64,000 nt of DNA from positions 1 through 64,000 of the IMG/VR virus record IMGVR_UViG_3300012936_000003; one strand, 5' to 3'. Made by a program: the position numbers and the translations under genes. Numbering within the stretch: the stretch's first letter is position 1; each line of letters opens with the position of its first letter. This document shows, piece by piece, positions 1-64,000 of this stretch. Below the pieces are notes generated by a model, which was given only the letters and a program-made list of their open reading frames with translations, was not told where the DNA came from and ran no database searches. This DNA comes from a virus.

Positions 1-192
1 AAACTCCACTTTCTCTAGCTCAGAAGAAATTCTTTCTAATCTTTGACTTATCTTGTGAAGCTGTTCTAAATATTCTTCTTCTTTTTCGTCGGTCCAGTGA
101 GAACGTGGATCCTCTATAGCTTCGCTTCCGTACTTTTCAGCGATGGCTTTCTCCAACGCCGCAATCGTATCAAAATCTTTTTTCTTAGACAT
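1..192 (-). CDS. Small charged coiled-coil protein, C-terminus outside the window
   Basis: This reading frame begins with ATG at 192 and runs off the left edge, so only the first 64 residues are visible. They begin MSKKKDFDTIAALEKAI and include a PRSHWTDEKEEEYLEQLHKI stretch; the tail is rich in Glu, Lys and Leu with heptad-like spacing, which suggests a coiled coil. The start codon overlaps the stop of the upstream membrane-protein gene (TAATG), so translation is probably coupled. I do not recognise the family. The protein is soluble-looking, without signal peptide or membrane segment. Its position next to lysis-like genes does not by itself give it a function. Confidence 0.75.
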   Translation of the reverse strand, partial: MSKKKDFDTIAALEKAIAEKYGSEAIEDPRSHWTDEKEEEYLEQLHKISQRLERISSELEKVEF

Positions 193-704
193 TATCTAAC
201 CCCCGGTTCCAATGCATAAACGAGACCAACGGTGAGAGCACAACCTGCTGCAAACGACAAAACCGCCCAAAGCGGTGTCAAATCTTTTTTTCTATTCTGT
301 TCAAGCTCAAGCATAAGGTTGTTGCTCCTTTCTAGTTCGGACTCTAAGAATTTTATTTGACCAGCCTGTACGTCAATTTTATATTGATATTGCAACTCGT
401 TTAATCTTAACCTCTCTCCTAAATAGAGTTCATATCTTTTCTGCATGAACTCATACTCCGTGGTGATCCTAGCGAAAGAATCTGGGGCTAGAATATAGAG
501 ATCCATTGAGGCTGTCAGTTTCTGTCCTTTCTTCAGTATAGAGTAAGAGAACTTTGGCATCTCAAGATTAAGATCTGAGCCAATGGGCGCACTCTCGTCT
601 ACTGGTCTATTTGCTGGTTCTTGGGCATGTGAAGCGACTGGTGCTAAGACTAAACCGCAACAGATCGCAGGAATTAAAATATTATTTTTTAAAAAAGAAA
701 ACAT
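192..704 (-). CDS. Exported protein with signal peptide, coiled coil and C-terminal membrane helix
   Basis: The 170-residue product has an N-terminal signal peptide (hydrophobic stretch about residues 8-24, then ASHAQ as a plausible signal-peptidase I site), a central Glu/Leu/Tyr-rich coiled-coil region (about 80-140) and one hydrophobic helix near the C-terminus (about 145-165). Two Cys lie in the signal, but the residues before them do not fit a lipobox. Its start overlaps the stop of the preceding gene as TAATG. An exported coiled coil anchored at its C-terminus would fit a spanin-like envelope-fusion role, because the two upstream genes look like a holin and an inner-membrane coiled-coil protein. 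That is inference: no specific spanin motif is visible. Confidence 0.8.
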   Translation of the reverse strand: MFSFLKNNILIPAICCGLVLAPVASHAQEPANRPVDESAPIGSDLNLEMPKFSYSILKKGQKLTASMDLYILAPDSFARITTEYEFMQKRYELYLGERLRLNELQYQYKIDVQAGQIKFLESELERSNNLMLELEQNRKKDLTPLWAVLSFAAGCALTVGLVYALEPGVR

Positions 705-1117
705 TACTCCACCTTTCCGAATCTGCTCGGGTCAACCATGTCAAGAAATGGAAACACCTCTTGAATATCTTTTGCAATCTCTTGCTTTTCTTCTTCAGAA
801 GCAGCCGTAGAAAAAGCCTCAAGCCTCTCTGTCAATTTCTTTTCCTGTTTCTTAGAAAGTTGTTCGCCCTTTTCAGCAGCAACTTTTTTCGCTTCTTCAA
901 CATCTGCGATAAACTTCTCTGTCAACTCACGTGCCTTTTCGTCACGCTCCCGTCTCGCTTCATTAGACTCTTTCTTATTCTCCAAAACAATCTGAGTTGA
1001 GTCGTCTTCACGATTGAGAACAAGGGTCAGAATGAGAGTGAAGATGCCGCCGATAGCGGCACCCACGATAAGAAGGTTCTCTTTAGCCCAATTGTAGGCA
1101 TCTTTTAAAAACAACAT
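704..1117 (-). CDS. Membrane-anchored coiled-coil protein (possible inner-membrane spanin)
   Basis: The start is placed at ATG 1117 (MLFLKDAYNWAK), preceded by a GGGGGAGA ribosome-binding site; a longer frame upstream would read through the previous gene. The product is 137 residues: a short cytoplasmic start, one transmembrane helix (LLIVGAAIGGIFTLILTLVL, about residues 14-33) and a long, highly charged Glu/Lys/Arg coiled coil. This is the shape of an i-spanin (Rz-like) protein or of other phage membrane tethers. It lies between a holin-like gene and an exported coiled-coil gene, and its stop overlaps the next start (TAATG). The lysis role is inferred from architecture and order only. Confidence 0.75.
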   Translation of the reverse strand: MLFLKDAYNWAKENLLIVGAAIGGIFTLILTLVLNREDDSTQIVLENKKESNEARRERDEKARELTEKFIADVEEAKKVAAEKGEQLSKKQEKKLTERLEAFSTAASEEEKQEIAKDIQEVFPFLDMVDPSRFGKVE

Positions 1118-1118
1118 C

Positions 1119-1379
1119 TTACTCTCCCCCTTCAACCATCTTCTTTGCCTCTCGTCGCATCTTGATAACTTGGCTCTCCAAGGTGTCGCCCTTCTTCCAC
1201 TGGGTTGCAATATCCACCAAAGCCTGTGTTCCAATATATGCGAGCGTGATTGCAGTCCAGTTGTCGCTTGTTACGCTACCGACCCAACACAAACCAGTTG
1301 CGGTAATCCACGCCAAGAATTTTCTTGAAATGAAACGCTCCATATGTTTGTCTAGAAATGCTTTTGCTCGTGCCATCAT
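1119..1379 (-). CDS. Small two-helix membrane protein, holin-like
   Basis: This 86-residue protein has a basic N-terminus (MMARAKAFLDKHMERFISRK), a hydrophobic segment (FLAWITATGLCWVGSV), a short polar turn, a second hydrophobic segment (WTAITLAYIGTQALVDIA) and a charged C-terminus. Two short helices with charged ends are typical of small phage holins, but holins share no diagnostic motif, so the call is tentative. A good ribosome-binding site (AGGAGGGT) precedes the paired ATG-ATG start. It is the first gene of the four-gene run 1379 to 1, directly after the Mre11-Rad50 fusion gene. Alternative: a generic small membrane protein of the virion or replication machinery. Confidence 0.75.
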   Translation of the reverse strand: MMARAKAFLDKHMERFISRKFLAWITATGLCWVGSVTSDNWTAITLAYIGTQALVDIATQWKKGDTLESQVIKMRREAKKMVEGGE

Positions 1380-1408
1380 AAAGACCCTCCTAACATATAA
1401 ATAGGGGG

Positions 1409-4400
1409 TTAGTGCCTAACCGATGCAAAGTTTTTTCTCTTTTCAATAGAAATTTGAGAATCTACCGCATCCTTCAAGCTCTCAAGGTGGGAGATAAGCA
1501 AGACCGTTTTAAAATTAGATTTAACCAAATCCAAGATCCTAATAAAGCCTTCCATGTTTTCTTCGTCTAATGCGGTGCCCGGTTCGTCCAGAATGAACAG
1601 ATCGCCCTTTGGCAAACTAGATACGTTTAGTAGGGCGAGGCGAATCGCCATAGCAGCAATAGTCTTCTCTGCACCTGAACCCATCTCCAATGGGCGAGCA
1701 TCATACTTGGGATGCTTGATGAAAATATCAAGTTTCTTTTCCTCGTTCTCAAGATACACTTCAAAATCTACAATATTAGCCAACACACTAGCGATTTCTT
1801 CGTTCAAGACCGGTAGCTTGTTTTTAATAATGTCCAAGCTAATGCCATTCGTGTGCATACAACTCATGAACAAGTCATACGCAGAGAAATCATCTCGTGC
1901 TTCCCGCAACTCAACCTGTTGTGACTCAAGATCTTCTTTCTTTTGCCCCAAAGAGCCGTTGTCTCGGTAGAGTTCCATGAGAGCAGAGTCACATTGGTCA
2001 ATTTCATCCTCAAATTTAGAAATATTTTTCAAAATCGTGCTGTTTTCAGAAACCAGACCCTCTAGATTCTCAATAACTTCTCTATTCTCCTCATACTCGG
2101 TTATTAGGCGCAAATTTTGCTCCAATTCGCTCTTGTGTTTGAGAATTTGATTCTTATTCTTAGCAATGTTCAGTTCCATCTTGCCGACCACGCTCTGAGC
2201 TTCTGTTTTCTTTTGTAACACCTGCGTGTGTTTACTAATGAAGCCAGAAACCCTCTCTGGTTCAAGGTTTTGAAGCGCCTGAGATGAATTTGTTCTATTA
2301 CGACGCATCTCGTTTAACTTGGTGCGTGTCAAACCCACCGTCTCAAGGGCGGCGAACGCATCTTTTATGAAACGACATTGAGGATATTGTTCGCCACAAG
2401 GCACCTGATCCAATAACTGGATTTTTCGTTCTTCAACCTTCAGGTAAGTCTCCACCTTGTTAATTTCCGAAATCAAATCTGACAGATCGTCGTTCATGTC
2501 TGTAATTAACTTTTGTTTTGACTCGTATTCTTCAATGTTTGACTCCGACAAAACAGCATCAATCTTGTTAATGAGTTCAACATTCGCCTTCTTGGTCTGC
2601 CCGTACCTCTTGTTTTCAGAATCAAGAGAAGAAATCTTAGATTCCAGACTCTCAATTTTGCTGCGGACCTTATCATCATCAATGATGGTCGCTGGACATG
2701 CTCCAATTTGTTCTTGCAATTCTAGAGAACGCTGCCTTGAGTCTGCAACCTGTTGTCTCAACACTGCACAACGATCTTTTTGTTCTACAATCTCCTGATT
2801 GTGCTCCTCAAGCAGTTGGGTCACTTGATCAATTTCTTCTGTAAAGTTAATATTTTCTAGTCGCTTGATTGCACCTCTTATATCTGAGGCATCGTCCTTC
2901 GCTAATTTAAACTTATCATCAAAAATCTCCAAGTCAAGAAATTTTGCTAAAATCTCTTTTCTCTTAGTAGACCCCTCGGAAATAAACGCAAGCGAACCTA
3001 GCTGGGTTGCCATTGAGGTTAAGAAGAAATCATCTATTGTCCCAAAATACTTACGAATGTTCTTGTCTGTTCCGTTCCTATCTAAACCATTTAAAGATTC
3101 CATCTCTCCCGTCACGCTGTTTACAGCCCAGAAGTTAAGGTCCGTCTTAGCTTCCAAAGACTCCACACCCTTCAACTTCTTAACGTATTTTTCGCAACGT
3201 CTCTCAACGTGAAGTATGTTGTCTCCGACTTCAATCTCCACCTTTCCACGACCCCAAGTACAATCTTGATTAATGGTGTTCAGGTTCTTGCGATTACCCT
3301 TTGACGTTGTATTGTAGAGGGTGAAAAGCAAACTATCAATGATTGAAGATTTACCAGAAAAGTTCTTGCCAAAGATTCCGATGATACCATTTAAATCTTC
3401 AAAATCAATTTTGTTTCCCTCTCCATAGTTGAACAGGTTATCCCACTCAAGTTTTCGGATACGCCAGTTGATGTTCCTCATTACCACTTCGGAGTCTTCA
3501 ACAATCTTATTGTACTTTTTGTTCAGTTCGTACACCCTGTTCAGTACATCGCTAGATGTATTGTAGTCTTCCAGATACTCCTTTATAAATTTCTCCTGTA
3601 CGGCAATGTCTCGGAGATCTTCTTGCACGAAGCTACCATTAATATCTACAGATCCCCGAACGTCGTTTGCTTTGTTTAGGAATGTAATTGATGAAGGATT
3701 AAATCTTTTCTTCGCTGCGTCAATCGCCCTCTTTAGTTTGGAAAGGGGAATACTGTAGTTTGACACGAGTCGCAGTCGTGCACCGTCTGGGATGGTTGCC
3801 TTGTTGGGGATCCTACCCGTCTTTGTCAATTGCAGAGTGACAAAAGGCTTTGGATTCTTCAAGACGTAATGCTCAACAGAGAAATCATCTTTGCCCTGAA
3901 TGTCCCAAAGCAAGAATCCCTTGTCGTCAGTTTCCCCATGGTTCTGTTGAATAGTGGAACCGGGATACCGAACACGACCTTCTCCATCAAGAATCTGATT
4001 GGTCTTGTGAATATCTCCCAACATTGCGTAATCAAAATCACTAAACACAGAAATGTCATGGTCGCCATGATCCATAACCCAGCCGGTGTCGGTCACAACA
4101 CCTGACACGGCTCCGTGGTAAAGAGCAATATTAATCTTGTCTGTATTTGTGGGCGCAACCCAGTTTTCTTCATCAAAAACACTGAGTACGTTTAGAACGA
4201 TGCCATCACCAATTTCAGTCTCGCCTGCATCCTTTAGCAAGTGAAGGTTGTCTTTCTGAAGCGCATCAATGATGGGGGTAATCGCATCTTGCCGACCAGA
4301 ATTCTTTAAGTTTCCGTCGTGGTTTCCGAGAATAATATATGTAGGTGCAATGTCGGCAAGATTCTTAAAGAAGCTCGCAGCCATCTCAACAAACTCTGGT

Positions 4401-4561
4401 GAGATTTGCGTCTTGGTGTGTGCAATATCTCCGCAGTGAACGATGTAATCTACATCTTTATCTCTCAAGATTTGATAAAGGCTTTCAAACGCTGCCCTGT
4501 ATTCTTCATGATACTTTAAATTTCGGATATGGGTATCCGCAATGTGTGCTACCTTAGCCAT
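1409..4561 (-). CDS. Mre11-Rad50 (SbcD-SbcC) fusion, nuclease plus SMC-type ATPase
   Basis: One 1050-residue chain carries both subunits of the DNA-end-processing complex. Residues 1-330 are an Mre11/SbcD calcineurin-like phosphoesterase: D9 and H11 (ADTH), D45 (CGDIAH), N80-H81 (GNHDG), H149 (YHG), D183/H185 (GDIHK). From about 363 follows Rad50/SbcC: Walker A 398-405 (GKNFSGKS), Q-loop Q520, coiled coil about 560-900, an ABC signature-like GSGAEK at 961-966, Walker B DLFILDE 987-993, D-loop (TALDE) and H1025. The hook carries C722-x6-C729 instead of the usual CxxC. T4 uses separate gp47 and gp46 for this role in recombination, replication and host DNA degradation. No frame interruption is visible, so the fusion looks genuine. 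A short inverted repeat (GGTTAG/CTAACC) overlaps the stop codon. Confidence 0.95.
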   Translation of the reverse strand: MAKVAHIADTHIRNLKYHEEYRAAFESLYQILRDKDVDYIVHCGDIAHTKTQISPEFVEMAASFFKNLADIAPTYIILGNHDGNLKNSGRQDAITPIIDALQKDNLHLLKDAGETEIGDGIVLNVLSVFDEENWVAPTNTDKINIALYHGAVSGVVTDTGWVMDHGDHDISVFSDFDYAMLGDIHKTNQILDGEGRVRYPGSTIQQNHGETDDKGFLLWDIQGKDDFSVEHYVLKNPKPFVTLQLTKTGRIPNKATIPDGARLRLVSNYSIPLSKLKRAIDAAKKRFNPSSITFLNKANDVRGSVDINGSFVQEDLRDIAVQEKFIKEYLEDYNTSSDVLNRVYELNKKYNKIVEDSEVVMRNINWRIRKLEWDNLFNYGEGNKIDFEDLNGIIGIFGKNFSGKSSIIDSLLFTLYNTTSKGNRKNLNTINQDCTWGRGKVEIEVGDNILHVERRCEKYVKKLKGVESLEAKTDLNFWAVNSVTGEMESLNGLDRNGTDKNIRKYFGTIDDFFLTSMATQLGSLAFISEGSTKRKEILAKFLDLEIFDDKFKLAKDDASDIRGAIKRLENINFTEEIDQVTQLLEEHNQEIVEQKDRCAVLRQQVADSRQRSLELQEQIGACPATIIDDDKVRSKIESLESKISSLDSENKRYGQTKKANVELINKIDAVLSESNIEEYESKQKLITDMNDDLSDLISEINKVETYLKVEERKIQLLDQVPCGEQYPQCRFIKDAFAALETVGLTRTKLNEMRRNRTNSSQALQNLEPERVSGFISKHTQVLQKKTEAQSVVGKMELNIAKNKNQILKHKSELEQNLRLITEYEENREVIENLEGLVSENSTILKNISKFEDEIDQCDSALMELYRDNGSLGQKKEDLESQQVELREARDDFSAYDLFMSCMHTNGISLDIIKNKLPVLNEEIASVLANIVDFEVYLENEEKKLDIFIKHPKYDARPLEMGSGAEKTIAAMAIRLALLNVSSLPKGDLFILDEPGTALDEENMEGFIRILDLVKSNFKTVLLISHLESLKDAVDSQISIEKRKNFASVRH

Positions 4562-4574
4562 GCAATCTCCTATT

Positions 4575-5522
4575 CTAAAAGAACATTTCTATTTTTTTTC
4601 TCTGCCAGTAACCTTGGTCAACTGGCACAGCCTTATCCTTTCTATCAGAAAATTCGCTTTTGCTCATTTCGCCAACATCAGAATAAGGGTTTATATTCAC
4701 TTTGTATAATTCTACATCATAATCTAAAAATTGTTTAATTATTTCTAACGCCTTCTTTTCAGCGTCCGCATCAAGCGCAAGAAAAACTGGTGTGTCGTTC
4801 TCAACCACTCGTCGCACAAGTGCCGATCCTTCTCTTAGGGAAGTCCCCAAGATTGGAACCGAGTTGCCAGCAACGATGGCATCAAATACGCCCTCAACTA
4901 TTATAAGGTCCGAGTCCCAATCTATATACAGATCGTTAAATACCAAATCCCTGCTGACAGGAGGAGCAAGATATTTGCGCCAATCACCGGTATAAGATCT
5001 TGCGATAAAATAGTCAACACCGCCATGCATATCAAACGAGGGAATTACAATCCTACCCTCATATTCTCCCGTTGGACAATAGCCAATCTTCCATCGTAAA
5101 ATATCCTCCTTGGAAACGCCACGCTTGTGTAGAAAATTTAACGCAGGGATCGCAGACCTCGGAAGTGTTGAGGATGTGAGCGTTTTGAAATCCTCTGGGA
5201 GTGTGACTTTTGCCTTCTCCTGTCCTGAAGCACCGAACAGCTTCTCCACCAACAAAGAGTCAAACGAAGAAAGTTCTACCTTTCCGCACAGCTTGTCCCA
5301 AGACTTTAGCTGTTGAAAGTTTCCATAACTTCTGACTACACGACGAACACTGCTGCCACGGTAATCGCAAATCCAGCACTTAAACTTGTCCTTCTCAACG
5401 TTGATTGATAGTTTGTTCTTGTGGTGATTGCACTTTGGACAGTGATACAGTCTCTCGGAACCAGACTTGAAAGAGTCTCCAAGTATGTCTTTTAAGATTT
5501 TTGTTTTTTCTCTAGATGACAC
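4575..5522 (-). CDS. DNA primase (CHC2 zinc finger plus TOPRIM)
   Basis: The 315-residue protein would make RNA primers for lagging-strand synthesis. The N-terminal zinc ribbon has C28/C31 (YHCPKC) and C49/C52 (FKCWIC). A TOPRIM domain follows, with the catalytic Glu at E210 (LIIVEGVFDA) and the acidic pair D251/D253 (LALDADAE). There is no helicase domain, as in T4 gp61-type or stand-alone primases. The start is a GTG at 5522, which overlaps the end of the upstream RuvC-like gene by 31 bases; the usual spacing from the start to the first Cys supports it. It sits directly upstream of the Mre11-Rad50 fusion in the transcript, forming a replication/recombination operon. Confidence 0.92.
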   Translation of the reverse strand: MSSREKTKILKDILGDSFKSGSERLYHCPKCNHHKNKLSINVEKDKFKCWICDYRGSSVRRVVRSYGNFQQLKSWDKLCGKVELSSFDSLLVEKLFGASGQEKAKVTLPEDFKTLTSSTLPRSAIPALNFLHKRGVSKEDILRWKIGYCPTGEYEGRIVIPSFDMHGGVDYFIARSYTGDWRKYLAPPVSRDLVFNDLYIDWDSDLIIVEGVFDAIVAGNSVPILGTSLREGSALVRRVVENDTPVFLALDADAEKKALEIIKQFLDYDVELYKVNINPYSDVGEMSKSEFSDRKDKAVPVDQGYWQRKKIEMFF

Positions 5523-6031
5523 CTAACACCCGCTTTTGCTATAATAATGCTGTCAGCACGATCATACGTTCCGGGAACGGGATTACCATGCTTAGTAACA
5601 TCATAACTGAAATCTGGTTCATTGTCAAGTAAAAAATTTAAAATATGTTGTTTAATATTTGTGGTCTTCGGTCTCTTTCCAACACCGCATAAAGATCTTG
5701 CCTCGTTTGCAGAGACAAATTCAGGGTTTACGCCTAGCGTGTCTTTAACTAACCATCCTACTATACCATTAAAACGAGCCAATGTCAAGATAGTTTTTGC
5801 AGAAGATTTTCCACGACTAATCCAGAGTGGTGACTCAATATAAACTTCTTCTATAGTATACTGTTCTCCCAACCCTGTCAAGAGTTTTTTTACTTCTTCT
5901 GCTTTCGCAAAAAGGTCAGGAAATTTTTTTTTGTTCTGAAGCCTCCAAGCCTCACAGTAAAGAACTTCTTCTTTTAGGTTGAGGACCGAAGCGCCTGTTA
6001 TTGATGTTGAAACATCTAACCCTAGTATCAT
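5492..6031 (-). CDS. RuvC-like Holliday-junction resolvase / RNase H-fold nuclease
   Basis: The 179-residue length and acidic-residue pattern fit the RuvC family: D6 in an N-terminal beta strand (MILGLDVSTSITG), E66 (VYIESPLW) and D157/D160 (YDRADS) near the C-terminus, the expected four-carboxylate two-metal centre. Family members cleave four-way junctions; in phages such an enzyme may resolve replicating DNA before packaging. A KRPKTTN segment (119-125) resembles the basic region of the family. Its ATG overlaps the stop of the upstream structural gene (TAATG) and its end overlaps the primase start, so it appears translationally coupled to both. It could also act as a branched-DNA debranching nuclease. 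Confidence 0.85.
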   Translation of the reverse strand: MILGLDVSTSITGASVLNLKEEVLYCEAWRLQNKKKFPDLFAKAEEVKKLLTGLGEQYTIEEVYIESPLWISRGKSSAKTILTLARFNGIVGWLVKDTLGVNPEFVSANEARSLCGVGKRPKTTNIKQHILNFLLDNEPDFSYDVTKHGNPVPGTYDRADSIIIAKAGVRCHLEKKQKS

Positions 6032-7290
6032 TAAAAATCCAATTTAAGTTTAAATGTAAATTCTCTGTCCTCTGTTTTCAGAATTGGCTTTGCCAGTTTG
6101 GCAATTGCAATAAGATTTTTCTTGTCGTCATAAATACCAATTTTAGAAATCCATGTCTGTTTCTTGAACTCCGGAGGAGGATCGTTGTAGGGAGAATACA
6201 CCGTATTCTTAATTTCAATATTGTCTCTCTCGGTGTAATTAATCTCTCCACTATAACTCATTCTAACACCTTCTTGTCCTTTTGTTAAATAAGTTGGGTT
6301 GTTTGAATGATTTAATTCGCCCTTCTTTGCATGGGCAAGCATCGTGATCGTAGGAATATAGTTTGTGCCACGCATCTTCAAACCGTAGCTTGAGTTGATA
6401 ACGGAAGTATTAGTTTCTTCAGGAACCCATTCAGGATCCTCGCAAACACCTGTCTCTGGATCACAATATCCAAGGGTTCCCCAATAAATCCACTTTGGAT
6501 TGTCCACCTGTGGATGATCTTCATCGTCAAGAACCTCGGGGCAGTATATGTACCTCTCCTCAATGTCATCGTCAAGCGACCAGTCACCAGTGAGGATAAT
6601 GAATCCTTCGTTGTATAGCGCCACACCTGCAACACGACCTAATCCATTCTCGCCTACCGTCTGGACAAGTTCCCCATTGCGGTTAACATCTTCTAGCCTT
6701 GCAACGAGAGAGCCATGAACGTAATAGTCCATCTGAATCGTTCCTCTCTCCACACAGGAACCATAGAAAATAGAAGGGATGCTGATGAGAGTCAGATCGT
6801 CTTTCATAAAATCTTTTTCCCCACCCTCAAAGGCAAAACAGGGACTCATCGTTTTATAGTAGTTTAGCGTATTCTTCAGGGCAGTTAATCTAGGTCTGTT
6901 TTTACCGCACACATCATAGAAGTCTCCATCTTCTGAAACGTACCGCTCCACAGAGATGGTGGTTGCCAAAGGATAGCTGCCACTCATAACGTCGCCATAC
7001 GCAAAGCTCTGGAATGCTGTCGTTGAAACCGTGCTAAATGACATTGCTGTTCCGTCTTTGGTAATAAACGGATAAATTAAATCTTCTTCTTTTCGGTCAA
7101 CATTGATTTCGTAAAGACTTAAAAACCCAGATGGAACATGTTTGACGTTTCCACCGTCGCCATGAACTTGCGGCTCGGGGATCTCACCGTTGTAATAGAT
7201 CTTTCTATTGTGAATTAAAAACTCAACATCTGGGTGAGTTTCTATTACGTTGTGAAAAATATCATTGCTCGTGAATTTGTAAAACGGCAT
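6031..7290 (-). CDS. Virion structural (tail/fibre-type) protein, paralogue of the next gene
   Basis: This 419-residue acidic protein has no enzymatic motif, signal peptide or membrane segment. Its C-terminal 50 residues (SKIGIYDDKKNLIAIAKLAK ... FKLKLDF) align by eye with the end of the 400-residue protein encoded at 7305-8507 (STVGLYSADNELLAVAKL ... LRVRLDY), so the two are paralogues. This ending resembles endings I associate with structural proteins of large marine myoviruses, but I could not search. It lies at the downstream end of the long structural block, 15 bases after its paralogue. Assignment as a virion protein is by context; attachment to tail or fibre is inference. Confidence 0.7.
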   Translation of the reverse strand: MPFYKFTSNDIFHNVIETHPDVEFLIHNRKIYYNGEIPEPQVHGDGGNVKHVPSGFLSLYEINVDRKEEDLIYPFITKDGTAMSFSTVSTTAFQSFAYGDVMSGSYPLATTISVERYVSEDGDFYDVCGKNRPRLTALKNTLNYYKTMSPCFAFEGGEKDFMKDDLTLISIPSIFYGSCVERGTIQMDYYVHGSLVARLEDVNRNGELVQTVGENGLGRVAGVALYNEGFIILTGDWSLDDDIEERYIYCPEVLDDEDHPQVDNPKWIYWGTLGYCDPETGVCEDPEWVPEETNTSVINSSYGLKMRGTNYIPTITMLAHAKKGELNHSNNPTYLTKGQEGVRMSYSGEINYTERDNIEIKNTVYSPYNDPPPEFKKQTWISKIGIYDDKKNLIAIAKLAKPILKTEDREFTFKLKLDF

Positions 7291-7304
7291 AACTGAAACT
7301 CCTC

Positions 7305-8507
7305 TTAGTAGTCCAGTCTCACCCTCAATACCATCTCGTTCGTTGGGTCTTTTCTCAAGACCTCTGAAAGTTTCGCAACAGCCAACAGTTCATTGTCAGC
7401 AGAATACAAGCCGACAGTAGAGATATACGAAACCGGTGCATCTTCAGTGTTTTCCTTAACACGAACCTTGCTGTCCTGTAGGTATGTAGGGTTTGAACTG
7501 TAGTTAAAGTCATTGTGGTTAATTCTACAGAAATAGATCGTAGAATTCAACTCGGTAGTGTTGTTGAACGCCAACCTTTCAATTCTTCTTCTAAGAGAGT
7601 CACATGCAGTTGGAATATCTTCTTGCTGAAGCAACTCGGTCACCCCAAGCGGAGCGCCCGCCTCATTAATATGCATGACAGGAGCTTCTGCTGCTGCACC
7701 AACACCATCATCAACTACAAACAGTTTGCCCTCTGGGCTGTCATCCGCATCGTACTTTTTGAAAATGTCTGCCGACAAAACAATAACACCTGCTTGGTAG
7801 TAGATCAGTCCGCATCTTTGATTAATATCTGAAGATTCATAATTAAAGGCTGGTTCATCTTCAGTCGGAGTACCGTCCTCCTCAAAGGTGATATGCTGTC
7901 TACACTTTAAGATTCCGTAATCACCTGCCGGTGAATTTACCCGGTAATCATTGGCAGCGCCTTCGTCGGAAATCATTAAAATTCTTCGCAACCCTTCACG
8001 CTGTGCCTCTTGCTCATACGCCTGACTTACGTCAAGATGAATGTGGCAAGAACCCTTTTTAATTTCGTCCTTGTTTAATAGTCTTGCAGCACTGATGATA
8101 AACACGTCATTTAGTTTTGCTCCGCCCTCTAGGATGTTGCCATCCTCATCAAACCTAGAGATGTTTCCTGATGTGTCGTGCCCGACAAGCACCTGCGCCA
8201 TCTGTTGATAAATTCTAAACTTCTTGGGTAGAGAAACGTCATCCTCTCCAACCTTGTCAGATACAGTCGTCAAACCCATGGTAAGATCAAAAATGTGGTT
8301 TGCTGAAGAACTTAGGTATGGATAATCATACACGCTCTGGAACATCCTGTGTGGATAATTCTTGATGTTGGTGTCTTCTTCGCTACCAACGGCAGGTTCT
8401 GCGTAGGTGCCGAAAAGAATTCCACCATGAACGGGAATTGCCTCATGGAGCAACGTCCGAGTCGTCGCAATGTCATCGTTCAAAAAAGTTTTAAATACTG
8501 TCGCCAT
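7305..8507 (-). CDS. Virion structural protein, paralogue of the neighbouring 419-residue protein
   Basis: The 400-residue product has a mixed beta-rich composition and no catalytic motif. The C-terminal segment STVGLYSADNELLAVAKLSE followed by a terminal LRVRLDY matches the end of the 419-residue neighbour, and both also share a short NHSNNPTYL / NYSSNPTYL motif about 60-70 residues from the end (SNPTYL-type). This indicates tandem duplication followed by divergence. It is flanked on both sides by genes of the same type at 15-base spacings, so all are probably made together late in infection. The exact position in the particle cannot be read from the sequence. Confidence 0.72.
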   Translation of the reverse strand: MATVFKTFLNDDIATTRTLLHEAIPVHGGILFGTYAEPAVGSEEDTNIKNYPHRMFQSVYDYPYLSSSANHIFDLTMGLTTVSDKVGEDDVSLPKKFRIYQQMAQVLVGHDTSGNISRFDEDGNILEGGAKLNDVFIISAARLLNKDEIKKGSCHIHLDVSQAYEQEAQREGLRRILMISDEGAANDYRVNSPAGDYGILKCRQHITFEEDGTPTEDEPAFNYESSDINQRCGLIYYQAGVIVLSADIFKKYDADDSPEGKLFVVDDGVGAAAEAPVMHINEAGAPLGVTELLQQEDIPTACDSLRRRIERLAFNNTTELNSTIYFCRINHNDFNYSSNPTYLQDSKVRVKENTEDAPVSYISTVGLYSADNELLAVAKLSEVLRKDPTNEMVLRVRLDY

Positions 8508-8521
8508 TTCTTATTGTCTCC

Positions 8522-9475
8522 TTAACTCTTGAGCTTAACGAATCTTACAGGAACGTCAACACTGTATCCGGTTGTGGCACCACTTACTCTAACGATAGAA
8601 TCAATAAACTGATATTCGTTTCCATCAACATCGGTAGACTCGTTTCCAAGTTTGTCAAATAAATAACTGCTGGTGTTCAACTCAAGAGAAGAACGAATCT
8701 TAAACATGATCATTGTCCCTCTCGGACCACGAATCACTTGTGAATTTGCTTCCGGGTTTCTCTCTTGGTTCTCTTGTACGAACGCTGCGTCTTGACCAGC
8801 AGAAAGATAATAGCTGGCAACGTTATCATCGTCAATGTAGGACACAGACGCTTGCTCTGTCCCTGTTTGATCTAGAATTGTTCCGAATCTATTGTCAATC
8901 TCAATAATATATTGTGTCTCGTTTAGGTCATGGTCAATGACGAACCTTGAAGAAATGTCTTCCGTGTCAAGCCCTTGATCAATTCTACAATAAGAACCTG
9001 CGGCACCGGTAGATTCACCAAACATGATACCATCACGTGGGTTTCCACCGCCGTCGTATCCAAAGACCTGCTCTGTGTCGTTGTCTACAGCACAAACGAA
9101 CGCTCTGCTTCCAGCAAATAAGTCAGAGTTCATTTTTGCTGACTGGGTAACAGACTCATTAATTTTCATAACTGGCAAAAAGAGAAGATTTGTTCTAGGG
9201 ATGGAGATCAGCTTAGACTTCATTGAAGAAGTATTATTAGTGAACGCCTCCAATACAGGGGTCATCAAAATATCCAAATCGTAATACGCACTTCCACTTG
9301 GGTGTGCTCCTTCTGGGTGGTTGCTGTTCCTGTAAAGACTATAGTCCACCTCGTCATCACCAAGGGCAAACTTCGCAATTCTGAACGAACCATCCCCCTT
9401 GGCTAACCTTGCTCTGCCGGTGTCTGTTAATACGGCATCAAGTATAATATCCCCTGAGTTATCTAAAAACGCCAT
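8522..9475 (-). CDS. Virion structural protein with phage-type N-terminus (MAFLDNSGDIILDAVL)
   Basis: The 317-residue protein begins MAFLDNSGDIILDAVLTDTG, followed by RARLAKGDGSFRIAKFALG, an N-terminus I recognise as typical of structural proteins in large marine tailed phages; I cannot give it a specific particle location. It is acidic and beta-rich, without membrane segments. A clear ribosome-binding site (AAGGAGAAA) precedes the ATG. About 70 untranslated bases separate it from the upstream gene, more than for its neighbours, and contain an AT-rich stretch (GGACTATTTATG on the minus strand) that might carry a promoter. The two downstream genes follow at 15-base gaps. Confidence 0.75.
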   Translation of the reverse strand: MAFLDNSGDIILDAVLTDTGRARLAKGDGSFRIAKFALGDDEVDYSLYRNSNHPEGAHPSGSAYYDLDILMTPVLEAFTNNTSSMKSKLISIPRTNLLFLPVMKINESVTQSAKMNSDLFAGSRAFVCAVDNDTEQVFGYDGGGNPRDGIMFGESTGAAGSYCRIDQGLDTEDISSRFVIDHDLNETQYIIEIDNRFGTILDQTGTEQASVSYIDDDNVASYYLSAGQDAAFVQENQERNPEANSQVIRGPRGTMIMFKIRSSLELNTSSYLFDKLGNESTDVDGNEYQFIDSIVRVSGATTGYSVDVPVRFVKLKS

Positions 9476-9547
9476 GTGCTTTTTTCTCCTTGCTAAAAAT
9501 AATTAGTTTCTTCTGCATAAATAGTCCAAAACCCGTAAATTAAAATG

Positions 9548-12151
9548 CTATTCTGGTTGAATTTTCAAATGTCGGTGCTCAAACACTATGTTAATGTCAA
9601 TTTTCTTGCCCGTACTCCGTGAGGTCAACCTTACTTTAAACTTCTTCCCCCACAAAGTTTCGTCCTCTACGCCCAAATAGAACGTGTCCTCGTTCCAAAG
9701 ATTTGCCACACTCCCCACGTTTGTCAAACCACTTTTTTCCTCGTTAAGTATACCCTGTGCATAGGTGGGAACAATCTGCATCATTCTCTTGAGTTGCTTA
9801 GTGGCATCTTTTGGTGTTCTGGCTGCGAAATCAACCACCTTGATAACTGGATATACAGAACCGTGATCATCCACTAGCTCTACCTCATAAATAGGTGATG
9901 GATATGAAATATGCCCATGATTATCTACGCTTCTGAATGTATACCAGTATTTCTTGTTCGGCTCAATGTCATCAACGTAAGACGCTGAGGTTGCAGATGC
10001 TTGAGTCTCGGGGTTTATATCAGAGTAGACAGACTTAACTTTCTTGCCGTCAAAGTCCTGATAACTGTATGGGTGTGCACTACACCTAAAGACTTGAAAT
10101 TCTGTCGCATGGTCGTCTGACTCATAGCGAATCGGATCAGTTGGTAAGCGATCTTGAGCTTGTCGGATGGTTTCGTTAACACGGTTTTCAGACTTAGAAA
10201 TAATCTGCGGCATCAAATCATAGCGCCCGACATTTCCAGAAAAATTTAATTTAATCTTATCAGAGACTCCACGGAAAGGAATAATCTCTACGTCGGGCAT
10301 AACCGGTGGACTGTCAAGCAATCTATTCTGATACGAGAAATAAGGAACCTCAATAATCTTCAAGGACGGTTCGGTGATTACCGTGCAGCCCGCTTCAGTT
10401 CCCTCTTGCCAAGCACTCTTGTATGCATACTTGCTCCCAAAAACCAATTCATAGGCATAAATCGTATAAGTATAATTTCTTCCATACTTCACCTGCGTGT
10501 CTACGAAGCGGTGAACATCTATTTCATTTGAGTTTGGTAGCCAAAAGTTTTGAAGAACTTCTGTGCCAATCTTTTTTTCAATTCTATACATTACGGTCTC
10601 GGTTGCTGCCAACTTGCCGTTCATGATTTCTTTATAGCTTCTAGTTCTTAGGCGCACAAGATCTCTGACCTTTGAAGAAAACACAACAGACATAAGGCTC
10701 TTGTAAAGGTCATATTTGGGATCGTTACTAACCTCTAGTTCCGGGTCTTGCTTTCCTAGAAAAACTGAACCGGGCTGATCAAATATCGTTCCCTGAATCT
10801 CGCCCGATTTAAATTGTTCATACCATGGTCCGACATCAAAAAATCTTCTGCTGGATTCTGTCAATTCTGACTGTGTAATAACCTCGTTTGCTCCGAGTGG
10901 TTTGCTGGCAACTTGAACTGCGGTGACTGTCTCCTCTACAAACGATCTCGTCGGTAAATTATTTGATAGAGATGATATACCGCTCATCAAAGAAGCACCC
11001 ATACCAGAGTCTTTCAGCGCAGAAGCGAACTCCGTAGTTATATCTGTAGAAAACTCAATATCAACGAACATTGGAAAAAGCTCTTTTCTAGAGTTAAAGT
11101 CTTTAAGGAGGTCTACGTTGTTGTGGGAAACAAACATGTTGTGAAACTTTGAGCCCAATGAAGACATTTGAGAATCTGAAAGAGCACCCGTAACCTGCCT
11201 CCCGTACATATCAAAGTATTGGACATTCATGTTCTTCTTGTCCGACAGATCCCACTTTGTTCTTTCAGAAGGGGGTCTCAACATTTCATTCTTTGCTTCT
11301 AGTCTCAAATTTCCAAATAAGGTGATGTGTTTTTCAAACCATTCATTCTTTTCTTCTTCGGGCTCTTTCGTCATCTCTGTGAGCATAACATACATACTGG
11401 GCAATACAGCTTCTGGCATTGTGTTGTTTGGGTCTGCCGTTGCTGACTCGTACTCTGGCACGTAAAAGTTGTAAGTTGGCTTAACGCTCGCATACATCGT
11501 ATTCGTAGATGACGTGAAACTTTCAATATCTCTTAGTGAATACGGAGATGACAAGCTGAAGGTATAGTCTTCAAAATATAAATCTTTTTTCAGTGCAGCA
11601 GGAACGTTTGTACCATTCAGAGTTCCACCAAACAACAGTGTCTGAAATGCTCCAATTGGATCTGTGTTTTCGTAAGCCGGTGAGCTTCCATGTGGAGTGA
11701 TCCTAATCGTCTCCTCAAAAAGAGGAGCCAACTCAGTGCTTGGTGACATACCAATCTTGTCCATAGCGGAAAGCGGCACTTCGCTCGCCTCCACGCCCAT
11801 AGGCTCAAACTCAATATCAAACGGCGCTTCTTCTGAAGTATTTTTGTTCACATATTTAATGTGCTCTCCGGTTCTCGCCCAATAACAGCCCGCACCAAAT
11901 CTCAAAGTGTCTGCAACGGTTGTCGCTGGGAGCATACCGTTGTCAAAGACATATTTGTTTAAATCGGTGCCGTTTGTCTGAATGTCCACAACCGAAGAAT
12001 TAAACATCTTTCTAGTTTTTCCGGCGGCGTTAAGAACCATCTCCGTAGATTTTTCTGTCTTCTTGCCAGACACTCTGTGGTGTCTAATCGGTGTCTTTGC
12101 AGAATTTTTTAATTTCTCATTAGCCTGAGATGGGGTTATTCTTTTTGACAT
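9548..12151 (-). CDS. Large virion structural protein with fibronectin-like segment
   Basis: The start is set at ATG 12151 (MSKRITPSQANEKLKNS), preceded by AGGATTATAAA; the open frame extends 46 codons further but would overlap the upstream gene heavily. The product is 867 residues. The N-terminus is basic, the rest acidic. Around residues 690-760 the sequence (YVDDIEPNKKYWYTFRSVDN with SYPSPIYEVEL) has the pattern of a fibronectin type III-like beta sandwich, common in phage tail and fibre proteins. No enzyme motif is seen. The gene follows the stop of the 1180-residue gene by a single base, so the two are likely made in a coupled way and may be partners in the tail. Confidence 0.72.
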   Translation of the reverse strand: MSKRITPSQANEKLKNSAKTPIRHHRVSGKKTEKSTEMVLNAAGKTRKMFNSSVVDIQTNGTDLNKYVFDNGMLPATTVADTLRFGAGCYWARTGEHIKYVNKNTSEEAPFDIEFEPMGVEASEVPLSAMDKIGMSPSTELAPLFEETIRITPHGSSPAYENTDPIGAFQTLLFGGTLNGTNVPAALKKDLYFEDYTFSLSSPYSLRDIESFTSSTNTMYASVKPTYNFYVPEYESATADPNNTMPEAVLPSMYVMLTEMTKEPEEEKNEWFEKHITLFGNLRLEAKNEMLRPPSERTKWDLSDKKNMNVQYFDMYGRQVTGALSDSQMSSLGSKFHNMFVSHNNVDLLKDFNSRKELFPMFVDIEFSTDITTEFASALKDSGMGASLMSGISSLSNNLPTRSFVEETVTAVQVASKPLGANEVITQSELTESSRRFFDVGPWYEQFKSGEIQGTIFDQPGSVFLGKQDPELEVSNDPKYDLYKSLMSVVFSSKVRDLVRLRTRSYKEIMNGKLAATETVMYRIEKKIGTEVLQNFWLPNSNEIDVHRFVDTQVKYGRNYTYTIYAYELVFGSKYAYKSAWQEGTEAGCTVITEPSLKIIEVPYFSYQNRLLDSPPVMPDVEIIPFRGVSDKIKLNFSGNVGRYDLMPQIISKSENRVNETIRQAQDRLPTDPIRYESDDHATEFQVFRCSAHPYSYQDFDGKKVKSVYSDINPETQASATSASYVDDIEPNKKYWYTFRSVDNHGHISYPSPIYEVELVDDHGSVYPVIKVVDFAARTPKDATKQLKRMMQIVPTYAQGILNEEKSGLTNVGSVANLWNEDTFYLGVEDETLWGKKFKVRLTSRSTGKKIDINIVFEHRHLKIQPE

Positions 12152-12152
12152 T

Positions 12153-15100
12153 TTATAATCCTGCCTCGGTCGCCACTTGTTCGCCACAAGGATGTGATGC
12201 GCTAGTTGGAGAATCTGTTCCAACAACATTGGTGGTGGTAGCGCCAGAATAAGCGCCATCGTCGGCAGACGAAGTAATCTTAGAAACAATCAGTCCCGAA
12301 ATAATACTGTCGCTGTCAAAAATATCCACAATCTCAACCTGACCTTGCTGTCTTTGACCCCGTGCTGTAATTTTGCTCGGCTTCAAGATAAAGTGTTCAT
12401 CATAAATAGGAATATTTAGTGATTTTGGTCTAAAAATTCCAAATAGCTTACACTCGTAAGGGACCATCCGACAAATTAATTCCTGACCTTCTGTGGAGTC
12501 CCAGTAGTCTTTCGTCAAAACCTGCCACACACCTTTTTTAATTGTCTTATCATACTTGACAAGAACTTCCACTTTGTTAATCATGTTATACATGAAATTA
12601 TACTGTGATGATGTTCTGGGATCTTTCACAACATCATAATCGTACTGATGCCAATTTTCCTGAACGACCGCTGGGTTTTGTGATGCAACCATTAAACTCT
12701 TTACTTGGTTGGGGCAGTTCTGGATTACCTGAGAAACACTCGTTGGTGCCGTACCGTGTTGGCGTGCGACTTCTGACAAATAGCTTTCATCTTTTTGTAG
12801 ATGATTTGTGATATTCTCTTTTTGTTGAATATTAAACTGCTTTATCGTACCGATCTCCATTGTAGAAGTAGCCGCTGAGTTCTTTGCTCCGGTTGATACC
12901 GTACTAATGGTAGTAGACCCAAACGGGTGGCTGGTAGATCCGTCAAACCACCTGTTAGCCGCTCGGAGGTCTGTTTGGAGCCCTGCAAAAAAAGAGTTTG
13001 CATTAATGTTTTCGTGCGCCTTGGCATAAAAGTTTTCGTCAACATCGGAAACTACCGGATCTATTCTGTTGTCGTTAGGGACACCCTCAACGTTGCAAAA
13101 ACTAATATCTATAGCTCGCAATCTGCGAACTGACGAAACGCCCTCTGTCAGTGGTTTAGCAATCTGTGTCAACGATGGCAAAATAGTCATGTTCAACTTT
13201 GCTGCCTGCATCATCATGTTTGCTTGATAAAGCTGAGCTTCTGGTGGTAGTGAAGATTGTGCCTGAATCTGTGGAGCAACAGTTGGTGCGCCAAAATTTC
13301 TTGACGATACAATGCTTGCTTCAATCGCAGTGTACTGATCTGCTGTTACCATCTCTGATGTACCACCCGTGCCCATGTATACGGTGGATGCACCCAAGTA
13401 GGCAACACCCGGAGATAAATACCCATAACCAGTCTTCATCATGTTATCGTCATTAGTAATTCCAGAAATGTCTACAGAAACATCTTCACTTGTGAAGTAT
13501 TTTAAAAACTCGTCAATCGTTCTCTGCCCATACTCGTTGCCCGTCATGACACGCATCGTGTTGAACCGCTGAGAACCGTAGTTGTGGTTTGACAGATAAT
13601 CAAGCCCATAATTTTTGAAAAAATTAGAGTCAAAATTACTGTCCGTAAACCAGTGTTCAATCTTAGTTGTTCTTGTCGGAAACTTTGAGGTAGACGAACT
13701 ACCACCATCAGGTAATTTCTGGAGTCTTGATTCTCCTTCGCCGAGTGGTACGTCTGAACCTGCTATGAGTGATGTTCTGGAGATTAATTTGTCCATCATC
13801 TTAATCACTGCCATCACACCCTTCGGACTTCCAGAGAACGGATCTGCATACTTAATCACAGACATTAAAGTTTCTAAAGCCTTTTCTTGATTGTCTTTGG
13901 CAAACCCAGTAAACAAATTTAATATCGTAAAGTAGCCGATAATAGGCGAAACCCACGGAGCAGAACCAAGATTATTCTCATATCTTTCATACTGCTCCAA
14001 GATAAACTTGTTAGTAAACCGACCGGTGGTTGGAGAAAAATTTGCAGGCGTGCTTCTATTAAGCGCCGCCCTTTCCCACCTTGAGTCGTCAATGTGTGGG
14101 TCTTGCAACTCCACAATATATTTAGACATACCGATCTTCTCAGCCTCTAAATAATAATCATGCATCTTCTTTCTGTGATGCCGCAACATACGAATTAGTG
14201 AAAACAAGTATTTTTGCGAAGAATCTTCTACGGTCATCTCAACGCCATACTGATAGATTCCATCAGTTGCGCTGGCTATATCTTTATCTACCGCTGCAAA
14301 GAAACGAACAGGTGTATCTGACATATCAACGGAGTAAAACGCTTCTCTCAACTCTCCAACGACATTCTTCTTCTCCCTAAACACACCAAACGAAGCCTCA
14401 CCTGACGATGCAACCGTGTGTGCTGCTGCGTTCTTATCAAACAATACCTCGCCTTGCTCCATGTTGCCCAACGAATTCATTGTTTTAACATTTTTAATTC
14501 TACGTCGCTTGACCCTCATGCTACGAATCTTGCATGAAGCAGCTAACTCAGCCTGCTGTTGTTTGTTAGCCGTTTCAAACAAACTCTCAAACACAGAGTT
14601 CTCTCTGAGCATCTTTAAGTAATCTACAGCAAAGGTCATTCTTGCATTTCCTTTGCGATCCTTCGCCAGATACAGTTCTGAAAAATAAACATTCCTTGGC
14701 GGTCGTGTATTCTTTCTGCGACGAAGCATGGATAGTTCGTTCGCTGTACCAGAAAAAAGTCGGTTCTGCATTGTAGACAAATCTACAGATAATCTGTCCA
14801 GTTTGTCAATGTTCCTAAAGTCTTGAACCTTATTGTTTGTAACTTTGTTCAGAGACAGTGGTAAAGAGTATTGATCGGAATATTCACCGGTAGCCCATGT
14901 TCCATTGCCCGTATCATGTACTGGTCCTGTCCATGTCACGCCGTCCGACTTTGTAAACAAAAACGCCTCGTTTACAACCTTGCCTCTGTCAACAATCACC
15001 TCGGAAACAATCTTCCCATTCTGTGCTTTAAGGGTTGTCTCGTCTACCGTCAATCCATAATCTTCAATAAGTAAATCCATGTCCAAATGGGTCATGGCAA

Positions 15101-15695
15101 AGACCGACAGGTGGCTAGGTTCTGAACCTCTAATGTCAAACACTGCTCGGAAGTTAACGTCATGAACAACATTGCCGTCGTCGTCTACAAAAGAAGTGTG
15201 TTGTGTAGAATCTAACTGATCGGATATTGCATCAGAATAAATATTAAAAGTTTTTACCGAGCATCTTTTTTGCAACGCTTCAGAAATATCTTCACCGGGG
15301 TACGTGGCTTTCAAGACCTTAGCTGCTGCGCTGGGTTCTCCCTGATCGTATGCACGGTTTAGAATACTAATGCCATCATTGGAGCTTGATAATGCTGCCG
15401 TAATTTCTTTGTGTGTTGTTGCAACAATCGTCAGCTTGACGTATCTCGCAAACTTACTACCGAACCATTTACTAATCGGAGTGTCAGAAATTAATTCTTT
15501 TATTGACGTATCCACAGTCAACCTCAAGGTTCCGGGATCAATTACACGGTTGCGTTCGCCCGACTCCCACTCGTGCTCTATATGCGGGTCGGACAATTCG
15601 GGTGGTTTCCCGCCTGTCTCCAAAGTAATAACATCCACCATAACGTTGGGGATTATTGCTCCTAATAAGCCTCTTTGATCTTTAGGTGCTGGCAT
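12153..15695 (-). CDS. Large virion structural protein (1180 residues), function unknown
   Basis: The protein begins MPAPKDQRGLLGAIIPNVMV and is a mix of beta-rich and helical regions. I see no catalytic residues, signal peptide or membrane helices. A segment of basic residues (SCKIRSMRVKRRRIKNVKT) lies near residue 400. The length, the place between two other large structural genes and the overlap of its ATG with the stop of the 384-residue gene (TAATG) argue for a tail/baseplate component. Candidates would be a large baseplate wedge or peripheral tail protein, but I do not recognise the family. Confidence 0.72.
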   Translation of the reverse strand: MPAPKDQRGLLGAIIPNVMVDVITLETGGKPPELSDPHIEHEWESGERNRVIDPGTLRLTVDTSIKELISDTPISKWFGSKFARYVKLTIVATTHKEITAALSSSNDGISILNRAYDQGEPSAAAKVLKATYPGEDISEALQKRCSVKTFNIYSDAISDQLDSTQHTSFVDDDGNVVHDVNFRAVFDIRGSEPSHLSVFAMTHLDMDLLIEDYGLTVDETTLKAQNGKIVSEVIVDRGKVVNEAFLFTKSDGVTWTGPVHDTGNGTWATGEYSDQYSLPLSLNKVTNNKVQDFRNIDKLDRLSVDLSTMQNRLFSGTANELSMLRRRKNTRPPRNVYFSELYLAKDRKGNARMTFAVDYLKMLRENSVFESLFETANKQQQAELAASCKIRSMRVKRRRIKNVKTMNSLGNMEQGEVLFDKNAAAHTVASSGEASFGVFREKKNVVGELREAFYSVDMSDTPVRFFAAVDKDIASATDGIYQYGVEMTVEDSSQKYLFSLIRMLRHHRKKMHDYYLEAEKIGMSKYIVELQDPHIDDSRWERAALNRSTPANFSPTTGRFTNKFILEQYERYENNLGSAPWVSPIIGYFTILNLFTGFAKDNQEKALETLMSVIKYADPFSGSPKGVMAVIKMMDKLISRTSLIAGSDVPLGEGESRLQKLPDGGSSSTSKFPTRTTKIEHWFTDSNFDSNFFKNYGLDYLSNHNYGSQRFNTMRVMTGNEYGQRTIDEFLKYFTSEDVSVDISGITNDDNMMKTGYGYLSPGVAYLGASTVYMGTGGTSEMVTADQYTAIEASIVSSRNFGAPTVAPQIQAQSSLPPEAQLYQANMMMQAAKLNMTILPSLTQIAKPLTEGVSSVRRLRAIDISFCNVEGVPNDNRIDPVVSDVDENFYAKAHENINANSFFAGLQTDLRAANRWFDGSTSHPFGSTTISTVSTGAKNSAATSTMEIGTIKQFNIQQKENITNHLQKDESYLSEVARQHGTAPTSVSQVIQNCPNQVKSLMVASQNPAVVQENWHQYDYDVVKDPRTSSQYNFMYNMINKVEVLVKYDKTIKKGVWQVLTKDYWDSTEGQELICRMVPYECKLFGIFRPKSLNIPIYDEHFILKPSKITARGQRQQGQVEIVDIFDSDSIISGLIVSKITSSADDGAYSGATTTNVVGTDSPTSASHPCGEQVATEAGL

Positions 15696-16849
15696 TAGTC
15701 TTTACACTCCCCATCGTCTTCTTCATAACTAACAATTGTCCCGCCATAGTTGCCGCCCGACGTAAGCCCTCTTGAGCCATAAATAATTTGTTCTGATGAC
15801 GGTCCTTCTTCTGGTCTTCTTCTCCTACTTCCACGGGAGCTTCCACGGGAGCTTCCACGGGAGCTTGTAACGTAAACATTTTCCGCTGGCTCTGTCTCAA
15901 CGATTTCAAGAACTCTTTCATCAATCTCATCATCAACCCAAATGTTAAACCAGTATTCAACATAACTAGCATCAATTTCAGGATTCTCGTCTGCTGGACC
16001 TCCCTCCGGGGTGTCTAAAAGAAACCCGTCCTTCATAAATTTCTTTTGCTCAATAAATGAAAGGGGATATAATTTTTCTCTAGTCTCCACACTGTCTTTC
16101 ATGGAAGGTGGCACGATGTTGTTTTGAAAGTCAACATCCTCAACGAGAAAAACTTCTATGTCAAAGTTTTCATTTAAAAAGTCAGAGTTCATCTCTCTAA
16201 CATCTATGAGTGCGTAATCCTCCTGAACAGATAAATAAGATCCGTCTTCGTATTGTTCTAGTGTAACTGACAAGTCACCTTCCGAACCCGGTCCATAAAT
16301 GTCACCCTGTTGTGGCAACCCTGTGAAACTGTTATCAGGTGGAAGATCAAACCACACACGTGTCTTGTAAGTAATAGGCTTCAGTTTTAGCTGTGGAATT
16401 TGCATAGTCGGTTGTGCCCCTGACAAATGGTCAACTCTCTCAGCAGCCTCTCCTTTTAGAAAATTTATTTTCCAAGAAGGAGCCTTGCTTATTCCAAGCG
16501 ATGAGTTGCCCAAAGGCGATGATAGCGAATAGTGTTTATCTGCCGTTGGTTGAATTATTCTGTCTTGCAGATCTACTTTACCAGAAACCAAGGCTGCTGT
16601 CAACCTTTTTACTTCTTTTTCTCGGCTGCTAAAAACATATTGTGTTTTAAGACGAACGGATTCTTCTTCAATTCTGTTTTGAGTTTCAATACCCATCTCG
16701 GAAATATCTCCGTATTCAGCGTCATAAAGAATATCATCGTCAAAAAATGCGTACATTTCAGGAGAGAACTTTCCTCTTGACAAAAGATGTTTTCCATATT
16801 GTGTTAACTGAATCTCAATAACTTCTTCTTTATTGTCAAAAAAACTCAT
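15695..16849 (-). CDS. Virion structural protein with Ser-Arg-Gly-Ser repeats at the C-terminus
   Basis: The 384-residue protein begins MSFFDNKEEVIEIQLTQYGK and then reads LLSRGKFSPEMYAFFDDDIL, an N-terminus that I associate with structural proteins of large marine myoviruses. It is strongly acidic. Near the C-terminus (about residues 325-345) a short low-complexity tract SSRGSSRGSSRGSRRRR is encoded by three exact 12-base repeats and is followed by an acidic end. The start and stop both overlap neighbours as TAATG, between the 4146-residue giant and the 1180-residue protein. No enzymatic motif is visible; a tail/baseplate connector role is inference. Confidence 0.75.
   Translation of the reverse strand: MSFFDNKEEVIEIQLTQYGKHLLSRGKFSPEMYAFFDDDILYDAEYGDISEMGIETQNRIEEESVRLKTQYVFSSREKEVKRLTAALVSGKVDLQDRIIQPTADKHYSLSSPLGNSSLGISKAPSWKINFLKGEAAERVDHLSGAQPTMQIPQLKLKPITYKTRVWFDLPPDNSFTGLPQQGDIYGPGSEGDLSVTLEQYEDGSYLSVQEDYALIDVREMNSDFLNENFDIEVFLVEDVDFQNNIVPPSMKDSVETREKLYPLSFIEQKKFMKDGFLLDTPEGGPADENPEIDASYVEYWFNIWVDDEIDERVLEIVETEPAENVYVTSSRGSSRGSSRGSRRRRPEEGPSSEQIIYGSRGLTSGGNYGGTIVSYEEDDGECKD
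15828..15863. repeat. Three tandem exact 12-base repeats inside a structural gene
   Basis: The unit CTTCCACGGGAG (plus strand) is present three times without spacing and encodes a repeated Ser-Arg-Gly-Ser motif on the minus strand. It is in frame (12 bases, four codons), so copy number could change by slippage without breaking the protein. Confidence 0.9.
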
Positions 16850-19800
16850 TATTCATCTCCCTCCCAATTTGTTAAACCAACTGCCTGTATATTTCTTGTT
16901 ACCGCAGCCTGCGAGTGAGCGTCAGAAATAATCTTTTGTTTCTCAACTTCGCTTAGAATCGGATCTAGTCTCAAATTATCAGCAGACAACTTTGGAGTAA
17001 CACTGATTCCACCCTTAACCCTGCACAGTTCTACTAGACTACAGAAGTCATACGGCCAGTTGTAACTATAATCTGGCTTGAGATCTGTTCCAAATGTGAA
17101 ATCAAACTTAAACCTGTCATCATCCACAGAGTCCGCAGTCATCTCCCAGTAGTTCGTCTTCGCTTTCTTCTTCGCTCTAAACACGATCCATCGGACGTTT
17201 TCTGGAACTTTCTTGCCTTCAAAGAAGTTAACCTCGTTAAGTTCATGTTGGATAATCTCTGTGTCTTGTTCTGCAACCTTTGCTCTCTGTGGCATTAAAC
17301 CTTGCCAAATGTTAGACAGATCATCAGAATTCAACTCGTCACTAAATTCAAAAACATACGTTACAAATGGAGATATTTGGCGATATTTTAAGAAATCGTA
17401 TTGAGGAGGCATGTTGTATTTTTGCAGCTTCTTAATCATTTCTGAAACCGATGTTTCTGGAATGTCTGCTGCTACATTGTATGTCTTACCCTGCACAATT
17501 GCAGGCTCACCGGCTGCGACGTTAGCAAACGTCTCTGCGAAAAGCTGTTCGCTAATCTTGAAAAAGTTTCTTCCACCAACCTGAGTCGTAGACGCAACAT
17601 CGTCTGCGATGATTGGGTTATCCACGAAAGGAATCATGATTACTGCTTCAGAGATTTCCTTGCTCGCTGCCACTTCACCAATTCTAGATTTAGTTGCAGT
17701 GAAACCACACACGTCAATCAATGAACCGACCGTTTGAATACAATCAATAATCTTTCTAGTGCTAGAAATTCTGTAAAAATCTCTGTTTTCCTGAAGTTCT
17801 GGTTCAAACCGATCTCTCGTCCAATCAAGCGCAGAGGTCTCTGTCAGATAACGAATACCCAATCTTCCATTAGGGTTCTTAATTGAATCCTGATTAACAC
17901 TCAGGCTAACCTTTGGTGTCTCATTGACCTTCTTCGCACCGGTCGGAGCACGAGAATAGTCATATTCAATCTGTACAATAGCCTGTAAAACTGTTTGTAG
18001 TTTATTATATTCAGGATATTTTTTAAGTTGTTCTTCACCCGCCTTCTTCGCACTACCTCTCACTTTTCCGTTTTGGTAGTCGTTCGGGTGTACCCACACA
18101 ACAGATGCTTTCCATGGGAAAGACTTAGGGAATCTCTTATAGAGATAGTTGATGTGGTATTCAATCGCATTGGCAACGTCAGACGCAAGCGGTACAGTTG
18201 CGCCGCTTTCATTCCAAACGGAAAACATATCCGTCTGCCACTTCTCTGCCTCAAGATACGCCTCAATATCATATTGACCAGACATTTTTGAAGGCTGGTT
18301 TCCTCCCAGCTTCTCACTTGGAGAAGTCAAAGATGTTCTAATTTTCGCCGCTGAAGAAAAAGGAGTTCTCCGTTCTTCCAGTTCTGAATCCAAGAATCCG
18401 AGATCAAGGTAGGCGCTAACATCCTTGTCAATAGCTTCTTGACCCCATGGAGAAATTTGTTCAGCATTGGTCGGCTGACCAATCGTGACTGCCTCAATTC
18501 CACCGAAAGGATCCTCTAGTGTAATTACATTTTCGTGCATAAGCCTCACGTCGTTTTGAATACCCAAGGCAACTGCAAAAATTTCTTCATTTGTAATCTT
18601 ACAAGTCAAGGGTTGATTCGGCTTCTCGTGTCGCTTGAAAGATTCTTCCAAGGAGATAAAGATACCTTCTTGATTTGATGGAATGGTTCCATAGCCACCC
18701 CAAATACCTGTTCCACACGGTTGGTCTGAGTCTGCAATATAATTAAGGTTGCTCTCAGACTTGAAGTTGAATGTTGGACACTCAAATCTTGGAGAGATTA
18801 CCCACACACCCGTACCTCCTGCCACATCGTCCTCCACTCGTTGGGGAGCCAGTCGGGCAACACCGTCTGGGCTGTAATCATAGGCTGTGTTGATTGCTGC
18901 GAAAGAAGTCTTTTTCTCGTTTGCCTTACCGTCAAACTTAATACAAGCCTCCATCGGCATTCTTGCCTCATAAGCTGGTACTTTCTTCCAAGCATAGTCT
19001 TGAATAGTTCTTAGTAGTTCACCTCCGGAGACCTGTTCAGAAGAAGATCTGGACGAGAATAAGCTATCCATTTCCTCGTTAATATAATCAATCTCAAGGT
19101 TATTGAGAATTTCTTCCAAGGTTGGCTGTCCATCTCTTTGTGCCACAAACTTCAATCTAGCCTTAGCTCGTCCGTAAAAATACGGAGGAACGTATGCTGC
19201 CTGTGCTGGGTCTGCTGATGGCATGAAAGACACCTCTTTGTCGTTCATTTCAGCATCTGTAAGATACTGCATCGGTGGACCAAAATATCTACCGTGAGTG
19301 GTAAATTCGTTACCAGAAGAATCAGCACGACCAATTCTCAATCGTTCACCGTCATGCGGGCTGTAGACCATATCAAAATTATTAGTTTTATACAGATGAA
19401 CATCCATGTAATAAGTCCATCCCGCCTTGACTGTTTTAAATTTATTTTCAGGAGACGATGCGAACGTTGTGAACTTACCACCTCTCAAGAAGAAGTTCGG
19501 AACCTCTGCCAAGAAGTTGTTCATAGCCATCTCGTATAGCGGGTTCTGGTTACCTGTCCACTCAAAATATGGATATTCCGGCTGAACATCGGCTTCTTCT
19601 ACATTGTTGTAATACGACGGAGCAAGAAAAAATATTTTTGATTGTTCTGCACTGTTTGTCTGTGGGATGTAAGAACCCAAAGACACTAGAGCCTCAAATG
19701 GAATTCTAAAACTAGGAGTCTTCGTCAACATCCTCGTACTGGTTGAAATATAACTTCTGGTCTTCACCTCTCTAGTGTACGTCAAGTTATTGATTACTCT

Positions 19801-22800
19801 TACTAGCGTGTTTTTAGTCTCATTCATCTTGCTTATTTGTTGAAGCATCACTTCTGTCGTGGCGCTAGTAATTAAGGAGTCCGGAAGAACTCTACCTAAA
19901 AGAGAATCACCCGTCAGTGGAGTCCTTGCAGCCGTGTTTGGAACAAACTCAGGACAGGAATAGGCTTCTCTGAATCTTTGTAGAAGTTGAGGCGAGCCAA
20001 GCTCATAGCCTCCATCTTCCGCAAATCTTTCATACTCTTGTTGTGTACATTCGTTCTGTACTTGATCCGAGAGTGCTGTAAGTTCATCGCCAAAAATTCC
20101 GATGTTTCTGTTGTAAGATTCTCTGGTGAAAGCTGTTCTTTCTTCTTCTGTTCGTACTCGCCCAATAGATTCAGCCATACTCAAGTCTCTTGCCACAGCG
20201 CCCTGAATTACATTAAAGGCTGGTGTTCTAATAAAATCTTTCAACACGAGATAATCATCGGTGTTAATCTCGGGGATCACCAAAGGAGGTTGCTCAAGTT
20301 TATAATAGGTTTCCAAGTCTGACTGCTGATTACCTGCGAAAGCAGCCCAGTCCACCGCCATGCCAGATTTAATTGCGTTGAATAGAATGCCCGGTGCAAA
20401 GAAAGGTTGCAAAGCTGCCTGCTCTGTACGGGCTCGTGAAAATCTCTGGTTGTCGTTTTCGCCCGTCACGTGATCTTTGACAACACTATCATAAAATAGT
20501 GACCCCAACTGAACCGCTCTTTGCGAAGGATAAAATCCATTGTATGGTAAAAGTTTTTTAATGGCGCTAACTTCTAGGCGCATCATTAAATCTGTACCCT
20601 CTTGTTTTAATGCCTTGTGGTCTTCTCTAATTTTCTCTATGTGGCTAATCTTATCTGTATGTGAATAACACTTAAAGAAGTCTTCTTTCCAAACATATTC
20701 CTCGCATCTGGGCGATTCATGGAAAGGTACTCCGATTCTCCACCAACCAATTAATTCAGCACAAGCTGAATTTGCGTCTTGCTCAATCTGCTGGTTTCCA
20801 ATCGTATCGGCGGCGGTGCTAATAAGTTCCGTAATATCCGTACTATCTTCTTCCGGTGAGGATCCATCTACAACATCTGCTATCTCAGTAATGTCTTCCA
20901 ACTGTGATAATTCTTCTTCCGCTTCAATGACAACTTGGGCGGGCGTTTGGAGCGACGAGAATGCTGATTGAAAGCCCTCAACTTCGTTGGGAGAAATTCT
21001 TGGAATACCCAAGGGGTTTCCATTGTTCCCTAATCCTGTTGTAATAATTCCACTGGTTACTTGTTCTTGTAACTGAACAGCAGCTTGTGCCTGAGAAGCG
21101 AGATCAGATCCAAGACCTGTAAGGTCAAAAGGTTGTAAGTCTGCTGCCTCTACAATATTGAACTGTAATTTAAAGCCTCTAAATTCCTCGCTCTGCACAC
21201 CTTCGTCTACTTTTTCTTTAATCTTACATGCATTCACAAAATCTCGCCACTCTGCAAAAACCTCATTGGGGTTTTCACACTGGTTTTCATAAATTATTTC
21301 CGCTAAAGTGCATCTAACGTCGCTCGCAAAAGCACTAACAAACGTACTTCCGGCTGGGGCGTTATCCTCACCAGAAGTCGGCTCAGCAGGATTTTTCTTT
21401 CCATAATATTCCTCAAAGTCCACATCAAAAAACCACTGATTTTCAACAGAGTTGTGAGGCGTGTTTCGCACCTGTGATTCATCCCACGCAGCGTTAACAA
21501 TGCCGGGGTTTCCTCGGTAAAGAACTAAATCAGTAGCCTTTCCATTGAAAGTCCCGAGTTTCATAGTTGAGAAGGCAGCAGGGAAAAAAGCATCATAAAA
21601 CAATGAACCATCATGAGTTCTTACGTTCTCTGCGGGATTTATAATCTTTGCAGCCTGAAGACACTCTTTATCTTGCGTTGATAAAACACGAACACCGTTA
21701 ACGAAAAGCAGAACCTTGTGTCTGTCTGTTGAAGAACCCTCGGTGACATAACCACCCACATAACAAACTGAAATGTTTGACCAACCATCATTCATTATCT
21801 TGGCATAGTCATCAAACTCACCAAAATAAAGTTTGTTTCCAACATTATCTTCCCAGACAATCAATGTCTTTTCGTGATCTAGGTAGAGCCTACTCTCCAC
21901 AATCCTTCTAGCAGGCAAGGTTTGAAACTTTTTATTTACATCCATGAGCTTTTGAATCAACGATTTCTTAGAATTCATAAGAGGCGTGATTCTATTCATT
22001 TCCTGCGTGAGAGTATCAATGCTTCTATCTAGGCTTCTACGAGTGGCGCTGTTCATAGCTGTAATTAATCTTCTTTGAGCACGTCTAGAAGAAAGAGCTT
22101 CCCATTGACGATCATATTGTCTTAAAGACTCAAGCTCCACACGAAGATCATAGACGGTGCCATCAACCTCCAACAGTTGAGATTCAGGCTCGCCCGATGC
22201 AATGGTTCCTGACGTAAACTCGTAAATAACCGACTTTCCGGTAGAGCCCCTGAAGTTAAACCAACATGACGTAAAAACAACACTGTCCCACAAACTTAAA
22301 ATTTTGTTTGCATTACCTGAAGTTTCTACCGCAGGATTCCAATAAGGGAGAGCCTTTTGTGCTGGCGATAACGGCAAGCCCTTTGCAAAGGCGAAACCTT
22401 CTTTGGAGACGCTACGCAAGTTTTGATTTTCAATAAATTTTGCAAAGTCAAGTTGGAAGGTCATGCCTTTGACAAATGTTCCTACCGGATATTCTTCTCC
22501 GCACTTCCAATTGCCCTTGATAATATTGGTATCTAAAGAAGCCGGTGGTTCAATGTTTACATAACTATCTAAAATCCTGTGAGCCTCGCCGTAGTCGTTA
22601 TCTTCTTTGTCAAGAAGTTCCAGACCAGAAACCTTACCCGGTGCGAAGTCGTCATAACCGTTGGCAAAGTTTGGCTGAATTAGTGTGCCGGTATCCAAGT
22701 CAAGAGTTTCCTTCATGCTCGTTGTACCATCCCAAGAGAAATAATAACCTGCACCTCTGGTGGATTCATACCTTTGACCACTAAACTCTAGTTCCGGGTG

Positions 22801-25800
22801 TACACCGGGTAGCTCTAAAATTCTTTTGTTTTCTGCCAAGAAGTTTCCGGCGTTGTCATTAATATAAAACTCTAGGTGAGACGAAACATTGTACTCTGGT
22901 GTTAAAGTGTAGTTTTGCCCGATAAGACGAATGTCTTTTGAATATTCATCATAGTCGTCGTGCCAAGGAGTATTGTTTGAAATCTCCGCAGCTTTCCATT
23001 TCCAAGCATACTCACGACCTTCGCCATCAGGAGCGTGCGGGTTGTGGATAAATTGAAGTCTAGGTCGTGGAGCCATCCAAACCTCTAGACCTTTCTCCAT
23101 GTCATCTTTTTCTTGTGGCTGTTGACCCTGAGAAGTGTAGCCTGAATACTGTGGAAGACCTGCCCAAGCAAGATCGCCTCGTAGGGCAATATTACCACCG
23201 TCAGAAAAGTCTCCGGAAAGAAGTCTTTCTTGCGGAGCGTATTCTAGAGCCCAGACAGAACTTCTTCTGACCGGCTCTCCAAAAGCGTTTCTGCCTGCAA
23301 ATCTTTCCTCGTTATAACTGTAGCGTGTTCTCTCACGCAACCCATCAGCAGCCCAAAAAGTTCTAATCATGGATGAGCGGCGATCATAGCCATTTTGTCC
23401 AGACTCCTCCTTGTAAAATCTTCTTCTTCTGGTTTTGTCTAGAGTTGCATTTCTATGCTTCGGAAAAATATATTCCGAGTAAATCATCTCAAACATTTCC
23501 GGCGTGTTTCTTTCATCAGATGCGTATTTCTCTACTAAAACATCATAAATTTGTTTAGCCGTCTTTTTTAATCCCATTCTCTTGTCAAGATATGGGTTTG
23601 AGAACACCTCAACATTGTTACTGTAAGAGTGTACAACCACGCCCGAACTTGGAGAACCCGGAAACTGCATCTTGTGCCTCATCGGAAGGTTCCACGAAAC
23701 CGCTGGTTCTACATAACTTTGGGCAGTCTGCGCTCTAGTCTCTCTAAACGTTACAAATTTATTAACGCCCTGAACTCTTATTTCTTTAGGCAGATCAACC
23801 ATTGAGAAAATATTATTTTTTCTCTGATTCACAACAATCTTGTTTTCAAAGTTTCTAATCTGCTTCCAAGAGGGGTGCTGATATGGACCATCTCTGTGAA
23901 GGAGCATATCGTTCAAAGAAAGACCGTCTTCGTTGCTCGGATCAAGAATAGCAAACGTGTCTTCGCTGTTAATATCCAGCCCACGAATAGCAGACATACT
24001 GGAAATCTCGGAACAGCCTCTGTCAAACGATTCGTCCACAACGTCTTCGTAAGTTTTCGGGTGATGCCCACTCTCATCATCATAAGAAATAAAGGTGTTT
24101 AAGAATGGAAACCCTTCTTCAATGATCACTTGCCCCTGTTTCTTCTTAACCACGCTCTTTCCATACGCAGAAACCTCACCCACAAACTCGGTCGGACTGG
24201 TGGCGGTCTCTGGGTGGTATGCCACAGCATTCGGATACTGTGTTGCGTACCCCCATGGACATACAGTGTAGCGCACTGCTTCGCCTTCAACTTCTTCAAA
24301 AATTTCTCTACGTGTGGAAGAATTAATCCAAGAATACTGATAACCACTTCTTGGCAACTGGTGTGTGACCCAGAAATTATCATGCGTTTCTTTACAGCGA
24401 TAGTCCGTTAAAATTCTTCTTGCGTATTCTTCTTCATCACATTCACAGCACGGATCAACTTCTTCTGGAATTTCATTCTCAAATGCATCAATGTGACTAA
24501 ACGCTTCGGGTCTATATGCCGTATTCCTATGGTTCTTGTGATAGTTCGCCTCGCAAAAGACTTCCAAGTCTCCCGGAGATTCGCAGTCATCTACAGGTCT
24601 TCCCCTGTAGTAGCTTCTATAGCCCCAACGCTTTGTGTGGTAGGTTAACCAGTTAGCCAGATGTGTTCGCACATCAAGGTTTCTAAAGTTCAAGGAGTTA
24701 TAAACTGCAAATTCCTCAGCCTCAACATCCATCATACCTCGTGAAAGAGTGTCTGGACCGCCGGGTGAGGAAAATCTTTCTACAAAGATGTGTTCATTTC
24801 TACCTCTGTCCGGTAGTGTGAAATCATACATTCCGACGACATAATCAGACTCCGTAGAGTATGTTGACATTTCATCCAGTCCTTCTTGCTCAACTAACCA
24901 CCTGTTGTTCAAACTTCTCCCGGAGGTTTGAACTACCTCGTAATCAAATTGATAGTTTCCATAAGAAGACTTAATATTTCTAATGTTTACAGGTCTCTTT
25001 GCCTTTTCGTCTCTATAATATGTCGCCTTGGGTTGTTCATCTGACAGTGGATAGAAGGTTCCTGACTCAAAGTTCCACGCTTCTGGTCTTTCTCCTTCAT
25101 CAAGATCTCTAGGGTGAAGGAACGGGAAGACGTGCCTGCTTTGAAGACCTCCGACGTTGACACTAGGGAAGATACCCTGAAGTGGAACATCTTTGTCTTC
25201 ACCGTAAGTGTCAGAGTGGTTGCTGTTCCAGTAAGTCTCTCCTGTCAAAATATTTTCGTTTAGTTCGTAAAGTGAGTAGCTGCTGCCGTTGCTGCCGCCT
25301 GCCTCAATATTTAAACGTTTATTAAATAAAGGGTTCCCTCTCAATTCTTCATCAAGACAAACGGAATTTGCGGCTTGAGTTGTTTCTCTAACTTCCACAA
25401 CCCCACGGTCTGCCAATTCTGCCCTGACGTAATCAATTTTCTTGTTCTTTTTATTATTTACACCACCATGAATAGACTTCTGGACTTCCATGCCAAACCG
25501 GTACGGTGTTGACAAACTTCTCAACGCAAACGTCTGTCCATCGTAAGATCTTGTAATCCCGCCCACCTCGTGAGCGAGCTTCTTCTCAATGTAGTCTCCG
25601 CTATTCTTAGTCGTCGCCACATGCAAGATTTGTGCCCGTGCATCATCTACGTCTTCGTCGCCAGTTTGGAGCACTCCGTCTCGTTCAGCACGTTCTTTCC
25701 ACCACAAGCACTTTTGTGCTTCGTCTTCTTCCATGGAAGCATGACCAAACTTCCAATTGTAAAGCATCTCATTAATACCCAGAACTGCCGTCTCGGGTGG

Positions 25801-28800
25801 CTTCTGCTTCATCTCCAATGTCGGGAACTTCGTCCAATACTTGTTTCTCTCTAGAACGTGGCTTTCAATCATCGTCCTCATATCATCAGAAAAATTAGCG
25901 GAGGCTGGAATCAACTGTTTGATCATCTCGCTGATGGAGTTGTCAATCCATTTATAAAATTGAATATATTTTTCTACTCTTGGCGCTTCTTCAAATCTCT
26001 GGAAGAATAGTTGTCGTAGTTTATTTAAGTTCTTGTATTCCATCCTGTATCTGTTTACAGGCTCGCCGATCAAATTGTTGAAAGTTTTAATTCCAGCAAA
26101 AGCGTGAACAATCTCTTGAGAAATTGCCTGATACATGCTCTTTTCTACTGCCCAAAAATAATTCACGGGGCGAATGTTTTTTACAAAACGGTCGTCGTCT
26201 TGAGTCAGAAGCTGAATCGTGTCAGTTGAACCAATGATCTCCGGAAGATTCTGTTTTGCAGCGAAAAGAAAATTTTTGTCCACTACGTGGCGATCTTCAG
26301 GGTAGTAATAATCTCCCTTACCCGTGTGCTGTCTCTTTACAGTGTTTCCAATCCACCCGTACCTTCCGGTTGGGGCAGCTTCTTCGTTTGAGCCGATAGA
26401 AACATCGTCAACGTAGAAAAACGAGTCAGACAAAATATCCATAATACCGTCTACGCCGTCGGACACGCTTGACAAAGTTACCGTCGCAAAGTCCCAGTAA
26501 AGACACAGTGTGTCAATTTGCGGAACTCTAGGTCCGACACTCTGTTGCTCAAAATAAGCAGACTTGTAAGGATCTCTAACACCATAATTGTCAGGATCCT
26601 GTGCATGATACTTGATAGTCTCATTGTCCAAGTAATCTTGCCAGTATCTAACTTCACCGATTTTAACATCCGACTGGTTTACCGTGCCCTCAGAGTTATC
26701 GTTGGTGTCTCTATACTCTGCACCCAAGAACAATCGCTTGTTAGCGTTAAGTGCACTCTTTGCTGCTGCTGCGTCAAGTTCTGCTTCAAATAAAAATTCT
26801 TCTTGTGTCTGATCTAGAATGGTTGAAATACCGTAGAACTCTAAAAAGTATTTTACGTTCTCATCAGACTTGTATACAAGATCTGGTCTCTTGTCTGTTC
26901 TGACCCTAACCGCAAAGTTCCATCTGGTGTTGTCATAAACATCATGGAAGAATTCAGTCTCAAACACACCTTCGTGGTATTCATTGTCTGCGTTTGGGGC
27001 GAATCCAAAGCCACGAACATCAAGTCTGAACTTAGCCTTCGGGCTTCTGTCTTTTTCTTTAATTGACACAACCCTGAAACCAAAATCAGGAGCATCAACC
27101 CATGTTAAATCTTCTTGTGCGTCTTTCGCCTGATGCATACCGAAGATAGAACTAGGTCTCTCGTCCGTGAAACCGAAATCCATTTGATAATAGTTCGGGT
27201 GATCAATCGGCAACTTCTTAGGGAAGATGACAGTTGTCTGCATCGTGAACGGAATAAAATCTAAACCTCCGTCGTCAGTACCTGCAATGTAAGATACACT
27301 GTGTGGATTGTCAGGCTCAAGCGTCTGATACACGGTTGAGTCATGCCTGTCAACATCGTTGAAATCAAGAAAGTTTTTCTTGACAGACACAGATCTATAT
27401 GAATCTTTTAACCTATGTGTTACGCCGTCGCCATACAAATTAATCTTAATAAGCTCGTCTCCAACACCGAAGCACCGCAGAAGGTTTCTGAAAGACTTTT
27501 CAGTGCCCTTTGCCTTGTAAATGCCGACAATGTTGTTATACACGTTTTGATAAATAAGGTTCTTAACGTTGTGAAGTTTTTCTTCAAAGACACGTTCTTC
27601 GTTCCTGTTGGAAAGCGCCTCAAGAATTGTCGTGTCTACAAAAATTTCTGGTGCTACAAAACCCACCGACTCAAGCAAGTGTTTGGCAAACGGCAATGGC
27701 TTCTCGCCGTCTTGAACATAATGTGTATTTGTAATTGACGGTAGCGCCTCAATCTGCAAGTGTAGCGTGTCAAAGTAGCTTGAAATAATCTGGCTTAAAC
27801 CTAGTAGTCCCTGTGTTCCTTCTTCGTCAGCAGTCGTAATCCACTCTGGCATGGTGTTATATACTGCCGAGTTGTTTGTCATGTCGTGAGAATTACCCTC
27901 AAGCCTTTTTTCTTCCATTAATTCCTGAACGCTTGGGTGGGTTCTATAAACAATAGGATCCTTGTACTCTGTGTTGTTTACTCCCGGCTTCTCATCAATA
28001 GCCGAGCCGGAATCTCGGACGAGCAAAGAATAGTTTACAATAGAACCGTTTGACACACGACCGGAGTAATCCAAAACCTGAACATCAAAAGGACTAATTT
28101 TTTCTGAATTGTAAGTTCCCTCGTTAAATTTATAGTATACACCGAGGTCTGTGTTTGGCTCATCGGAGTTAGCGCCGCCGTGGACCTGAGTGAACCAGTT
28201 TCTACCAATTTGTTCTGAAGTCCTCACAGACTTCCAGAAGCGAAACTCATCATAACTCGCACGTGCTGAGGCGAAGCCGTAAAAATTTTCTTCGGACGCA
28301 GGGTCAGTCTTGTATTGTAGGGCACCAAGGGTCGCTGTCAGGTGATTTGTTTCTCCGACAAACGAACCTACGACTGTGCCGTCAGAAACCTCGTCAACCA
28401 TCTCCCCGTTAATATACAACCTAAAGACGATGGCGTCATCAGCATTAAACGCAGAAACAGAAAAATGATTCCACGAATTTAAATTTAGACTGCTCGGTAA
28501 CACCTCTCTGCTTCCGATGGCAACATCTGTGGCACCAGCAGAGCCAGAAACGTAAGTAACGTTTACGAGATTCTTGTCGGAATCTTTGTCCTCTGGCATT
28601 TGTACCAAAAATCTACAATACTGTTCAGCATCAATGTCTCTGTTGTTCCAAAGATCAAACAAACAGATACTACCATCTATATCAGCACGTTCTTCATCTA
28701 GTTTAAACCAGAACTCAACAGTGTTCCCGAGAGTGCCATCGCAGAACAGGTTTGATTCCCTCTGCATCTCTGGATTCCAGATGTTGCTCTTTCCAAGACC

Positions 28801-29289
28801 CTCTGGATATTCTTTTCTTAGTTCACCAGTTTCATTAATTGGTGTTGGGTTAGGTCCACCTTTGACATAAATAAACTGTGAATTTTGTAAATATCTGTAA
28901 CCATCAAGTACACCCATCTGCGGATGTGCTTCGGCATCATTGAACTTTACATAACCCGTAGTTCTTGGGTATTCGTTTTCAAAAATATAGTTATCAATGT
29001 AAGTGGCGTTATTGTGCCACGCTGTCTTCTCAGCCAAAGAACCGTCATATGGGTACGTGTTCAGGACAGAGTTGATAGCGTCTATATAATACTTCTCTGC
29101 CGAGCCGTACCGAGCGAAAGTTTTAGGGTCGTCAAAGTCTACACTGATACGAGGAACAAACCTAGTCTGGTCAATGTTCCTCTCATCTACGTGCTTGGAT
29201 GATTCTCCGTCTCGCTTTACAGTTTCTTCGTATTTCTCAACAGTTAGAATCTGATTTGACCGTTTTCCAAAAAGGTCTTTAATACTCAT
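16849..29289 (-). CDS. Giant virion protein (4146 residues) with lectin-like LamG domains
   Basis: A single uninterrupted 12.4-kb frame. Residues about 185-370 form a laminin-G/concanavalin-like beta sandwich (NTVEFWFKLDEE ... LNSWNHFSVSAF ... FRLYINGEMVDE ... YDEFRFWKSVRT). A second domain of this kind lies about 680-930 and a third about 2270-2550, the latter interrupted by a charged helical insert with LRQYDRQWEALSSRRAQRR. These domains often bind sugars. The rest is acidic, with no signal peptide, membrane helix or catalytic motif I can name. The gene lies between the DNRLRE-like fibre protein/gp6 baseplate block and the 384-residue gene, so a tail-fibre, baseplate-peripheral or adhesin role is likely. 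Its mass, near 470 kDa, is extreme even for phage tails. Start ATG 29289 follows a GGTGG site, four bases after the preceding stop. Confidence 0.88.
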   Translation of the reverse strand: MSIKDLFGKRSNQILTVEKYEETVKRDGESSKHVDERNIDQTRFVPRISVDFDDPKTFARYGSAEKYYIDAINSVLNTYPYDGSLAEKTAWHNNATYIDNYIFENEYPRTTGYVKFNDAEAHPQMGVLDGYRYLQNSQFIYVKGGPNPTPINETGELRKEYPEGLGKSNIWNPEMQRESNLFCDGTLGNTVEFWFKLDEERADIDGSICLFDLWNNRDIDAEQYCRFLVQMPEDKDSDKNLVNVTYVSGSAGATDVAIGSREVLPSSLNLNSWNHFSVSAFNADDAIVFRLYINGEMVDEVSDGTVVGSFVGETNHLTATLGALQYKTDPASEENFYGFASARASYDEFRFWKSVRTSEQIGRNWFTQVHGGANSDEPNTDLGVYYKFNEGTYNSEKISPFDVQVLDYSGRVSNGSIVNYSLLVRDSGSAIDEKPGVNNTEYKDPIVYRTHPSVQELMEEKRLEGNSHDMTNNSAVYNTMPEWITTADEEGTQGLLGLSQIISSYFDTLHLQIEALPSITNTHYVQDGEKPLPFAKHLLESVGFVAPEIFVDTTILEALSNRNEERVFEEKLHNVKNLIYQNVYNNIVGIYKAKGTEKSFRNLLRCFGVGDELIKINLYGDGVTHRLKDSYRSVSVKKNFLDFNDVDRHDSTVYQTLEPDNPHSVSYIAGTDDGGLDFIPFTMQTTVIFPKKLPIDHPNYYQMDFGFTDERPSSIFGMHQAKDAQEDLTWVDAPDFGFRVVSIKEKDRSPKAKFRLDVRGFGFAPNADNEYHEGVFETEFFHDVYDNTRWNFAVRVRTDKRPDLVYKSDENVKYFLEFYGISTILDQTQEEFLFEAELDAAAAKSALNANKRLFLGAEYRDTNDNSEGTVNQSDVKIGEVRYWQDYLDNETIKYHAQDPDNYGVRDPYKSAYFEQQSVGPRVPQIDTLCLYWDFATVTLSSVSDGVDGIMDILSDSFFYVDDVSIGSNEEAAPTGRYGWIGNTVKRQHTGKGDYYYPEDRHVVDKNFLFAAKQNLPEIIGSTDTIQLLTQDDDRFVKNIRPVNYFWAVEKSMYQAISQEIVHAFAGIKTFNNLIGEPVNRYRMEYKNLNKLRQLFFQRFEEAPRVEKYIQFYKWIDNSISEMIKQLIPASANFSDDMRTMIESHVLERNKYWTKFPTLEMKQKPPETAVLGINEMLYNWKFGHASMEEDEAQKCLWWKERAERDGVLQTGDEDVDDARAQILHVATTKNSGDYIEKKLAHEVGGITRSYDGQTFALRSLSTPYRFGMEVQKSIHGGVNNKKNKKIDYVRAELADRGVVEVRETTQAANSVCLDEELRGNPLFNKRLNIEAGGSNGSSYSLYELNENILTGETYWNSNHSDTYGEDKDVPLQGIFPSVNVGGLQSRHVFPFLHPRDLDEGERPEAWNFESGTFYPLSDEQPKATYYRDEKAKRPVNIRNIKSSYGNYQFDYEVVQTSGRSLNNRWLVEQEGLDEMSTYSTESDYVVGMYDFTLPDRGRNEHIFVERFSSPGGPDTLSRGMMDVEAEEFAVYNSLNFRNLDVRTHLANWLTYHTKRWGYRSYYRGRPVDDCESPGDLEVFCEANYHKNHRNTAYRPEAFSHIDAFENEIPEEVDPCCECDEEEYARRILTDYRCKETHDNFWVTHQLPRSGYQYSWINSSTRREIFEEVEGEAVRYTVCPWGYATQYPNAVAYHPETATSPTEFVGEVSAYGKSVVKKKQGQVIIEEGFPFLNTFISYDDESGHHPKTYEDVVDESFDRGCSEISSMSAIRGLDINSEDTFAILDPSNEDGLSLNDMLLHRDGPYQHPSWKQIRNFENKIVVNQRKNNIFSMVDLPKEIRVQGVNKFVTFRETRAQTAQSYVEPAVSWNLPMRHKMQFPGSPSSGVVVHSYSNNVEVFSNPYLDKRMGLKKTAKQIYDVLVEKYASDERNTPEMFEMIYSEYIFPKHRNATLDKTRRRRFYKEESGQNGYDRRSSMIRTFWAADGLRERTRYSYNEERFAGRNAFGEPVRRSSVWALEYAPQERLLSGDFSDGGNIALRGDLAWAGLPQYSGYTSQGQQPQEKDDMEKGLEVWMAPRPRLQFIHNPHAPDGEGREYAWKWKAAEISNNTPWHDDYDEYSKDIRLIGQNYTLTPEYNVSSHLEFYINDNAGNFLAENKRILELPGVHPELEFSGQRYESTRGAGYYFSWDGTTSMKETLDLDTGTLIQPNFANGYDDFAPGKVSGLELLDKEDNDYGEAHRILDSYVNIEPPASLDTNIIKGNWKCGEEYPVGTFVKGMTFQLDFAKFIENQNLRSVSKEGFAFAKGLPLSPAQKALPYWNPAVETSGNANKILSLWDSVVFTSCWFNFRGSTGKSVIYEFTSGTIASGEPESQLLEVDGTVYDLRVELESLRQYDRQWEALSSRRAQRRLITAMNSATRRSLDRSIDTLTQEMNRITPLMNSKKSLIQKLMDVNKKFQTLPARRIVESRLYLDHEKTLIVWEDNVGNKLYFGEFDDYAKIMNDGWSNISVCYVGGYVTEGSSTDRHKVLLFVNGVRVLSTQDKECLQAAKIINPAENVRTHDGSLFYDAFFPAAFSTMKLGTFNGKATDLVLYRGNPGIVNAAWDESQVRNTPHNSVENQWFFDVDFEEYYGKKNPAEPTSGEDNAPAGSTFVSAFASDVRCTLAEIIYENQCENPNEVFAEWRDFVNACKIKEKVDEGVQSEEFRGFKLQFNIVEAADLQPFDLTGLGSDLASQAQAAVQLQEQVTSGIITTGLGNNGNPLGIPRISPNEVEGFQSAFSSLQTPAQVVIEAEEELSQLEDITEIADVVDGSSPEEDSTDITELISTAADTIGNQQIEQDANSACAELIGWWRIGVPFHESPRCEEYVWKEDFFKCYSHTDKISHIEKIREDHKALKQEGTDLMMRLEVSAIKKLLPYNGFYPSQRAVQLGSLFYDSVVKDHVTGENDNQRFSRARTEQAALQPFFAPGILFNAIKSGMAVDWAAFAGNQQSDLETYYKLEQPPLVIPEINTDDYLVLKDFIRTPAFNVIQGAVARDLSMAESIGRVRTEEERTAFTRESYNRNIGIFGDELTALSDQVQNECTQQEYERFAEDGGYELGSPQLLQRFREAYSCPEFVPNTAARTPLTGDSLLGRVLPDSLITSATTEVMLQQISKMNETKNTLVRVINNLTYTREVKTRSYISTSTRMLTKTPSFRIPFEALVSLGSYIPQTNSAEQSKIFFLAPSYYNNVEEADVQPEYPYFEWTGNQNPLYEMAMNNFLAEVPNFFLRGGKFTTFASSPENKFKTVKAGWTYYMDVHLYKTNNFDMVYSPHDGERLRIGRADSSGNEFTTHGRYFGPPMQYLTDAEMNDKEVSFMPSADPAQAAYVPPYFYGRAKARLKFVAQRDGQPTLEEILNNLEIDYINEEMDSLFSSRSSSEQVSGGELLRTIQDYAWKKVPAYEARMPMEACIKFDGKANEKKTSFAAINTAYDYSPDGVARLAPQRVEDDVAGGTGVWVISPRFECPTFNFKSESNLNYIADSDQPCGTGIWGGYGTIPSNQEGIFISLEESFKRHEKPNQPLTCKITNEEIFAVALGIQNDVRLMHENVITLEDPFGGIEAVTIGQPTNAEQISPWGQEAIDKDVSAYLDLGFLDSELEERRTPFSSAAKIRTSLTSPSEKLGGNQPSKMSGQYDIEAYLEAEKWQTDMFSVWNESGATVPLASDVANAIEYHINYLYKRFPKSFPWKASVVWVHPNDYQNGKVRGSAKKAGEEQLKKYPEYNKLQTVLQAIVQIEYDYSRAPTGAKKVNETPKVSLSVNQDSIKNPNGRLGIRYLTETSALDWTRDRFEPELQENRDFYRISSTRKIIDCIQTVGSLIDVCGFTATKSRIGEVAASKEISEAVIMIPFVDNPIIADDVASTTQVGGRNFFKISEQLFAETFANVAAGEPAIVQGKTYNVAADIPETSVSEMIKKLQKYNMPPQYDFLKYRQISPFVTYVFEFSDELNSDDLSNIWQGLMPQRAKVAEQDTEIIQHELNEVNFFEGKKVPENVRWIVFRAKKKAKTNYWEMTADSVDDDRFKFDFTFGTDLKPDYSYNWPYDFCSLVELCRVKGGISVTPKLSADNLRLDPILSEVEKQKIISDAHSQAAVTRNIQAVGLTNWEGDE

Positions 29290-29292
29290 TCT

Positions 29293-30753
29293 TTATTCCA
29301 CCCTAAACTTAAAAGTTTCAGGCTGTTGCTGTGGATTCCCTTCAATCTCATATTGGAGTTCAATTCTGTATGCAAAGTTTGGCTCCAAAATTTCCATTCC
29401 GAAGTCAAAATAGTTGCCGTTCTTGTCATATGACAGTGCTGTTTGCTCTCCATAGTCTATCACGATTTCCTCATCAACTACCCTAACGATTCTAAAGTAC
29501 GCTTTTTCAATTATGCTGCTTTCTATTTTCTTACTCGCCTTTGTATAAATAGTTGGATTCCAATCTTTTAATCGGCAATATAATTTAAACCTTGCTGTTT
29601 CATCGCTAGAATAGACGCTTTTCATATTCGTGATGTTCGTGACGTACACCGGCATCGTCTCAGATGCAACACTTCTGGTTAGTACGTTGATTTCTTCCGA
29701 ATGATACACAGTTTCTGCTGCGTCTTGCCAATCTGCATAAACAGTGTCTTTGTCGGTATCAATGACGAAAGATGCTTCATAAACGCCCGGTTCTGTATTG
29801 GTTACCGATAGATTCGTCAGAGAAATTTCTTCTTGCTTTTCTTCGTCAGAGTAGATTTTAAGCGTCATGGCGTTACCCTCACCGACCCCATTAATATTTT
29901 TTGGATTGCCCGAGACGACATTCTTTAAATAAATATTATTTGTGTTGTCAGTGTCGTCTCGTAAATTAGACTTTCTGTAAAAAAGACCACGATCATCTTT
30001 TACTGAGGAGTCCCAAGATGCTTCAATGACCGGTCTCTTAAAGAAATATTCTGTACCACGGGCAAAAAATCTTTTCGTGTAGAAAGATTCTCTTGTCTCG
30101 CAGTTTTCTTCTGAAGATTCAAGCATTAAAATAAAACCATAGTTATCAATGGTTTCAGCAATCCATGCCTCTACGACATTTGTCACATCAACCTCCAAGT
30201 CTTCTGTACCCTTTTCAAACGTCATTGATTTAGTGTAGCCCTCGGCAATGTAGTCTCCCCCCTCAGTGTCCCAAGAAGTAGACTCATCGCAGCTTTCCCA
30301 GTCTGCACCTTTGCCGCCGCCGCTGGCTCCTTTGTCAGAATACTCCTCCATGTCCAGTCCAATGCCCTCTGTCCAGTCTCGTGACAGTGGATAAATCTTG
30401 ATCGTAAAAGCCGATGGGAGCGTGAATCCGTGAACTGCGTTGTACAACTTCAATACAAAATCAACAGAACCAGCATCTGGAATATCTCCAGACGCACGGG
30501 CTGCGGCGATCTCCGAAACTGGGAAGCTGACCAAAATTCTTGCCTTCTCAACTGTGTTTACAATTTGTCCCTCATCGTCTCTTATGAAGTCACCCGATTC
30601 TGTCAAGGGTGGTACTCCCTGTGCATATAACGAGAAAATCTCGGAGGTGTCCGAAGCGCCCATGTTGGAGTCAGTGGCTCGGCTAAGCAAGTCTGCTCTC
30701 AGGGCATTGGTTATGGTTGTGTCCTTAGACGCTCTGTATTTCTTAATAGCCAT
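29293..30753 (-). CDS. Tail/fibre-type structural protein with DNRLRE-like N-terminal domain
   Basis: The 486-residue protein opens MAIKKYRASKDTTITNAL. Residues about 1-235 have the pattern of a DNRLRE-type jelly-roll domain (KDTTI at the start, SNMGASDTSEIFSL, ILVSFPVSEI, VDFVLKLYNAV, then W-rich GGD and VTNVVEAW segments), as found in surface-exposed beta-rich proteins. The remaining half looks like Ig-like beta sandwiches. Its ATG overlaps the end of the gp6-like gene and its stop is four bases before the giant LamG protein, so it probably sits between baseplate and fibres. The DNRLRE assignment is by pattern only. Confidence 0.75.
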   Translation of the reverse strand: MAIKKYRASKDTTITNALRADLLSRATDSNMGASDTSEIFSLYAQGVPPLTESGDFIRDDEGQIVNTVEKARILVSFPVSEIAAARASGDIPDAGSVDFVLKLYNAVHGFTLPSAFTIKIYPLSRDWTEGIGLDMEEYSDKGASGGGKGADWESCDESTSWDTEGGDYIAEGYTKSMTFEKGTEDLEVDVTNVVEAWIAETIDNYGFILMLESSEENCETRESFYTKRFFARGTEYFFKRPVIEASWDSSVKDDRGLFYRKSNLRDDTDNTNNIYLKNVVSGNPKNINGVGEGNAMTLKIYSDEEKQEEISLTNLSVTNTEPGVYEASFVIDTDKDTVYADWQDAAETVYHSEEINVLTRSVASETMPVYVTNITNMKSVYSSDETARFKLYCRLKDWNPTIYTKASKKIESSIIEKAYFRIVRVVDEEIVIDYGEQTALSYDKNGNYFDFGMEILEPNFAYRIELQYEIEGNPQQQPETFKFRVE

Positions 30754-32561
30754 TATTTAATCACTCCGTTAATATCTTCTTTGAGGAACTTAATTTCCCA
30801 CAAGCAGTTTTTGGGAATGTCAATGTATCTTCCATCTGGTGAGATATTTGTCTTCACGTTGTAACGAATGTCCGAATAGTTGCCGCCCGCTCGCAGCGAG
30901 ATGTTAACATTAGAAACATCCACAACACCTTCAATATCTTTCAGAATTTTATACACATCGGTAATAAAGAATGGTTCGCCAATCTCGGGATGTTTAAAAA
31001 AGTGTCTTTTTAGTGCCCCAATCGCCTCTTGTAGAATTTCAAATTTTTCCATATCAGTTCTGCCGATTGCCTCAAAGTCAATCGCTAGGTTGATTACCTT
31101 GGCATCCATAATATCAATCGTATCATTGACCATTTTATTTTTCGTCAGCCAAGTTTTCAAGTTGTTCTTAATTGTATCATTTGTTCTTTCCAGATTGCCA
31201 CCCTGTGATTCGGAAACAACATACATGTTTAGGTTTCTTTTCAAAGAGTCTGCATCTCTATAGATCCTGCACCTCTTTAGGGCACCGAACTTCGGAGGCA
31301 TTGCGTATGCCATAGCCTCATAGTCCTTTGCGGTAACCGCACGGTTTTGAGTGGCGAACGTATCCAAGATACGCATTTTTAATTCCTGACTGGTCGGTAG
31401 AGAAACATCGCCGACAATAGGTTCTTCATTGATGCACTCCAAAGTTCTCATGACCGCCTGAACCTCGTTTTCGCTCAAAGTATTTCTGTTCTTAAACTCA
31501 AAAAACGGCGAAACCACCTTAGTCAAAGTACCGCTAAAAGCGTTCGTGTCGTTCACGCTGTTGATTCTATAGACAATGTTTAGTGTAGTATTTGACGGGG
31601 CGACACCAAACTCATCAGACTCTACCAGCTTATGGGGGTCAAAGGAGTCGTCTGAAATATACGGTGCGCCGTGGCGACGGAGGACAACATTAGCTGGATC
31701 TACCACTGAAGTGTTTACCCTGTTGTCTAAATCAATTTCTAGATCTGAGCCACCGCCGAACATGATTTTCATTTTATCTCTGAGTCTTTCCGTGACAAAT
31801 CTGCGAGACACCTGAAATGGTTTTAAGATCTCGGGAGCGTCAAATCTGTCTTCGTTTCGGTTCGTTACCGGCTTGTAGATAATGTCTTGCGACAAGTATT
31901 CCACCTCGTAATATTCATGACCTTCGCTGTCTGTGACTGATACAACCTCAGCAACGTCATTAACGTCTAGAGATACTTCCCTGAACTTACGATGCGCTCC
32001 AACCTCCGTGAACTGTTCTGTCAAACGACCAGAGACTACACGACCATGAGCCTTCACTGCGTATGCAACAGGCACACCTGAACCCTCATCCACTCTGGCT
32101 ACACGGACTTCGTTTGACGGATGATCAAAGTGAACATCTTGATCTAACATAAAATATGCGCCACTCGTAGACTGAAACTGAGATTTTCTTTTCAAGATCG
32201 GCATGTAAGCAATATCCGGAGCCAAGCCGGTTGAGTTTGCAGGACACAAGATATAGAACGTGGCTACACCATACGAAGATGGATTACCTCTGAACTTGTA
32301 ACCAAGTTGCTTACCTAGTTTTAAAATATTATCATATTCCGTGGCAGTGTCAAGGAAACTTTCGTTTGCTTGATAGTCCAAATAGAAAGATAGAATGTCG
32401 CCGACATAGGCAACAGTATCCAACATTAAAGAACCAAACGACGCTTCACTAAAATCTCGGAAGGTCTCTGGATAATATCTCTTTACATAATCAATCAAGG
32501 ATTCCTTAATTGTTTCAAACTCTCTGCTTGTATATTTTATTGGCACAATCTTTTTTGGCAT
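30753..32561 (-). CDS. Baseplate wedge protein, T4 gp6 / J-like family
   Basis: The 602-residue product shows the gp6/baseplate-J N-terminus: MPKKIVPIKYTSREFETIKE, then a DFSEASFGSLMLDTVAYVGD segment with FYLDYQANESFLDTA after it. This region is characteristic of gp6-like wedge proteins in T4 relatives. In T4, gp6 dimers link the wedges into the ring that surrounds the hub and rearranges during sheath contraction. The C-terminal half has the expected regular alpha/beta repeats with DVYKILKDIEGVVDVSNV. It lies immediately downstream (one-base gap) of the gp25-like gene, the same partnership as in T4-type baseplates. No lesion is visible. Confidence 0.92.
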   Translation of the reverse strand: MPKKIVPIKYTSREFETIKESLIDYVKRYYPETFRDFSEASFGSLMLDTVAYVGDILSFYLDYQANESFLDTATEYDNILKLGKQLGYKFRGNPSSYGVATFYILCPANSTGLAPDIAYMPILKRKSQFQSTSGAYFMLDQDVHFDHPSNEVRVARVDEGSGVPVAYAVKAHGRVVSGRLTEQFTEVGAHRKFREVSLDVNDVAEVVSVTDSEGHEYYEVEYLSQDIIYKPVTNRNEDRFDAPEILKPFQVSRRFVTERLRDKMKIMFGGGSDLEIDLDNRVNTSVVDPANVVLRRHGAPYISDDSFDPHKLVESDEFGVAPSNTTLNIVYRINSVNDTNAFSGTLTKVVSPFFEFKNRNTLSENEVQAVMRTLECINEEPIVGDVSLPTSQELKMRILDTFATQNRAVTAKDYEAMAYAMPPKFGALKRCRIYRDADSLKRNLNMYVVSESQGGNLERTNDTIKNNLKTWLTKNKMVNDTIDIMDAKVINLAIDFEAIGRTDMEKFEILQEAIGALKRHFFKHPEIGEPFFITDVYKILKDIEGVVDVSNVNISLRAGGNYSDIRYNVKTNISPDGRYIDIPKNCLWEIKFLKEDINGVIK

Positions 32562-32562
32562 T

Positions 32563-33000
32563 TTAAATTACTCTCCCTGTGTACCCTTCAGTAAATAGCC
32601 CTCTCTTGTTATCAAAAAACAATTCAAGTTTTGCACCGCTGTCAAGCGGCTTGATCATAAGGTTAACTGCCACATGAAGGTAATTTTCCGGTATACCCGG
32701 CGTTGTATCTGCTGTGAAGAAATCTACAGAAATAATATCAACTGATGGAAGATATTTTTTAGTTTGCTTCTTAATTCTTGCACTAATATCCCCGTGGGTC
32801 GCATTGACATTCTGTTCAAAAAGATAGTTTTTCAACCCCACACCAAAGTCTGGATCCATGATTCTTTCACCCGGACTTGTCAAGATAATCATCTTTAGAT
32901 TTTGCAGAACTAATTCCACAAATCCAGTATTCATCTGATACCCCTGCGTCTCACTATATACTAAAGGTAGTTTCGGTGACAAGCTCCTAACATTTTTCAT
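32563..33000 (-). CDS. Baseplate wedge protein, gp25-like
   Basis: This 145-residue protein matches the GPW/gp25 family in size and in its hallmark segment LTSPGERIMDPDFGVGLKNY (residues 40-59), followed by the helix with ISARIKKQTKKYLP and a beta strand ending in NLMIKPLDSG. gp25 proteins are small wedge-core components that clamp gp6 and start sheath assembly. The family is sometimes named for a lysozyme activity, but no clear catalytic dyad can be seen here, so a structural role is the better reading. It follows the 2279-residue gene by 45 bases and precedes gp6 by one base. Confidence 0.93.
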   Translation of the reverse strand: MKNVRSLSPKLPLVYSETQGYQMNTGFVELVLQNLKMIILTSPGERIMDPDFGVGLKNYLFEQNVNATHGDISARIKKQTKKYLPSVDIISVDFFTADTTPGIPENYLHVAVNLMIKPLDSGAKLELFFDNKRGLFTEGYTGRVI

Positions 33001-33045
33001 ATCGGTTTCCTCATTGTATAATTATCAGTTAGCACGCTTTATTGC

Positions 33046-36000
33046 CTATTTCTGTGTAGAGGAGAGTATTTTTTCTTTAAGAGCTTTTATTTTCTCTTGT
33101 TTCTCTTTTGCCCTCTGCTCACAAACTTCGGCTGCTTCGTCCTTGCTTGGAGAGTCTTCATCTCCACTATCCTTGAACGGATTACCGATTGGAATCTCAA
33201 AACCAAGTGCCAAATACACAAACCCTAACGGAGTTAGGGGTGGTCCGATGCCGATACCAAGCGGTGGGAATCCAAAAACAGTTGGAGGTAACAAACCGAT
33301 AGATATTGCTGGGATTGGCAAACAAATTCCCGCAAACTTTCCAATATCAATAATAAGTTTTGAGATCTTAATATTGGGATCAATCATTTCTACAATCGCC
33401 TTGAATATAAGGAGCGGAGTTTTGATTGCCAACTTCAAGATCAAGTCAATACCAAGCCCCTTGAATCCAAACCCACCACCAAAGCTAAACGAGAAGCAAG
33501 GTGTACTAATTCCATCAGAAATGTTATCTAAAATTCTGGCTAGGTCTGAGTTGCTTGGTCCTTCAGCCTTGTAGCTGTTATTAAGAAGCGCCATGAATGC
33601 ACGACGTAGCTCGTCCTTTGTTCCCGTAAAGATTGACTCTACATTTGGCGCTGCCGAGACAGACATAATTGTGTACACGGTCATCAGCCCCAAGAAACGA
33701 TCTAACGGGATAGAAAACTTAAACAAAGAACAATATTCTCCGCTTTCAATCATTTGTTCTTTTAGTGACGGAAGTTCACTTTCATATACCGACTCCCACG
33801 ATTTCCCCTCATCAGAAAAAATTGTTAGCAAGTTAGACTTCTTTGTTTGTTCCCAGAAAGATTGAGAAATGTTCGTCTCAACCAGCGGAGTGGGATGTAG
33901 CGTTCTCTCTTGTTCGCTCTGCAAAGTGCTGCTAGGATTTGCCGGATCACCTTCAGACCCTAATCCACGATCTACGGTGGTTGAACTAAATGTATACTTC
34001 TCAGTGACTTGATATGTCTTATACTTTTTACCAATAGATGCCAACTTCTCAAGCATGACTGGGGATTCTAGAGTTGCGACCTCGGTGGATTCAAAATATT
34101 GACCCATGTCAATTGCGCCGCTATTGCTAAATGAACTATAAACATCCTCAAGATTAGACTTGTTCGTCTTGCCTCTTTCAAAGTCTGACAGAGAAACAGG
34201 CGGCACCCACACGAGTCTTAGACCGGGAGAAATCATGGAAAAATAATTTTCCACCTTCCAGAACACTTCCGAATCTTCAGGATCATACAAACCCTCTACC
34301 GTCTCGCTGTTAAAAAGATTAAATTCTTGTGTCTGTAGACCCACTGTCTTCTGGTGTGTTCGCTTTTTAAGATTATCTATAATTTCTTTAAACAGATCTG
34401 CAAACTTGCTCTCCATCTCAGATACCGAAAAGTAAAAATCTCCGGTTTTCTGCCCAAAAGCAGTTTCAAAAGCAGCTTCAATAATTTCCTTAGCAGCCGT
34501 CAACTGTTTCTCTTTCAACTGTGCTGCGTCTAATCCTGTGTTGGTTGAGCCTGCTCCTTGTTCAATGATACTTCCGAACGACTCTACAAATTGTTCAGAA
34601 ATACTATAGTCACCCTTGAGGCTGATATAATAATATCTCTCCAAGAACAAGTTTCCGTTTGTTAGATCAAACGCTTTTCCATTTTCAAACTTTGTTTTTG
34701 TTTCGGCGATTCTACTAACCTTTGTTGCAACATTTGTTTCATTATCAACGCCAGCGCCGTCACGTTCAGGGTTATCTCCAATGTATTCATACACTGGATT
34801 ATCTATTTCTCCCTGACGGATATTTGAGAATCTAACTGAATCATCTATGGGAACATCAATAACCGGCACCCACTCTTTGATGAGCTTGTCATGAACGTTG
34901 AGAGTGTTTTCAAATTGAATAGCCTGAAGTGCTTCGTCTCTCTGAAACAAATCTCTCATCTCAACCGCCACAACGGCAAATTCATGAATAAATAACAACT
35001 TGAGAATCTTCAGTGCTTCTTCTTCAGGATCTGCATCTGTGACGTGTTCGTTGTCATCGTCCGTTTCAGATGATGGTGCTACAGGCTCCACTTCGTCTGG
35101 CGACGGTGGAGTGTCTGGTTCTTGTGGAACCAGAGTCATGATGTATTCCATGAATTTGTCGTAATACGAATCGTTATAAGAAATCATCTCCTCTTGCATC
35201 TTTTTGATCATGAACTCTAGGACATAATCATCAAGATTGTCCTCAACTGAGAACTCGGCGAAAGCAAAAATACCACGCATAAAATAATCAATCACGTAGG
35301 CTCGGATGGTCATCTGAACAACAGATTTTATCATTGCCTCTCTAAGTGGATCGGGTTGTTCCTCGCCTTCTTCAACTTCTTTCTCAATCAATGAGCACAT
35401 ACCGCCGCCGTTTTCAAAGGCATCCTTTGCAGCTTTTTTAAACTCTTGCACAGACAAGAGATGGGGGTCTACACCGCAGACCTTTTCATACTTGTCTGGT
35501 TCTCGGGAGAAAACAATTTTTTCCAACACAGGCACGCTGGCTTCTACATCTGCGGCACCATTGCTCTGGCTCATGGGGCTCGGCTCGTTGTCAAAGAGAA
35601 CGCTGCTAGAAATTTGCTTTGCAATCAATGACATTATATCATTCGTAACCTGCGGATGCACGAAGTTACTGTAGAATTTTCTCAACTTTTCAAGATATTC
35701 TTCTGCTGCCGGATCAAGCGACCCGCCGTCTTCAGTTAAAACATATTCCCACTTTCTTTTCGCCATCAAACCAAACACAGCCTGCTGTGGAGGTAGTTTA
35801 TATACATCAAATTTATTTACATATTTGTAGTTCCAACAGCCCGTGCTCTGCCACAATTCTTGAAGAACTTCCCACAAGTCTGGTCTGTGCATGTGTAAAA
35901 GAATGTACTCACATCGTGCGTCACCTTCTAGGAGAAGCGCCTCTCTATACGCATCGGACGGACTAATATTCTCATTATATTGTTCTGCTGGGAACTCTAC

Positions 36001-39000
36001 AACTTGATCCAAGTTTGACTCAATTGGGTCACAGTCAGCTTCAGGAGACTTATAAACGTAAACACGAACAATTTCTCCATCCACCTCAATCTGAGTCGTC
36101 ATTGTCCCTTCTTCAGTAATCGCATCATCAGTACCAAATTCTGCTCCCGTGGCTTCAAACACGCTGGCAGATTGACCCGGTGCAAGACCCTGAATATAAT
36201 CTCTCGCACACTCCTCCACCGGCACTTCTACCTCTCTCCTTAGTCCCAATTCGGACATTGGATCATCACCGGGGAAAATCTCTATAATATACTCGTCATC
36301 AACTCTCTGACCGTAATCCTTGTCAATAAACTGCCAAGGGTTTTTATATCTCACCTTCCAGTCCGGCATGAACTTCATCAAAGAATCCAGATCAAAGTCT
36401 GGTAAGTTTGGCACGCCGCTAAGCTGCTCTTTTAACTGTTCCAGTGCGATTCTTGTATCGGGATCGGGTGGCAGGACAAGCTCATAATAGATTCCCTCGT
36501 TGTCCATTTTTGTTATAAACGCTCCGGAGCCTTCCAGACCCTGCAACAAAGTCTTTGTGGTAATACAGGTTTGTCGCCTACCCACCTCAACTGGAATCTT
36601 CTTGTTTCCGGCATCTTCTGCTTTTCCAAATCCTGTGTCAAAGTCAAATGTAATTCCCTGCGCTTCCATTCTTCTAACTTCGGGGTGCCACACGTACTCA
36701 CCCGATTCTGTTGTGAACGAAGCATTCACCTCTTTCTTTACATTTGTGGACGAAATCATGACCGACTGATACGAGGACGCATCCCTGTTGAACGCCATAT
36801 AAATTGGTTCAAAAACTGTATCTAAAACAGTGTCAAGCATAAAATCAATAGAATCATGTTTTAACTGTATGAGACCGGGTTTTGGATTTCCGAACTCGTC
36901 TGTTCCGCAAAACAGGGGCGGCATCGCATCCTGAAATGGATTCGCAGCGCCGGTCTGAAGGTCTGCCAACTTGTTCATGAGATCTTGAAGTGCTTCACCT
37001 CTTTTCCTTTTTCTTTCTTTAGCCCTATCAAGCTGTTCTAGGATCTGATCTTCCGTAATGTCGTCGCCCTTAGCTCTTAATCTTTCAGCTTCTGGTGTAT
37101 CCAAATTATCAACAATTACGCATGATTGATCATAACTTCTCATTGTTCTTGGAGAACGGGCGAGAGTGTCACAGAATTCACTGGTGACCATACGACCAAC
37201 CATCATCATGAAATCTTTAATCTTTGTTTTCGTATTTAATTTCTTTGCAAAAGACGGATACTTCTTTCTAATGAGTGCACGAACAATTGACAATGTTCTC
37301 TGTGATGCCATTCCCTTCAACAGTCTGCAAAGTTCTGATGGAGGCAACAACATTGACACGTCTTGTAAAATATTAGCTAAGTCTGCAAGCCTGTCACGCT
37401 TTTGTTCTTCCGTGAGCGGTTCATTAAAATCTCCAGAAAGCAACCCCATTGCATCAAGAATGTCTCTCTTGTCTGCATCTGTTTTCTTATCCGCTTCGTC
37501 TTGATTAACTGCTGTCTGATTTGCCGCATCTTCAATTGCATCATTAATATTCGTGGCGTTATCTTCTGCCTCGTCCTTACACAGCGACAACAAAGACTCA
37601 ACTAAATCTTTAATCATCTGCACGAACGCCTCAGTGAGTGCTTGAACAATCGCATTAAAAATTTCCGCAGACAAGTCTGCCATAATGTCCATGGTTGGCA
37701 ACTCATCAGGAAAATCAATTGATGGGACTTTTGGAAGTGAAAGACATGGCAACTCTAGTGGTAAAGGAATGTCAATATCTAAATCAATCTTAAAGTCTGT
37801 GTTGAAACATGCAAGTATTGCGCCAACCAAGTCCATCAGCGTAATCTTATTCATAACGACCGCAAAGACATCATCAAGCTCTGTAACCTTTGCCAGCGCA
37901 CCATCAATATCAGCCAAGATAGGCTCACCCACAAAGTCAACAGTGAGAAGCGCCTCCTCCCTAATCTGAGAGCGAATACCTTCGCCAGACATTTTTAAAT
38001 CTTCTTTTAACTTCAGTGCAGACCCTTTCAAGGAGTTACCCATTGTCTTCAAACCAGAAGCAATACTATCAATACTCATGTCCATACAGACTTCACCCGA
38101 CGAGCCTGAACTGTCAGAAGGATTTAATTCTTTATCTAATTTATCTGCCGCTGTAAGCCCCGAAGAAGACGGATTATCTTCGTTACCCATTGAAGAAATG
38201 TCTGCTGGGGAGTCTTTACCGGGCTTTGATGGGCGAATTTCTACTGACTCGTAATCAGTAAACCTGCCAACGTATTCCATCCAATCCATACCCTGCTTGC
38301 CTGCATCTTCCATGTCGTAAAGATAAAACAAATATCTTACCGAGCGTTGTGAGTCTGCTGGTTCGCTATCAACGAAGGATGACCATCCAGACGTGAGCGC
38401 CTTGTAATGCCCCGTGGAGTTCTCTGCTGCATAAATTGGAACATAATCCCCATCTAAACCAAGTTCAATGGAGTGTGTTCCGGATGTTGCAACACCGTTC
38501 GCCGACAACAGCGTATCAAACGATTGAATAAATCTTTCAAATCTATCTGCCTCTTTCCGGAAGTCTAGATTTTTTACCTCGCCAGAAAAATTATCTACAA
38601 CAGTGGCATAAGACTTCATGTGACCTGAGACTCTTTTTACTCGGTCCTTATATGATTTGGACGGATCCAAAAATAAAACAATTTGTCGCACGGTGCCGTC
38701 ACGGATTTTATAATCTTCCATGTAGACGGACCCAGAAAACTCTGGTCTTCCAAGATCGTCAACGCTCTTGACCGGATCTTCAATTTCTGGTGTCTTGTCT
38801 TTTAGCTTGCCGATATACTTCATGGGAAGCGTCACGAGAACTCTCATCGTTTCGTTAGGCTGTAACGAGACATAATAGTCTTCTACACGAACTGCCGCTT
38901 CGGCAGCTACAACTGTTTGTGCATATTCGTCCGTGTCTTCTTTCCCAAGATCCGAAAGCAGCAATTTCACAGCAGGAACTCTTGCTTCCAACATCCTGCT

Positions 39001-39885
39001 TTCAAGCTCAGAGCCACCGGTAGATGTATGCTCTGTATCATACGAGATGCACCACTTCTTAGATTTCGTATCCTTAAACGGCTTGTTCGGCTCCTTGGCA
39101 GTCCAGTCAGGAGAAATGGTAAATACTTCACCCGAAGCGGGATCAGAACAGTCATATTCCAAATAAGTTTCGCTAGACGTATCCAACTTTTTTGCAAACT
39201 TGTTATATACAAATCCCCGCTCTGAGCCAACGGAAACTTCATCCCACTCGCACTTGTAGCCCACGCCGGGATCTCTTACCGTAAACCCTTCGCCACTATC
39301 CAGCATCCTGATGAGTGCACCTTTTTTATTTATATCTTTTGATGCGTTCTCAGAAACCTTAACAGAAGCGGGTGTTTGTCTTAGCGCCAGTCTTGAACCA
39401 TTAGCATCAACGTAATGTGTCTTGTTTGTAGTCGGCTTTGGCAAAACCGGAGTTTTCTTTCTTTCTTGTTCTGTGGTGTCTGTCTCTGTCTCCGGTTGTG
39501 AATTCTGTGGCTCAATCTTTTTCTCTGTAGGTTCAGCCGCTTGAGTGGTTTTCGGAGCAAAAGATGTTCCCGACTTCAACTTGTTCAGTGCTTCTTCCCG
39601 CTGAGTGCCTGTACGGCAAACTTGTGGGTAGCGAGCACAGTATGCATCTCTATCCGCACTCGTAACAGTCATCTCTATTCCAGCACGATAAACTCCGGGG
39701 TTAGGTGCGAGAGACTTCTCTCCCATCATGCCCTCAACGTCCATCTCAATTTCTGCTTTGACCATATCATGAATAAATTTTTGAACATTTTTATTCTTTT
39801 CGTAGTCGTACCCGAACTGCTCTGACCAATACTTTTTGTATTGTTTGTCTTCGTAATTAAGATCTGATTTTTTTAGCTTAGCCAT
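33046..39885 (-). CDS. Giant tail/baseplate protein (2279 residues) with SH3-like segment
   Basis: The N-terminus is basic (MAKLKKSDLNYEDKQYKKYW). After a Pro/Thr/Glu-rich linker (about 105-150), residues 157-235 look like a bacterial SH3 domain (SRLALRQTPAS ... GEGFTVRD ... WDEVSVGSERGFVYNKFA), a fold that often binds cell wall. Long helical and coiled-coil-prone stretches follow. Near the C-terminus is a Pro/Gly/Leu/Ile-rich hydrophobic region (LPIPAISIGLLPPTVFGFPP and following, about 2180-2235), then a charged end. Such a hydrophobic block could insert into a membrane during DNA entry. The gene sits upstream of gp25/gp6 and downstream of the spike, consistent with a baseplate hub or tape-measure-like role; which of these cannot be decided by eye. 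Confidence 0.8.
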   Translation of the reverse strand: MAKLKKSDLNYEDKQYKKYWSEQFGYDYEKNKNVQKFIHDMVKAEIEMDVEGMMGEKSLAPNPGVYRAGIEMTVTSADRDAYCARYPQVCRTGTQREEALNKLKSGTSFAPKTTQAAEPTEKKIEPQNSQPETETDTTEQERKKTPVLPKPTTNKTHYVDANGSRLALRQTPASVKVSENASKDINKKGALIRMLDSGEGFTVRDPGVGYKCEWDEVSVGSERGFVYNKFAKKLDTSSETYLEYDCSDPASGEVFTISPDWTAKEPNKPFKDTKSKKWCISYDTEHTSTGGSELESRMLEARVPAVKLLLSDLGKEDTDEYAQTVVAAEAAVRVEDYYVSLQPNETMRVLVTLPMKYIGKLKDKTPEIEDPVKSVDDLGRPEFSGSVYMEDYKIRDGTVRQIVLFLDPSKSYKDRVKRVSGHMKSYATVVDNFSGEVKNLDFRKEADRFERFIQSFDTLLSANGVATSGTHSIELGLDGDYVPIYAAENSTGHYKALTSGWSSFVDSEPADSQRSVRYLFYLYDMEDAGKQGMDWMEYVGRFTDYESVEIRPSKPGKDSPADISSMGNEDNPSSSGLTAADKLDKELNPSDSSGSSGEVCMDMSIDSIASGLKTMGNSLKGSALKLKEDLKMSGEGIRSQIREEALLTVDFVGEPILADIDGALAKVTELDDVFAVVMNKITLMDLVGAILACFNTDFKIDLDIDIPLPLELPCLSLPKVPSIDFPDELPTMDIMADLSAEIFNAIVQALTEAFVQMIKDLVESLLSLCKDEAEDNATNINDAIEDAANQTAVNQDEADKKTDADKRDILDAMGLLSGDFNEPLTEEQKRDRLADLANILQDVSMLLPPSELCRLLKGMASQRTLSIVRALIRKKYPSFAKKLNTKTKIKDFMMMVGRMVTSEFCDTLARSPRTMRSYDQSCVIVDNLDTPEAERLRAKGDDITEDQILEQLDRAKERKRKRGEALQDLMNKLADLQTGAANPFQDAMPPLFCGTDEFGNPKPGLIQLKHDSIDFMLDTVLDTVFEPIYMAFNRDASSYQSVMISSTNVKKEVNASFTTESGEYVWHPEVRRMEAQGITFDFDTGFGKAEDAGNKKIPVEVGRRQTCITTKTLLQGLEGSGAFITKMDNEGIYYELVLPPDPDTRIALEQLKEQLSGVPNLPDFDLDSLMKFMPDWKVRYKNPWQFIDKDYGQRVDDEYIIEIFPGDDPMSELGLRREVEVPVEECARDYIQGLAPGQSASVFEATGAEFGTDDAITEEGTMTTQIEVDGEIVRVYVYKSPEADCDPIESNLDQVVEFPAEQYNENISPSDAYREALLLEGDARCEYILLHMHRPDLWEVLQELWQSTGCWNYKYVNKFDVYKLPPQQAVFGLMAKRKWEYVLTEDGGSLDPAAEEYLEKLRKFYSNFVHPQVTNDIMSLIAKQISSSVLFDNEPSPMSQSNGAADVEASVPVLEKIVFSREPDKYEKVCGVDPHLLSVQEFKKAAKDAFENGGGMCSLIEKEVEEGEEQPDPLREAMIKSVVQMTIRAYVIDYFMRGIFAFAEFSVEDNLDDYVLEFMIKKMQEEMISYNDSYYDKFMEYIMTLVPQEPDTPPSPDEVEPVAPSSETDDDNEHVTDADPEEEALKILKLLFIHEFAVVAVEMRDLFQRDEALQAIQFENTLNVHDKLIKEWVPVIDVPIDDSVRFSNIRQGEIDNPVYEYIGDNPERDGAGVDNETNVATKVSRIAETKTKFENGKAFDLTNGNLFLERYYYISLKGDYSISEQFVESFGSIIEQGAGSTNTGLDAAQLKEKQLTAAKEIIEAAFETAFGQKTGDFYFSVSEMESKFADLFKEIIDNLKKRTHQKTVGLQTQEFNLFNSETVEGLYDPEDSEVFWKVENYFSMISPGLRLVWVPPVSLSDFERGKTNKSNLEDVYSSFSNSGAIDMGQYFESTEVATLESPVMLEKLASIGKKYKTYQVTEKYTFSSTTVDRGLGSEGDPANPSSTLQSEQERTLHPTPLVETNISQSFWEQTKKSNLLTIFSDEGKSWESVYESELPSLKEQMIESGEYCSLFKFSIPLDRFLGLMTVYTIMSVSAAPNVESIFTGTKDELRRAFMALLNNSYKAEGPSNSDLARILDNISDGISTPCFSFSFGGGFGFKGLGIDLILKLAIKTPLLIFKAIVEMIDPNIKISKLIIDIGKFAGICLPIPAISIGLLPPTVFGFPPLGIGIGPPLTPLGFVYLALGFEIPIGNPFKDSGDEDSPSKDEAAEVCEQRAKEKQEKIKALKEKILSSTQK

Positions 39886-39894
39886 CTTTATCCC

Positions 39895-40827
39895 TTAATT
39901 CACATTGTTATATCTAGACAAGATCCACTTCTCGGAGTGACCAGACGTGATATAATTTGCTTTAAATGTCTGTAGATTAACCTTGTTCATAACCAAAGAT
40001 AATTTGGTCTGGGTTAAGTGATTAATCATTGTTGAAATACCAATCGGAATTACAGGAATTGATGGAGATGTTGGTAAGCCAAACAGTGGAGACTGATGGA
40101 AATGACAAGTGAGCACAGAATTAAACTGCATCTGAATCATAAGCATGTTGTCCACAATCCCATTTAATTTGTCCACGTGTTTAACCAATTGCTGTAAAGC
40201 AGTCACAAGTTTTTTACCTTTAACGATTGGTTCCAAACCTTCGTCGTCATTACCTGCAATCAAATCAATTCCATACACAGACTTACTTTCACTTGTTTGT
40301 GAGTTCTCCCTGTCAGTTCTTGTCACCAGTTTAATACCTTCTCTACCAATAACTCTTACTGCATCTGCCTTGATGCCAATAGCAGACTTGGCTTTTGATC
40401 TGGGCATTGAACCCAAGACAAGATTAAAGTTTGAATCAATGTCAGTCTTTTGACTTAAATAAATTCTAGCAGAATCACGAGTAAAGTCTGGATCACACAT
40501 TGCACGTTCGCCGTTCTCTTGCCTCTCAATGGCACGACGACCCATTCTTCCGACCACCAAATCCATCATTCCAGCATGAGTGTGCCCTTTACCACCGTAG
40601 CCGCTTGCACGAGAACCGGGGCGGTCTCTGCCCAGCACGACCCATGAGTTGTTTGCACCCTTGATAACTTTTTCACAACCAGCATTAATAAATTGAGGCA
40701 CACCCTCTCTCATTGCTTCGCACAAAACACCGCTGGCATCTGTAGAAGAAGGATCTGCATCTTTAATTTTTCTTGCGACGGTTGAATCAACCGAGCTAAT
40801 ATCAATACCTTTTACTCTATCGCTCAT
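39895..40827 (-). CDS. Baseplate/spike-associated structural protein
   Basis: The 310-residue protein has a Gly-rich central part (SRASGYGGKGHTHAGMMDLV), then beta-strand repeats (RIYLSQKTDIDSNFNL ... GIKADAVRVIGREGIKLVT ... SVYGIDLIAGN) that read like a beta-helical or spike-stalk segment. A predicted helix follows (KKLVTALQQLVKHVDKLNG), then a Pro/Ile-rich part. The pattern of regularly spaced short strands with Asp/Gly turns is common in central spike proteins of contractile tails. Located 12 bases downstream of the gp5-like hydrolase gene and 10 bases upstream of the 2279-residue gene, it is a reasonable partner of the spike. I do not recognise an exact family. Confidence 0.72.
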   Translation of the reverse strand: MSDRVKGIDISSVDSTVARKIKDADPSSTDASGVLCEAMREGVPQFINAGCEKVIKGANNSWVVLGRDRPGSRASGYGGKGHTHAGMMDLVVGRMGRRAIERQENGERAMCDPDFTRDSARIYLSQKTDIDSNFNLVLGSMPRSKAKSAIGIKADAVRVIGREGIKLVTRTDRENSQTSESKSVYGIDLIAGNDDEGLEPIVKGKKLVTALQQLVKHVDKLNGIVDNMLMIQMQFNSVLTCHFHQSPLFGLPTSPSIPVIPIGISTMINHLTQTKLSLVMNKVNLQTFKANYITSGHSEKWILSRYNNVN

Positions 40828-40839
40828 CTCATTCCTTTA

Positions 40840-43800
40840 CTAGCATGGTGACCAGTTAACGTCCTTGCTCTTACCAGAGAACCCTAAGTTTCTAAAAACA
40901 CGTCTTTTGTGTTTTGCAACGGGGGAACATCTAAATTTACTATCGCTGTGAATCTTCAGCATCGTGGTTTCCCAAGTCTCGCCAGCAGGCAAGTTGCCTG
41001 CATATTGAAAGTGCCACCATTCGGATCCCATCGTGTTTGAACTACAATTTTTAAAATAACTCTTTCTTCCGCCAATTGGCTTATAATTGAATGCTCTAAA
41101 TAGTTGCGTAAGATTAATAAAGTTGCCAGTAACTTGTTTTATTATGGGCTCTCCCTTTGTTCCTCGTGGGCAAACTCGTGCATCCAGAGTTAATCTTTCA
41201 ACCTTGTGTCCTTCATACTCTGTACCGGGCTCTTTGTTAGAGCGTGCCCAAACAACCCACATTCTATTTCCGGGGTATCCCCCTTCTGGATCGTATGTTA
41301 CCACGAATTCACACTCGTTCAAATTCGCCGACGGATAAAGACTGCCAGCATGTGTGTAAATATCAAACGCCATGAATGTGTAGTGGAAAGATGTGGTGCT
41401 TCTGTTTTTATTATTTGGATCATAATTTGCGAGACCACGACCGGTGCCACCCGAAGGTAGAACGCCACCAAGTTCATTAAGAACCTTCTTAACTCCAATC
41501 ATGTCGTTCGCTGCATCTTCTCGCATGTATGCGTTGTTGCCGCCCTTACCTGCACAGAAGTCTGTTCGGATTGCGTCAAACTTAATCTTCACTTTTTTCG
41601 CCTTTGGTTCTGACAGTGGAACCCCTTCTCCTTGATATGTAGGGTTAGGAGTAGATGGACCACCGCTGAATGCGCCGCCACCGCCGTAGCCGCCGCCGCC
41701 AGAGCCGCCAGCGCCACCACCTCCAGCACCGCCTGCACCGCCGCCGGGTGAACACCCACCTCCATTTGTCGGAGTCGTACCTCCGCTGCCAACCTGTCCT
41801 GACGGTCCTTCCGGAGCCGGTTTTGGTGGTTCTGGTGGGGGAGGAGGAGGCTCTGGTGCTTTGTATTCTTCCCAGTAAGTCAGACCCCCTTTGAAATAAG
41901 CAATTAATTTTTGACAAGGATCAACATAATCCCCAAAAACCTGTGGAACCTGATAATCACGCTGGGGTATAAAATCGCCTGCCGCTGTTTTAACAATAGC
42001 TGGCTTGCCTTCGCCAGCCTTGCAGGGTAGAGCCTCCGCAGATAAATATGGTTTATCAGCATCGCTCATTCCGTTTTGATCTGTAACGATCAAATACGGG
42101 TGTACGGGTGGCATTGGACCACCCTTTTTTCTACTCCTCAGTATATTCTCTGGTGATTTTTCCAGCCACTCGTAAAATAAATCTCTTGGAGTCTTTTTCG
42201 CTTCTTCGCTTTTATTTTCTTCTTTGTTATCTTTAACTGTCGTAGCCCCCTCCGTTTTTGCTTTTGGATCTTCTTTTTCAGAATCAGCCTTTGGGTTAGG
42301 GTCTGTCCTAGTAACTTCTTGTTCTGCCACGCCGGTCTCAGGATTGATCAAACCAGAAATGGAGCCTTTGAGTTTTCCAATAAAACTCGTTTCTTCTTTC
42401 TTTTCGCCGCCTTCAGCGGCTGCTCCATCACTGGTAGTTGCTTCAATGTCTTGCCAACCTTCCGGCTTTAAATCTTTGAACAACGTCGGGCAAAGCTGTT
42501 TTGCCAGTGTGGGTGTCCAAGGAATAAGTGGTCTGCCGTTTGAATGGGGAATGTTGTGCTTATTACACAACTCAATGCACCCAGCCCACGCTTTCTGCAT
42601 TTCTTCAGGCTCATAAACAGCCACAAACATCTTAGAACGCACTTTTTGATGCCAATATGGAAACAGGTGCGATCCTACACCGCCGAAGCTACCGCCCGAC
42701 TCAACCGTCCGGAGAAGACCTCCCGGTCCAATAAACGTAGTCAAAATATGAGTCCCGCCGTGTGGTCTTGGGTTTCTCTGTTCCCGAGGAGTAACTGGTG
42801 AGTTGTGTGACAAAACTTTGTTAGCCTCTGTAATCTTTGCACGGGAACCAATAAAAATCTGATCACCGGGCATAACTGGTGGGTGGTCGGCAGCACCCCA
42901 CTCTGTGTTTGGGTCTGTGTTTGGGTCTTTAATACAAACTAAACTTCTAGCCTGACCACGACGATAGTTAGACACGGCGCAATGGTTGGGACCATTGAAA
43001 CCATATCCATTACCCATGTAGTCACGACCAAAACTTCCATTTGCACGACCTTTCATAGCTGGACCCCAACCCGTGATTCCATACACCACTGAGTGCCATG
43101 GCAAGTCAATTGTGCTACCCTCTGGGACGCAGCCTTTTTCTTGACCTTCCGACAAGTATCCCTTACCTGTCCAGCCACGGAATCTAGAAATCTCTAATCC
43201 ATTAAAATTTGTGTCCTTGCTCATCATAAGCTCTACCATGCACCTTGACAAGTTTGTGAAACCAGAACAATCAATTCCACCCTTTTCATAAAACCAATGT
43301 TTGCAACCCCATCCGTAAGGTCTACCACACTGATCTTCAGCCACTAGACGCTGGGCAAAGATAATTCTTTCATGGTAGGTCGGTAAGCTATTGACACATC
43401 CGATGCCAATATTTGCACTAACGGCAACACCCCTGCCGCCCTTCTCAACATAACGAATAAAAGCCGGTCTGTATAGGTGCGCTTTTCCGTTAGCTTTTGA
43501 GTTTGGTGGGTAAGATGGTGTCGTAGTTTGAAAGCAATTCTCGCACGTCTGAGGCGTAGAAGAACCAAAACTTGTAGCTGGTGGTAGTGGTCTAGACTTT
43601 TTAGGGTGTGAATTACAAACCTGCTTTTGTTTAGCTAGGGGCGCATAAGCCTGAACTGGAAACTTTTTATATACCTCAGCGGCATTGGCTGCTGCTAGTT
43701 TTTGAAACTCAGCCGTGTATTCAACCGCCTCACCGGGAGCGCCTGTTGGACCTCCACCTCCGCTGCCGGGACCGCCGCCGACTGGACCGTTAGCTGCATC

Positions 43801-44388
43801 GGCAGCGCATGTGGTGTCTGCTGGTTTCGGTGACGGCTCCGCAAAGACTTTTCCAATATAATAAGGATCTTCAAACGTCTCAATATTTCCGAAGCTAACC
43901 CAGACTAAATCGCCAGCTTCTGCATCCTCTACGTCTGAAGTTCTCGCAACAAAAGTTGGGTATAAATTTATTTTAGTGTATTCAGGATCTACTGCACCTT
44001 CTTGGTATGGAAGATATTTTTTCACTCTAGGCAGATCAACATGAAGTTCGGGAATGTAAACCTTGAATTGCTTCAACGGGTAAGGCATCTGCTCTTGGTT
44101 TTCACCCTCTTTCTGGTCTCCAAAGTAGCTCTGTAACCAAGAGTCTCTTGGTAGCTCATCTGGATCTTCTCCTGTAATTTCAGGTAGTTTTTGAATTACA
44201 ATTCCACGATATGGACCTGTGCCCGTCCTTGCATTAGGGGTCATTGCTTTCATTGCCGCCATCTTAATGGCACGCATTGAACCACCATTGGTCGGGTCTG
44301 GTGCTCCACTGGTTGGACTGGGGCGTACCGCTGGGTTTAGTACGCCGTATCCAATTTGTTTAACCTCTGCATCTGATAGTTTTCCCAT
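40840..44388 (-). CDS. gp5-like tail spike with NlpC/P60-type and M15-type peptidase signatures
   Basis: In this 1182-residue protein, residues about 100-185 (LKQFKVYIPEL ... AGDLVWVSFGN ... YYIGKVF) look like the OB-fold of baseplate spike proteins. A first Gly/Pro linker follows. Residues 350-560 carry an NlpC/P60-like signature with catalytic-type C374 (GGIDCSGFT) and H547 (GGTHILTTFIG). A second, very Gly-rich linker lies at 845-910. Residues 935-1145 carry an M15 D,D/L,D-peptidase-like pattern: H1002 and D1009 (TTSFHYTFMAFD) and E1123/H1126 (SEWWHF), the usual zinc and catalytic positions. Such enzymes cut peptide cross-links in peptidoglycan, so the spike could open the wall during entry. 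T4 gp5 instead carries a muramidase. Conserved Cys pairs suggest disulfides or metal sites. Activity of either domain is untested. Confidence 0.88.
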   Translation of the reverse strand: MGKLSDAEVKQIGYGVLNPAVRPSPTSGAPDPTNGGSMRAIKMAAMKAMTPNARTGTGPYRGIVIQKLPEITGEDPDELPRDSWLQSYFGDQKEGENQEQMPYPLKQFKVYIPELHVDLPRVKKYLPYQEGAVDPEYTKINLYPTFVARTSDVEDAEAGDLVWVSFGNIETFEDPYYIGKVFAEPSPKPADTTCAADAANGPVGGGPGSGGGGPTGAPGEAVEYTAEFQKLAAANAAEVYKKFPVQAYAPLAKQKQVCNSHPKKSRPLPPATSFGSSTPQTCENCFQTTTPSYPPNSKANGKAHLYRPAFIRYVEKGGRGVAVSANIGIGCVNSLPTYHERIIFAQRLVAEDQCGRPYGWGCKHWFYEKGGIDCSGFTNLSRCMVELMMSKDTNFNGLEISRFRGWTGKGYLSEGQEKGCVPEGSTIDLPWHSVVYGITGWGPAMKGRANGSFGRDYMGNGYGFNGPNHCAVSNYRRGQARSLVCIKDPNTDPNTEWGAADHPPVMPGDQIFIGSRAKITEANKVLSHNSPVTPREQRNPRPHGGTHILTTFIGPGGLLRTVESGGSFGGVGSHLFPYWHQKVRSKMFVAVYEPEEMQKAWAGCIELCNKHNIPHSNGRPLIPWTPTLAKQLCPTLFKDLKPEGWQDIEATTSDGAAAEGGEKKEETSFIGKLKGSISGLINPETGVAEQEVTRTDPNPKADSEKEDPKAKTEGATTVKDNKEENKSEEAKKTPRDLFYEWLEKSPENILRSRKKGGPMPPVHPYLIVTDQNGMSDADKPYLSAEALPCKAGEGKPAIVKTAAGDFIPQRDYQVPQVFGDYVDPCQKLIAYFKGGLTYWEEYKAPEPPPPPPEPPKPAPEGPSGQVGSGGTTPTNGGGCSPGGGAGGAGGGGAGGSGGGGYGGGGAFSGGPSTPNPTYQGEGVPLSEPKAKKVKIKFDAIRTDFCAGKGGNNAYMREDAANDMIGVKKVLNELGGVLPSGGTGRGLANYDPNNKNRSTTSFHYTFMAFDIYTHAGSLYPSANLNECEFVVTYDPEGGYPGNRMWVVWARSNKEPGTEYEGHKVERLTLDARVCPRGTKGEPIIKQVTGNFINLTQLFRAFNYKPIGGRKSYFKNCSSNTMGSEWWHFQYAGNLPAGETWETTMLKIHSDSKFRCSPVAKHKRRVFRNLGFSGKSKDVNWSPC

Positions 44389-44398
44389 TCATCTTTTG

Positions 44399-44704
44399 TC
44401 AGTCCTCGTCGCCGTTGGACTGATCGCCTCCATTGATAATGTCATAAATCTCATCTTTAAGCTCGGATGAAATCTCTGCTTTTGAGCCACTATCTCGTTT
44501 GACGATTGAGGTTATTTTTACCAACTGTTCATTTGAGCGTTGCAGTGTTTCTAGATATTTTGCAGCAACCAGACCTACCGACTGATGGTCGCCTTGTCCA
44601 GCCATGTTGGAGATAAGATCTGTTAAAAGTTTAGATGCTAAGGCTCTATCGTCACGAATGTTTCGTGTCGCTTCGTCAACATATTCTTTTAGTTTTTTAT
44701 CCAC
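44399..44704 (-). CDS. Small helical protein, function unknown
   Basis: The 101-residue protein starts with GTG (VDKKLKEYVDEATRNIRDD, initiator read as Met) and is almost entirely helical and charged, with an acidic tail ending GGDQSNGDED. No motif, signal peptide or membrane helix is seen. It lies between the late sigma factor gene (13 bases upstream) and the spike gene (11 bases downstream), so it is made from the same transcript. A role in late transcription or tail assembly is possible but cannot be read from the sequence. Confidence 0.72.
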   Translation of the reverse strand: MDKKLKEYVDEATRNIRDDRALASKLLTDLISNMAGQGDHQSVGLVAAKYLETLQRSNEQLVKITSIVKRDSGSKAEISSELKDEIYDIINGGDQSNGDED

Positions 44705-44716
44705 CTGACCTGCCCC

Positions 44717-45439
44717 CTAGATATTACCGTCGTTCCACTCTGACATGAAAACCCTATATTTGGCTCGTAGTTTGTTCAGATTATTAACAACTTGTTTTGT
44801 GTTCAACCCTGTTAATTCTCTAATGTATAAATAAATAGCTTTCTTATTGAAAATTTCAATATCGTCTGGGTTTTCCATCAATACACATATTGCCTTATAG
44901 ACCTTTTCTTCGTTGGTTTTCATAGGCATCTTACCCCACTCACGAATCTCTCCCCATAGAGAATTCCAAAACTCCTCCTGTTCTCTTGTCTTGAGATAAG
45001 GGTTGTTCGTAGACATGTGTTTTTCTTCAATAGATTTGGGAAGTTCGTCAAATGTGATCTCTCTACGGTTCCTATAGGAATTCTTTTTCACCTTGTGGAT
45101 AAACCAGTTTTTCGTGATAACCGAGAAATAAGAGAATGCCTTTGAGCCCTTGCTCGGATCAAACTTTTCTAGAACAGTAGTTAACCAAACTTTGCACTCA
45201 TCCTTCAAGTCATCAATATTGGGAAGTGTCGTAAACTTATACGTGTATACGATCTTATCTACCATCTCGTTGAATGCAGGCTGAATCCACTCCCTATAGA
45301 GATGTTCTCGTTCATCCTTATCTAATGATGCAGAGTATGCAACAATCGCATCCTCATGTTCCTGACGAAAGTAGTGACGACCTGAGCCCCTGCGTCTTCT
45401 TCTTACTTTCTTCTTTGGTTTTTCCTCAGTCTGACTCAT
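44717..45439 (-). CDS. Late-gene RNA polymerase sigma factor, T4 gp55-like
   Basis: The start is placed at ATG 45439 (MSQTEEKPKKKVRRRRRG), nine bases after a GGAGG site; a longer frame exists but lacks that spacing. The 240-residue product has a very basic start and a sigma region-2-like core: LKDECKVWLTTVLEKFDPSK, GSKAFSYFSVITKNWFIHKV, KKNSYRNRREITFDELP. This matches phage late sigma factors of the gp55 type, which direct host RNA polymerase to simple late promoters (TATAAATA in T4). There is no region 4 for a -35 element, though a helical C-terminal segment (LTGLNTKQVVNNLNKLRAKY) could be a short HTH. Its start overlaps the end of the preceding gene by 14 bases. The presence of such a factor predicts dedicated late promoters in this genome. 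Confidence 0.88.
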   Translation of the reverse strand: MSQTEEKPKKKVRRRRRGSGRHYFRQEHEDAIVAYSASLDKDEREHLYREWIQPAFNEMVDKIVYTYKFTTLPNIDDLKDECKVWLTTVLEKFDPSKGSKAFSYFSVITKNWFIHKVKKNSYRNRREITFDELPKSIEEKHMSTNNPYLKTREQEEFWNSLWGEIREWGKMPMKTNEEKVYKAICVLMENPDDIEIFNKKAIYLYIRELTGLNTKQVVNNLNKLRAKYRVFMSEWNDGNI

Positions 45440-45743
45440 ATTCTTCATCCTCCGTTTCTTCTTCAAATAAAATGGTAGAGTCAATGTCTGCAAGAGACTC
45501 AGCCAAAGATTTTGTATGGTCTAGCAGACCTCGCAAGGTCTCGTCTCCGTAAAAGGTATCTAAACCGTAAACAGTTTCAAGATGCTCTACGAAGTCACTA
45601 ACTTCTTCTGATAATTCTTTATTTTTTTCAATCATTACTGCCATCTTCATCAGAACTTTCCTAACGTACCACACCATCAGACCTGCGGTAGTCAGAGAAA
45701 AAATAGAAAATAAAATAATAATAATATCTACGGCAGTGCTCAT
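45426..45743 (-). CDS. Small single-helix membrane protein
   Basis: The 105-residue product begins MSTAVDIIIILFSIFSLTTA; one membrane-spanning helix covers residues about 5-27, followed by a short basic stretch (YVRKVLMKM) and an acidic, helical C-terminal domain. This suggests N-out, C-in topology with most of the chain in the cytoplasm. The gene overlaps the FmdB-like gene by four bases (ATGA) and the sigma-factor gene by 14. No family is recognised. It may be a membrane anchor or a modifier of host membrane functions; nothing visible decides this. Confidence 0.78.
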   Translation of the reverse strand: MSTAVDIIIILFSIFSLTTAGLMVWYVRKVLMKMAVMIEKNKELSEEVSDFVEHLETVYGLDTFYGDETLRGLLDHTKSLAESLADIDSTILFEEETEDEEYESD

Positions 45744-45988
45744 GATTCGTACTCCTTTGAGGAACTTTGCCTGTCCTCTTTCAGTGCCTCTCTCGCTTCC
45801 CTGATTGAACGTTTTACGACATCGCCAGCCTTTGATTCGTTAGGCTTTGCGTTGTAAGACACATATGGAAGAACTCTGACAAGCGTTTCTTCACCACACT
45901 CTGGGCACATTGTCAGAGTTTCTTCCATCGTGTGCCTTGTTTGAAACTCATGCTCACATGATTCACAAGCATAAGTATATCTAGGCAT
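45740..45988 (-). CDS. FmdB-type zinc-ribbon protein
   Basis: The 82-residue protein carries a single FmdB-like zinc ribbon: MPRYTYACESCEHEFQ with C8/C11 and MCPECGEETL with C28/C31, followed by an Arg/Glu-rich tail. The family is widespread in bacteria as short putative regulatory proteins, and copies occur in phages; its molecular role is not established. It lies in a tight operon just upstream of the late sigma factor, which makes a role in transcription plausible but unproven. Start and stop overlap neighbours. Confidence 0.88.
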   Translation of the reverse strand: MPRYTYACESCEHEFQTRHTMEETLTMCPECGEETLVRVLPYVSYNAKPNESKAGDVVKRSIREAREALKEDRQSSSKEYES

Positions 45989-46194
45989 TAAGACTCGTCC
46001 GTCTCAGTAAGAACCACCGATGGTGCTTGTGCTTTTACCGTTGGTGGGTTCGTCACTACGAGTTCTGAAGCATCTGGCTCCGAATCAAAAGCAAAGTTCA
46101 TATCCCGAAGAACAGGAACAATGTCGCTCTGCTCCATTAGTGACTTTTGTAGTGCCATCATAAGGGCACCAATAGCTTGATTAGACAATTTCAT
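45988..46194 (-). CDS. Small conserved-looking phage protein, unknown function
   Basis: The product has 68 residues: a helical start (MKLSNQAIGALMMALQKSLM) and then an acidic, Pro/Val-rich tail (VVTNPPTVKAQAPSVVLTE). I have an impression of similar short proteins in large marine myoviruses, but no function is known to me and I could not search. The start and stop overlap the neighbours by one base each, so it is clearly translated within the operon. No metal, membrane or DNA-binding motif is visible. Confidence 0.75.
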   Translation of the reverse strand: MKLSNQAIGALMMALQKSLMEQSDIVPVLRDMNFAFDSEPDASELVVTNPPTVKAQAPSVVLTETDES

Positions 46195-47402
46195 TACAAT
46201 ACCTCCATAATTGAATTAAATAATTTTTGTCCTTGTTCACCTTCTTGAAAAGATGATACAATATGTTTTTGTAACTTCTTGGCGTTCTTTTGAGATTGAA
46301 TATCTCCATTGCGAACAGAACGCATCTTGAATTTTAAATCTTCCAAATCAACATAACACCAGTTTGTACCCTTTTCAATTACCCCATTCCAGACTGCCTC
46401 ATCTTGCACTGGCAAAACCTTATGTTCCACCCCAACGATGTGAGACTTTTCTTTCTTAGAGTTCTTTGCAGGCTTAAACGAAGTGAAATCCGTATAACCA
46501 CTCCACTCGGGAGCAATAATTTGCACCCCTGATGCCGCTGCTTCAAAGATTGGTAGCCCGAAGCCTTCTCCATGAGATGTACTCACATATGCGGAGATTG
46601 CGTCATCAGAATATAGTGACCTCATTTGACCATCAGTCAAATTTCCATGAATTAGGTGAATTTTACACTTTCTATCTGGGAAGTTGTCTAACAAACTCTT
46701 GATTGCCGACTTAGTGTTTTCCCTATCCTTTAGAGAATTGTTCTTAATATTGAGCTTGACAACATAACCAACATCAGAATCATTATGAAACTCCTCAAGG
46801 AAAGCAATGAGTGCTGTTTCAATGTTCTTTCGTGGACTCACTTGCGCCACTGTCAAGAAATTAAAATCGGTCGTGACGTACTTCTCAAACTGTGGAATTT
46901 CTTCTGACTGAACGTTTCTATACGGAAACGACACAACATCAATGTTTGTGTTTGCAGAAATTTCTCTCTCCTCTCCAAACGGATCTTTAAGAAATGTCTT
47001 CGCCTGAAGGAAACCATTTTTTGAATGTTGGGATGGGACAATAATCTTGTCTACCAAGTGCGTTCCCCGGATCCAAGAGTCAGAAATTCTGTCTGTCTCA
47101 ATGCCAGCCGTGATGCCGATGTTTTTCTCACAGATTCGGACCCACTCATTTGGAACTGTAATCTGGATTGACGCATCTGCATTTAAAGAATTACCTGCAT
47201 CAATGGTTTTTAGGAGGAGAGAATCTACCCATTGTCTCTCCTCATCATCTTCAAACTTCCAGCTAGTCGCACCCCAAGGAGTGTTGATAAGATAAATGTC
47301 CACTTTGTCTTCATTCGCCCTTAGAGAGCGCAAAACGAATCGTGCATGTTCACCATACCCAGAACGGGAAAGAACCGGACCTCTTACAATAATTTTTTTC
47401 AT
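46194..47402 (-). CDS. Glycosyltransferase, GT-B fold (GT4-like)
   Basis: The 402-residue protein starts MKKIIVRGPVLSRSGYGEHA, a Gly-rich N-terminal loop typical of GT-B glycosyltransferases. The C-terminal nucleotide-sugar half has FNFLTVAQVSPRKNIETALI, AYVSTSHGEGFGLPIFEAAA (the E-x7-E-type motif region) and SGVQIIAPEWSGYTDF, all hallmarks of family GT4. It would transfer a sugar from a nucleotide donor. Overlapping ATGA junction with the second glycosyltransferase upstream shows that both are made together. Targets could be hydroxymethylated or otherwise modified phage DNA, virion proteins or host surface polysaccharide; no base-modification gene is visible in this window. Confidence 0.9.
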   Translation of the reverse strand: MKKIIVRGPVLSRSGYGEHARFVLRSLRANEDKVDIYLINTPWGATSWKFEDDEERQWVDSLLLKTIDAGNSLNADASIQITVPNEWVRICEKNIGITAGIETDRISDSWIRGTHLVDKIIVPSQHSKNGFLQAKTFLKDPFGEEREISANTNIDVVSFPYRNVQSEEIPQFEKYVTTDFNFLTVAQVSPRKNIETALIAFLEEFHNDSDVGYVVKLNIKNNSLKDRENTKSAIKSLLDNFPDRKCKIHLIHGNLTDGQMRSLYSDDAISAYVSTSHGEGFGLPIFEAAASGVQIIAPEWSGYTDFTSFKPAKNSKKEKSHIVGVEHKVLPVQDEAVWNGVIEKGTNWCYVDLEDLKFKMRSVRNGDIQSQKNAKKLQKHIVSSFQEGEQGQKLFNSIMEVL

Positions 47403-48670
47403 AACTGTTCAATACTCCAACTGTTGTAATTTTTTCTGTTATCCCAAGAACCATATTTGTCATGAACTTCTGTCATAATTTTATCCCAACTCTCGTGAAA
47501 CTTGTCAAATGCATAGTTTGTTAAAACGTGCTCACGTCCTGCCTTGCCCATTCGCCGCCGCTCGGCTGGAGGCATGTCGTACATTGCTTTTAAAGTCTTA
47601 ATGAACTGTTCTTTTGACACCCTATCTTCATAAATGTAAGGAACACCCTGTGAACTGTTCAGTGCTCTTGAAGCAGGTTCAATCCCGAGACCAAACCAAT
47701 CAGAGCCGTTCGTAACCTGCTCTTGCAGTCCACCGGTCATGTTAACAATGATTGGTGTCTCGCAAGCGAGAGATTCAAGTGTTGATAATCCAAAACCTTC
47801 TGCATCAGAAATATTAATTGTACAATCTGCCATGTTATAAATCATTGCAAGTTCGTTTGGAAGATATTTTGAAGACGAAATAAGAACTTCGCCGCCTGTT
47901 GCACCACGAGCCGTGATAAGGTGTGACAAATCGGCACCATACGGGTCTTGAGGGTCAGTGTGCATAATAAGAGAAACATTGTCTTTGCCAACTGTTTCTG
48001 CAAATTCAGAAAACCACCAAAGAACCGAAGCACTCATCTTGCGGCGGGCGTTTCTATTGTTCCAAAAGAAAACAAACCTATCTTCTCCACCAAGAGAGTT
48101 GATTTTAAAATCTTTAATTTTATCTTCATCAATCTTGTTAAAAACCTCTGTGTCAACCGTGTGTGGAAGATAATAATTATCTAACTCTGGTGTCACTTTA
48201 TTGACTACATCGTGAGTTAACTTTGAGATTGATACAATTGCATCATTTGAGAGATATGCCTCACGGTTAAAATGCGGGACTGGATAGTTGTCCCAAACAT
48301 GATAGTAAACAATTGGAACCAATGGACGAATCTCGTCTTCCATTTGCCAGAGCCACTGATACCACTTAGGGTCGGTCATGATCCACATAATATCTGGTCG
48401 TTCTGTACGAAGAACCGACCGAATAATTTCTGGTGTTCCAAAATATTCTTCTGGTTTTCCTGTTCCACCAACGGGGAAAATTTTCCAATCGTCTCCGTAC
48501 TTTTCTGTAACGACGGGGGTGTTATTATTGTTGGTAACTGCACCACCCAAGCTGACTACAGAATACTTTCCAGTATCCAACAGCCCCTCAATCGTATATC
48601 TTGACTGAATACCAACACCTGAAGGTGTAAATGGGTGGTCGCCAAGAGTTAAAATTTTTATCTTTTTCAT
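47399..48670 (-). CDS. Glycosyltransferase, GT-B fold (GT4-like), second copy
   Basis: The start is placed at ATG 48670 (MKKIKILTLGDHPFTPSGVG), 10 bases after an AAGGAA site and right at the stop of the upstream nuclease gene; a longer frame is not supported. The 423-residue product has the GT-B pattern: N-terminal Gly-rich loop, central VFFWNNRNARRKMS, then ISDAEGFGLSTLESLACETP and IIVNMTGGLQEQVTNGS, the donor-binding E-x7-E-type region of GT4 enzymes. It is clearly related in fold to, but only distantly similar to, the neighbouring 402-residue enzyme, so the two may add consecutive sugars. Confidence 0.9.
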   Translation of the reverse strand: MKKIKILTLGDHPFTPSGVGIQSRYTIEGLLDTGKYSVVSLGGAVTNNNNTPVVTEKYGDDWKIFPVGGTGKPEEYFGTPEIIRSVLRTERPDIMWIMTDPKWYQWLWQMEDEIRPLVPIVYYHVWDNYPVPHFNREAYLSNDAIVSISKLTHDVVNKVTPELDNYYLPHTVDTEVFNKIDEDKIKDFKINSLGGEDRFVFFWNNRNARRKMSASVLWWFSEFAETVGKDNVSLIMHTDPQDPYGADLSHLITARGATGGEVLISSSKYLPNELAMIYNMADCTINISDAEGFGLSTLESLACETPIIVNMTGGLQEQVTNGSDWFGLGIEPASRALNSSQGVPYIYEDRVSKEQFIKTLKAMYDMPPAERRRMGKAGREHVLTNYAFDKFHESWDKIMTEVHDKYGSWDNRKNYNSWSIEQL

Positions 48671-48671
48671 T

Positions 48672-49463
48672 TTATTTCCTTGTACAATGCTTAGTGTTGT
48701 AGAATTCACACATACCATACTGACCACTGCAAGCCAAACGATTCTTAATATGATTCTTGTTCTGAATGTTGTAAATTGCCTTGTTCAAAAGATTCATTGC
48801 ATTATCCGTCTTCTTCTTTCCTGAAGAAACAACAAAAAACTCAACTAAATCTTTCTTTGCTGTTCTCTTTAATAGGGCAAAATGAGTTTCAATATCTGAT
48901 GGTTCTACATCGTGCTTCATCGCATAAAAATTCTTATACAGGGTTAGCTGGTATGTGGTCATCGGCTCCGTTCTCCGTCTCATGTCCCAACCCCAAGAAC
49001 ATGTTTTCCAGTCAATAATATGAACTTTTCCATCTGGCGTTTTTAGAACCAAGTCAATATAGCCCTTGAACTTATAGTCTTCATACCCCGGAATACCTTC
49101 CATGAGGCTTTCCTCGGTTTTTAAAATCTCATATCCATCTGGAAAGTATTTGTTGAGTGCTGGAATTACACGGACTGCAAGTTCTCTCCCTGCGGATCTC
49201 ATCGCTTCCACGGTCTTGCGGTCTAGACCTTCCACAATCTCACGGGGAAGTTTTTTCAGTTCACCAAGGAACGCTATCTCAAACTTCTCAACCTCATTAA
49301 CTGTCTCGTCAAGGAGTTTAGTTTCGCAAACCTCGTGAAGTGCTGTTCCGAAAGCAGTATATTCGTTGCCTTGAAAGATCTTCAGCTTGTCAATGTTGAC
49401 AAGTTTGTGATACCAAGGGCACGTATTCCAATTTTTTAATTCAGAAAAAGATATGTGTGGCAT
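48672..49463 (-). CDS. Cas4/RecB-like PD-(D/E)XK nuclease with four-cysteine cluster
   Basis: The 263-residue protein carries all PD-(D/E)XK exonuclease features: H43 (GTALHEV), D137 (GYIDLV), D151-x-K153 (IIDWKT) and the QxxxY motif Q172-Y176. One Cys at the N-terminus (C15, NTCPWYHK) and three at the C-terminus (C245, C252, C260) match the 4Fe-4S cluster arrangement of Cas4, AddB and related nucleases. No CRISPR array or cas genes are present here, so the role is probably in phage recombination, replication or host DNA breakdown. Phage Cas4-like proteins are known in several groups. It sits upstream of the two glycosyltransferases and downstream of a small unknown gene. Confidence 0.9.
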   Translation of the reverse strand: MPHISFSELKNWNTCPWYHKLVNIDKLKIFQGNEYTAFGTALHEVCETKLLDETVNEVEKFEIAFLGELKKLPREIVEGLDRKTVEAMRSAGRELAVRVIPALNKYFPDGYEILKTEESLMEGIPGYEDYKFKGYIDLVLKTPDGKVHIIDWKTCSWGWDMRRRTEPMTTYQLTLYKNFYAMKHDVEPSDIETHFALLKRTAKKDLVEFFVVSSGKKKTDNAMNLLNKAIYNIQNKNHIKNRLACSGQYGMCEFYNTKHCTRK

Positions 49464-49471
49464 AATGTTAC

Positions 49472-49783
49472 CTATTCAGCCTTCTTTTTGCGCTTCTGCC
49501 TTCTTCTCAGGATAGCTGTCGTGCTGTTCTCTGGTTCTGTGGATGGAATTTTAATTGTCCATTTGCCAGTAACCTCTCCTCTAGCGTTGGTGATTGGGTT
49601 GCCAGAAATAACGGAAATCATGTCTGCACCCCCCTCTTGTGCAATCACCTGTAGCTCTCTCTCTGTTATCCTAGTAGCTGAGACTTTTGGGTGACGACAA
49701 TAAAGAGTAACTGTAATATAAGCCTCACCGATCTCTCTGTCAACCAAAACTTCGCATTTCTTTATGTCTTTTTTAAATTTCAC
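49472..49783 (-). CDS. Small basic protein, unknown function
   Basis: The 103-residue protein uses a GTG start preceded by CGGAGGAC. It has a probable alpha/beta core (CEVLVDREIGEAYITVTLYC, ADMISVISGNPITNARG, KWTIKIPS) and ends in a strongly basic tail (RRRQKRKKK) that could bind nucleic acid. No family is recognised. It is the gene between the Cas4-like nuclease (8 bases downstream) and the metallopeptidase (15 bases upstream), in the same transcript, so it may serve DNA metabolism. That is inference only. Confidence 0.75.
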   Translation of the reverse strand: MKFKKDIKKCEVLVDREIGEAYITVTLYCRHPKVSATRITERELQVIAQEGGADMISVISGNPITNARGEVTGKWTIKIPSTEPENSTTAILRRRQKRKKKAE

Positions 49784-49798
49784 TGTGTGTCCTCCGAA

Positions 49799-50470
49799 CT
49801 AATAAGACAGCACAGATTCAACCTTTGAATATAGTACGGGAGAAACACGCTTTACTTCTTCACGATCTCCATATAGATATTCCTCAAACCCCACAGCAAA
49901 ATACTCTCTAAGAGAAGTCATGGAATAAGCGGTTGGAAAAACATCTACACTTAACATATTCAAATTGTCGTAACCTACGCCCTTATAAAAAAAATAATCC
50001 AACTCTTTAGAATACTCGGTATCTAAGAACTGTACTATATTTACATTATAACCCGACATTGAAAGTATGTCAAGCATTTTTTTTCTTTTTTCTATAAATT
50101 CTCTTTCCAAATATCCATCAGAGTAGATTTCCATACCCATGTAGGATTCAACAGCGTGTGCAACTTCGTGAACAATGTCATCAACCAACTCCTCAACACT
50201 GTCTTGTTCATTGGTGACATAGATAGAAGAATCTTTATAAACAGCCTTAACTTCTCTGCTTATAAGTTCTGGGAATTCTCCTATGAAAATAGATTCAATT
50301 TCTCTTGATAGGTGGTGTGGTACAATTTTCTCAATGTCGGCGATTGCCTTAACCAAATCCACTTCTTGTGGCAATGAGTGAAGAACATATACGGGAACTG
50401 TTCCAAATATACTATACTCTTTTCTCTCCGAGAGAACTCTTTGCGCTCTTTCTGCTATAATTTCTCTCAT
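49799..50470 (-). CDS. Putative zinc metallopeptidase (HExxH)
   Basis: The 223-residue protein has the zinc-binding helix DDIVHEVAHAVESYMG with H101, E102 and H105. A later conserved-looking acidic segment (LREYFAVGFEEYLYGD, about 191-206) is placed where gluzincins carry their third zinc ligand. No signal peptide is present, so it would act in the cytoplasm or in the virion. A head or tail assembly protease, or a host-protein cleaving enzyme, are options. The protein lies three bases downstream of the 78-residue gene and 15 upstream of the small basic protein. The activity is inferred from motif alone. Confidence 0.8.
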   Translation of the reverse strand: MREIIAERAQRVLSERKEYSIFGTVPVYVLHSLPQEVDLVKAIADIEKIVPHHLSREIESIFIGEFPELISREVKAVYKDSSIYVTNEQDSVEELVDDIVHEVAHAVESYMGMEIYSDGYLEREFIEKRKKMLDILSMSGYNVNIVQFLDTEYSKELDYFFYKGVGYDNLNMLSVDVFPTAYSMTSLREYFAVGFEEYLYGDREEVKRVSPVLYSKVESVLSY

Positions 50471-50472
50471 GA

Positions 50473-50709
50473 CTAATCATCCCTGTTGTGTCCGTAGGAA
50501 TCATCCAGACCCTGTTTGTAGCCACGAATCCAGTTTTCCTCTGCAACAACCATCAGGAACTCGGGGAACTCTGACGACATAACGTTAACAATCATCTCTA
50601 CAGTGACTTCATCATTCTCTGGTTTTGCTACGCTGCCAACGTAGTTTACTAGCAACTCCTTCAGACCAGCCTCAGACTTAACCGTCTTTAATAAGATTGG
50701 GTTATCCAT
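50473..50709 (-). CDS. Small phage protein, unknown function
   Basis: The 78-residue protein is acidic and helical, with a distinctive FPEFLMVVAEENWIRGYKQG segment (residues 48-67) which I associate with small conserved proteins of large marine myoviruses, without a known role. There are no Cys, no membrane helix and no signal. It is placed 15 bases downstream of PhoH and three upstream of the metallopeptidase gene, so it belongs to that operon. Nothing in it suggests catalysis. Confidence 0.75.
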   Translation of the reverse strand: MDNPILLKTVKSEAGLKELLVNYVGSVAKPENDEVTVEMIVNVMSSEFPEFLMVVAEENWIRGYKQGLDDSYGHNRDD

Positions 50710-50724
50710 ATTAACTCCTTTGTT

Positions 50725-52074
50725 TTATAATACTTTAGCCGCTAGGGATGCAACTTCAGAACGCTCACCCTTTAACAAGGTCACGTGTCCAGTGATAGGA
50801 AAAGATTTTAATTTCTCAACAGCATAAGTTAAACCATTTGAGGTTTCATCCAAATAAATGTTGTCAATCTGTTCAATATCACCAGTCAAAACTATCTTAG
50901 TTCCTTCCCCAACTCTTGTTATTATAGTCTTTAATTCGTGTTTTGTTAAATTTTGTGCTTCATCTACAATGATAAAAGCGTTCGCAATAGAACGTCCACG
51001 AATATATGTAAGAGCCTCAATTTCAATTATACCAGAATCCATATACATTTCAAGTGTAGCTTTGTCATCGCCCAAAAGAAACTGCAAATTGTCTTGAACG
51101 GGCATCAACCATGGTGCCATTTTTTCTTCCAAGGTTCCCGGCAAGAACCCAATATCTTTACCGAGGGGTTGGACCGGTCTCGTCACAATTAGTCTTTTAT
51201 ACGGAGTTTCTTGTTTATCATCTTTTCTCTTTCTTGACTGAGGTTCCAACACCTGCTGTAATCCCGCTGCCAAGGCACATAGAGTCTTACCAGAGCCAGC
51301 CTTACCAATTAAAGAGACAACCTGTACGCTTGTATCCAGCAACAGATCTAAACCAAAGTGTTGTTCTTTGTTTCTAGGTACGACACCCCAAATCCCTTTT
51401 GAATATTCCCCATTGATTCTTTTCAAGGGTCTGTTGTAATCCATAAAACGAGCGAGTGCAGTTTTTTTATTGTTTGTGTTTGACACCAACATTAAAAACT
51501 GATTTGTGTGTAGGTGATATTCATCCTCTGACAAATAAATCGGATCTCCACTGTAAAACCTATCCACCACTGGGTCATCTAATAGAATCTCTCTATATCC
51601 AGTGTAGATTTCCTGTGCGTTCCTAATAATCTTACCCACGATGTAATCTTCGGCAGGAATCCCAAGGGCATCACACTTGACACGCATGTTAATGTCACGA
51701 GATACGATTGAAACTTTTCTGTGTGGTGGTGTTGCAGCCTCAGTAAGCGCAGTTGCAATAATTTGATTATCAGGATCTTCTCTTGGAAATTCTTCCGGTA
51801 AAAGTTCGCTATCATAACCCTTTACGGTTAATATACCCTTCCCCTTTCCAATACGAACACCTTTTTCTAGAGAACCTTTCGCCCTCATTTCATCAAGAAT
51901 TTTAATTATTCTTCTTGCGTTCGTCCCTACAGAATCTTGTCTTTTTTTGTGTTTATCAATTTCTTCTAGTACCTTTAAAGGTACGACAACATCATTGTTT
52001 TTAAAGGCGTATACTGAATTAAAGTCTGTCAGATATACACTGGTGTCTAGTACATACGTTTTTTTACGTGCCAT
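50725..52074 (-). CDS. PIN-PhoH protein (PhoH-like ATPase with N-terminal PIN nuclease domain)
   Basis: The 449-residue product fuses a PIN ribonuclease-like domain (residues about 5-150: D10 in YVLDTSVYL, E38 in LKVLEEIDKH, D102 in DPDNQIIATA, D127 in VSRDINM) with a PhoH ATPase (Walker A 257-264 GKAGSGKT, Walker B FIIVDEAQN 367-375, TGD motif 397-399). PIN-PhoH proteins occur in bacteria and PhoH is very common in marine phages; the family has been linked to RNA unwinding and cleavage. In phage infection it may remodel RNA or nucleotide use. It is the first gene after a strong terminator, so it probably has its own promoter in the 145 bases upstream. Confidence 0.93.
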   Translation of the reverse strand: MARKKTYVLDTSVYLTDFNSVYAFKNNDVVVPLKVLEEIDKHKKRQDSVGTNARRIIKILDEMRAKGSLEKGVRIGKGKGILTVKGYDSELLPEEFPREDPDNQIIATALTEAATPPHRKVSIVSRDINMRVKCDALGIPAEDYIVGKIIRNAQEIYTGYREILLDDPVVDRFYSGDPIYLSEDEYHLHTNQFLMLVSNTNNKKTALARFMDYNRPLKRINGEYSKGIWGVVPRNKEQHFGLDLLLDTSVQVVSLIGKAGSGKTLCALAAGLQQVLEPQSRKRKDDKQETPYKRLIVTRPVQPLGKDIGFLPGTLEEKMAPWLMPVQDNLQFLLGDDKATLEMYMDSGIIEIEALTYIRGRSIANAFIIVDEAQNLTKHELKTIITRVGEGTKIVLTGDIEQIDNIYLDETSNGLTYAVEKLKSFPITGHVTLLKGERSEVASLAAKVL

Positions 52075-52146
52075 TTATTACCTCTACTTTTTCTTTTGCG
52101 TAATGGCTATACTATAAATAGTCTACTCTGACTAATTCGTTTTGTT

Positions 52147-52176
52147 AAAAAAAAACCCCCTCACGAGGAGGGGGTT
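52147..52176 (-). terminator. Rho-independent terminator ending the second structural block
   Basis: On the minus strand an 8-base-pair GC-rich stem (ACCCCCTC / GAGGGGGT, loop CTCGT) is followed at once by nine T. It lies 44 bases after the stop of the 738-residue structural gene and before PhoH. The 145-base gap 52075-52219 also holds an AT-rich tract with CTATTTATAGTATAG that could include a promoter for PhoH. Confidence 0.93.
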
Positions 52177-52219
52177 AAAACATTAACTAATGTTTTTATC
52201 ACACTGTATCAGTGATTAA

Positions 52220-54436
52220 TTACGAAACACTGAGGCTTTCACCGGGGTAGCCCTCGCCAGCGTTTGCATCTACTTCCACTCCAGTGTAAAGAGTGACTTG
52301 TAGTGCGATTTCCGCTGGGTCTGCTGGATCATCTTCCAAGTCCTGCATCAAGCTATGCCAACCCATGGCACTGTACTCATCAAGTCTGATGTAGTGATTG
52401 CCCTGATCGTCAGAGTGGACGAACGTTGCTGGGTTATCGCTACTGAAGAATGAAACGAATACACCACGTGGGTGACCCATTTCGTCACGAGGAATGTCAG
52501 TTACTCCAAGATAATCCACTCCAATCGTTGCTGGTACAGAGGCAGCGCCGTGCTGGACAAATAATCTTGAATACATCTGATCGTCGCCTTGTGCTATACC
52601 ATAAGTGTCATATGGTCTCATAAGGTCACGAGCAACGTCAATAGCGGTCTGATCACGGAAACTCAGGTCATTGCTTAACTGGTAGCCGATTTGCCAAGCT
52701 GGTGGATTCCACTCACCCATTGGAAATACGACTTCATGAGTGAAGTAGACATCTTCCGATAGTTCACTAATGCTCTCTACACCAGCGGCAAGTCCATTAC
52801 CGAATTCATTCGTCATGTCAGCGATAACGATGGCACCGTCATTCATAGCGCCAACAAGAACGCCAGCAAGTGAAGGATCGTCTAACTTGATCTTGACGCC
52901 GGTCGCAGTTATCTCAGTTTCTGCATAATCCACGGTGATTTCGTCACCCCCCAAGCCTGCGGTGGTGATTGCATCAGCTAACGTAGATGATACGGTCGGA
53001 ACCTCCGAAGTGAAATCAAGGAGCAAGCCGAGACCTGCTTCTGGATCATATTCCATGGATGCAGCAAGAGGTACTACTGCATCAGTCTGTGCAGTATATG
53101 TTGCGGTGGTATAACCACCACCTGTGCTATCACCCGGCATCTCAGTGCCACCCGAACTAGAACCATCAGAGTAAACCGTACCACCCAAATCAGAATCCTT
53201 CTCAGAATTTTCTGTTAGTGGTTCAGCGCTGAAGTCTGGACAATATAGCTCTGTGGTATCTCCAAGATCAAGCACTGGACCACACCAAATTGCTGTAAGT
53301 TTTACTTGCTTTGGTTCACTGTTAGGCTCACAAGCGATTGCTGACGTTGTTACCTCTAGCTTGCCTTCACTGTTAAAAGTGCTGTCTGCTAGAATATCAA
53401 GGTCATGGCGCAATACCGTCTGAGAATCTTGAACGATAGACACCTGAATCATCCACTTTCCAACATCCTGCATCCCAAAAGGAATAGCTTCGTCGGAAGT
53501 AAATGTCACGGTCGTTGCTGGGCAGTTATCACTAATCACCATATCAGCTACACCGTGAAGACCGAATGATGCAGTCATTGACTCAAGGTTTGCCGTAAAT
53601 GCCGACAACTGACCATCAATGTGTGCCCATGCATCAGAATCAGACTGATCAATGAACGCTTTCAATCTTGATTGCAAGCTCTGTAGATGAGCCTCAAGAG
53701 TAAGAATGTCCGAGTCTAAACGAGCTTCAAGTCTGTCTGCGTCTGCTTCGGTCATGGCGAAACTTTCAGAAGCAACGGTGTGAACCGCACGCTGAAGTGC
53801 TCCCATTTCCTGCATTAGACCAAGAACAGATGTTACAGAATTTTGAGCTTGCATACCATTTACAATATCGTTAATAGCTTTAATCTCAATATACTGTTCT
53901 TCTCCGTCGGCTCTAAGAACTCTCAAGAACCAACCTTTATCAGCATCTGAAATATCAATGCTGGAATCTGGTTGTTCAACATTAAGAACACTAGCGTCAG
54001 AGTCGTGACCCTCACCAGCGTGCATATCTTCAGTCAAATCAGCGTCTGACCCATCAGCATTAAGGTCGTCAATGTCTTTATCGTCAGGAACAGCCTCGGT
54101 GAATAGACCACCACTAAGAGTACCATAAACAAGACCCAACTCTTTTACGAGTCTCTTACCTGCAACACCCTTGACAAAAACGTCTGCATCTGATGAAGTA
54201 ATATCAACATCACCGCAAATTTCTGCGTCAAGTGCAACTCTCATGTGACCAAGCAATCTCTTGATTGGGCAATTTTTAAAACTAAGTTCCGCAGAACCAA
54301 ATTTTTCTTCAGTTCCCTGCTCGGCAGGAATATCTGAAACGGTATCATGAGTTACCGTCTTAGCGGCGTCACGTTGACCCTGTAAGCGTCCTTCTGTGAC
54401 TTCGCCTCTATCATTATTAAATGTAAATTCACTCAT
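52220..54436 (-). CDS. Structural protein, third of three tandem paralogues
   Basis: The start is at ATG 54436 (MSEFTFNNDRGEVTEGRL), placed by the GGAGGAAAAAACA site just upstream; the frame also reads through that site from a TTG, which is not the start. The 738-residue protein is very acidic (Asp, Glu, Ser). It shares a plan with its two upstream paralogues: a W-x-R-x-x-x-ADG segment (GWFLRVLRADGEEQYIE), then a coiled coil (VNGMQAQNSVTSVLGLMQEM onward) and a beta-rich end (VKLTAIWCGPVLDL). The C-terminal third has no counterpart in the other two and looks beta-rich. No signal, no enzyme motif. It is probably an exposed virion component such as a fibre or decoration protein. Confidence 0.78.
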   Translation of the reverse strand: MSEFTFNNDRGEVTEGRLQGQRDAAKTVTHDTVSDIPAEQGTEEKFGSAELSFKNCPIKRLLGHMRVALDAEICGDVDITSSDADVFVKGVAGKRLVKELGLVYGTLSGGLFTEAVPDDKDIDDLNADGSDADLTEDMHAGEGHDSDASVLNVEQPDSSIDISDADKGWFLRVLRADGEEQYIEIKAINDIVNGMQAQNSVTSVLGLMQEMGALQRAVHTVASESFAMTEADADRLEARLDSDILTLEAHLQSLQSRLKAFIDQSDSDAWAHIDGQLSAFTANLESMTASFGLHGVADMVISDNCPATTVTFTSDEAIPFGMQDVGKWMIQVSIVQDSQTVLRHDLDILADSTFNSEGKLEVTTSAIACEPNSEPKQVKLTAIWCGPVLDLGDTTELYCPDFSAEPLTENSEKDSDLGGTVYSDGSSSGGTEMPGDSTGGGYTTATYTAQTDAVVPLAASMEYDPEAGLGLLLDFTSEVPTVSSTLADAITTAGLGGDEITVDYAETEITATGVKIKLDDPSLAGVLVGAMNDGAIVIADMTNEFGNGLAAGVESISELSEDVYFTHEVVFPMGEWNPPAWQIGYQLSNDLSFRDQTAIDVARDLMRPYDTYGIAQGDDQMYSRLFVQHGAASVPATIGVDYLGVTDIPRDEMGHPRGVFVSFFSSDNPATFVHSDDQGNHYIRLDEYSAMGWHSLMQDLEDDPADPAEIALQVTLYTGVEVDANAGEGYPGESLSVS

Positions 54437-54480
54437 TGTTTTTTCCTCCAATTAATAAATAAGCGTATTCGTAACTCATA

Positions 54481-55557
54481 TTATGAGTTGCCGTTGATGG
54501 CACTTGCTCTTGAGATTTTATTAGCCTCAGACTCAGCAGTCGCCAAAGTTCCCGGATGATCCGTACTGTTATAGTTTGGAACAAAGACAGCACTTTCAAA
54601 AGGTACACCTGAAAAATCTGGTGCAATTTGGTCACGAGCCTGTTCACATGCGTCGTCAAGATCAGAGTCTGGACCTGCGTAAACGCCGGTAATAACAATC
54701 CTATCTTGTGCCAATGCATGATCTGGACAAGTTTCTAAGTCAATATTGCACTTTAACTTATCACCATCGGTGTAAAGAACATGTGCAATGTCGGCAGAGC
54801 GAATGTGCTCATCTTCACCAGTTTTGTGTAAGTGGACTCTAACGTCCCAAAGAGAAACATTACCTCTCATTGAGTCAAGAGAACCATTTTCTTGAGGAAT
54901 ACTATAAACCTCAGCGTCCAAACCTTGAGCAGCCTCGGCGATTTGTGCTGAAAGACAGAATCTATCTCTAGAAACTCTGAGTTCGTAACATTCTTCTGTT
55001 TTATTAATTTTTTCCATTGCCTTAGCCATAAGAATAATATCTTTAGCTGAAGCATAATCTAGAATTTCAGTTTTGAGTTCTTCAAGGCTCGCCTGAAGCG
55101 TAACCAAGAAATTGTCAAATGAATTATCAAGTTTAGTGACCTCAACCTCACGACCAATCCTCATACTGTTAACCACAGTATCAATTGCCTGTGACAACTT
55201 GTCCAACTGAGCTTTAACCTCTGGTAGAGATTCAACTTTGTCGTCGCCGTCGTCTGGAAGCAAAAGGTCATCTACACCCTTTACTGCCTTGTAAACAACG
55301 TCTCCCCAGTTTCTTGTTAATCTCAAGAAAGCCTTTTCGCCGTGACCAGCATCCACGTTGTTTCCTTCTGCATCAAAATTTGGTTCGCCTTCTGCATCTA
55401 CAAAAAGATTACCGACGAATTCCGCATCTTTAACCATTGAGGTGATTGCAGAACCATCCCCAATGAACATATCATGTCCTCCCTTGATTGTCATGCCGCC
55501 GCAAATATCAACACCTTGCGCCGCCAAAGCATAGAGAGCTTTTTTTGTCATACTCAT
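54481..55557 (-). CDS. Structural protein, second of three tandem paralogues
   Basis: The start is at ATG 55557 (MSMTKKALYALAAQGVDICG), after the same GGAGGAAAATAAA site as its neighbours. The 358-residue product lacks the long extra region of its paralogues but keeps the coiled-coil centre (LDKLSQAIDTVVNSMRIG, SFDNFLVTLQASLEELKTEI) and the beta-rich end with VITGVYAGPDSDLDDA, which aligns by eye with LTAIWCGPVLDL and VNAIYAGTIDN in the flanking genes. Lies 57 bases after the 889-residue gene and 44 bases before the 738-residue gene. Probably a smaller subunit of the same assembly. No enzyme motif. Confidence 0.78.
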   Translation of the reverse strand: MSMTKKALYALAAQGVDICGGMTIKGGHDMFIGDGSAITSMVKDAEFVGNLFVDAEGEPNFDAEGNNVDAGHGEKAFLRLTRNWGDVVYKAVKGVDDLLLPDDGDDKVESLPEVKAQLDKLSQAIDTVVNSMRIGREVEVTKLDNSFDNFLVTLQASLEELKTEILDYASAKDIILMAKAMEKINKTEECYELRVSRDRFCLSAQIAEAAQGLDAEVYSIPQENGSLDSMRGNVSLWDVRVHLHKTGEDEHIRSADIAHVLYTDGDKLKCNIDLETCPDHALAQDRIVITGVYAGPDSDLDDACEQARDQIAPDFSGVPFESAVFVPNYNSTDHPGTLATAESEANKISRASAINGNS

Positions 55558-55614
55558 TTTATTTTCCTCCAAGTTTGTTTAAAATGATTAAATGTTGTTT
55601 ATTCACAACTTTCA

Positions 55615-57525
55615 TTAATTGCCCTGATCGCCTACACCAGCAGTACCGAGATCATCAATCTTTCTCAAATCATCTGCACCTCCGATGGACTGGTTAAGAG
55701 CAAGAGGTAAATCTGGGGTAGCCTCAGCTTCCGTCGTTTCACCCTTCGGATTATTGCTAACCTTGTTATCAATCGTTCCTGCGTAAATTGCGTTAACTCT
55801 TAGAGTAGGAACAACGCTGATCGCATCACCGTTAACATCATCCATCAATACGCAACCTTCGGAGAATACATCAACCTTGATACCCTTGAGTACCGCTTCG
55901 CCTTCTTCCGCTGGCATATCAACAAATCTTGCTTCAAACTGAGCTTCAATATCACCACGAGCAACGCCGTTAACGATAGCAGAAACATCAAATTTCCAAC
56001 AAGCAAGGTCTGAATCTTGCATTTTTGAACCAAGTTCAGCAGTGAAAGAAAGGACTTCTGGGATGTTACCGTCTTCAATCTGAGCTTCACCAGTGAATCT
56101 GATTGCAGACTCTAAATCTCTAACTTCATCAGCAAGGTCGTCAATTCGCTCCAATGCAAACTCAGCAATTCTTTCGTCTTCTCTCTTGATATATGCACCC
56201 AATTCAACCTCAACGTGGTTAATGTGTTGCATGAGAGCCAACATGTCCGCTGTCATTTTGTCTTCAAGATCATCAATAGCGTCAATGCTTGCAAGACCTA
56301 ATTCAGCAAACATGTAACGTGCTGCATCCTGAAGATCTTTAATGCTTCGCATTCCTGCAAGAACAGAATAGACACTTCCAAGTTCACCTACTTGCGAAAC
56401 AAGATCGTTAACAGGCTTAAACTCGCTATAGCGAACGCTACCGTCAGCCATGGTGTTTCTCAAGTACCATTTTTGATTTTGGAGAGGAATCTCTGTAACA
56501 ACTCCAAACTCACTCCATGATTTGCTAACACCTTCTGCCTGAAAAGGAGTTAGGTGTGAAGGAGTCAAATGCGGCGAACTCGCCGGGAGCAGATCTGTAC
56601 CGTCTAATTGTCTAGAACCGTTAAGACTATCTGCGGTTCTACCATCGCCAGACTGCTTATCGTTGATGCTCGTGCGAGCGAAATCAACGCTAGAGTCTCC
56701 AACGAAGCCCTCGCCGGGGGGGGTAACGGTCCCATTAAAGACACCATGCATCAATTCCAAACCAACGTCAGTTGAACGAATTGTTTTGATTCCTCTTTCA
56801 GATGGATCAATAGGTTGGAAAAACACATCGTTTTGCCAGTTATTAATTTCTTCTGGATCTTCTACAATGTTCCATGAACCATATCCAGCGTCATCACCGT
56901 TCTCGTCTACGAGTGGTCCGTACTTGATAAACACGCCGTGTACAAATTGAACTTCAGTGATTAGGTCACCGAAGGCGAAGGTGTCACCGTTTTTGTCAAA
57001 CACCAAGTCTCCGTGAATGTTAATGTCTTCACAAGACTGAATTCCCATGGTCTTTAAACCACCAAGGTAGTCTTTACCACTCTTAGAAGTTGTGGTTTCA
57101 GTATGCACATCAGCAACACCATTGGCAAAGTAACCAAAATCAACCGGTAGGTTGGAAGGGTAAAAAGACGTTGCGTTTTCCCAGAGCATTTTTGCCTGTC
57201 TAAGCACTGCAATAGCTGATTCATTGGTGTCCAACAAAGCATCCTGTAAGGTTGCATACTTAAAATCACCATTTTCATCAAGAAGCGCAACATCCTGACC
57301 GTCACTAAGAATATTTTCCTTAGATTGGTAAACCGGGAATCCCTGTACGGCGTAACGACCGTGCACAGGAATGTTCGCCGGATCCGAAGGCGCAAGTTGC
57401 GAAAGTGTGTCAATCATATCTTGAAGCTGACTAACAAGTTCTGTCGGTGTTAGGTAAACGTTATCAAAACTAGCCTTTTCGGCTGAATCAAGATCGTACC
57501 TATTACCAAATGTAAATTTACTCAT
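55615..57525 (-). CDS. Possible internal-start product (636 residues) of the 889-residue gene
   Basis: An in-frame ATG at 57525 is preceded by GGAGGAAAATATT, nearly identical to the sites in front of both downstream paralogues (GGAGGAAAATAAA and GGAGGAAAAAACA). The product would begin MSKFTFGNRYDLD, closely resembling the MSEFTFNND start of the 738-residue paralogue. I infer that this site is functional and that a shorter protein lacking the first 253 residues is made as well as, or instead of, the fusion. The sequence cannot say in which ratio. Confidence 0.6.
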   Translation of the reverse strand: MSKFTFGNRYDLDSAEKASFDNVYLTPTELVSQLQDMIDTLSQLAPSDPANIPVHGRYAVQGFPVYQSKENILSDGQDVALLDENGDFKYATLQDALLDTNESAIAVLRQAKMLWENATSFYPSNLPVDFGYFANGVADVHTETTTSKSGKDYLGGLKTMGIQSCEDINIHGDLVFDKNGDTFAFGDLITEVQFVHGVFIKYGPLVDENGDDAGYGSWNIVEDPEEINNWQNDVFFQPIDPSERGIKTIRSTDVGLELMHGVFNGTVTPPGEGFVGDSSVDFARTSINDKQSGDGRTADSLNGSRQLDGTDLLPASSPHLTPSHLTPFQAEGVSKSWSEFGVVTEIPLQNQKWYLRNTMADGSVRYSEFKPVNDLVSQVGELGSVYSVLAGMRSIKDLQDAARYMFAELGLASIDAIDDLEDKMTADMLALMQHINHVEVELGAYIKREDERIAEFALERIDDLADEVRDLESAIRFTGEAQIEDGNIPEVLSFTAELGSKMQDSDLACWKFDVSAIVNGVARGDIEAQFEARFVDMPAEEGEAVLKGIKVDVFSEGCVLMDDVNGDAISVVPTLRVNAIYAGTIDNKVSNNPKGETTEAEATPDLPLALNQSIGGADDLRKIDDLGTAGVGDQGN

Positions 57526-58284
57526 AATATTTTCCTCCATGTTTTGAGCATCCCCATTATCGGGGCTACTATCGTCCTCATCGGACGTATCTTCGGTTGC
57601 TGATACAACCGTTACTATTCTATCTATTTCACTGGATACACCAGTAACATTGCTTGTCGCTGAAATTAAAACGACAAATTCTGTATTAATTGGATCGTTA
57701 CTGTTTACAACATCACCCGAAGTGGTTGTAGATAGTATCGCTCCATCTAAATCATATGCTGTGGCTCCAAGATCAGAATATTCCTGACCTTGAACAACAG
57801 TTGTGGTTGCGTCTCCGTTTAAAACCAGTTCTGGTCCTGTCGTAGAGAGACGATCCACAGTGCCATCTTCCGTGTTCCACAAATATACCAACGGTGATTC
57901 GCCAGCAGTTAAGTTGACATTACCGTCCGCACCATTGTTTAATAAATTCCAAAATGTAACCTTGATTAAAGGCTGTGAACTTACACCGGACCATCCAATT
58001 TCTGTTAGATAATTACCCACATCAAAGGGGGATCCCTGTGTATATTCAGGTGGAAGGTTTTCCCACCCACTCGTCCAAGTTCTTAAAGTTCTGGATGCGG
58101 ACCAAGTGGTTCCGTTCCAAAACTGTATATTTATTCTTAGTTGAGCGTGTTGGGCTGCATCTCCGTCATGAAAATTCCATGATTGAGCGCCACCCGAGGT
58201 GTCTGCCCATGTCCACCCTAATTCAGAACTATTTGGAACTACGTTAAATGCCACTTCAAGTGGTAAATTAATTCCAATAGTCAT
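55615..58284 (-). CDS. Structural protein, first of three tandem paralogues, with extra N-terminal domain
   Basis: The 889-residue frame starts at ATG 58284 after a strong GGGAGGAT site. Residues 1-150 are Trp-rich and beta-like (GWTWADTSGGAQSWNFHDGD); 160-235 look like an Ig-like domain of the DUF5011 kind (VVQGQEYSDLGATAYDLDGA); 236-250 form an Asp/Ser-rich linker. From residue 254 (MSKFTFGNRYDLDSAEKASF) the sequence follows the plan of the two downstream paralogues: WYLRNTMADGSVRYSE, coiled coil, VNAIYAGTIDN. A second ribosome-binding site and ATG lie exactly at that junction (57525). The whole looks like a fusion of a separate adhesive domain to a paralogue, or a gene with two products. 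No signal peptide; likely an exposed virion protein. Confidence 0.8.
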   Translation of the reverse strand: MTIGINLPLEVAFNVVPNSSELGWTWADTSGGAQSWNFHDGDAAQHAQLRINIQFWNGTTWSASRTLRTWTSGWENLPPEYTQGSPFDVGNYLTEIGWSGVSSQPLIKVTFWNLLNNGADGNVNLTAGESPLVYLWNTEDGTVDRLSTTGPELVLNGDATTTVVQGQEYSDLGATAYDLDGAILSTTTSGDVVNSNDPINTEFVVLISATSNVTGVSSEIDRIVTVVSATEDTSDEDDSSPDNGDAQNMEENIMSKFTFGNRYDLDSAEKASFDNVYLTPTELVSQLQDMIDTLSQLAPSDPANIPVHGRYAVQGFPVYQSKENILSDGQDVALLDENGDFKYATLQDALLDTNESAIAVLRQAKMLWENATSFYPSNLPVDFGYFANGVADVHTETTTSKSGKDYLGGLKTMGIQSCEDINIHGDLVFDKNGDTFAFGDLITEVQFVHGVFIKYGPLVDENGDDAGYGSWNIVEDPEEINNWQNDVFFQPIDPSERGIKTIRSTDVGLELMHGVFNGTVTPPGEGFVGDSSVDFARTSINDKQSGDGRTADSLNGSRQLDGTDLLPASSPHLTPSHLTPFQAEGVSKSWSEFGVVTEIPLQNQKWYLRNTMADGSVRYSEFKPVNDLVSQVGELGSVYSVLAGMRSIKDLQDAARYMFAELGLASIDAIDDLEDKMTADMLALMQHINHVEVELGAYIKREDERIAEFALERIDDLADEVRDLESAIRFTGEAQIEDGNIPEVLSFTAELGSKMQDSDLACWKFDVSAIVNGVARGDIEAQFEARFVDMPAEEGEAVLKGIKVDVFSEGCVLMDDVNGDAISVVPTLRVNAIYAGTIDNKVSNNPKGETTEAEATPDLPLALNQSIGGADDLRKIDDLGTAGVGDQGN

Positions 58285-58427
58285 GCAATATCCTCCCGCA
58301 AATTAATGCAAACGTATTGCAAGATACACCAGTACCCTGACAAACACGAACTTTAGAATGATGTTTGCTATTTAGTGCACGTTCTATAGGGAAGAAATGT
58401 GTGCGGTTTCTCTGCTATCCATCAACG

Positions 58428-58450
58428 CTTATAATTAGTGTGTGGAAAAA
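58428..58450 (-). promoter_or_regulatory. Candidate phage promoter: TTTTTC-N5-ACTAATTATAAG (copy 1)
   Basis: The minus strand reads TTTTTC, five variable bases, then ACTAATTATAAG. The same arrangement, with identical spacing, occurs upstream of the 105-residue gene at 59377-59399. It lies about 145 bases upstream of the 889-residue gene, in the otherwise empty 200-base gap 58285-58484. TATAAG could act as a -10 element. Only two copies were found, so this is a candidate. Confidence 0.4.
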
Positions 58451-58484
58451 TGAAGCTCCCGATCCTAAAGCAGAAACTTTACGA

Positions 58485-59015
58485 TCAACCCATCACAGTG
58501 ACACGATATTGCCCAATCTCGTCGCAATGTGCCATATATAAAGTGATTTTTTCTTGTTCAATTTCTACCGATACGTCAACGATCTGATCGGAGTTGGAGG
58601 TATCCACAATCTGCACGAAAACATCTTTACTTTGGAAAGGATTTTCAACTTCGTAGATGTTGGTCCCGTGCTCATCTACGGTGTGCGATATGACGCCATC
58701 ACTGCCCATTTGAAGAACATATGAGACCTTTTGTAGAGTCTGTTCAATAATAGAAGCAACCTCTTGTTCAAGTTCTGTAAGGGCAGTCTGAAGACCATCG
58801 GTAATGGTTTCAAAAATATCTAACTGGTTAACCAAGCCCGCAATCGTTGAGTAGATATTACTCAGATTTGATTGGACGGCATTAACCTTTTGAGTAAGAA
58901 GCTGAATCTGGGAAGCGGTATCTCCAATTCCAATGGCAGAAATCTGCTTTCTTAATTTCTTCTCCAACAGTTGTCTCGTTACTGCTGAATGTACCAGTCC
59001 ATTGTTCCTACTCAT
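58485..59015 (-). CDS. Coiled-coil structural protein (176 residues)
   Basis: Residues 1-30 are basic, residues about 30-105 form a long coiled coil (SQIQLLTQKVNAVQSNLSNI, then GLQTALTELEQEVASIIEQT), and the C-terminal 70 residues are a beta-rich domain ending in ITLYMAHCDEIGQYRVTV. A trimeric coiled coil with a small C-terminal head is typical of phage fibre or whisker proteins. The short gap to the 105-residue gene (10 bases) suggests both are made together. No family recognised. Confidence 0.75.
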   Translation of the reverse strand: MSRNNGLVHSAVTRQLLEKKLRKQISAIGIGDTASQIQLLTQKVNAVQSNLSNIYSTIAGLVNQLDIFETITDGLQTALTELEQEVASIIEQTLQKVSYVLQMGSDGVISHTVDEHGTNIYEVENPFQSKDVFVQIVDTSNSDQIVDVSVEIEQEKITLYMAHCDEIGQYRVTVMG

Positions 59016-59025
59016 TTTTTACCAC

Positions 59026-59343
59026 CTACAGTAAATTGGCTCGGTTCACGTCTAAAACGCCGTCTCCCAAACTATTGCTAGAAATTCCTGTTAATTCTAC
59101 CACAGCGGTAGCGGTTCCAGCAAGAGTGAAACCAAGCACTGCAACTTCAAATCTTACAACCGAATTCGCCGGAATTGAAAAAGCGTTTCCGTCATCTCCG
59201 GCAAAGGCGATTGAACCCGGTCCAGCAGCGGTAGACACCGTGATGGCTCTAGACACTCTCTTTAATGAGTGTGATCCGGCTGCGTTAATCACCAGTGGTG
59301 TACCAGATTTTTGAAAGGTTGCTGAATTGTGTAATCCTGACAT
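59026..59343 (-). CDS. Small beta-rich protein (105 residues), possible capsid or tail decoration
   Basis: The protein is small, neutral and rich in Ala, Gly, Ser, Thr and Val (MSGLHNSATFQKSGTPLVIN, FSIPANSVVRFEVAVLGFTL). It has no long helix, signal peptide or Cys and is likely a compact beta barrel or sandwich. Small beta-rich proteins in phage structural blocks often decorate the capsid or tail. It is the first gene of the minus-strand block next to the divergent plus-strand cassette, with a good AAGGAGA site and two promoter candidates upstream. Confidence 0.75.
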   Translation of the reverse strand: MSGLHNSATFQKSGTPLVINAAGSHSLKRVSRAITVSTAAGPGSIAFAGDDGNAFSIPANSVVRFEVAVLGFTLAGTATAVVELTGISSNSLGDGVLDVNRANLL

Positions 59344-59376
59344 TATTTTGATCTCCTTGTTGGCTCACATAGCCTT

Positions 59377-59399
59377 CTTATAATTAGTTCGCTGAAAAA
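59377..59399 (-). promoter_or_regulatory. Candidate phage promoter: TTTTTC-N5-ACTAATTATAAG (copy 2)
   Basis: Second copy of the 23-base arrangement seen at 58428-58450; the two fixed parts are identical and the spacer is again five bases. It ends about 34 bases upstream of the 105-residue gene start, a normal promoter-to-start distance, within the 153-base divergent gap 59344-59496. Confidence 0.4.
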
Positions 59400-59411
59400 G
59401 TAAAAGAAAAA

Positions 59412-59419
59412 TATTTATA
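59412..59419 (-). promoter_or_regulatory. Candidate late promoter TATAAATA
   Basis: A perfect match to the T4 late-promoter octamer lies on the minus strand about 70 bases upstream of the 105-residue gene. The window also encodes a gp55-like sigma factor that would read such an element. AT-rich sequence makes chance matches likely, so this remains tentative. Confidence 0.35.
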
Positions 59420-59496
59420 TTTTCTTCTTTTTTAGTTGCACGGAGATAGTTAATTTATAAGGGATTGAAATATTAATGCTTTAGGGTGGACTATGA

Positions 59497-60414
59497 ATGG
59501 AGAGATTCATAAAACTTACTAAATTGATTGGGATTTTTACTCTATCAATAACACTTGTCGGATGCGCTAGTACAAAAGTAATTGCTCCAACTGACTCGTT
59601 CGTAAGACTTTATTCCGACCATGAACTCAACGTTTGTGCCTCAAAGAAAATAAAAGAAGATAAAGGTTGGCAATCCTCCGGAATGCCGGAATGTATACAA
59701 TACAACGTAAGAAGTTCCGCAAGCGGCTCAATCATTGACCACTATAAAGATCCAAGCACAAAAGAAGACAAGAGTCTTGTTTTGAGCGTTGCTCATTTTT
59801 GTTCTCTATCTGAAGGACAGCTAATCAACATGATACCATCCGAAGGTCTACAACAGATGGTACAGCTTGGACTATATGAAATTAAATCACACAAAATTTC
59901 TCAACAGTCTTTAACCACGATTTACAGTAAAAACTATCGTGTAATTAAGAACATTGCATCTGACGCACAGGTAGATGTTTGTCTGCTTGAATCTGAGAGG
60001 TTGCCAGTCAAGAGGTTGCCGATTTTAAAATCAAACGCAGAGTATGGTGAAAGGATCCTCAACATGGCAGCGCCGTGGGGATACTTTAACCCGCCAAATA
60101 TTTTTATTGATGAAGGTTTATATCTGGGTGAGTGTGGCAATACAAACACGTGCCTCAATTACGGCTCTTTTGCTATTTCCGGAGTATATGCTGGTCAAGG
60201 TAGCTCGGGTTCTCCAATCCTTGTCAGGAGGGCAGGTAGGTGGTATATCGCAGGTATTATTCACACAGTAAAGATTGCTCCGTTTGGCGGCACATACTTA
60301 CCAATGGGCGCTTCGGTTGAGCAAATACAGAAAGTAATTCAATCAAATTTTATTCCATACAAAAACTCTAGGGACATAGTTATTTCAGATCCCAAGGAAC
60401 CTTCCATGAAGTGA
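59497..60414 (+). CDS. Secreted trypsin-like serine protease, lipoprotein
   Basis: The 305-residue protein carries a lipoprotein signal: MERFIKLTKLIGIFTLSITL then VGC with C23 (LVGC lipobox), so it should be anchored to the host envelope facing the periplasm or outside. The trypsin-type catalytic triad is readable: H100 (SVAHFC), D160 (VDVCLL) and S237 in the GSSGSP motif, with a WYIAGIIH strand behind it. Several Cys (47, 66, 102, 162, 213, 219) could form disulfides. It is the first of three plus-strand genes in an otherwise minus-strand window, consistent with a recently acquired or separately expressed cassette. Phage-encoded surface proteases of this type are unusual. Substrate unknown; host-envelope modification or exclusion of other phages are possible. 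Confidence 0.88.
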   Translation: MERFIKLTKLIGIFTLSITLVGCASTKVIAPTDSFVRLYSDHELNVCASKKIKEDKGWQSSGMPECIQYNVRSSASGSIIDHYKDPSTKEDKSLVLSVAHFCSLSEGQLINMIPSEGLQQMVQLGLYEIKSHKISQQSLTTIYSKNYRVIKNIASDAQVDVCLLESERLPVKRLPILKSNAEYGERILNMAAPWGYFNPPNIFIDEGLYLGECGNTNTCLNYGSFAISGVYAGQGSSGSPILVRRAGRWYIAGIIHTVKIAPFGGTYLPMGASVEQIQKVIQSNFIPYKNSRDIVISDPKEPSMK

Positions 60415-61436
60415 TTAAAAATATAGCCAACTCTGTACTTGCAACAACACTTTTCTTATCAGGTTGTGTTACAGATTATGCTGTGGTCGCCCCCAAAGAA
60501 TATATTGAAGTTGTGGTTGAAGTGGAAGTGCCCGTAGAGGATACCGGAGACCACGGGTGGGACGGCGATGTTTGGGTAGATCATTTCTACCAATCAGCAT
60601 CTATGGACGGTATTGATATTCTATGGGTTATTGATCGTTCCGGTTCAATGGACATACACAATACCAGATTATTATTTGGCATTGAATCAATGCTAAACGT
60701 GTTAAACAGTCTACCAATAACAACACAGTGGAGACTCGCCATGATGAGCGCAGATGCAACAAAGAGTGTTAACGAGACACAGTTCCCTTTGACATATGGC
60801 GCAGACATTGTAGATGCAACAGACATGTTCAATGCGATTCTTGTGGGTGGATATGAAGAAGGTTTTGATGCATCATACGAATATATCATAAACAATTCAT
60901 ATTCAAGCACTTGGATGAGAAATGATGCTGCATTATTAATTGTTTTTGTTTCTGATGAACCAGAGCAGAGTTCGGGATTTACAGGAGCGTCTGACTATAT
61001 TAGTTGGCTGACAACACTCGGAAGACCACAAGTATATGTATCAAGCATTGTAAATCTTAAACCAGACGACTCAACATGCAATGGCTTAATGAGTAATGTA
61101 GGTACAGAATATATTGATGCTACAAACATGCTTAGTGGGGTTGTCGTAGACATATGTTCTGAAGATTGGAGTCCCGGCATGACAGATGCAGCAAACCAGC
61201 TAGAACCAGTGCTAAAATTCAAACTCTCTCACGAGCCATACGAAGACTCTATTGAGGTCTTTGTGGATGGTCAAATTTATGACAAAACTTTGTGGTATTA
61301 TGAATCTTCTATCAACAGCGTGATATTTACTGCGACCGATAGTGCTGGTGAACTAATAGGACCACCAGCTAGTTCTCTAGTGGAGGTTGGATATGTATAT
61401 GAAAAAGATGATGAAGAAAGCGACACAGGCAATTAA
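60411..61436 (+). CDS. Von Willebrand factor A-domain lipoprotein
   Basis: It starts with GTG at 60411, overlapping the TGA of the protease gene (GTGA), so the two are translationally coupled. The 341-residue product has a lipoprotein signal with C19 (LSGC lipobox), an acidic Val/Glu-rich linker (EVVVEVEVPVEDTG) and a VWA domain from about 65 to 260. The metal-ion-dependent adhesion site is intact: D75-x-S77-x-S79 (VIDRSGSM), and FVSDEPEQ carries a further acidic position. VWA domains bind other proteins through a metal ion. A beta-rich C-terminal part (about 265-341) follows. Together with the protease it may form a surface complex. Similar lipoproteins are common in some environmental bacteria, so acquisition from a host is plausible. 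Confidence 0.9.
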   Translation: MIKNIANSVLATTLFLSGCVTDYAVVAPKEYIEVVVEVEVPVEDTGDHGWDGDVWVDHFYQSASMDGIDILWVIDRSGSMDIHNTRLLFGIESMLNVLNSLPITTQWRLAMMSADATKSVNETQFPLTYGADIVDATDMFNAILVGGYEEGFDASYEYIINNSYSSTWMRNDAALLIVFVSDEPEQSSGFTGASDYISWLTTLGRPQVYVSSIVNLKPDDSTCNGLMSNVGTEYIDATNMLSGVVVDICSEDWSPGMTDAANQLEPVLKFKLSHEPYEDSIEVFVDGQIYDKTLWYYESSINSVIFTATDSAGELIGPPASSLVEVGYVYEKDDEESDTGN

Positions 61437-61533
61437 AAACGTTGGAGCTTTTTCAGCAGGAATGTTTGTAGGGACAGTTTACGGCTCAGTGGTTGCCGCA
61501 ATTACTTCATACGCCGTTCTATCTACTTTCTAA
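61393..61533 (+). CDS. Small membrane protein (46 residues), third gene of the plus-strand cassette
   Basis: An ATG at 61393 lies six bases after a perfect GGAGG site and overlaps the end of the VWA gene in another frame. The product begins MYMKKMMKKATQAIKNVGAF; a basic start is followed by one Gly/Ala-rich hydrophobic segment (SAGMFVGTVYGSVVAAITSY) that could span the membrane. Its stop overlaps the end of the convergent HNH gene by 11 bases. Coupling, ribosome-binding site and composition support a real gene; the second ATG at 61399 is an alternative start. Confidence 0.7.
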   Translation: MYMKKMMKKATQAIKNVGAFSAGMFVGTVYGSVVAAITSYAVLSTF

Positions 61534-62035
61534 ACCCTACAAGATAAGGTAGCCATTTCTCGTGTACCTTTTCCTTTTCAATAATATGAAACATCTGTGA
61601 GCTTGGCTGCATCGGCTGTTTTAATGGTTGCATACCTGCTTGAAATGGGAGCTTATCTCCCTTTATTTGGTTACACTTTTTACAGCACGTCACAATGTTC
61701 TCCCATGTCTTTGGACCGCCCTTGCTTCTGGGTGTCACGTGATCCAAGGTAAGTTTGTCTGTTGGGAATTGACCTCCACAATATTGACAAACGTTTCCAT
61801 CTCGCCAGAAAACATTCTTTCTATTACACTTCAGAGTTAATTTGTCCCTTTTGATATATCTGTTTAGGGAGACAACACTGGGTACTGGGAATTTTTCATA
61901 AGCAGAGTGTATAAACTCATCGTCATAAACTTCAACTATGTTTGCACGCCCCATATATATTAAACAGAAAGCCTCAAAAGAATTAATTATCTGAACAGGT
62001 CTGTATGATGAGTCTAATTTTAAAGTTCTTCTCAT
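61523..62035 (-). CDS. HNH endonuclease
   Basis: The 170-residue protein has a complete zinc-finger HNH core: CQYCG (C83, C86), LDHVTPRSKGG (D98-H99), WENIVTCCKKCN (N113, C118, C121) and N122. The metal-binding H/N/H-type residues are in place. The length and the N-terminal strand-rich domain (MRRTLKLDSSYRPVQIINSF) match free-standing bacterial and phage HNH enzymes rather than intron-borne ones. It could be a homing-type nuclease, a DNA-packaging cofactor or a restriction-like enzyme. The gene converges with the plus-strand cassette, whose last gene overlaps its stop, and has a clear AGGAGG site. Confidence 0.92.
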   Translation of the reverse strand: MRRTLKLDSSYRPVQIINSFEAFCLIYMGRANIVEVYDDEFIHSAYEKFPVPSVVSLNRYIKRDKLTLKCNRKNVFWRDGNVCQYCGGQFPTDKLTLDHVTPRSKGGPKTWENIVTCCKKCNQIKGDKLPFQAGMQPLKQPMQPSSQMFHIIEKEKVHEKWLPYLVGFRK

Positions 62036-62052
62036 CCAAACCTCCTGTTAAT

Positions 62053-62304
62053 TCAACGAACAATTTCAACATCAACTACGTCAGTGTCTGTCTCAATCCA
62101 AACTTTAGCTCCGCAACTTAAAGGCTTTTTGGAATTATACACTACCTTGGCGACAAGCTCGCCGTCCTTATTCTTGATGTGGACTTCTTTAGCGTATTTA
62201 TTTTCCTTATACGTCTTTACAGATATTACTGGATATGTTTCTGAGTTTAAAGTATTGTTTTTCCTAATGTTGTGTGCATTAACATGTATAACTTTTTTCA
62301 TCAT
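62053..62304 (-). CDS. Small beta-rich protein (83 residues), unknown function
   Basis: [20 protein letters not shown] is followed by regular beta strands ([45 protein letters not shown]) and a single Cys in PLSCGAKVW. The pattern suggests a small beta barrel. I have an impression of similar proteins in large marine phages, without function. It lies 17 bases upstream of HNH in the same direction and is preceded closely by tRNA-Pro, with a weak ribosome-binding site (TAGGAAA). Confidence 0.75.
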
Positions 62305-62315
62305 ATTTTCCTAAG

Positions 62316-62392
<77 letters not shown>

Positions 62393-62403
62393 ATAAATTG
62401 GCT

Positions 62404-62428
62404 GGGGTGAGGTAATTCCCATCACCCC
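62404..62428 (-). other. GC-rich hairpin between ClpP and tRNA-Pro
   Basis: GGGGTGA and TCACCCC form a perfect 7-base-pair stem with an 11-base loop, 11 bases after the ClpP stop in the direction of transcription. No T-run follows, so it is more likely a weak terminator or an RNA-processing/stability element that separates the ClpP mRNA from the tRNA. Confidence 0.5.
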
Positions 62429-62438
62429 TTGCCAAACT

Positions 62439-63053
62439 CTAGATAATCTCGTCAATCAGTCCATAACTTAAACACTTTTCTGCGTCCCACCACAGGTCAT
62501 GTTTAAGAATCTTATCTAGTTCTTTTTTTGGAATCTTTGTGTGTTCTTCATAAATTTCTTTAATGACCTTCATGAAATTGTCACAGTTTTCCATGTCATC
62601 TTTAATTTCTTCATACTTCCCCCAAAAACCGGAAGAAAGCTGATGAATAAGCATATAGGCGTGTTTATGCATCTGGCGATGACTGGCACATACACTCATA
62701 ATAGTACCAGCAGATGCAGCGCATCCATCAATAACTGATGTTACTGGTGTCTTTGATTTTAGAATATAATCAGAAGAAGATAATCCAGCAAAAACACTTC
62801 CACCGTATGAATTGATGTGTACAAAGATTCTTCCGGGATCTGTGCTTAGGGCGACAGCCCTGTTCTGAAGACTTACGTCTAGACTATGTAATGCCTTATT
62901 AAGTTCTAGGTTCTTAGCCCTGCTTACTTCTGAATAAAAATAGATTCTGTTATTGACAGTCTCTACCCTGTTGTTATCATCTGAAGAAGCATTTTCAGAT
63001 CCGCAAATTGCAGATTCTTTCTTTGAACTTAACCAGTGAATATCTTTTTTCAT
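62439..63053 (-). CDS. ClpP-like serine protease (family S14)
   Basis: The 204-residue protein keeps the ClpP core and triad: S114 (GCAASAGTIMSVCA), H137 (YMLIHQLSSGFWG) and D186 (KHDLWWDAEKCLSYGLID). The oligomerisation-region strand IFVHINSYGGSVFAGL is present. It has a 30-residue N-terminal extension and many Cys. ClpP rings normally need an AAA+ partner (ClpX or ClpA) for unfolding; none is encoded in this window, so it may use the host's. Phage ClpP-like enzymes can also act as prohead proteases, but no capsid gene is near. Instead it lies between two tRNAs, about 400 bases from tmRNA, whose ALAA tag is the kind ClpXP degrades. Clear AAGGAG site. Confidence 0.93.
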   Translation of the reverse strand: MKKDIHWLSSKKESAICGSENASSDDNNRVETVNNRIYFYSEVSRAKNLELNKALHSLDVSLQNRAVALSTDPGRIFVHINSYGGSVFAGLSSSDYILKSKTPVTSVIDGCAASAGTIMSVCASHRQMHKHAYMLIHQLSSGFWGKYEEIKDDMENCDNFMKVIKEIYEEHTKIPKKELDKILKHDLWWDAEKCLSYGLIDEII

Positions 63054-63080
63054 CGTTTCTCCTTATTGTCGTTGAAAAAG

Positions 63081-63157
63081 TGGCACGCCCGAGAGGACTT
63101 GAACCTCTAACCCTCGGTTTAGAAGACCGATGCTCTATCCAGTTGAGCTACGGGCGC
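63081..63157 (-). tRNA. tRNA-Arg (anticodon UCU)
   Basis: Seventy-seven bases with CCA encoded. The acceptor stem pairs GCGCCCG with CGGGCGT (first pair G-U). The anticodon stem CGGT/ACCG encloses TCTTCTAAA-type loop with anticodon TCT, reading AGA/AGG. The T-arm GGTTCAAGTCC is intact. AGA is a common arginine codon in AT-rich phages. Confidence 0.97.
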
Positions 63158-63201
63158 ATATCTTTCTATTAATATAACACGAGTTGCAGCAATTGTCAAA
63201 T

Positions 63202-63244
63202 AAAAAAACTACCTTACAGACAAAAAATCTCATAAGGTAGTTTT
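63202..63244 (-). terminator. Rho-independent terminator after the small membrane protein gene
   Basis: On the minus strand AAAACTACCTTA and TAAGGTAGTTTT form a 12-base-pair stem with a 19-base-region loop, followed by a T-rich tail (TTTTTTTA). It ends the transcript carrying tmRNA and the 56-residue gene, before tRNA-Arg and ClpP. Confidence 0.85.
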
Positions 63245-63271
63245 CAAAAGTTCGGACATCAAAGAATTTAA

Positions 63272-63442
63272 TTATTCTTCTTCTACAGCGTCTTTAGCTT
63301 TTCCTAGTAGCTTCGCAACTGATGCACGAAGTTTTCCCACAGGACTAATCATGTGCTCTAAAATAAGACCGGTGCTTAGACCAATGGTCAGAGTAATTGA
63401 ATGAGCGGCTACGAATTCTACAATTTGGTTTAAAGTTTCCAT
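63272..63442 (-). CDS. Small single-helix membrane protein (56 residues)
   Basis: The start is ATG 63442 (METLNQIVEFVAAHSITLTI) preceded by AGAGGAAACTATT; an upstream in-frame ATG would lie inside the tmRNA 3' end and is not credible. One hydrophobic segment (about residues 12-31, ITLTIGLSTGLILEHM) is followed by a basic/acidic helix (GKLRASVAKLLGKAKDAVEE). It is directly downstream of tmRNA in the transcript and upstream of a terminator. Function unknown. Confidence 0.72.
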   Translation of the reverse strand: METLNQIVEFVAAHSITLTIGLSTGLILEHMISPVGKLRASVAKLLGKAKDAVEEE

Positions 63443-63462
63443 AATAGTTTCCTCTTTTTTGT

Positions 63463-63831
63463 TGGTGGAGGTGGTGGGAGTTGAACCCACGTCCGCAATA
63501 GTTTTAATATCAAGTCATTCACAAGTTTATTTAGTTTACTATCACAAACTAACAAAGATAGACAGAAAATCCCGGTGCTTACTGCCCTGTTGCACTCCAC
63601 CTATAAATAGGGAACCATTTTGGTTTTGTTTGTTTCAGTGGAACCACCCACTTAATCAGCTTTGGTTACAAGGTTGCTGATCACCCCGTCGCATCAATAC
63701 TGTTTAAGCAGCAAGTGCGAAGTCAACGTTGTCGTTGGCATTTAAAGTTTTGCTACACTGTCAAGCTATGTGTTGCCGTTAGCTACTTGCACTCTCAACC
63801 TCTACTACCCCGTCAAATCCACGTCACCCCC
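63463..63831 (-). ncRNA. ssrA: tmRNA (transfer-messenger RNA)
   Basis: The 369-base RNA has all the readable tmRNA hallmarks. Its 5' end is GGGGGTGACGTGGATTTGAC and its 3' end GGAGTTCAACTCC...CACCTCCACCA with CCA encoded. The seven-pair acceptor stem GGGGGTG/CACCTCC contains the G3-U70 pair required by alanyl-tRNA synthetase, with A as discriminator. The T-arm is GTGGG-TTCAACT-CCCAC. The internal reading frame encodes the tag ANDNVDFALAA followed by TAA. tmRNA frees stalled ribosomes and adds this peptide, whose ALAA end marks the product for ClpXP-type proteases. It lies in a phage gene context rather than beside host smpB. The pseudoknots were not drawn. Confidence 0.97.
63704..63739 (-). 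other. tmRNA tag reading frame (ANDNVDFALAA-stop)
   Basis: Codons GCC AAC GAC AAC GTT GAC TTC GCA CTT GCT GCT TAA encode an 11-residue tag. The ALAA ending is the canonical proteolysis signal. The stop is followed by AACAG in the tmRNA body. Confidence 0.95.
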
Positions 63832-64000
63832 GTTAATGTATTGTTCAATATTGAACTTCTTATATAGTTGTCTGAATCTTTTTGGTGTGAGACCCAAGAA
63901 CCTACTTGCTTCTGATTTTGTCTTAGCAGAAGACACCGCAAATAATAGTAGTGATTCTTTGATCATGTCTTGAAGTGAATACCATATTGGAAAACCATAG
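63805..64000 (-). CDS. C-terminal part of a Fis-type helix-turn-helix protein
   Basis: The frame enters from the right edge and ends with TAG at 63805-63807. The visible 64 residues include a Fis/NtrC-type HTH: SLQDMIKESLLLFAVSSAKT then KSEASRFLGLTPKRFRQLYK and KFNI, the pattern of family HTH_8 (compare NKSEAARLLGLSRRTLYRKL in bacterial regulators). It would bind DNA. The last eight residues and the stop are encoded inside the 5' end of tmRNA (27 bases of overlap), so processing of the tmRNA would cut this mRNA. The N-terminus is outside the window. Confidence 0.85.
   Translation of the reverse strand, partial: YGFPIWYSLQDMIKESLLLFAVSSAKTKSEASRFLGLTPKRFRQLYKKFNIEQYINGGDVDLTG

Follow-up and report, generated by a model that had tools for sequence, protein, structure and literature searches.

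A probable marine phage SbcD-SbcC (Mre11-Rad50) fusion in a single chain and the variation of its hook tip

The fused gene and its relatives

The locus at positions 1409-4561 of the 64,000-nt stretch of viral DNA analyzed here (the window), which is part of a 103.8-kb virus record, raises the question of whether SbcD/Mre11 and SbcC/Rad50 are truly encoded as one chain and, if so, how such a gene relates to the fusions and separate subunits already known. The minus strand carries a 1050-codon ORF running from an ATG at 4561 to a stop at 1409 with no internal stop codon, and a Shine-Dalgarno-like AGGAG (4571-4567) was found 5 nt before the ATG. The earlier note on this DNA, which gave no strand, had described an uninterrupted Mre11-Rad50 fusion frame of 1050 residues, and this was borne out by the ORF itself and by Pfam and PHROG analyses. 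In Pfam, the calcineurin-type phosphoesterase domain (Metallophos) matched residues 3-157, AAA_23 matched residues 370-591, and SMC_N extended to residue 1043, while in PHROG the SbcD family was found at residues 1-703 and the SbcC family at residues 317-1048. Since the PHROG SbcD profile, with 989 positions, covers residues 1-703, this family probably already includes fused members. The 1050-aa frame contains a complete SbcD/Mre11 phosphoesterase and a complete SbcC/Rad50 ATPase, and we estimate a probability of about 0.88 that its product is a single-chain SbcD-SbcC fusion, a nuclease processing DNA ends that is encoded by a marine tailed phage and belongs to the type found in Mimivirus R555 and in marine phage metagenomes. 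In the 103.8-kb record, which may be a fragment, phrog_77 and phrog_100 each matched only once, and no second or separate SbcC or SbcD was found elsewhere in it; RecA/UvsX searches of the same possibly partial record by PF00154 and phrog_97 gave no match.

Fused homologues, whose search the earlier note had proposed as a check, proved to be numerous. The full-length query recovered 80 loci, all of them fused. Because such a query could favour fusions, the scan was repeated with residues 1-340 alone, and the 80 marine viral loci recovered by this nuclease-only query comprised 74 fused genes, 3 fused genes cut by a contig end, 1 gene interrupted towards the end of the ATPase, and 2 partial loci with the nuclease alone; separate complete SbcD and SbcC genes were present in none of the 80. 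Moreover, an ATPase-only scan yielded 79 further loci; 78 of these are fused, and the remaining one lacks a match to the nuclease. The loci of the three scans overlap, and the non-redundant set consisted of 162 fused proteins, a few of them from genome assemblies.

Several of the loci examined presented peculiarities of their own. The Xanthomonas phage phiXF1 (L092, 3863-6718) encodes a 951-aa fused protein annotated as 'hypothetical protein'. In the 484-kb phage LR756508.1 (L083, 3950-8175), a separate ORF of 305 aa (4671-5588) splits the Mre11-Rad50 gene immediately past GDIHK; this ORF is possibly a homing nuclease, and its similarity to TnsA-like endonucleases is weak (Pfam PF08722, 27.2 bits, cut-off 26.5). 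A WOR-3 MAG 'chromosome' (L121, CP070664.1) carries a phage segment between N runs, with structural-like ORFs, a RuvC-like gene, a primase, and a fused gene cut at an N run, and it looks like a chimeric scaffold. Finally, in a Bacteroidales MAG contig (L128) an SbcD-like gene of 277 aa stands alone; its motif reads GHIH, primase-like and RuvC-like genes lie nearby, and the stretch fetched around it gave no SbcC match.

Mre11/Rad50 fusions have been known since 2011, when Yoshida, Claverie and Ogata (PMC3175470) reported thirteen of them, distributed among Mimivirus, plasmids, bacteria, eukaryotes, and a Bacillus phage, as well as others in marine viral metagenomes. The abundant marine homologues were argued to be viral, many of them probably from phages, and primases were observed on the same metagenomic scaffolds as the fusions (Yoshida et al. 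2011, PMC3175470). The fusion is common in marine viruses and was already described in this group, which the earlier note had itself named as grounds for refuting its observation. What the window gene brings is mainly a confirmation and extension of the 2011 report: in a large lineage of marine phages, the fused form is the usual one. Less to be expected was the variation of the hook tip among close relatives.

Domains and motifs

The AlphaFold2 model of the 1050-aa protein reached a mean pLDDT of 80.9 and a pTM of 0.49, and because of this low pTM the relative placement of the domains is unreliable. The Mre11/SbcD phosphoesterase and capping domain (residues 1-296; 3674-4561, minus strand, as are all the following features of the gene) was delimited by fold match and conserved residues, with Z scores of 24-25 to SbcD/Mre11 structures, and presents the nuclease residues D9, H11, D45, H48, N80, H81, H149, D183, and H185. 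The Rad50 N-terminal ATPase lobe (residues 365-544; 2930-3469), supported by Pfam, AlphaFold2, fold match, and conserved residues, carries the Walker A motif at 398-406 and the Q-loop Gln520. It is followed by an ascending coiled-coil arm (residues 545-719; 2405-2929) and, after the tip, by a descending arm (residues 730-902; 1856-2374), both defined by AlphaFold2. The C-terminal ATPase lobe (residues 903-1050; 1412-1855), identified by fold match and conserved residues, contains the signature S962-G963-E965, the Walker B residues D992/E993, the D-loop D999, and the H-loop H1025. Residues 364-1050 of the model matched M. jannaschii Rad50 with Z 31.1. The best viral fold match to the whole protein was a Tupanvirus protein with 22% identity, and the best full-length viral matches, all to proteins of fusion length, came from giant viruses and from phages of Tenacibaculum and Listeria.

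The catalytic residues were strongly conserved across the 162 non-redundant relatives: N80, H149, D183, H185, G403, K404, Q520, S962, G963, E965, D992, E993, D999, and H1025 were invariant, and D9, H11, D45, H48, and H81 nearly so. The motifs of both the phosphoesterase and the ABC ATPase, all of which the earlier note had placed in one frame, are in fact present, except that motif V reads GDIH instead of the canonical GHIH. Asp183 occupies the position of P. furiosus Mre11 His206 in 162/162 relatives, and the same His206-to-Asp change was reported in Mimivirus R555 (Yoshida et al. 2011, PMC3175470). Histidine is found at motif V in T4 gp47 and most other separate phage SbcD proteins examined, whereas the separate SbcD of Vibrio phage PG07 has Asp, so that Asp at this position also occurs outside fusions. 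The substitution could alter metal use.

The junction between the subunits

The region between the two halves, which the earlier note had read as a linker near residues 330-365, is for the most part a predicted helix-loop-helix (residues 319-356; 3494-3607), with AlphaFold2 helices at 319-333 and 337-356 and a pLDDT of 85-94 over the block. A linker does exist between the second helix and the first Rad50 strand (365-374), and it is reduced to about 8 residues, 357-364 (3470-3493). The helix-loop-helix was assigned as the counterpart of the Rad50-binding domain of Mre11 on the basis of the model, of its conserved length, and of its alignment with the C-termini of separate phage SbcD proteins. 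The earlier suggestion that fusion may make the Rad50-binding helix dispensable is not supported by these observations, and a loss of the Rad50-binding helices was rejected. Prediction and conservation indicate that the window protein retains the Mre11 helix-loop-helix followed by a short linker, as expected of a viral fusion of this type. Likewise, according to Yoshida et al. (2011, PMC3175470), the published fusions keep a region matching the capping and helix-loop-helix domains of Mre11, and in the T. maritima complex 9-12 linker residues would be enough to span a distance of 28 Å.

The source record being a metagenomic virus contig, it could be argued that the single frame arose by an assembly or sequencing error in which a stop or a frameshift was lost near nt 3500. 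However, the same unbroken frame occurs in independent contigs, and 154 of the 162 non-redundant relatives have exactly 52 residues in the span 317-368; given the independent fused contigs and this near-constant junction length, such an error is ruled out for practical purposes. A different objection concerns stoichiometry, which the earlier note had considered fixed at 1:1 and which does follow by construction from a single-chain fusion. A free Rad50 subunit might also be made, either by proteolysis or by an internal start at Met361, whose ATG at 3481 lies just ahead of the first Rad50 strand. Nevertheless, no clear Shine-Dalgarno sequence precedes Met361, and this residue is not conserved, Ser and Ala being the commonest at that position. 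The internal start was rejected because of this lack of conservation, and a free subunit from either source was judged very improbable.

The hook tip

The Rad50 hook motif is CXXC according to the literature, but the tip of the window protein, VPCGEQYPQC (residues 720-729; 2375-2404; defined from the sequence, its relatives, and AlphaFold2), presents Cys722-X6-Cys729. No match of the protein to the Pfam Rad50_zn_hook model was obtained at E<=1, and the same model also missed a CXXC relative (L012). Among the 162 fusions, 102 tips were CX6C, 14 CX7C, 41 CX2C, and 5 of other kinds. CPxC tips were observed in T4, P-HM1, Cr30, phiN3, a Bacillus phage, and PG07, and the separate SbcC of a Moorella phage presented a CX7C tip, so the long-spacing variant is not confined to fusions. 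A literature search with limited coverage of subscription journals returned no paper describing a CX6C Rad50 hook; a study of divergent SMC proteins from the ocean deals with another SMC group, which has no hinge.

The distribution of tip classes was followed on a tree built without the coil, from the heads of the nuclease and the ATPase alone. At least 14 tip-class changes were counted with CX6C and CX7C pooled, and the starred branches alone force 9 changes for CX2C; the classes that changed on this tree were CX6C, CX7C, CX2C, VPCGPDC, and GCKC. Such changes were observed in relatives including L006/L012, L015/L028, L200/L204, and L164/L167, in some cases between proteins whose heads are 85-97% identical. 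For example, L012 (CX2C) and L006 (CX6C) are 86-96% identical in nuclease and heads, whereas the coil and tip of L012 are closest to those of L028 (CX2C). Similarly, L164 and L167 are 86-99% identical except at residues 651-765, where identity falls to 40-58%, and the same-class control L164/L165 presented no such drop. The simplest reading, not a proven one, is that coil and tip were exchanged by recombination. Coils evolve fast even between same-class pairs, which weighs against proof, and a silent-site test of recombination against fast amino-acid change was mostly saturated, with only pairs such as L165/L167 hinting at a segment of different history.

These patterns lead us to suggest, tentatively and at somewhat less than even odds, that the hook is an exchangeable cassette, with CX6/7C replacing CXXC in most marine members and recombination swapping the tips, perhaps thereby setting pairing. 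The CX6C tip may bind zinc or set pairing specificity, and tip class would perhaps direct pairing of phage protein with phage protein, and not with that of the host or of a co-infecting phage. The swapping of hook cassettes may also be functional; if so, sister pairs with near-identical heads and different hooks would open to testing the long-standing question of the role of the Rad50 hook and its pairing specificity.

Origin, genomic context and role

Whether this lineage shares its fusion with all others was considered by means of a 30-sequence tree, in which a fully supported branch divides the T4-type separate genes from all fusions except that of phiXF1. The possibility that fusion arose more than once, the window lineage being one of several independently fused, is about evenly balanced: the fused gene of phiXF1 groups with separate-gene phages and is perhaps an independent fusion, and recurrent fusion was already proposed in 2011 (Yoshida et al. 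2011, PMC3175470), but a single fused clade was not rejected on the 30-sequence tree (p-AU 0.464), every other fused sequence lies on the same side of the supported branch, and long branches make the position of phiXF1 unsure. As to the role of the protein, a main function in conflict, such as the degradation of host DNA or Lamassu-like action against plasmids or competitors, would agree with a PADLOC match to LmuB (E 3e-25) over the ATPase part and with the participation of T4 gp46/47 in host-DNA degradation, as annotated in database records. LmuB is itself a Rad50-like SMC protein, so the match is expected from superfamily membership, and the defence-system reading drawn from it was rejected as superfamily similarity. 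Moreover, the neighbours are replication and recombination genes. A DnaG-type primase gene (4575-5522, minus strand; PHROG 47, E 3.4e-36) lies directly upstream of the fusion gene, and a RuvC-like Holliday junction resolvase gene (5492-6031, minus strand; PHROG 159, E 5.3e-07) lies upstream of the primase. Both are conserved neighbours: the primase was upstream in 101 of the 130 non-redundant relatives with enough upstream DNA, and both genes were present in 75; in the 484-kb phage LR756508, RuvC, primase, and a divergent Mre11-Rad50 gene follow in the same order. That these neighbours are retained speaks for a role in the replication and recombination of phage DNA, and a predominantly conflict-related function is improbable.

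Elsewhere in the window, two very long ORFs occur on the minus strand, at 16849-29289 (4146 codons) and 33046-39885 (2279 codons). Two adjacent ORFs at 6031-8507, 419 and 400 aa long, have a C-terminal motif in common (SNNPTYL/SSNPTYL) and are perhaps paralogous structural proteins, while two adjacent glycosyltransferase-like genes (PHROG 2170) are placed at 46194-48727 and a PhoH-like gene at 50725-52074.

Proposed mechanism

An ATP-dependent nuclease activity is predicted for the fusion. From homology and structure prediction, two chains would pair into the usual (Mre11)2(Rad50)2 machine, in which the helix-loop-helix (319-356) would dock on a coiled-coil base, probably that of its own chain since the linker is short. 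By analogy with Mre11-Rad50, the paired heads would bind and hydrolyze ATP and thereby gate the access of DNA ends to the nuclease, and the long arms may be joined at their Cys-X6-Cys tips, which would stand in for the CXXC zinc hook. As in the case of T4 gp46/gp47, the enzyme would resect the ends of phage DNA and so serve repair and recombination-dependent replication. For structural studies, a complex contained in one chain also makes a convenient construct.

Comparison with known systems

The structures of E. coli SbcCD and of archaeal Mre11-Rad50 (6s85, 7yzo, 3av0, 5dny) superpose well on the heads and nuclease of the window protein but are formed by separate chains. T4 gp47/gp46 belong to the same subunit families, and the C-terminus of gp47 aligns with the helix-loop-helix region; unlike the window, T4 encodes them as two genes with 46.1 and 46.2 between them, and they present His at motif V, a CPTC hook, and a shorter coiled coil (560-aa gp46). 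The fusion of Microcystis phage Mel-JY01 (WWT39521.1) is a full-length protein of 1066 aa with 31% identity over 99% of the query and a DNA primase-like gene just upstream; it differs by its CXXC-type tip, HEYDPKCKHC. The Mimivirus R555 type and its marine homologues, by their description, share with the window protein the domain order, the His206-to-Asp change, the capping and helix-loop-helix domains, and the short linker, although R555, set beside it here by published description, has 1351 aa against 1050. The marine homologues of Yoshida et al. (2011) further resemble the window in the primase genes on their scaffolds and in their abundance in marine viral fractions.
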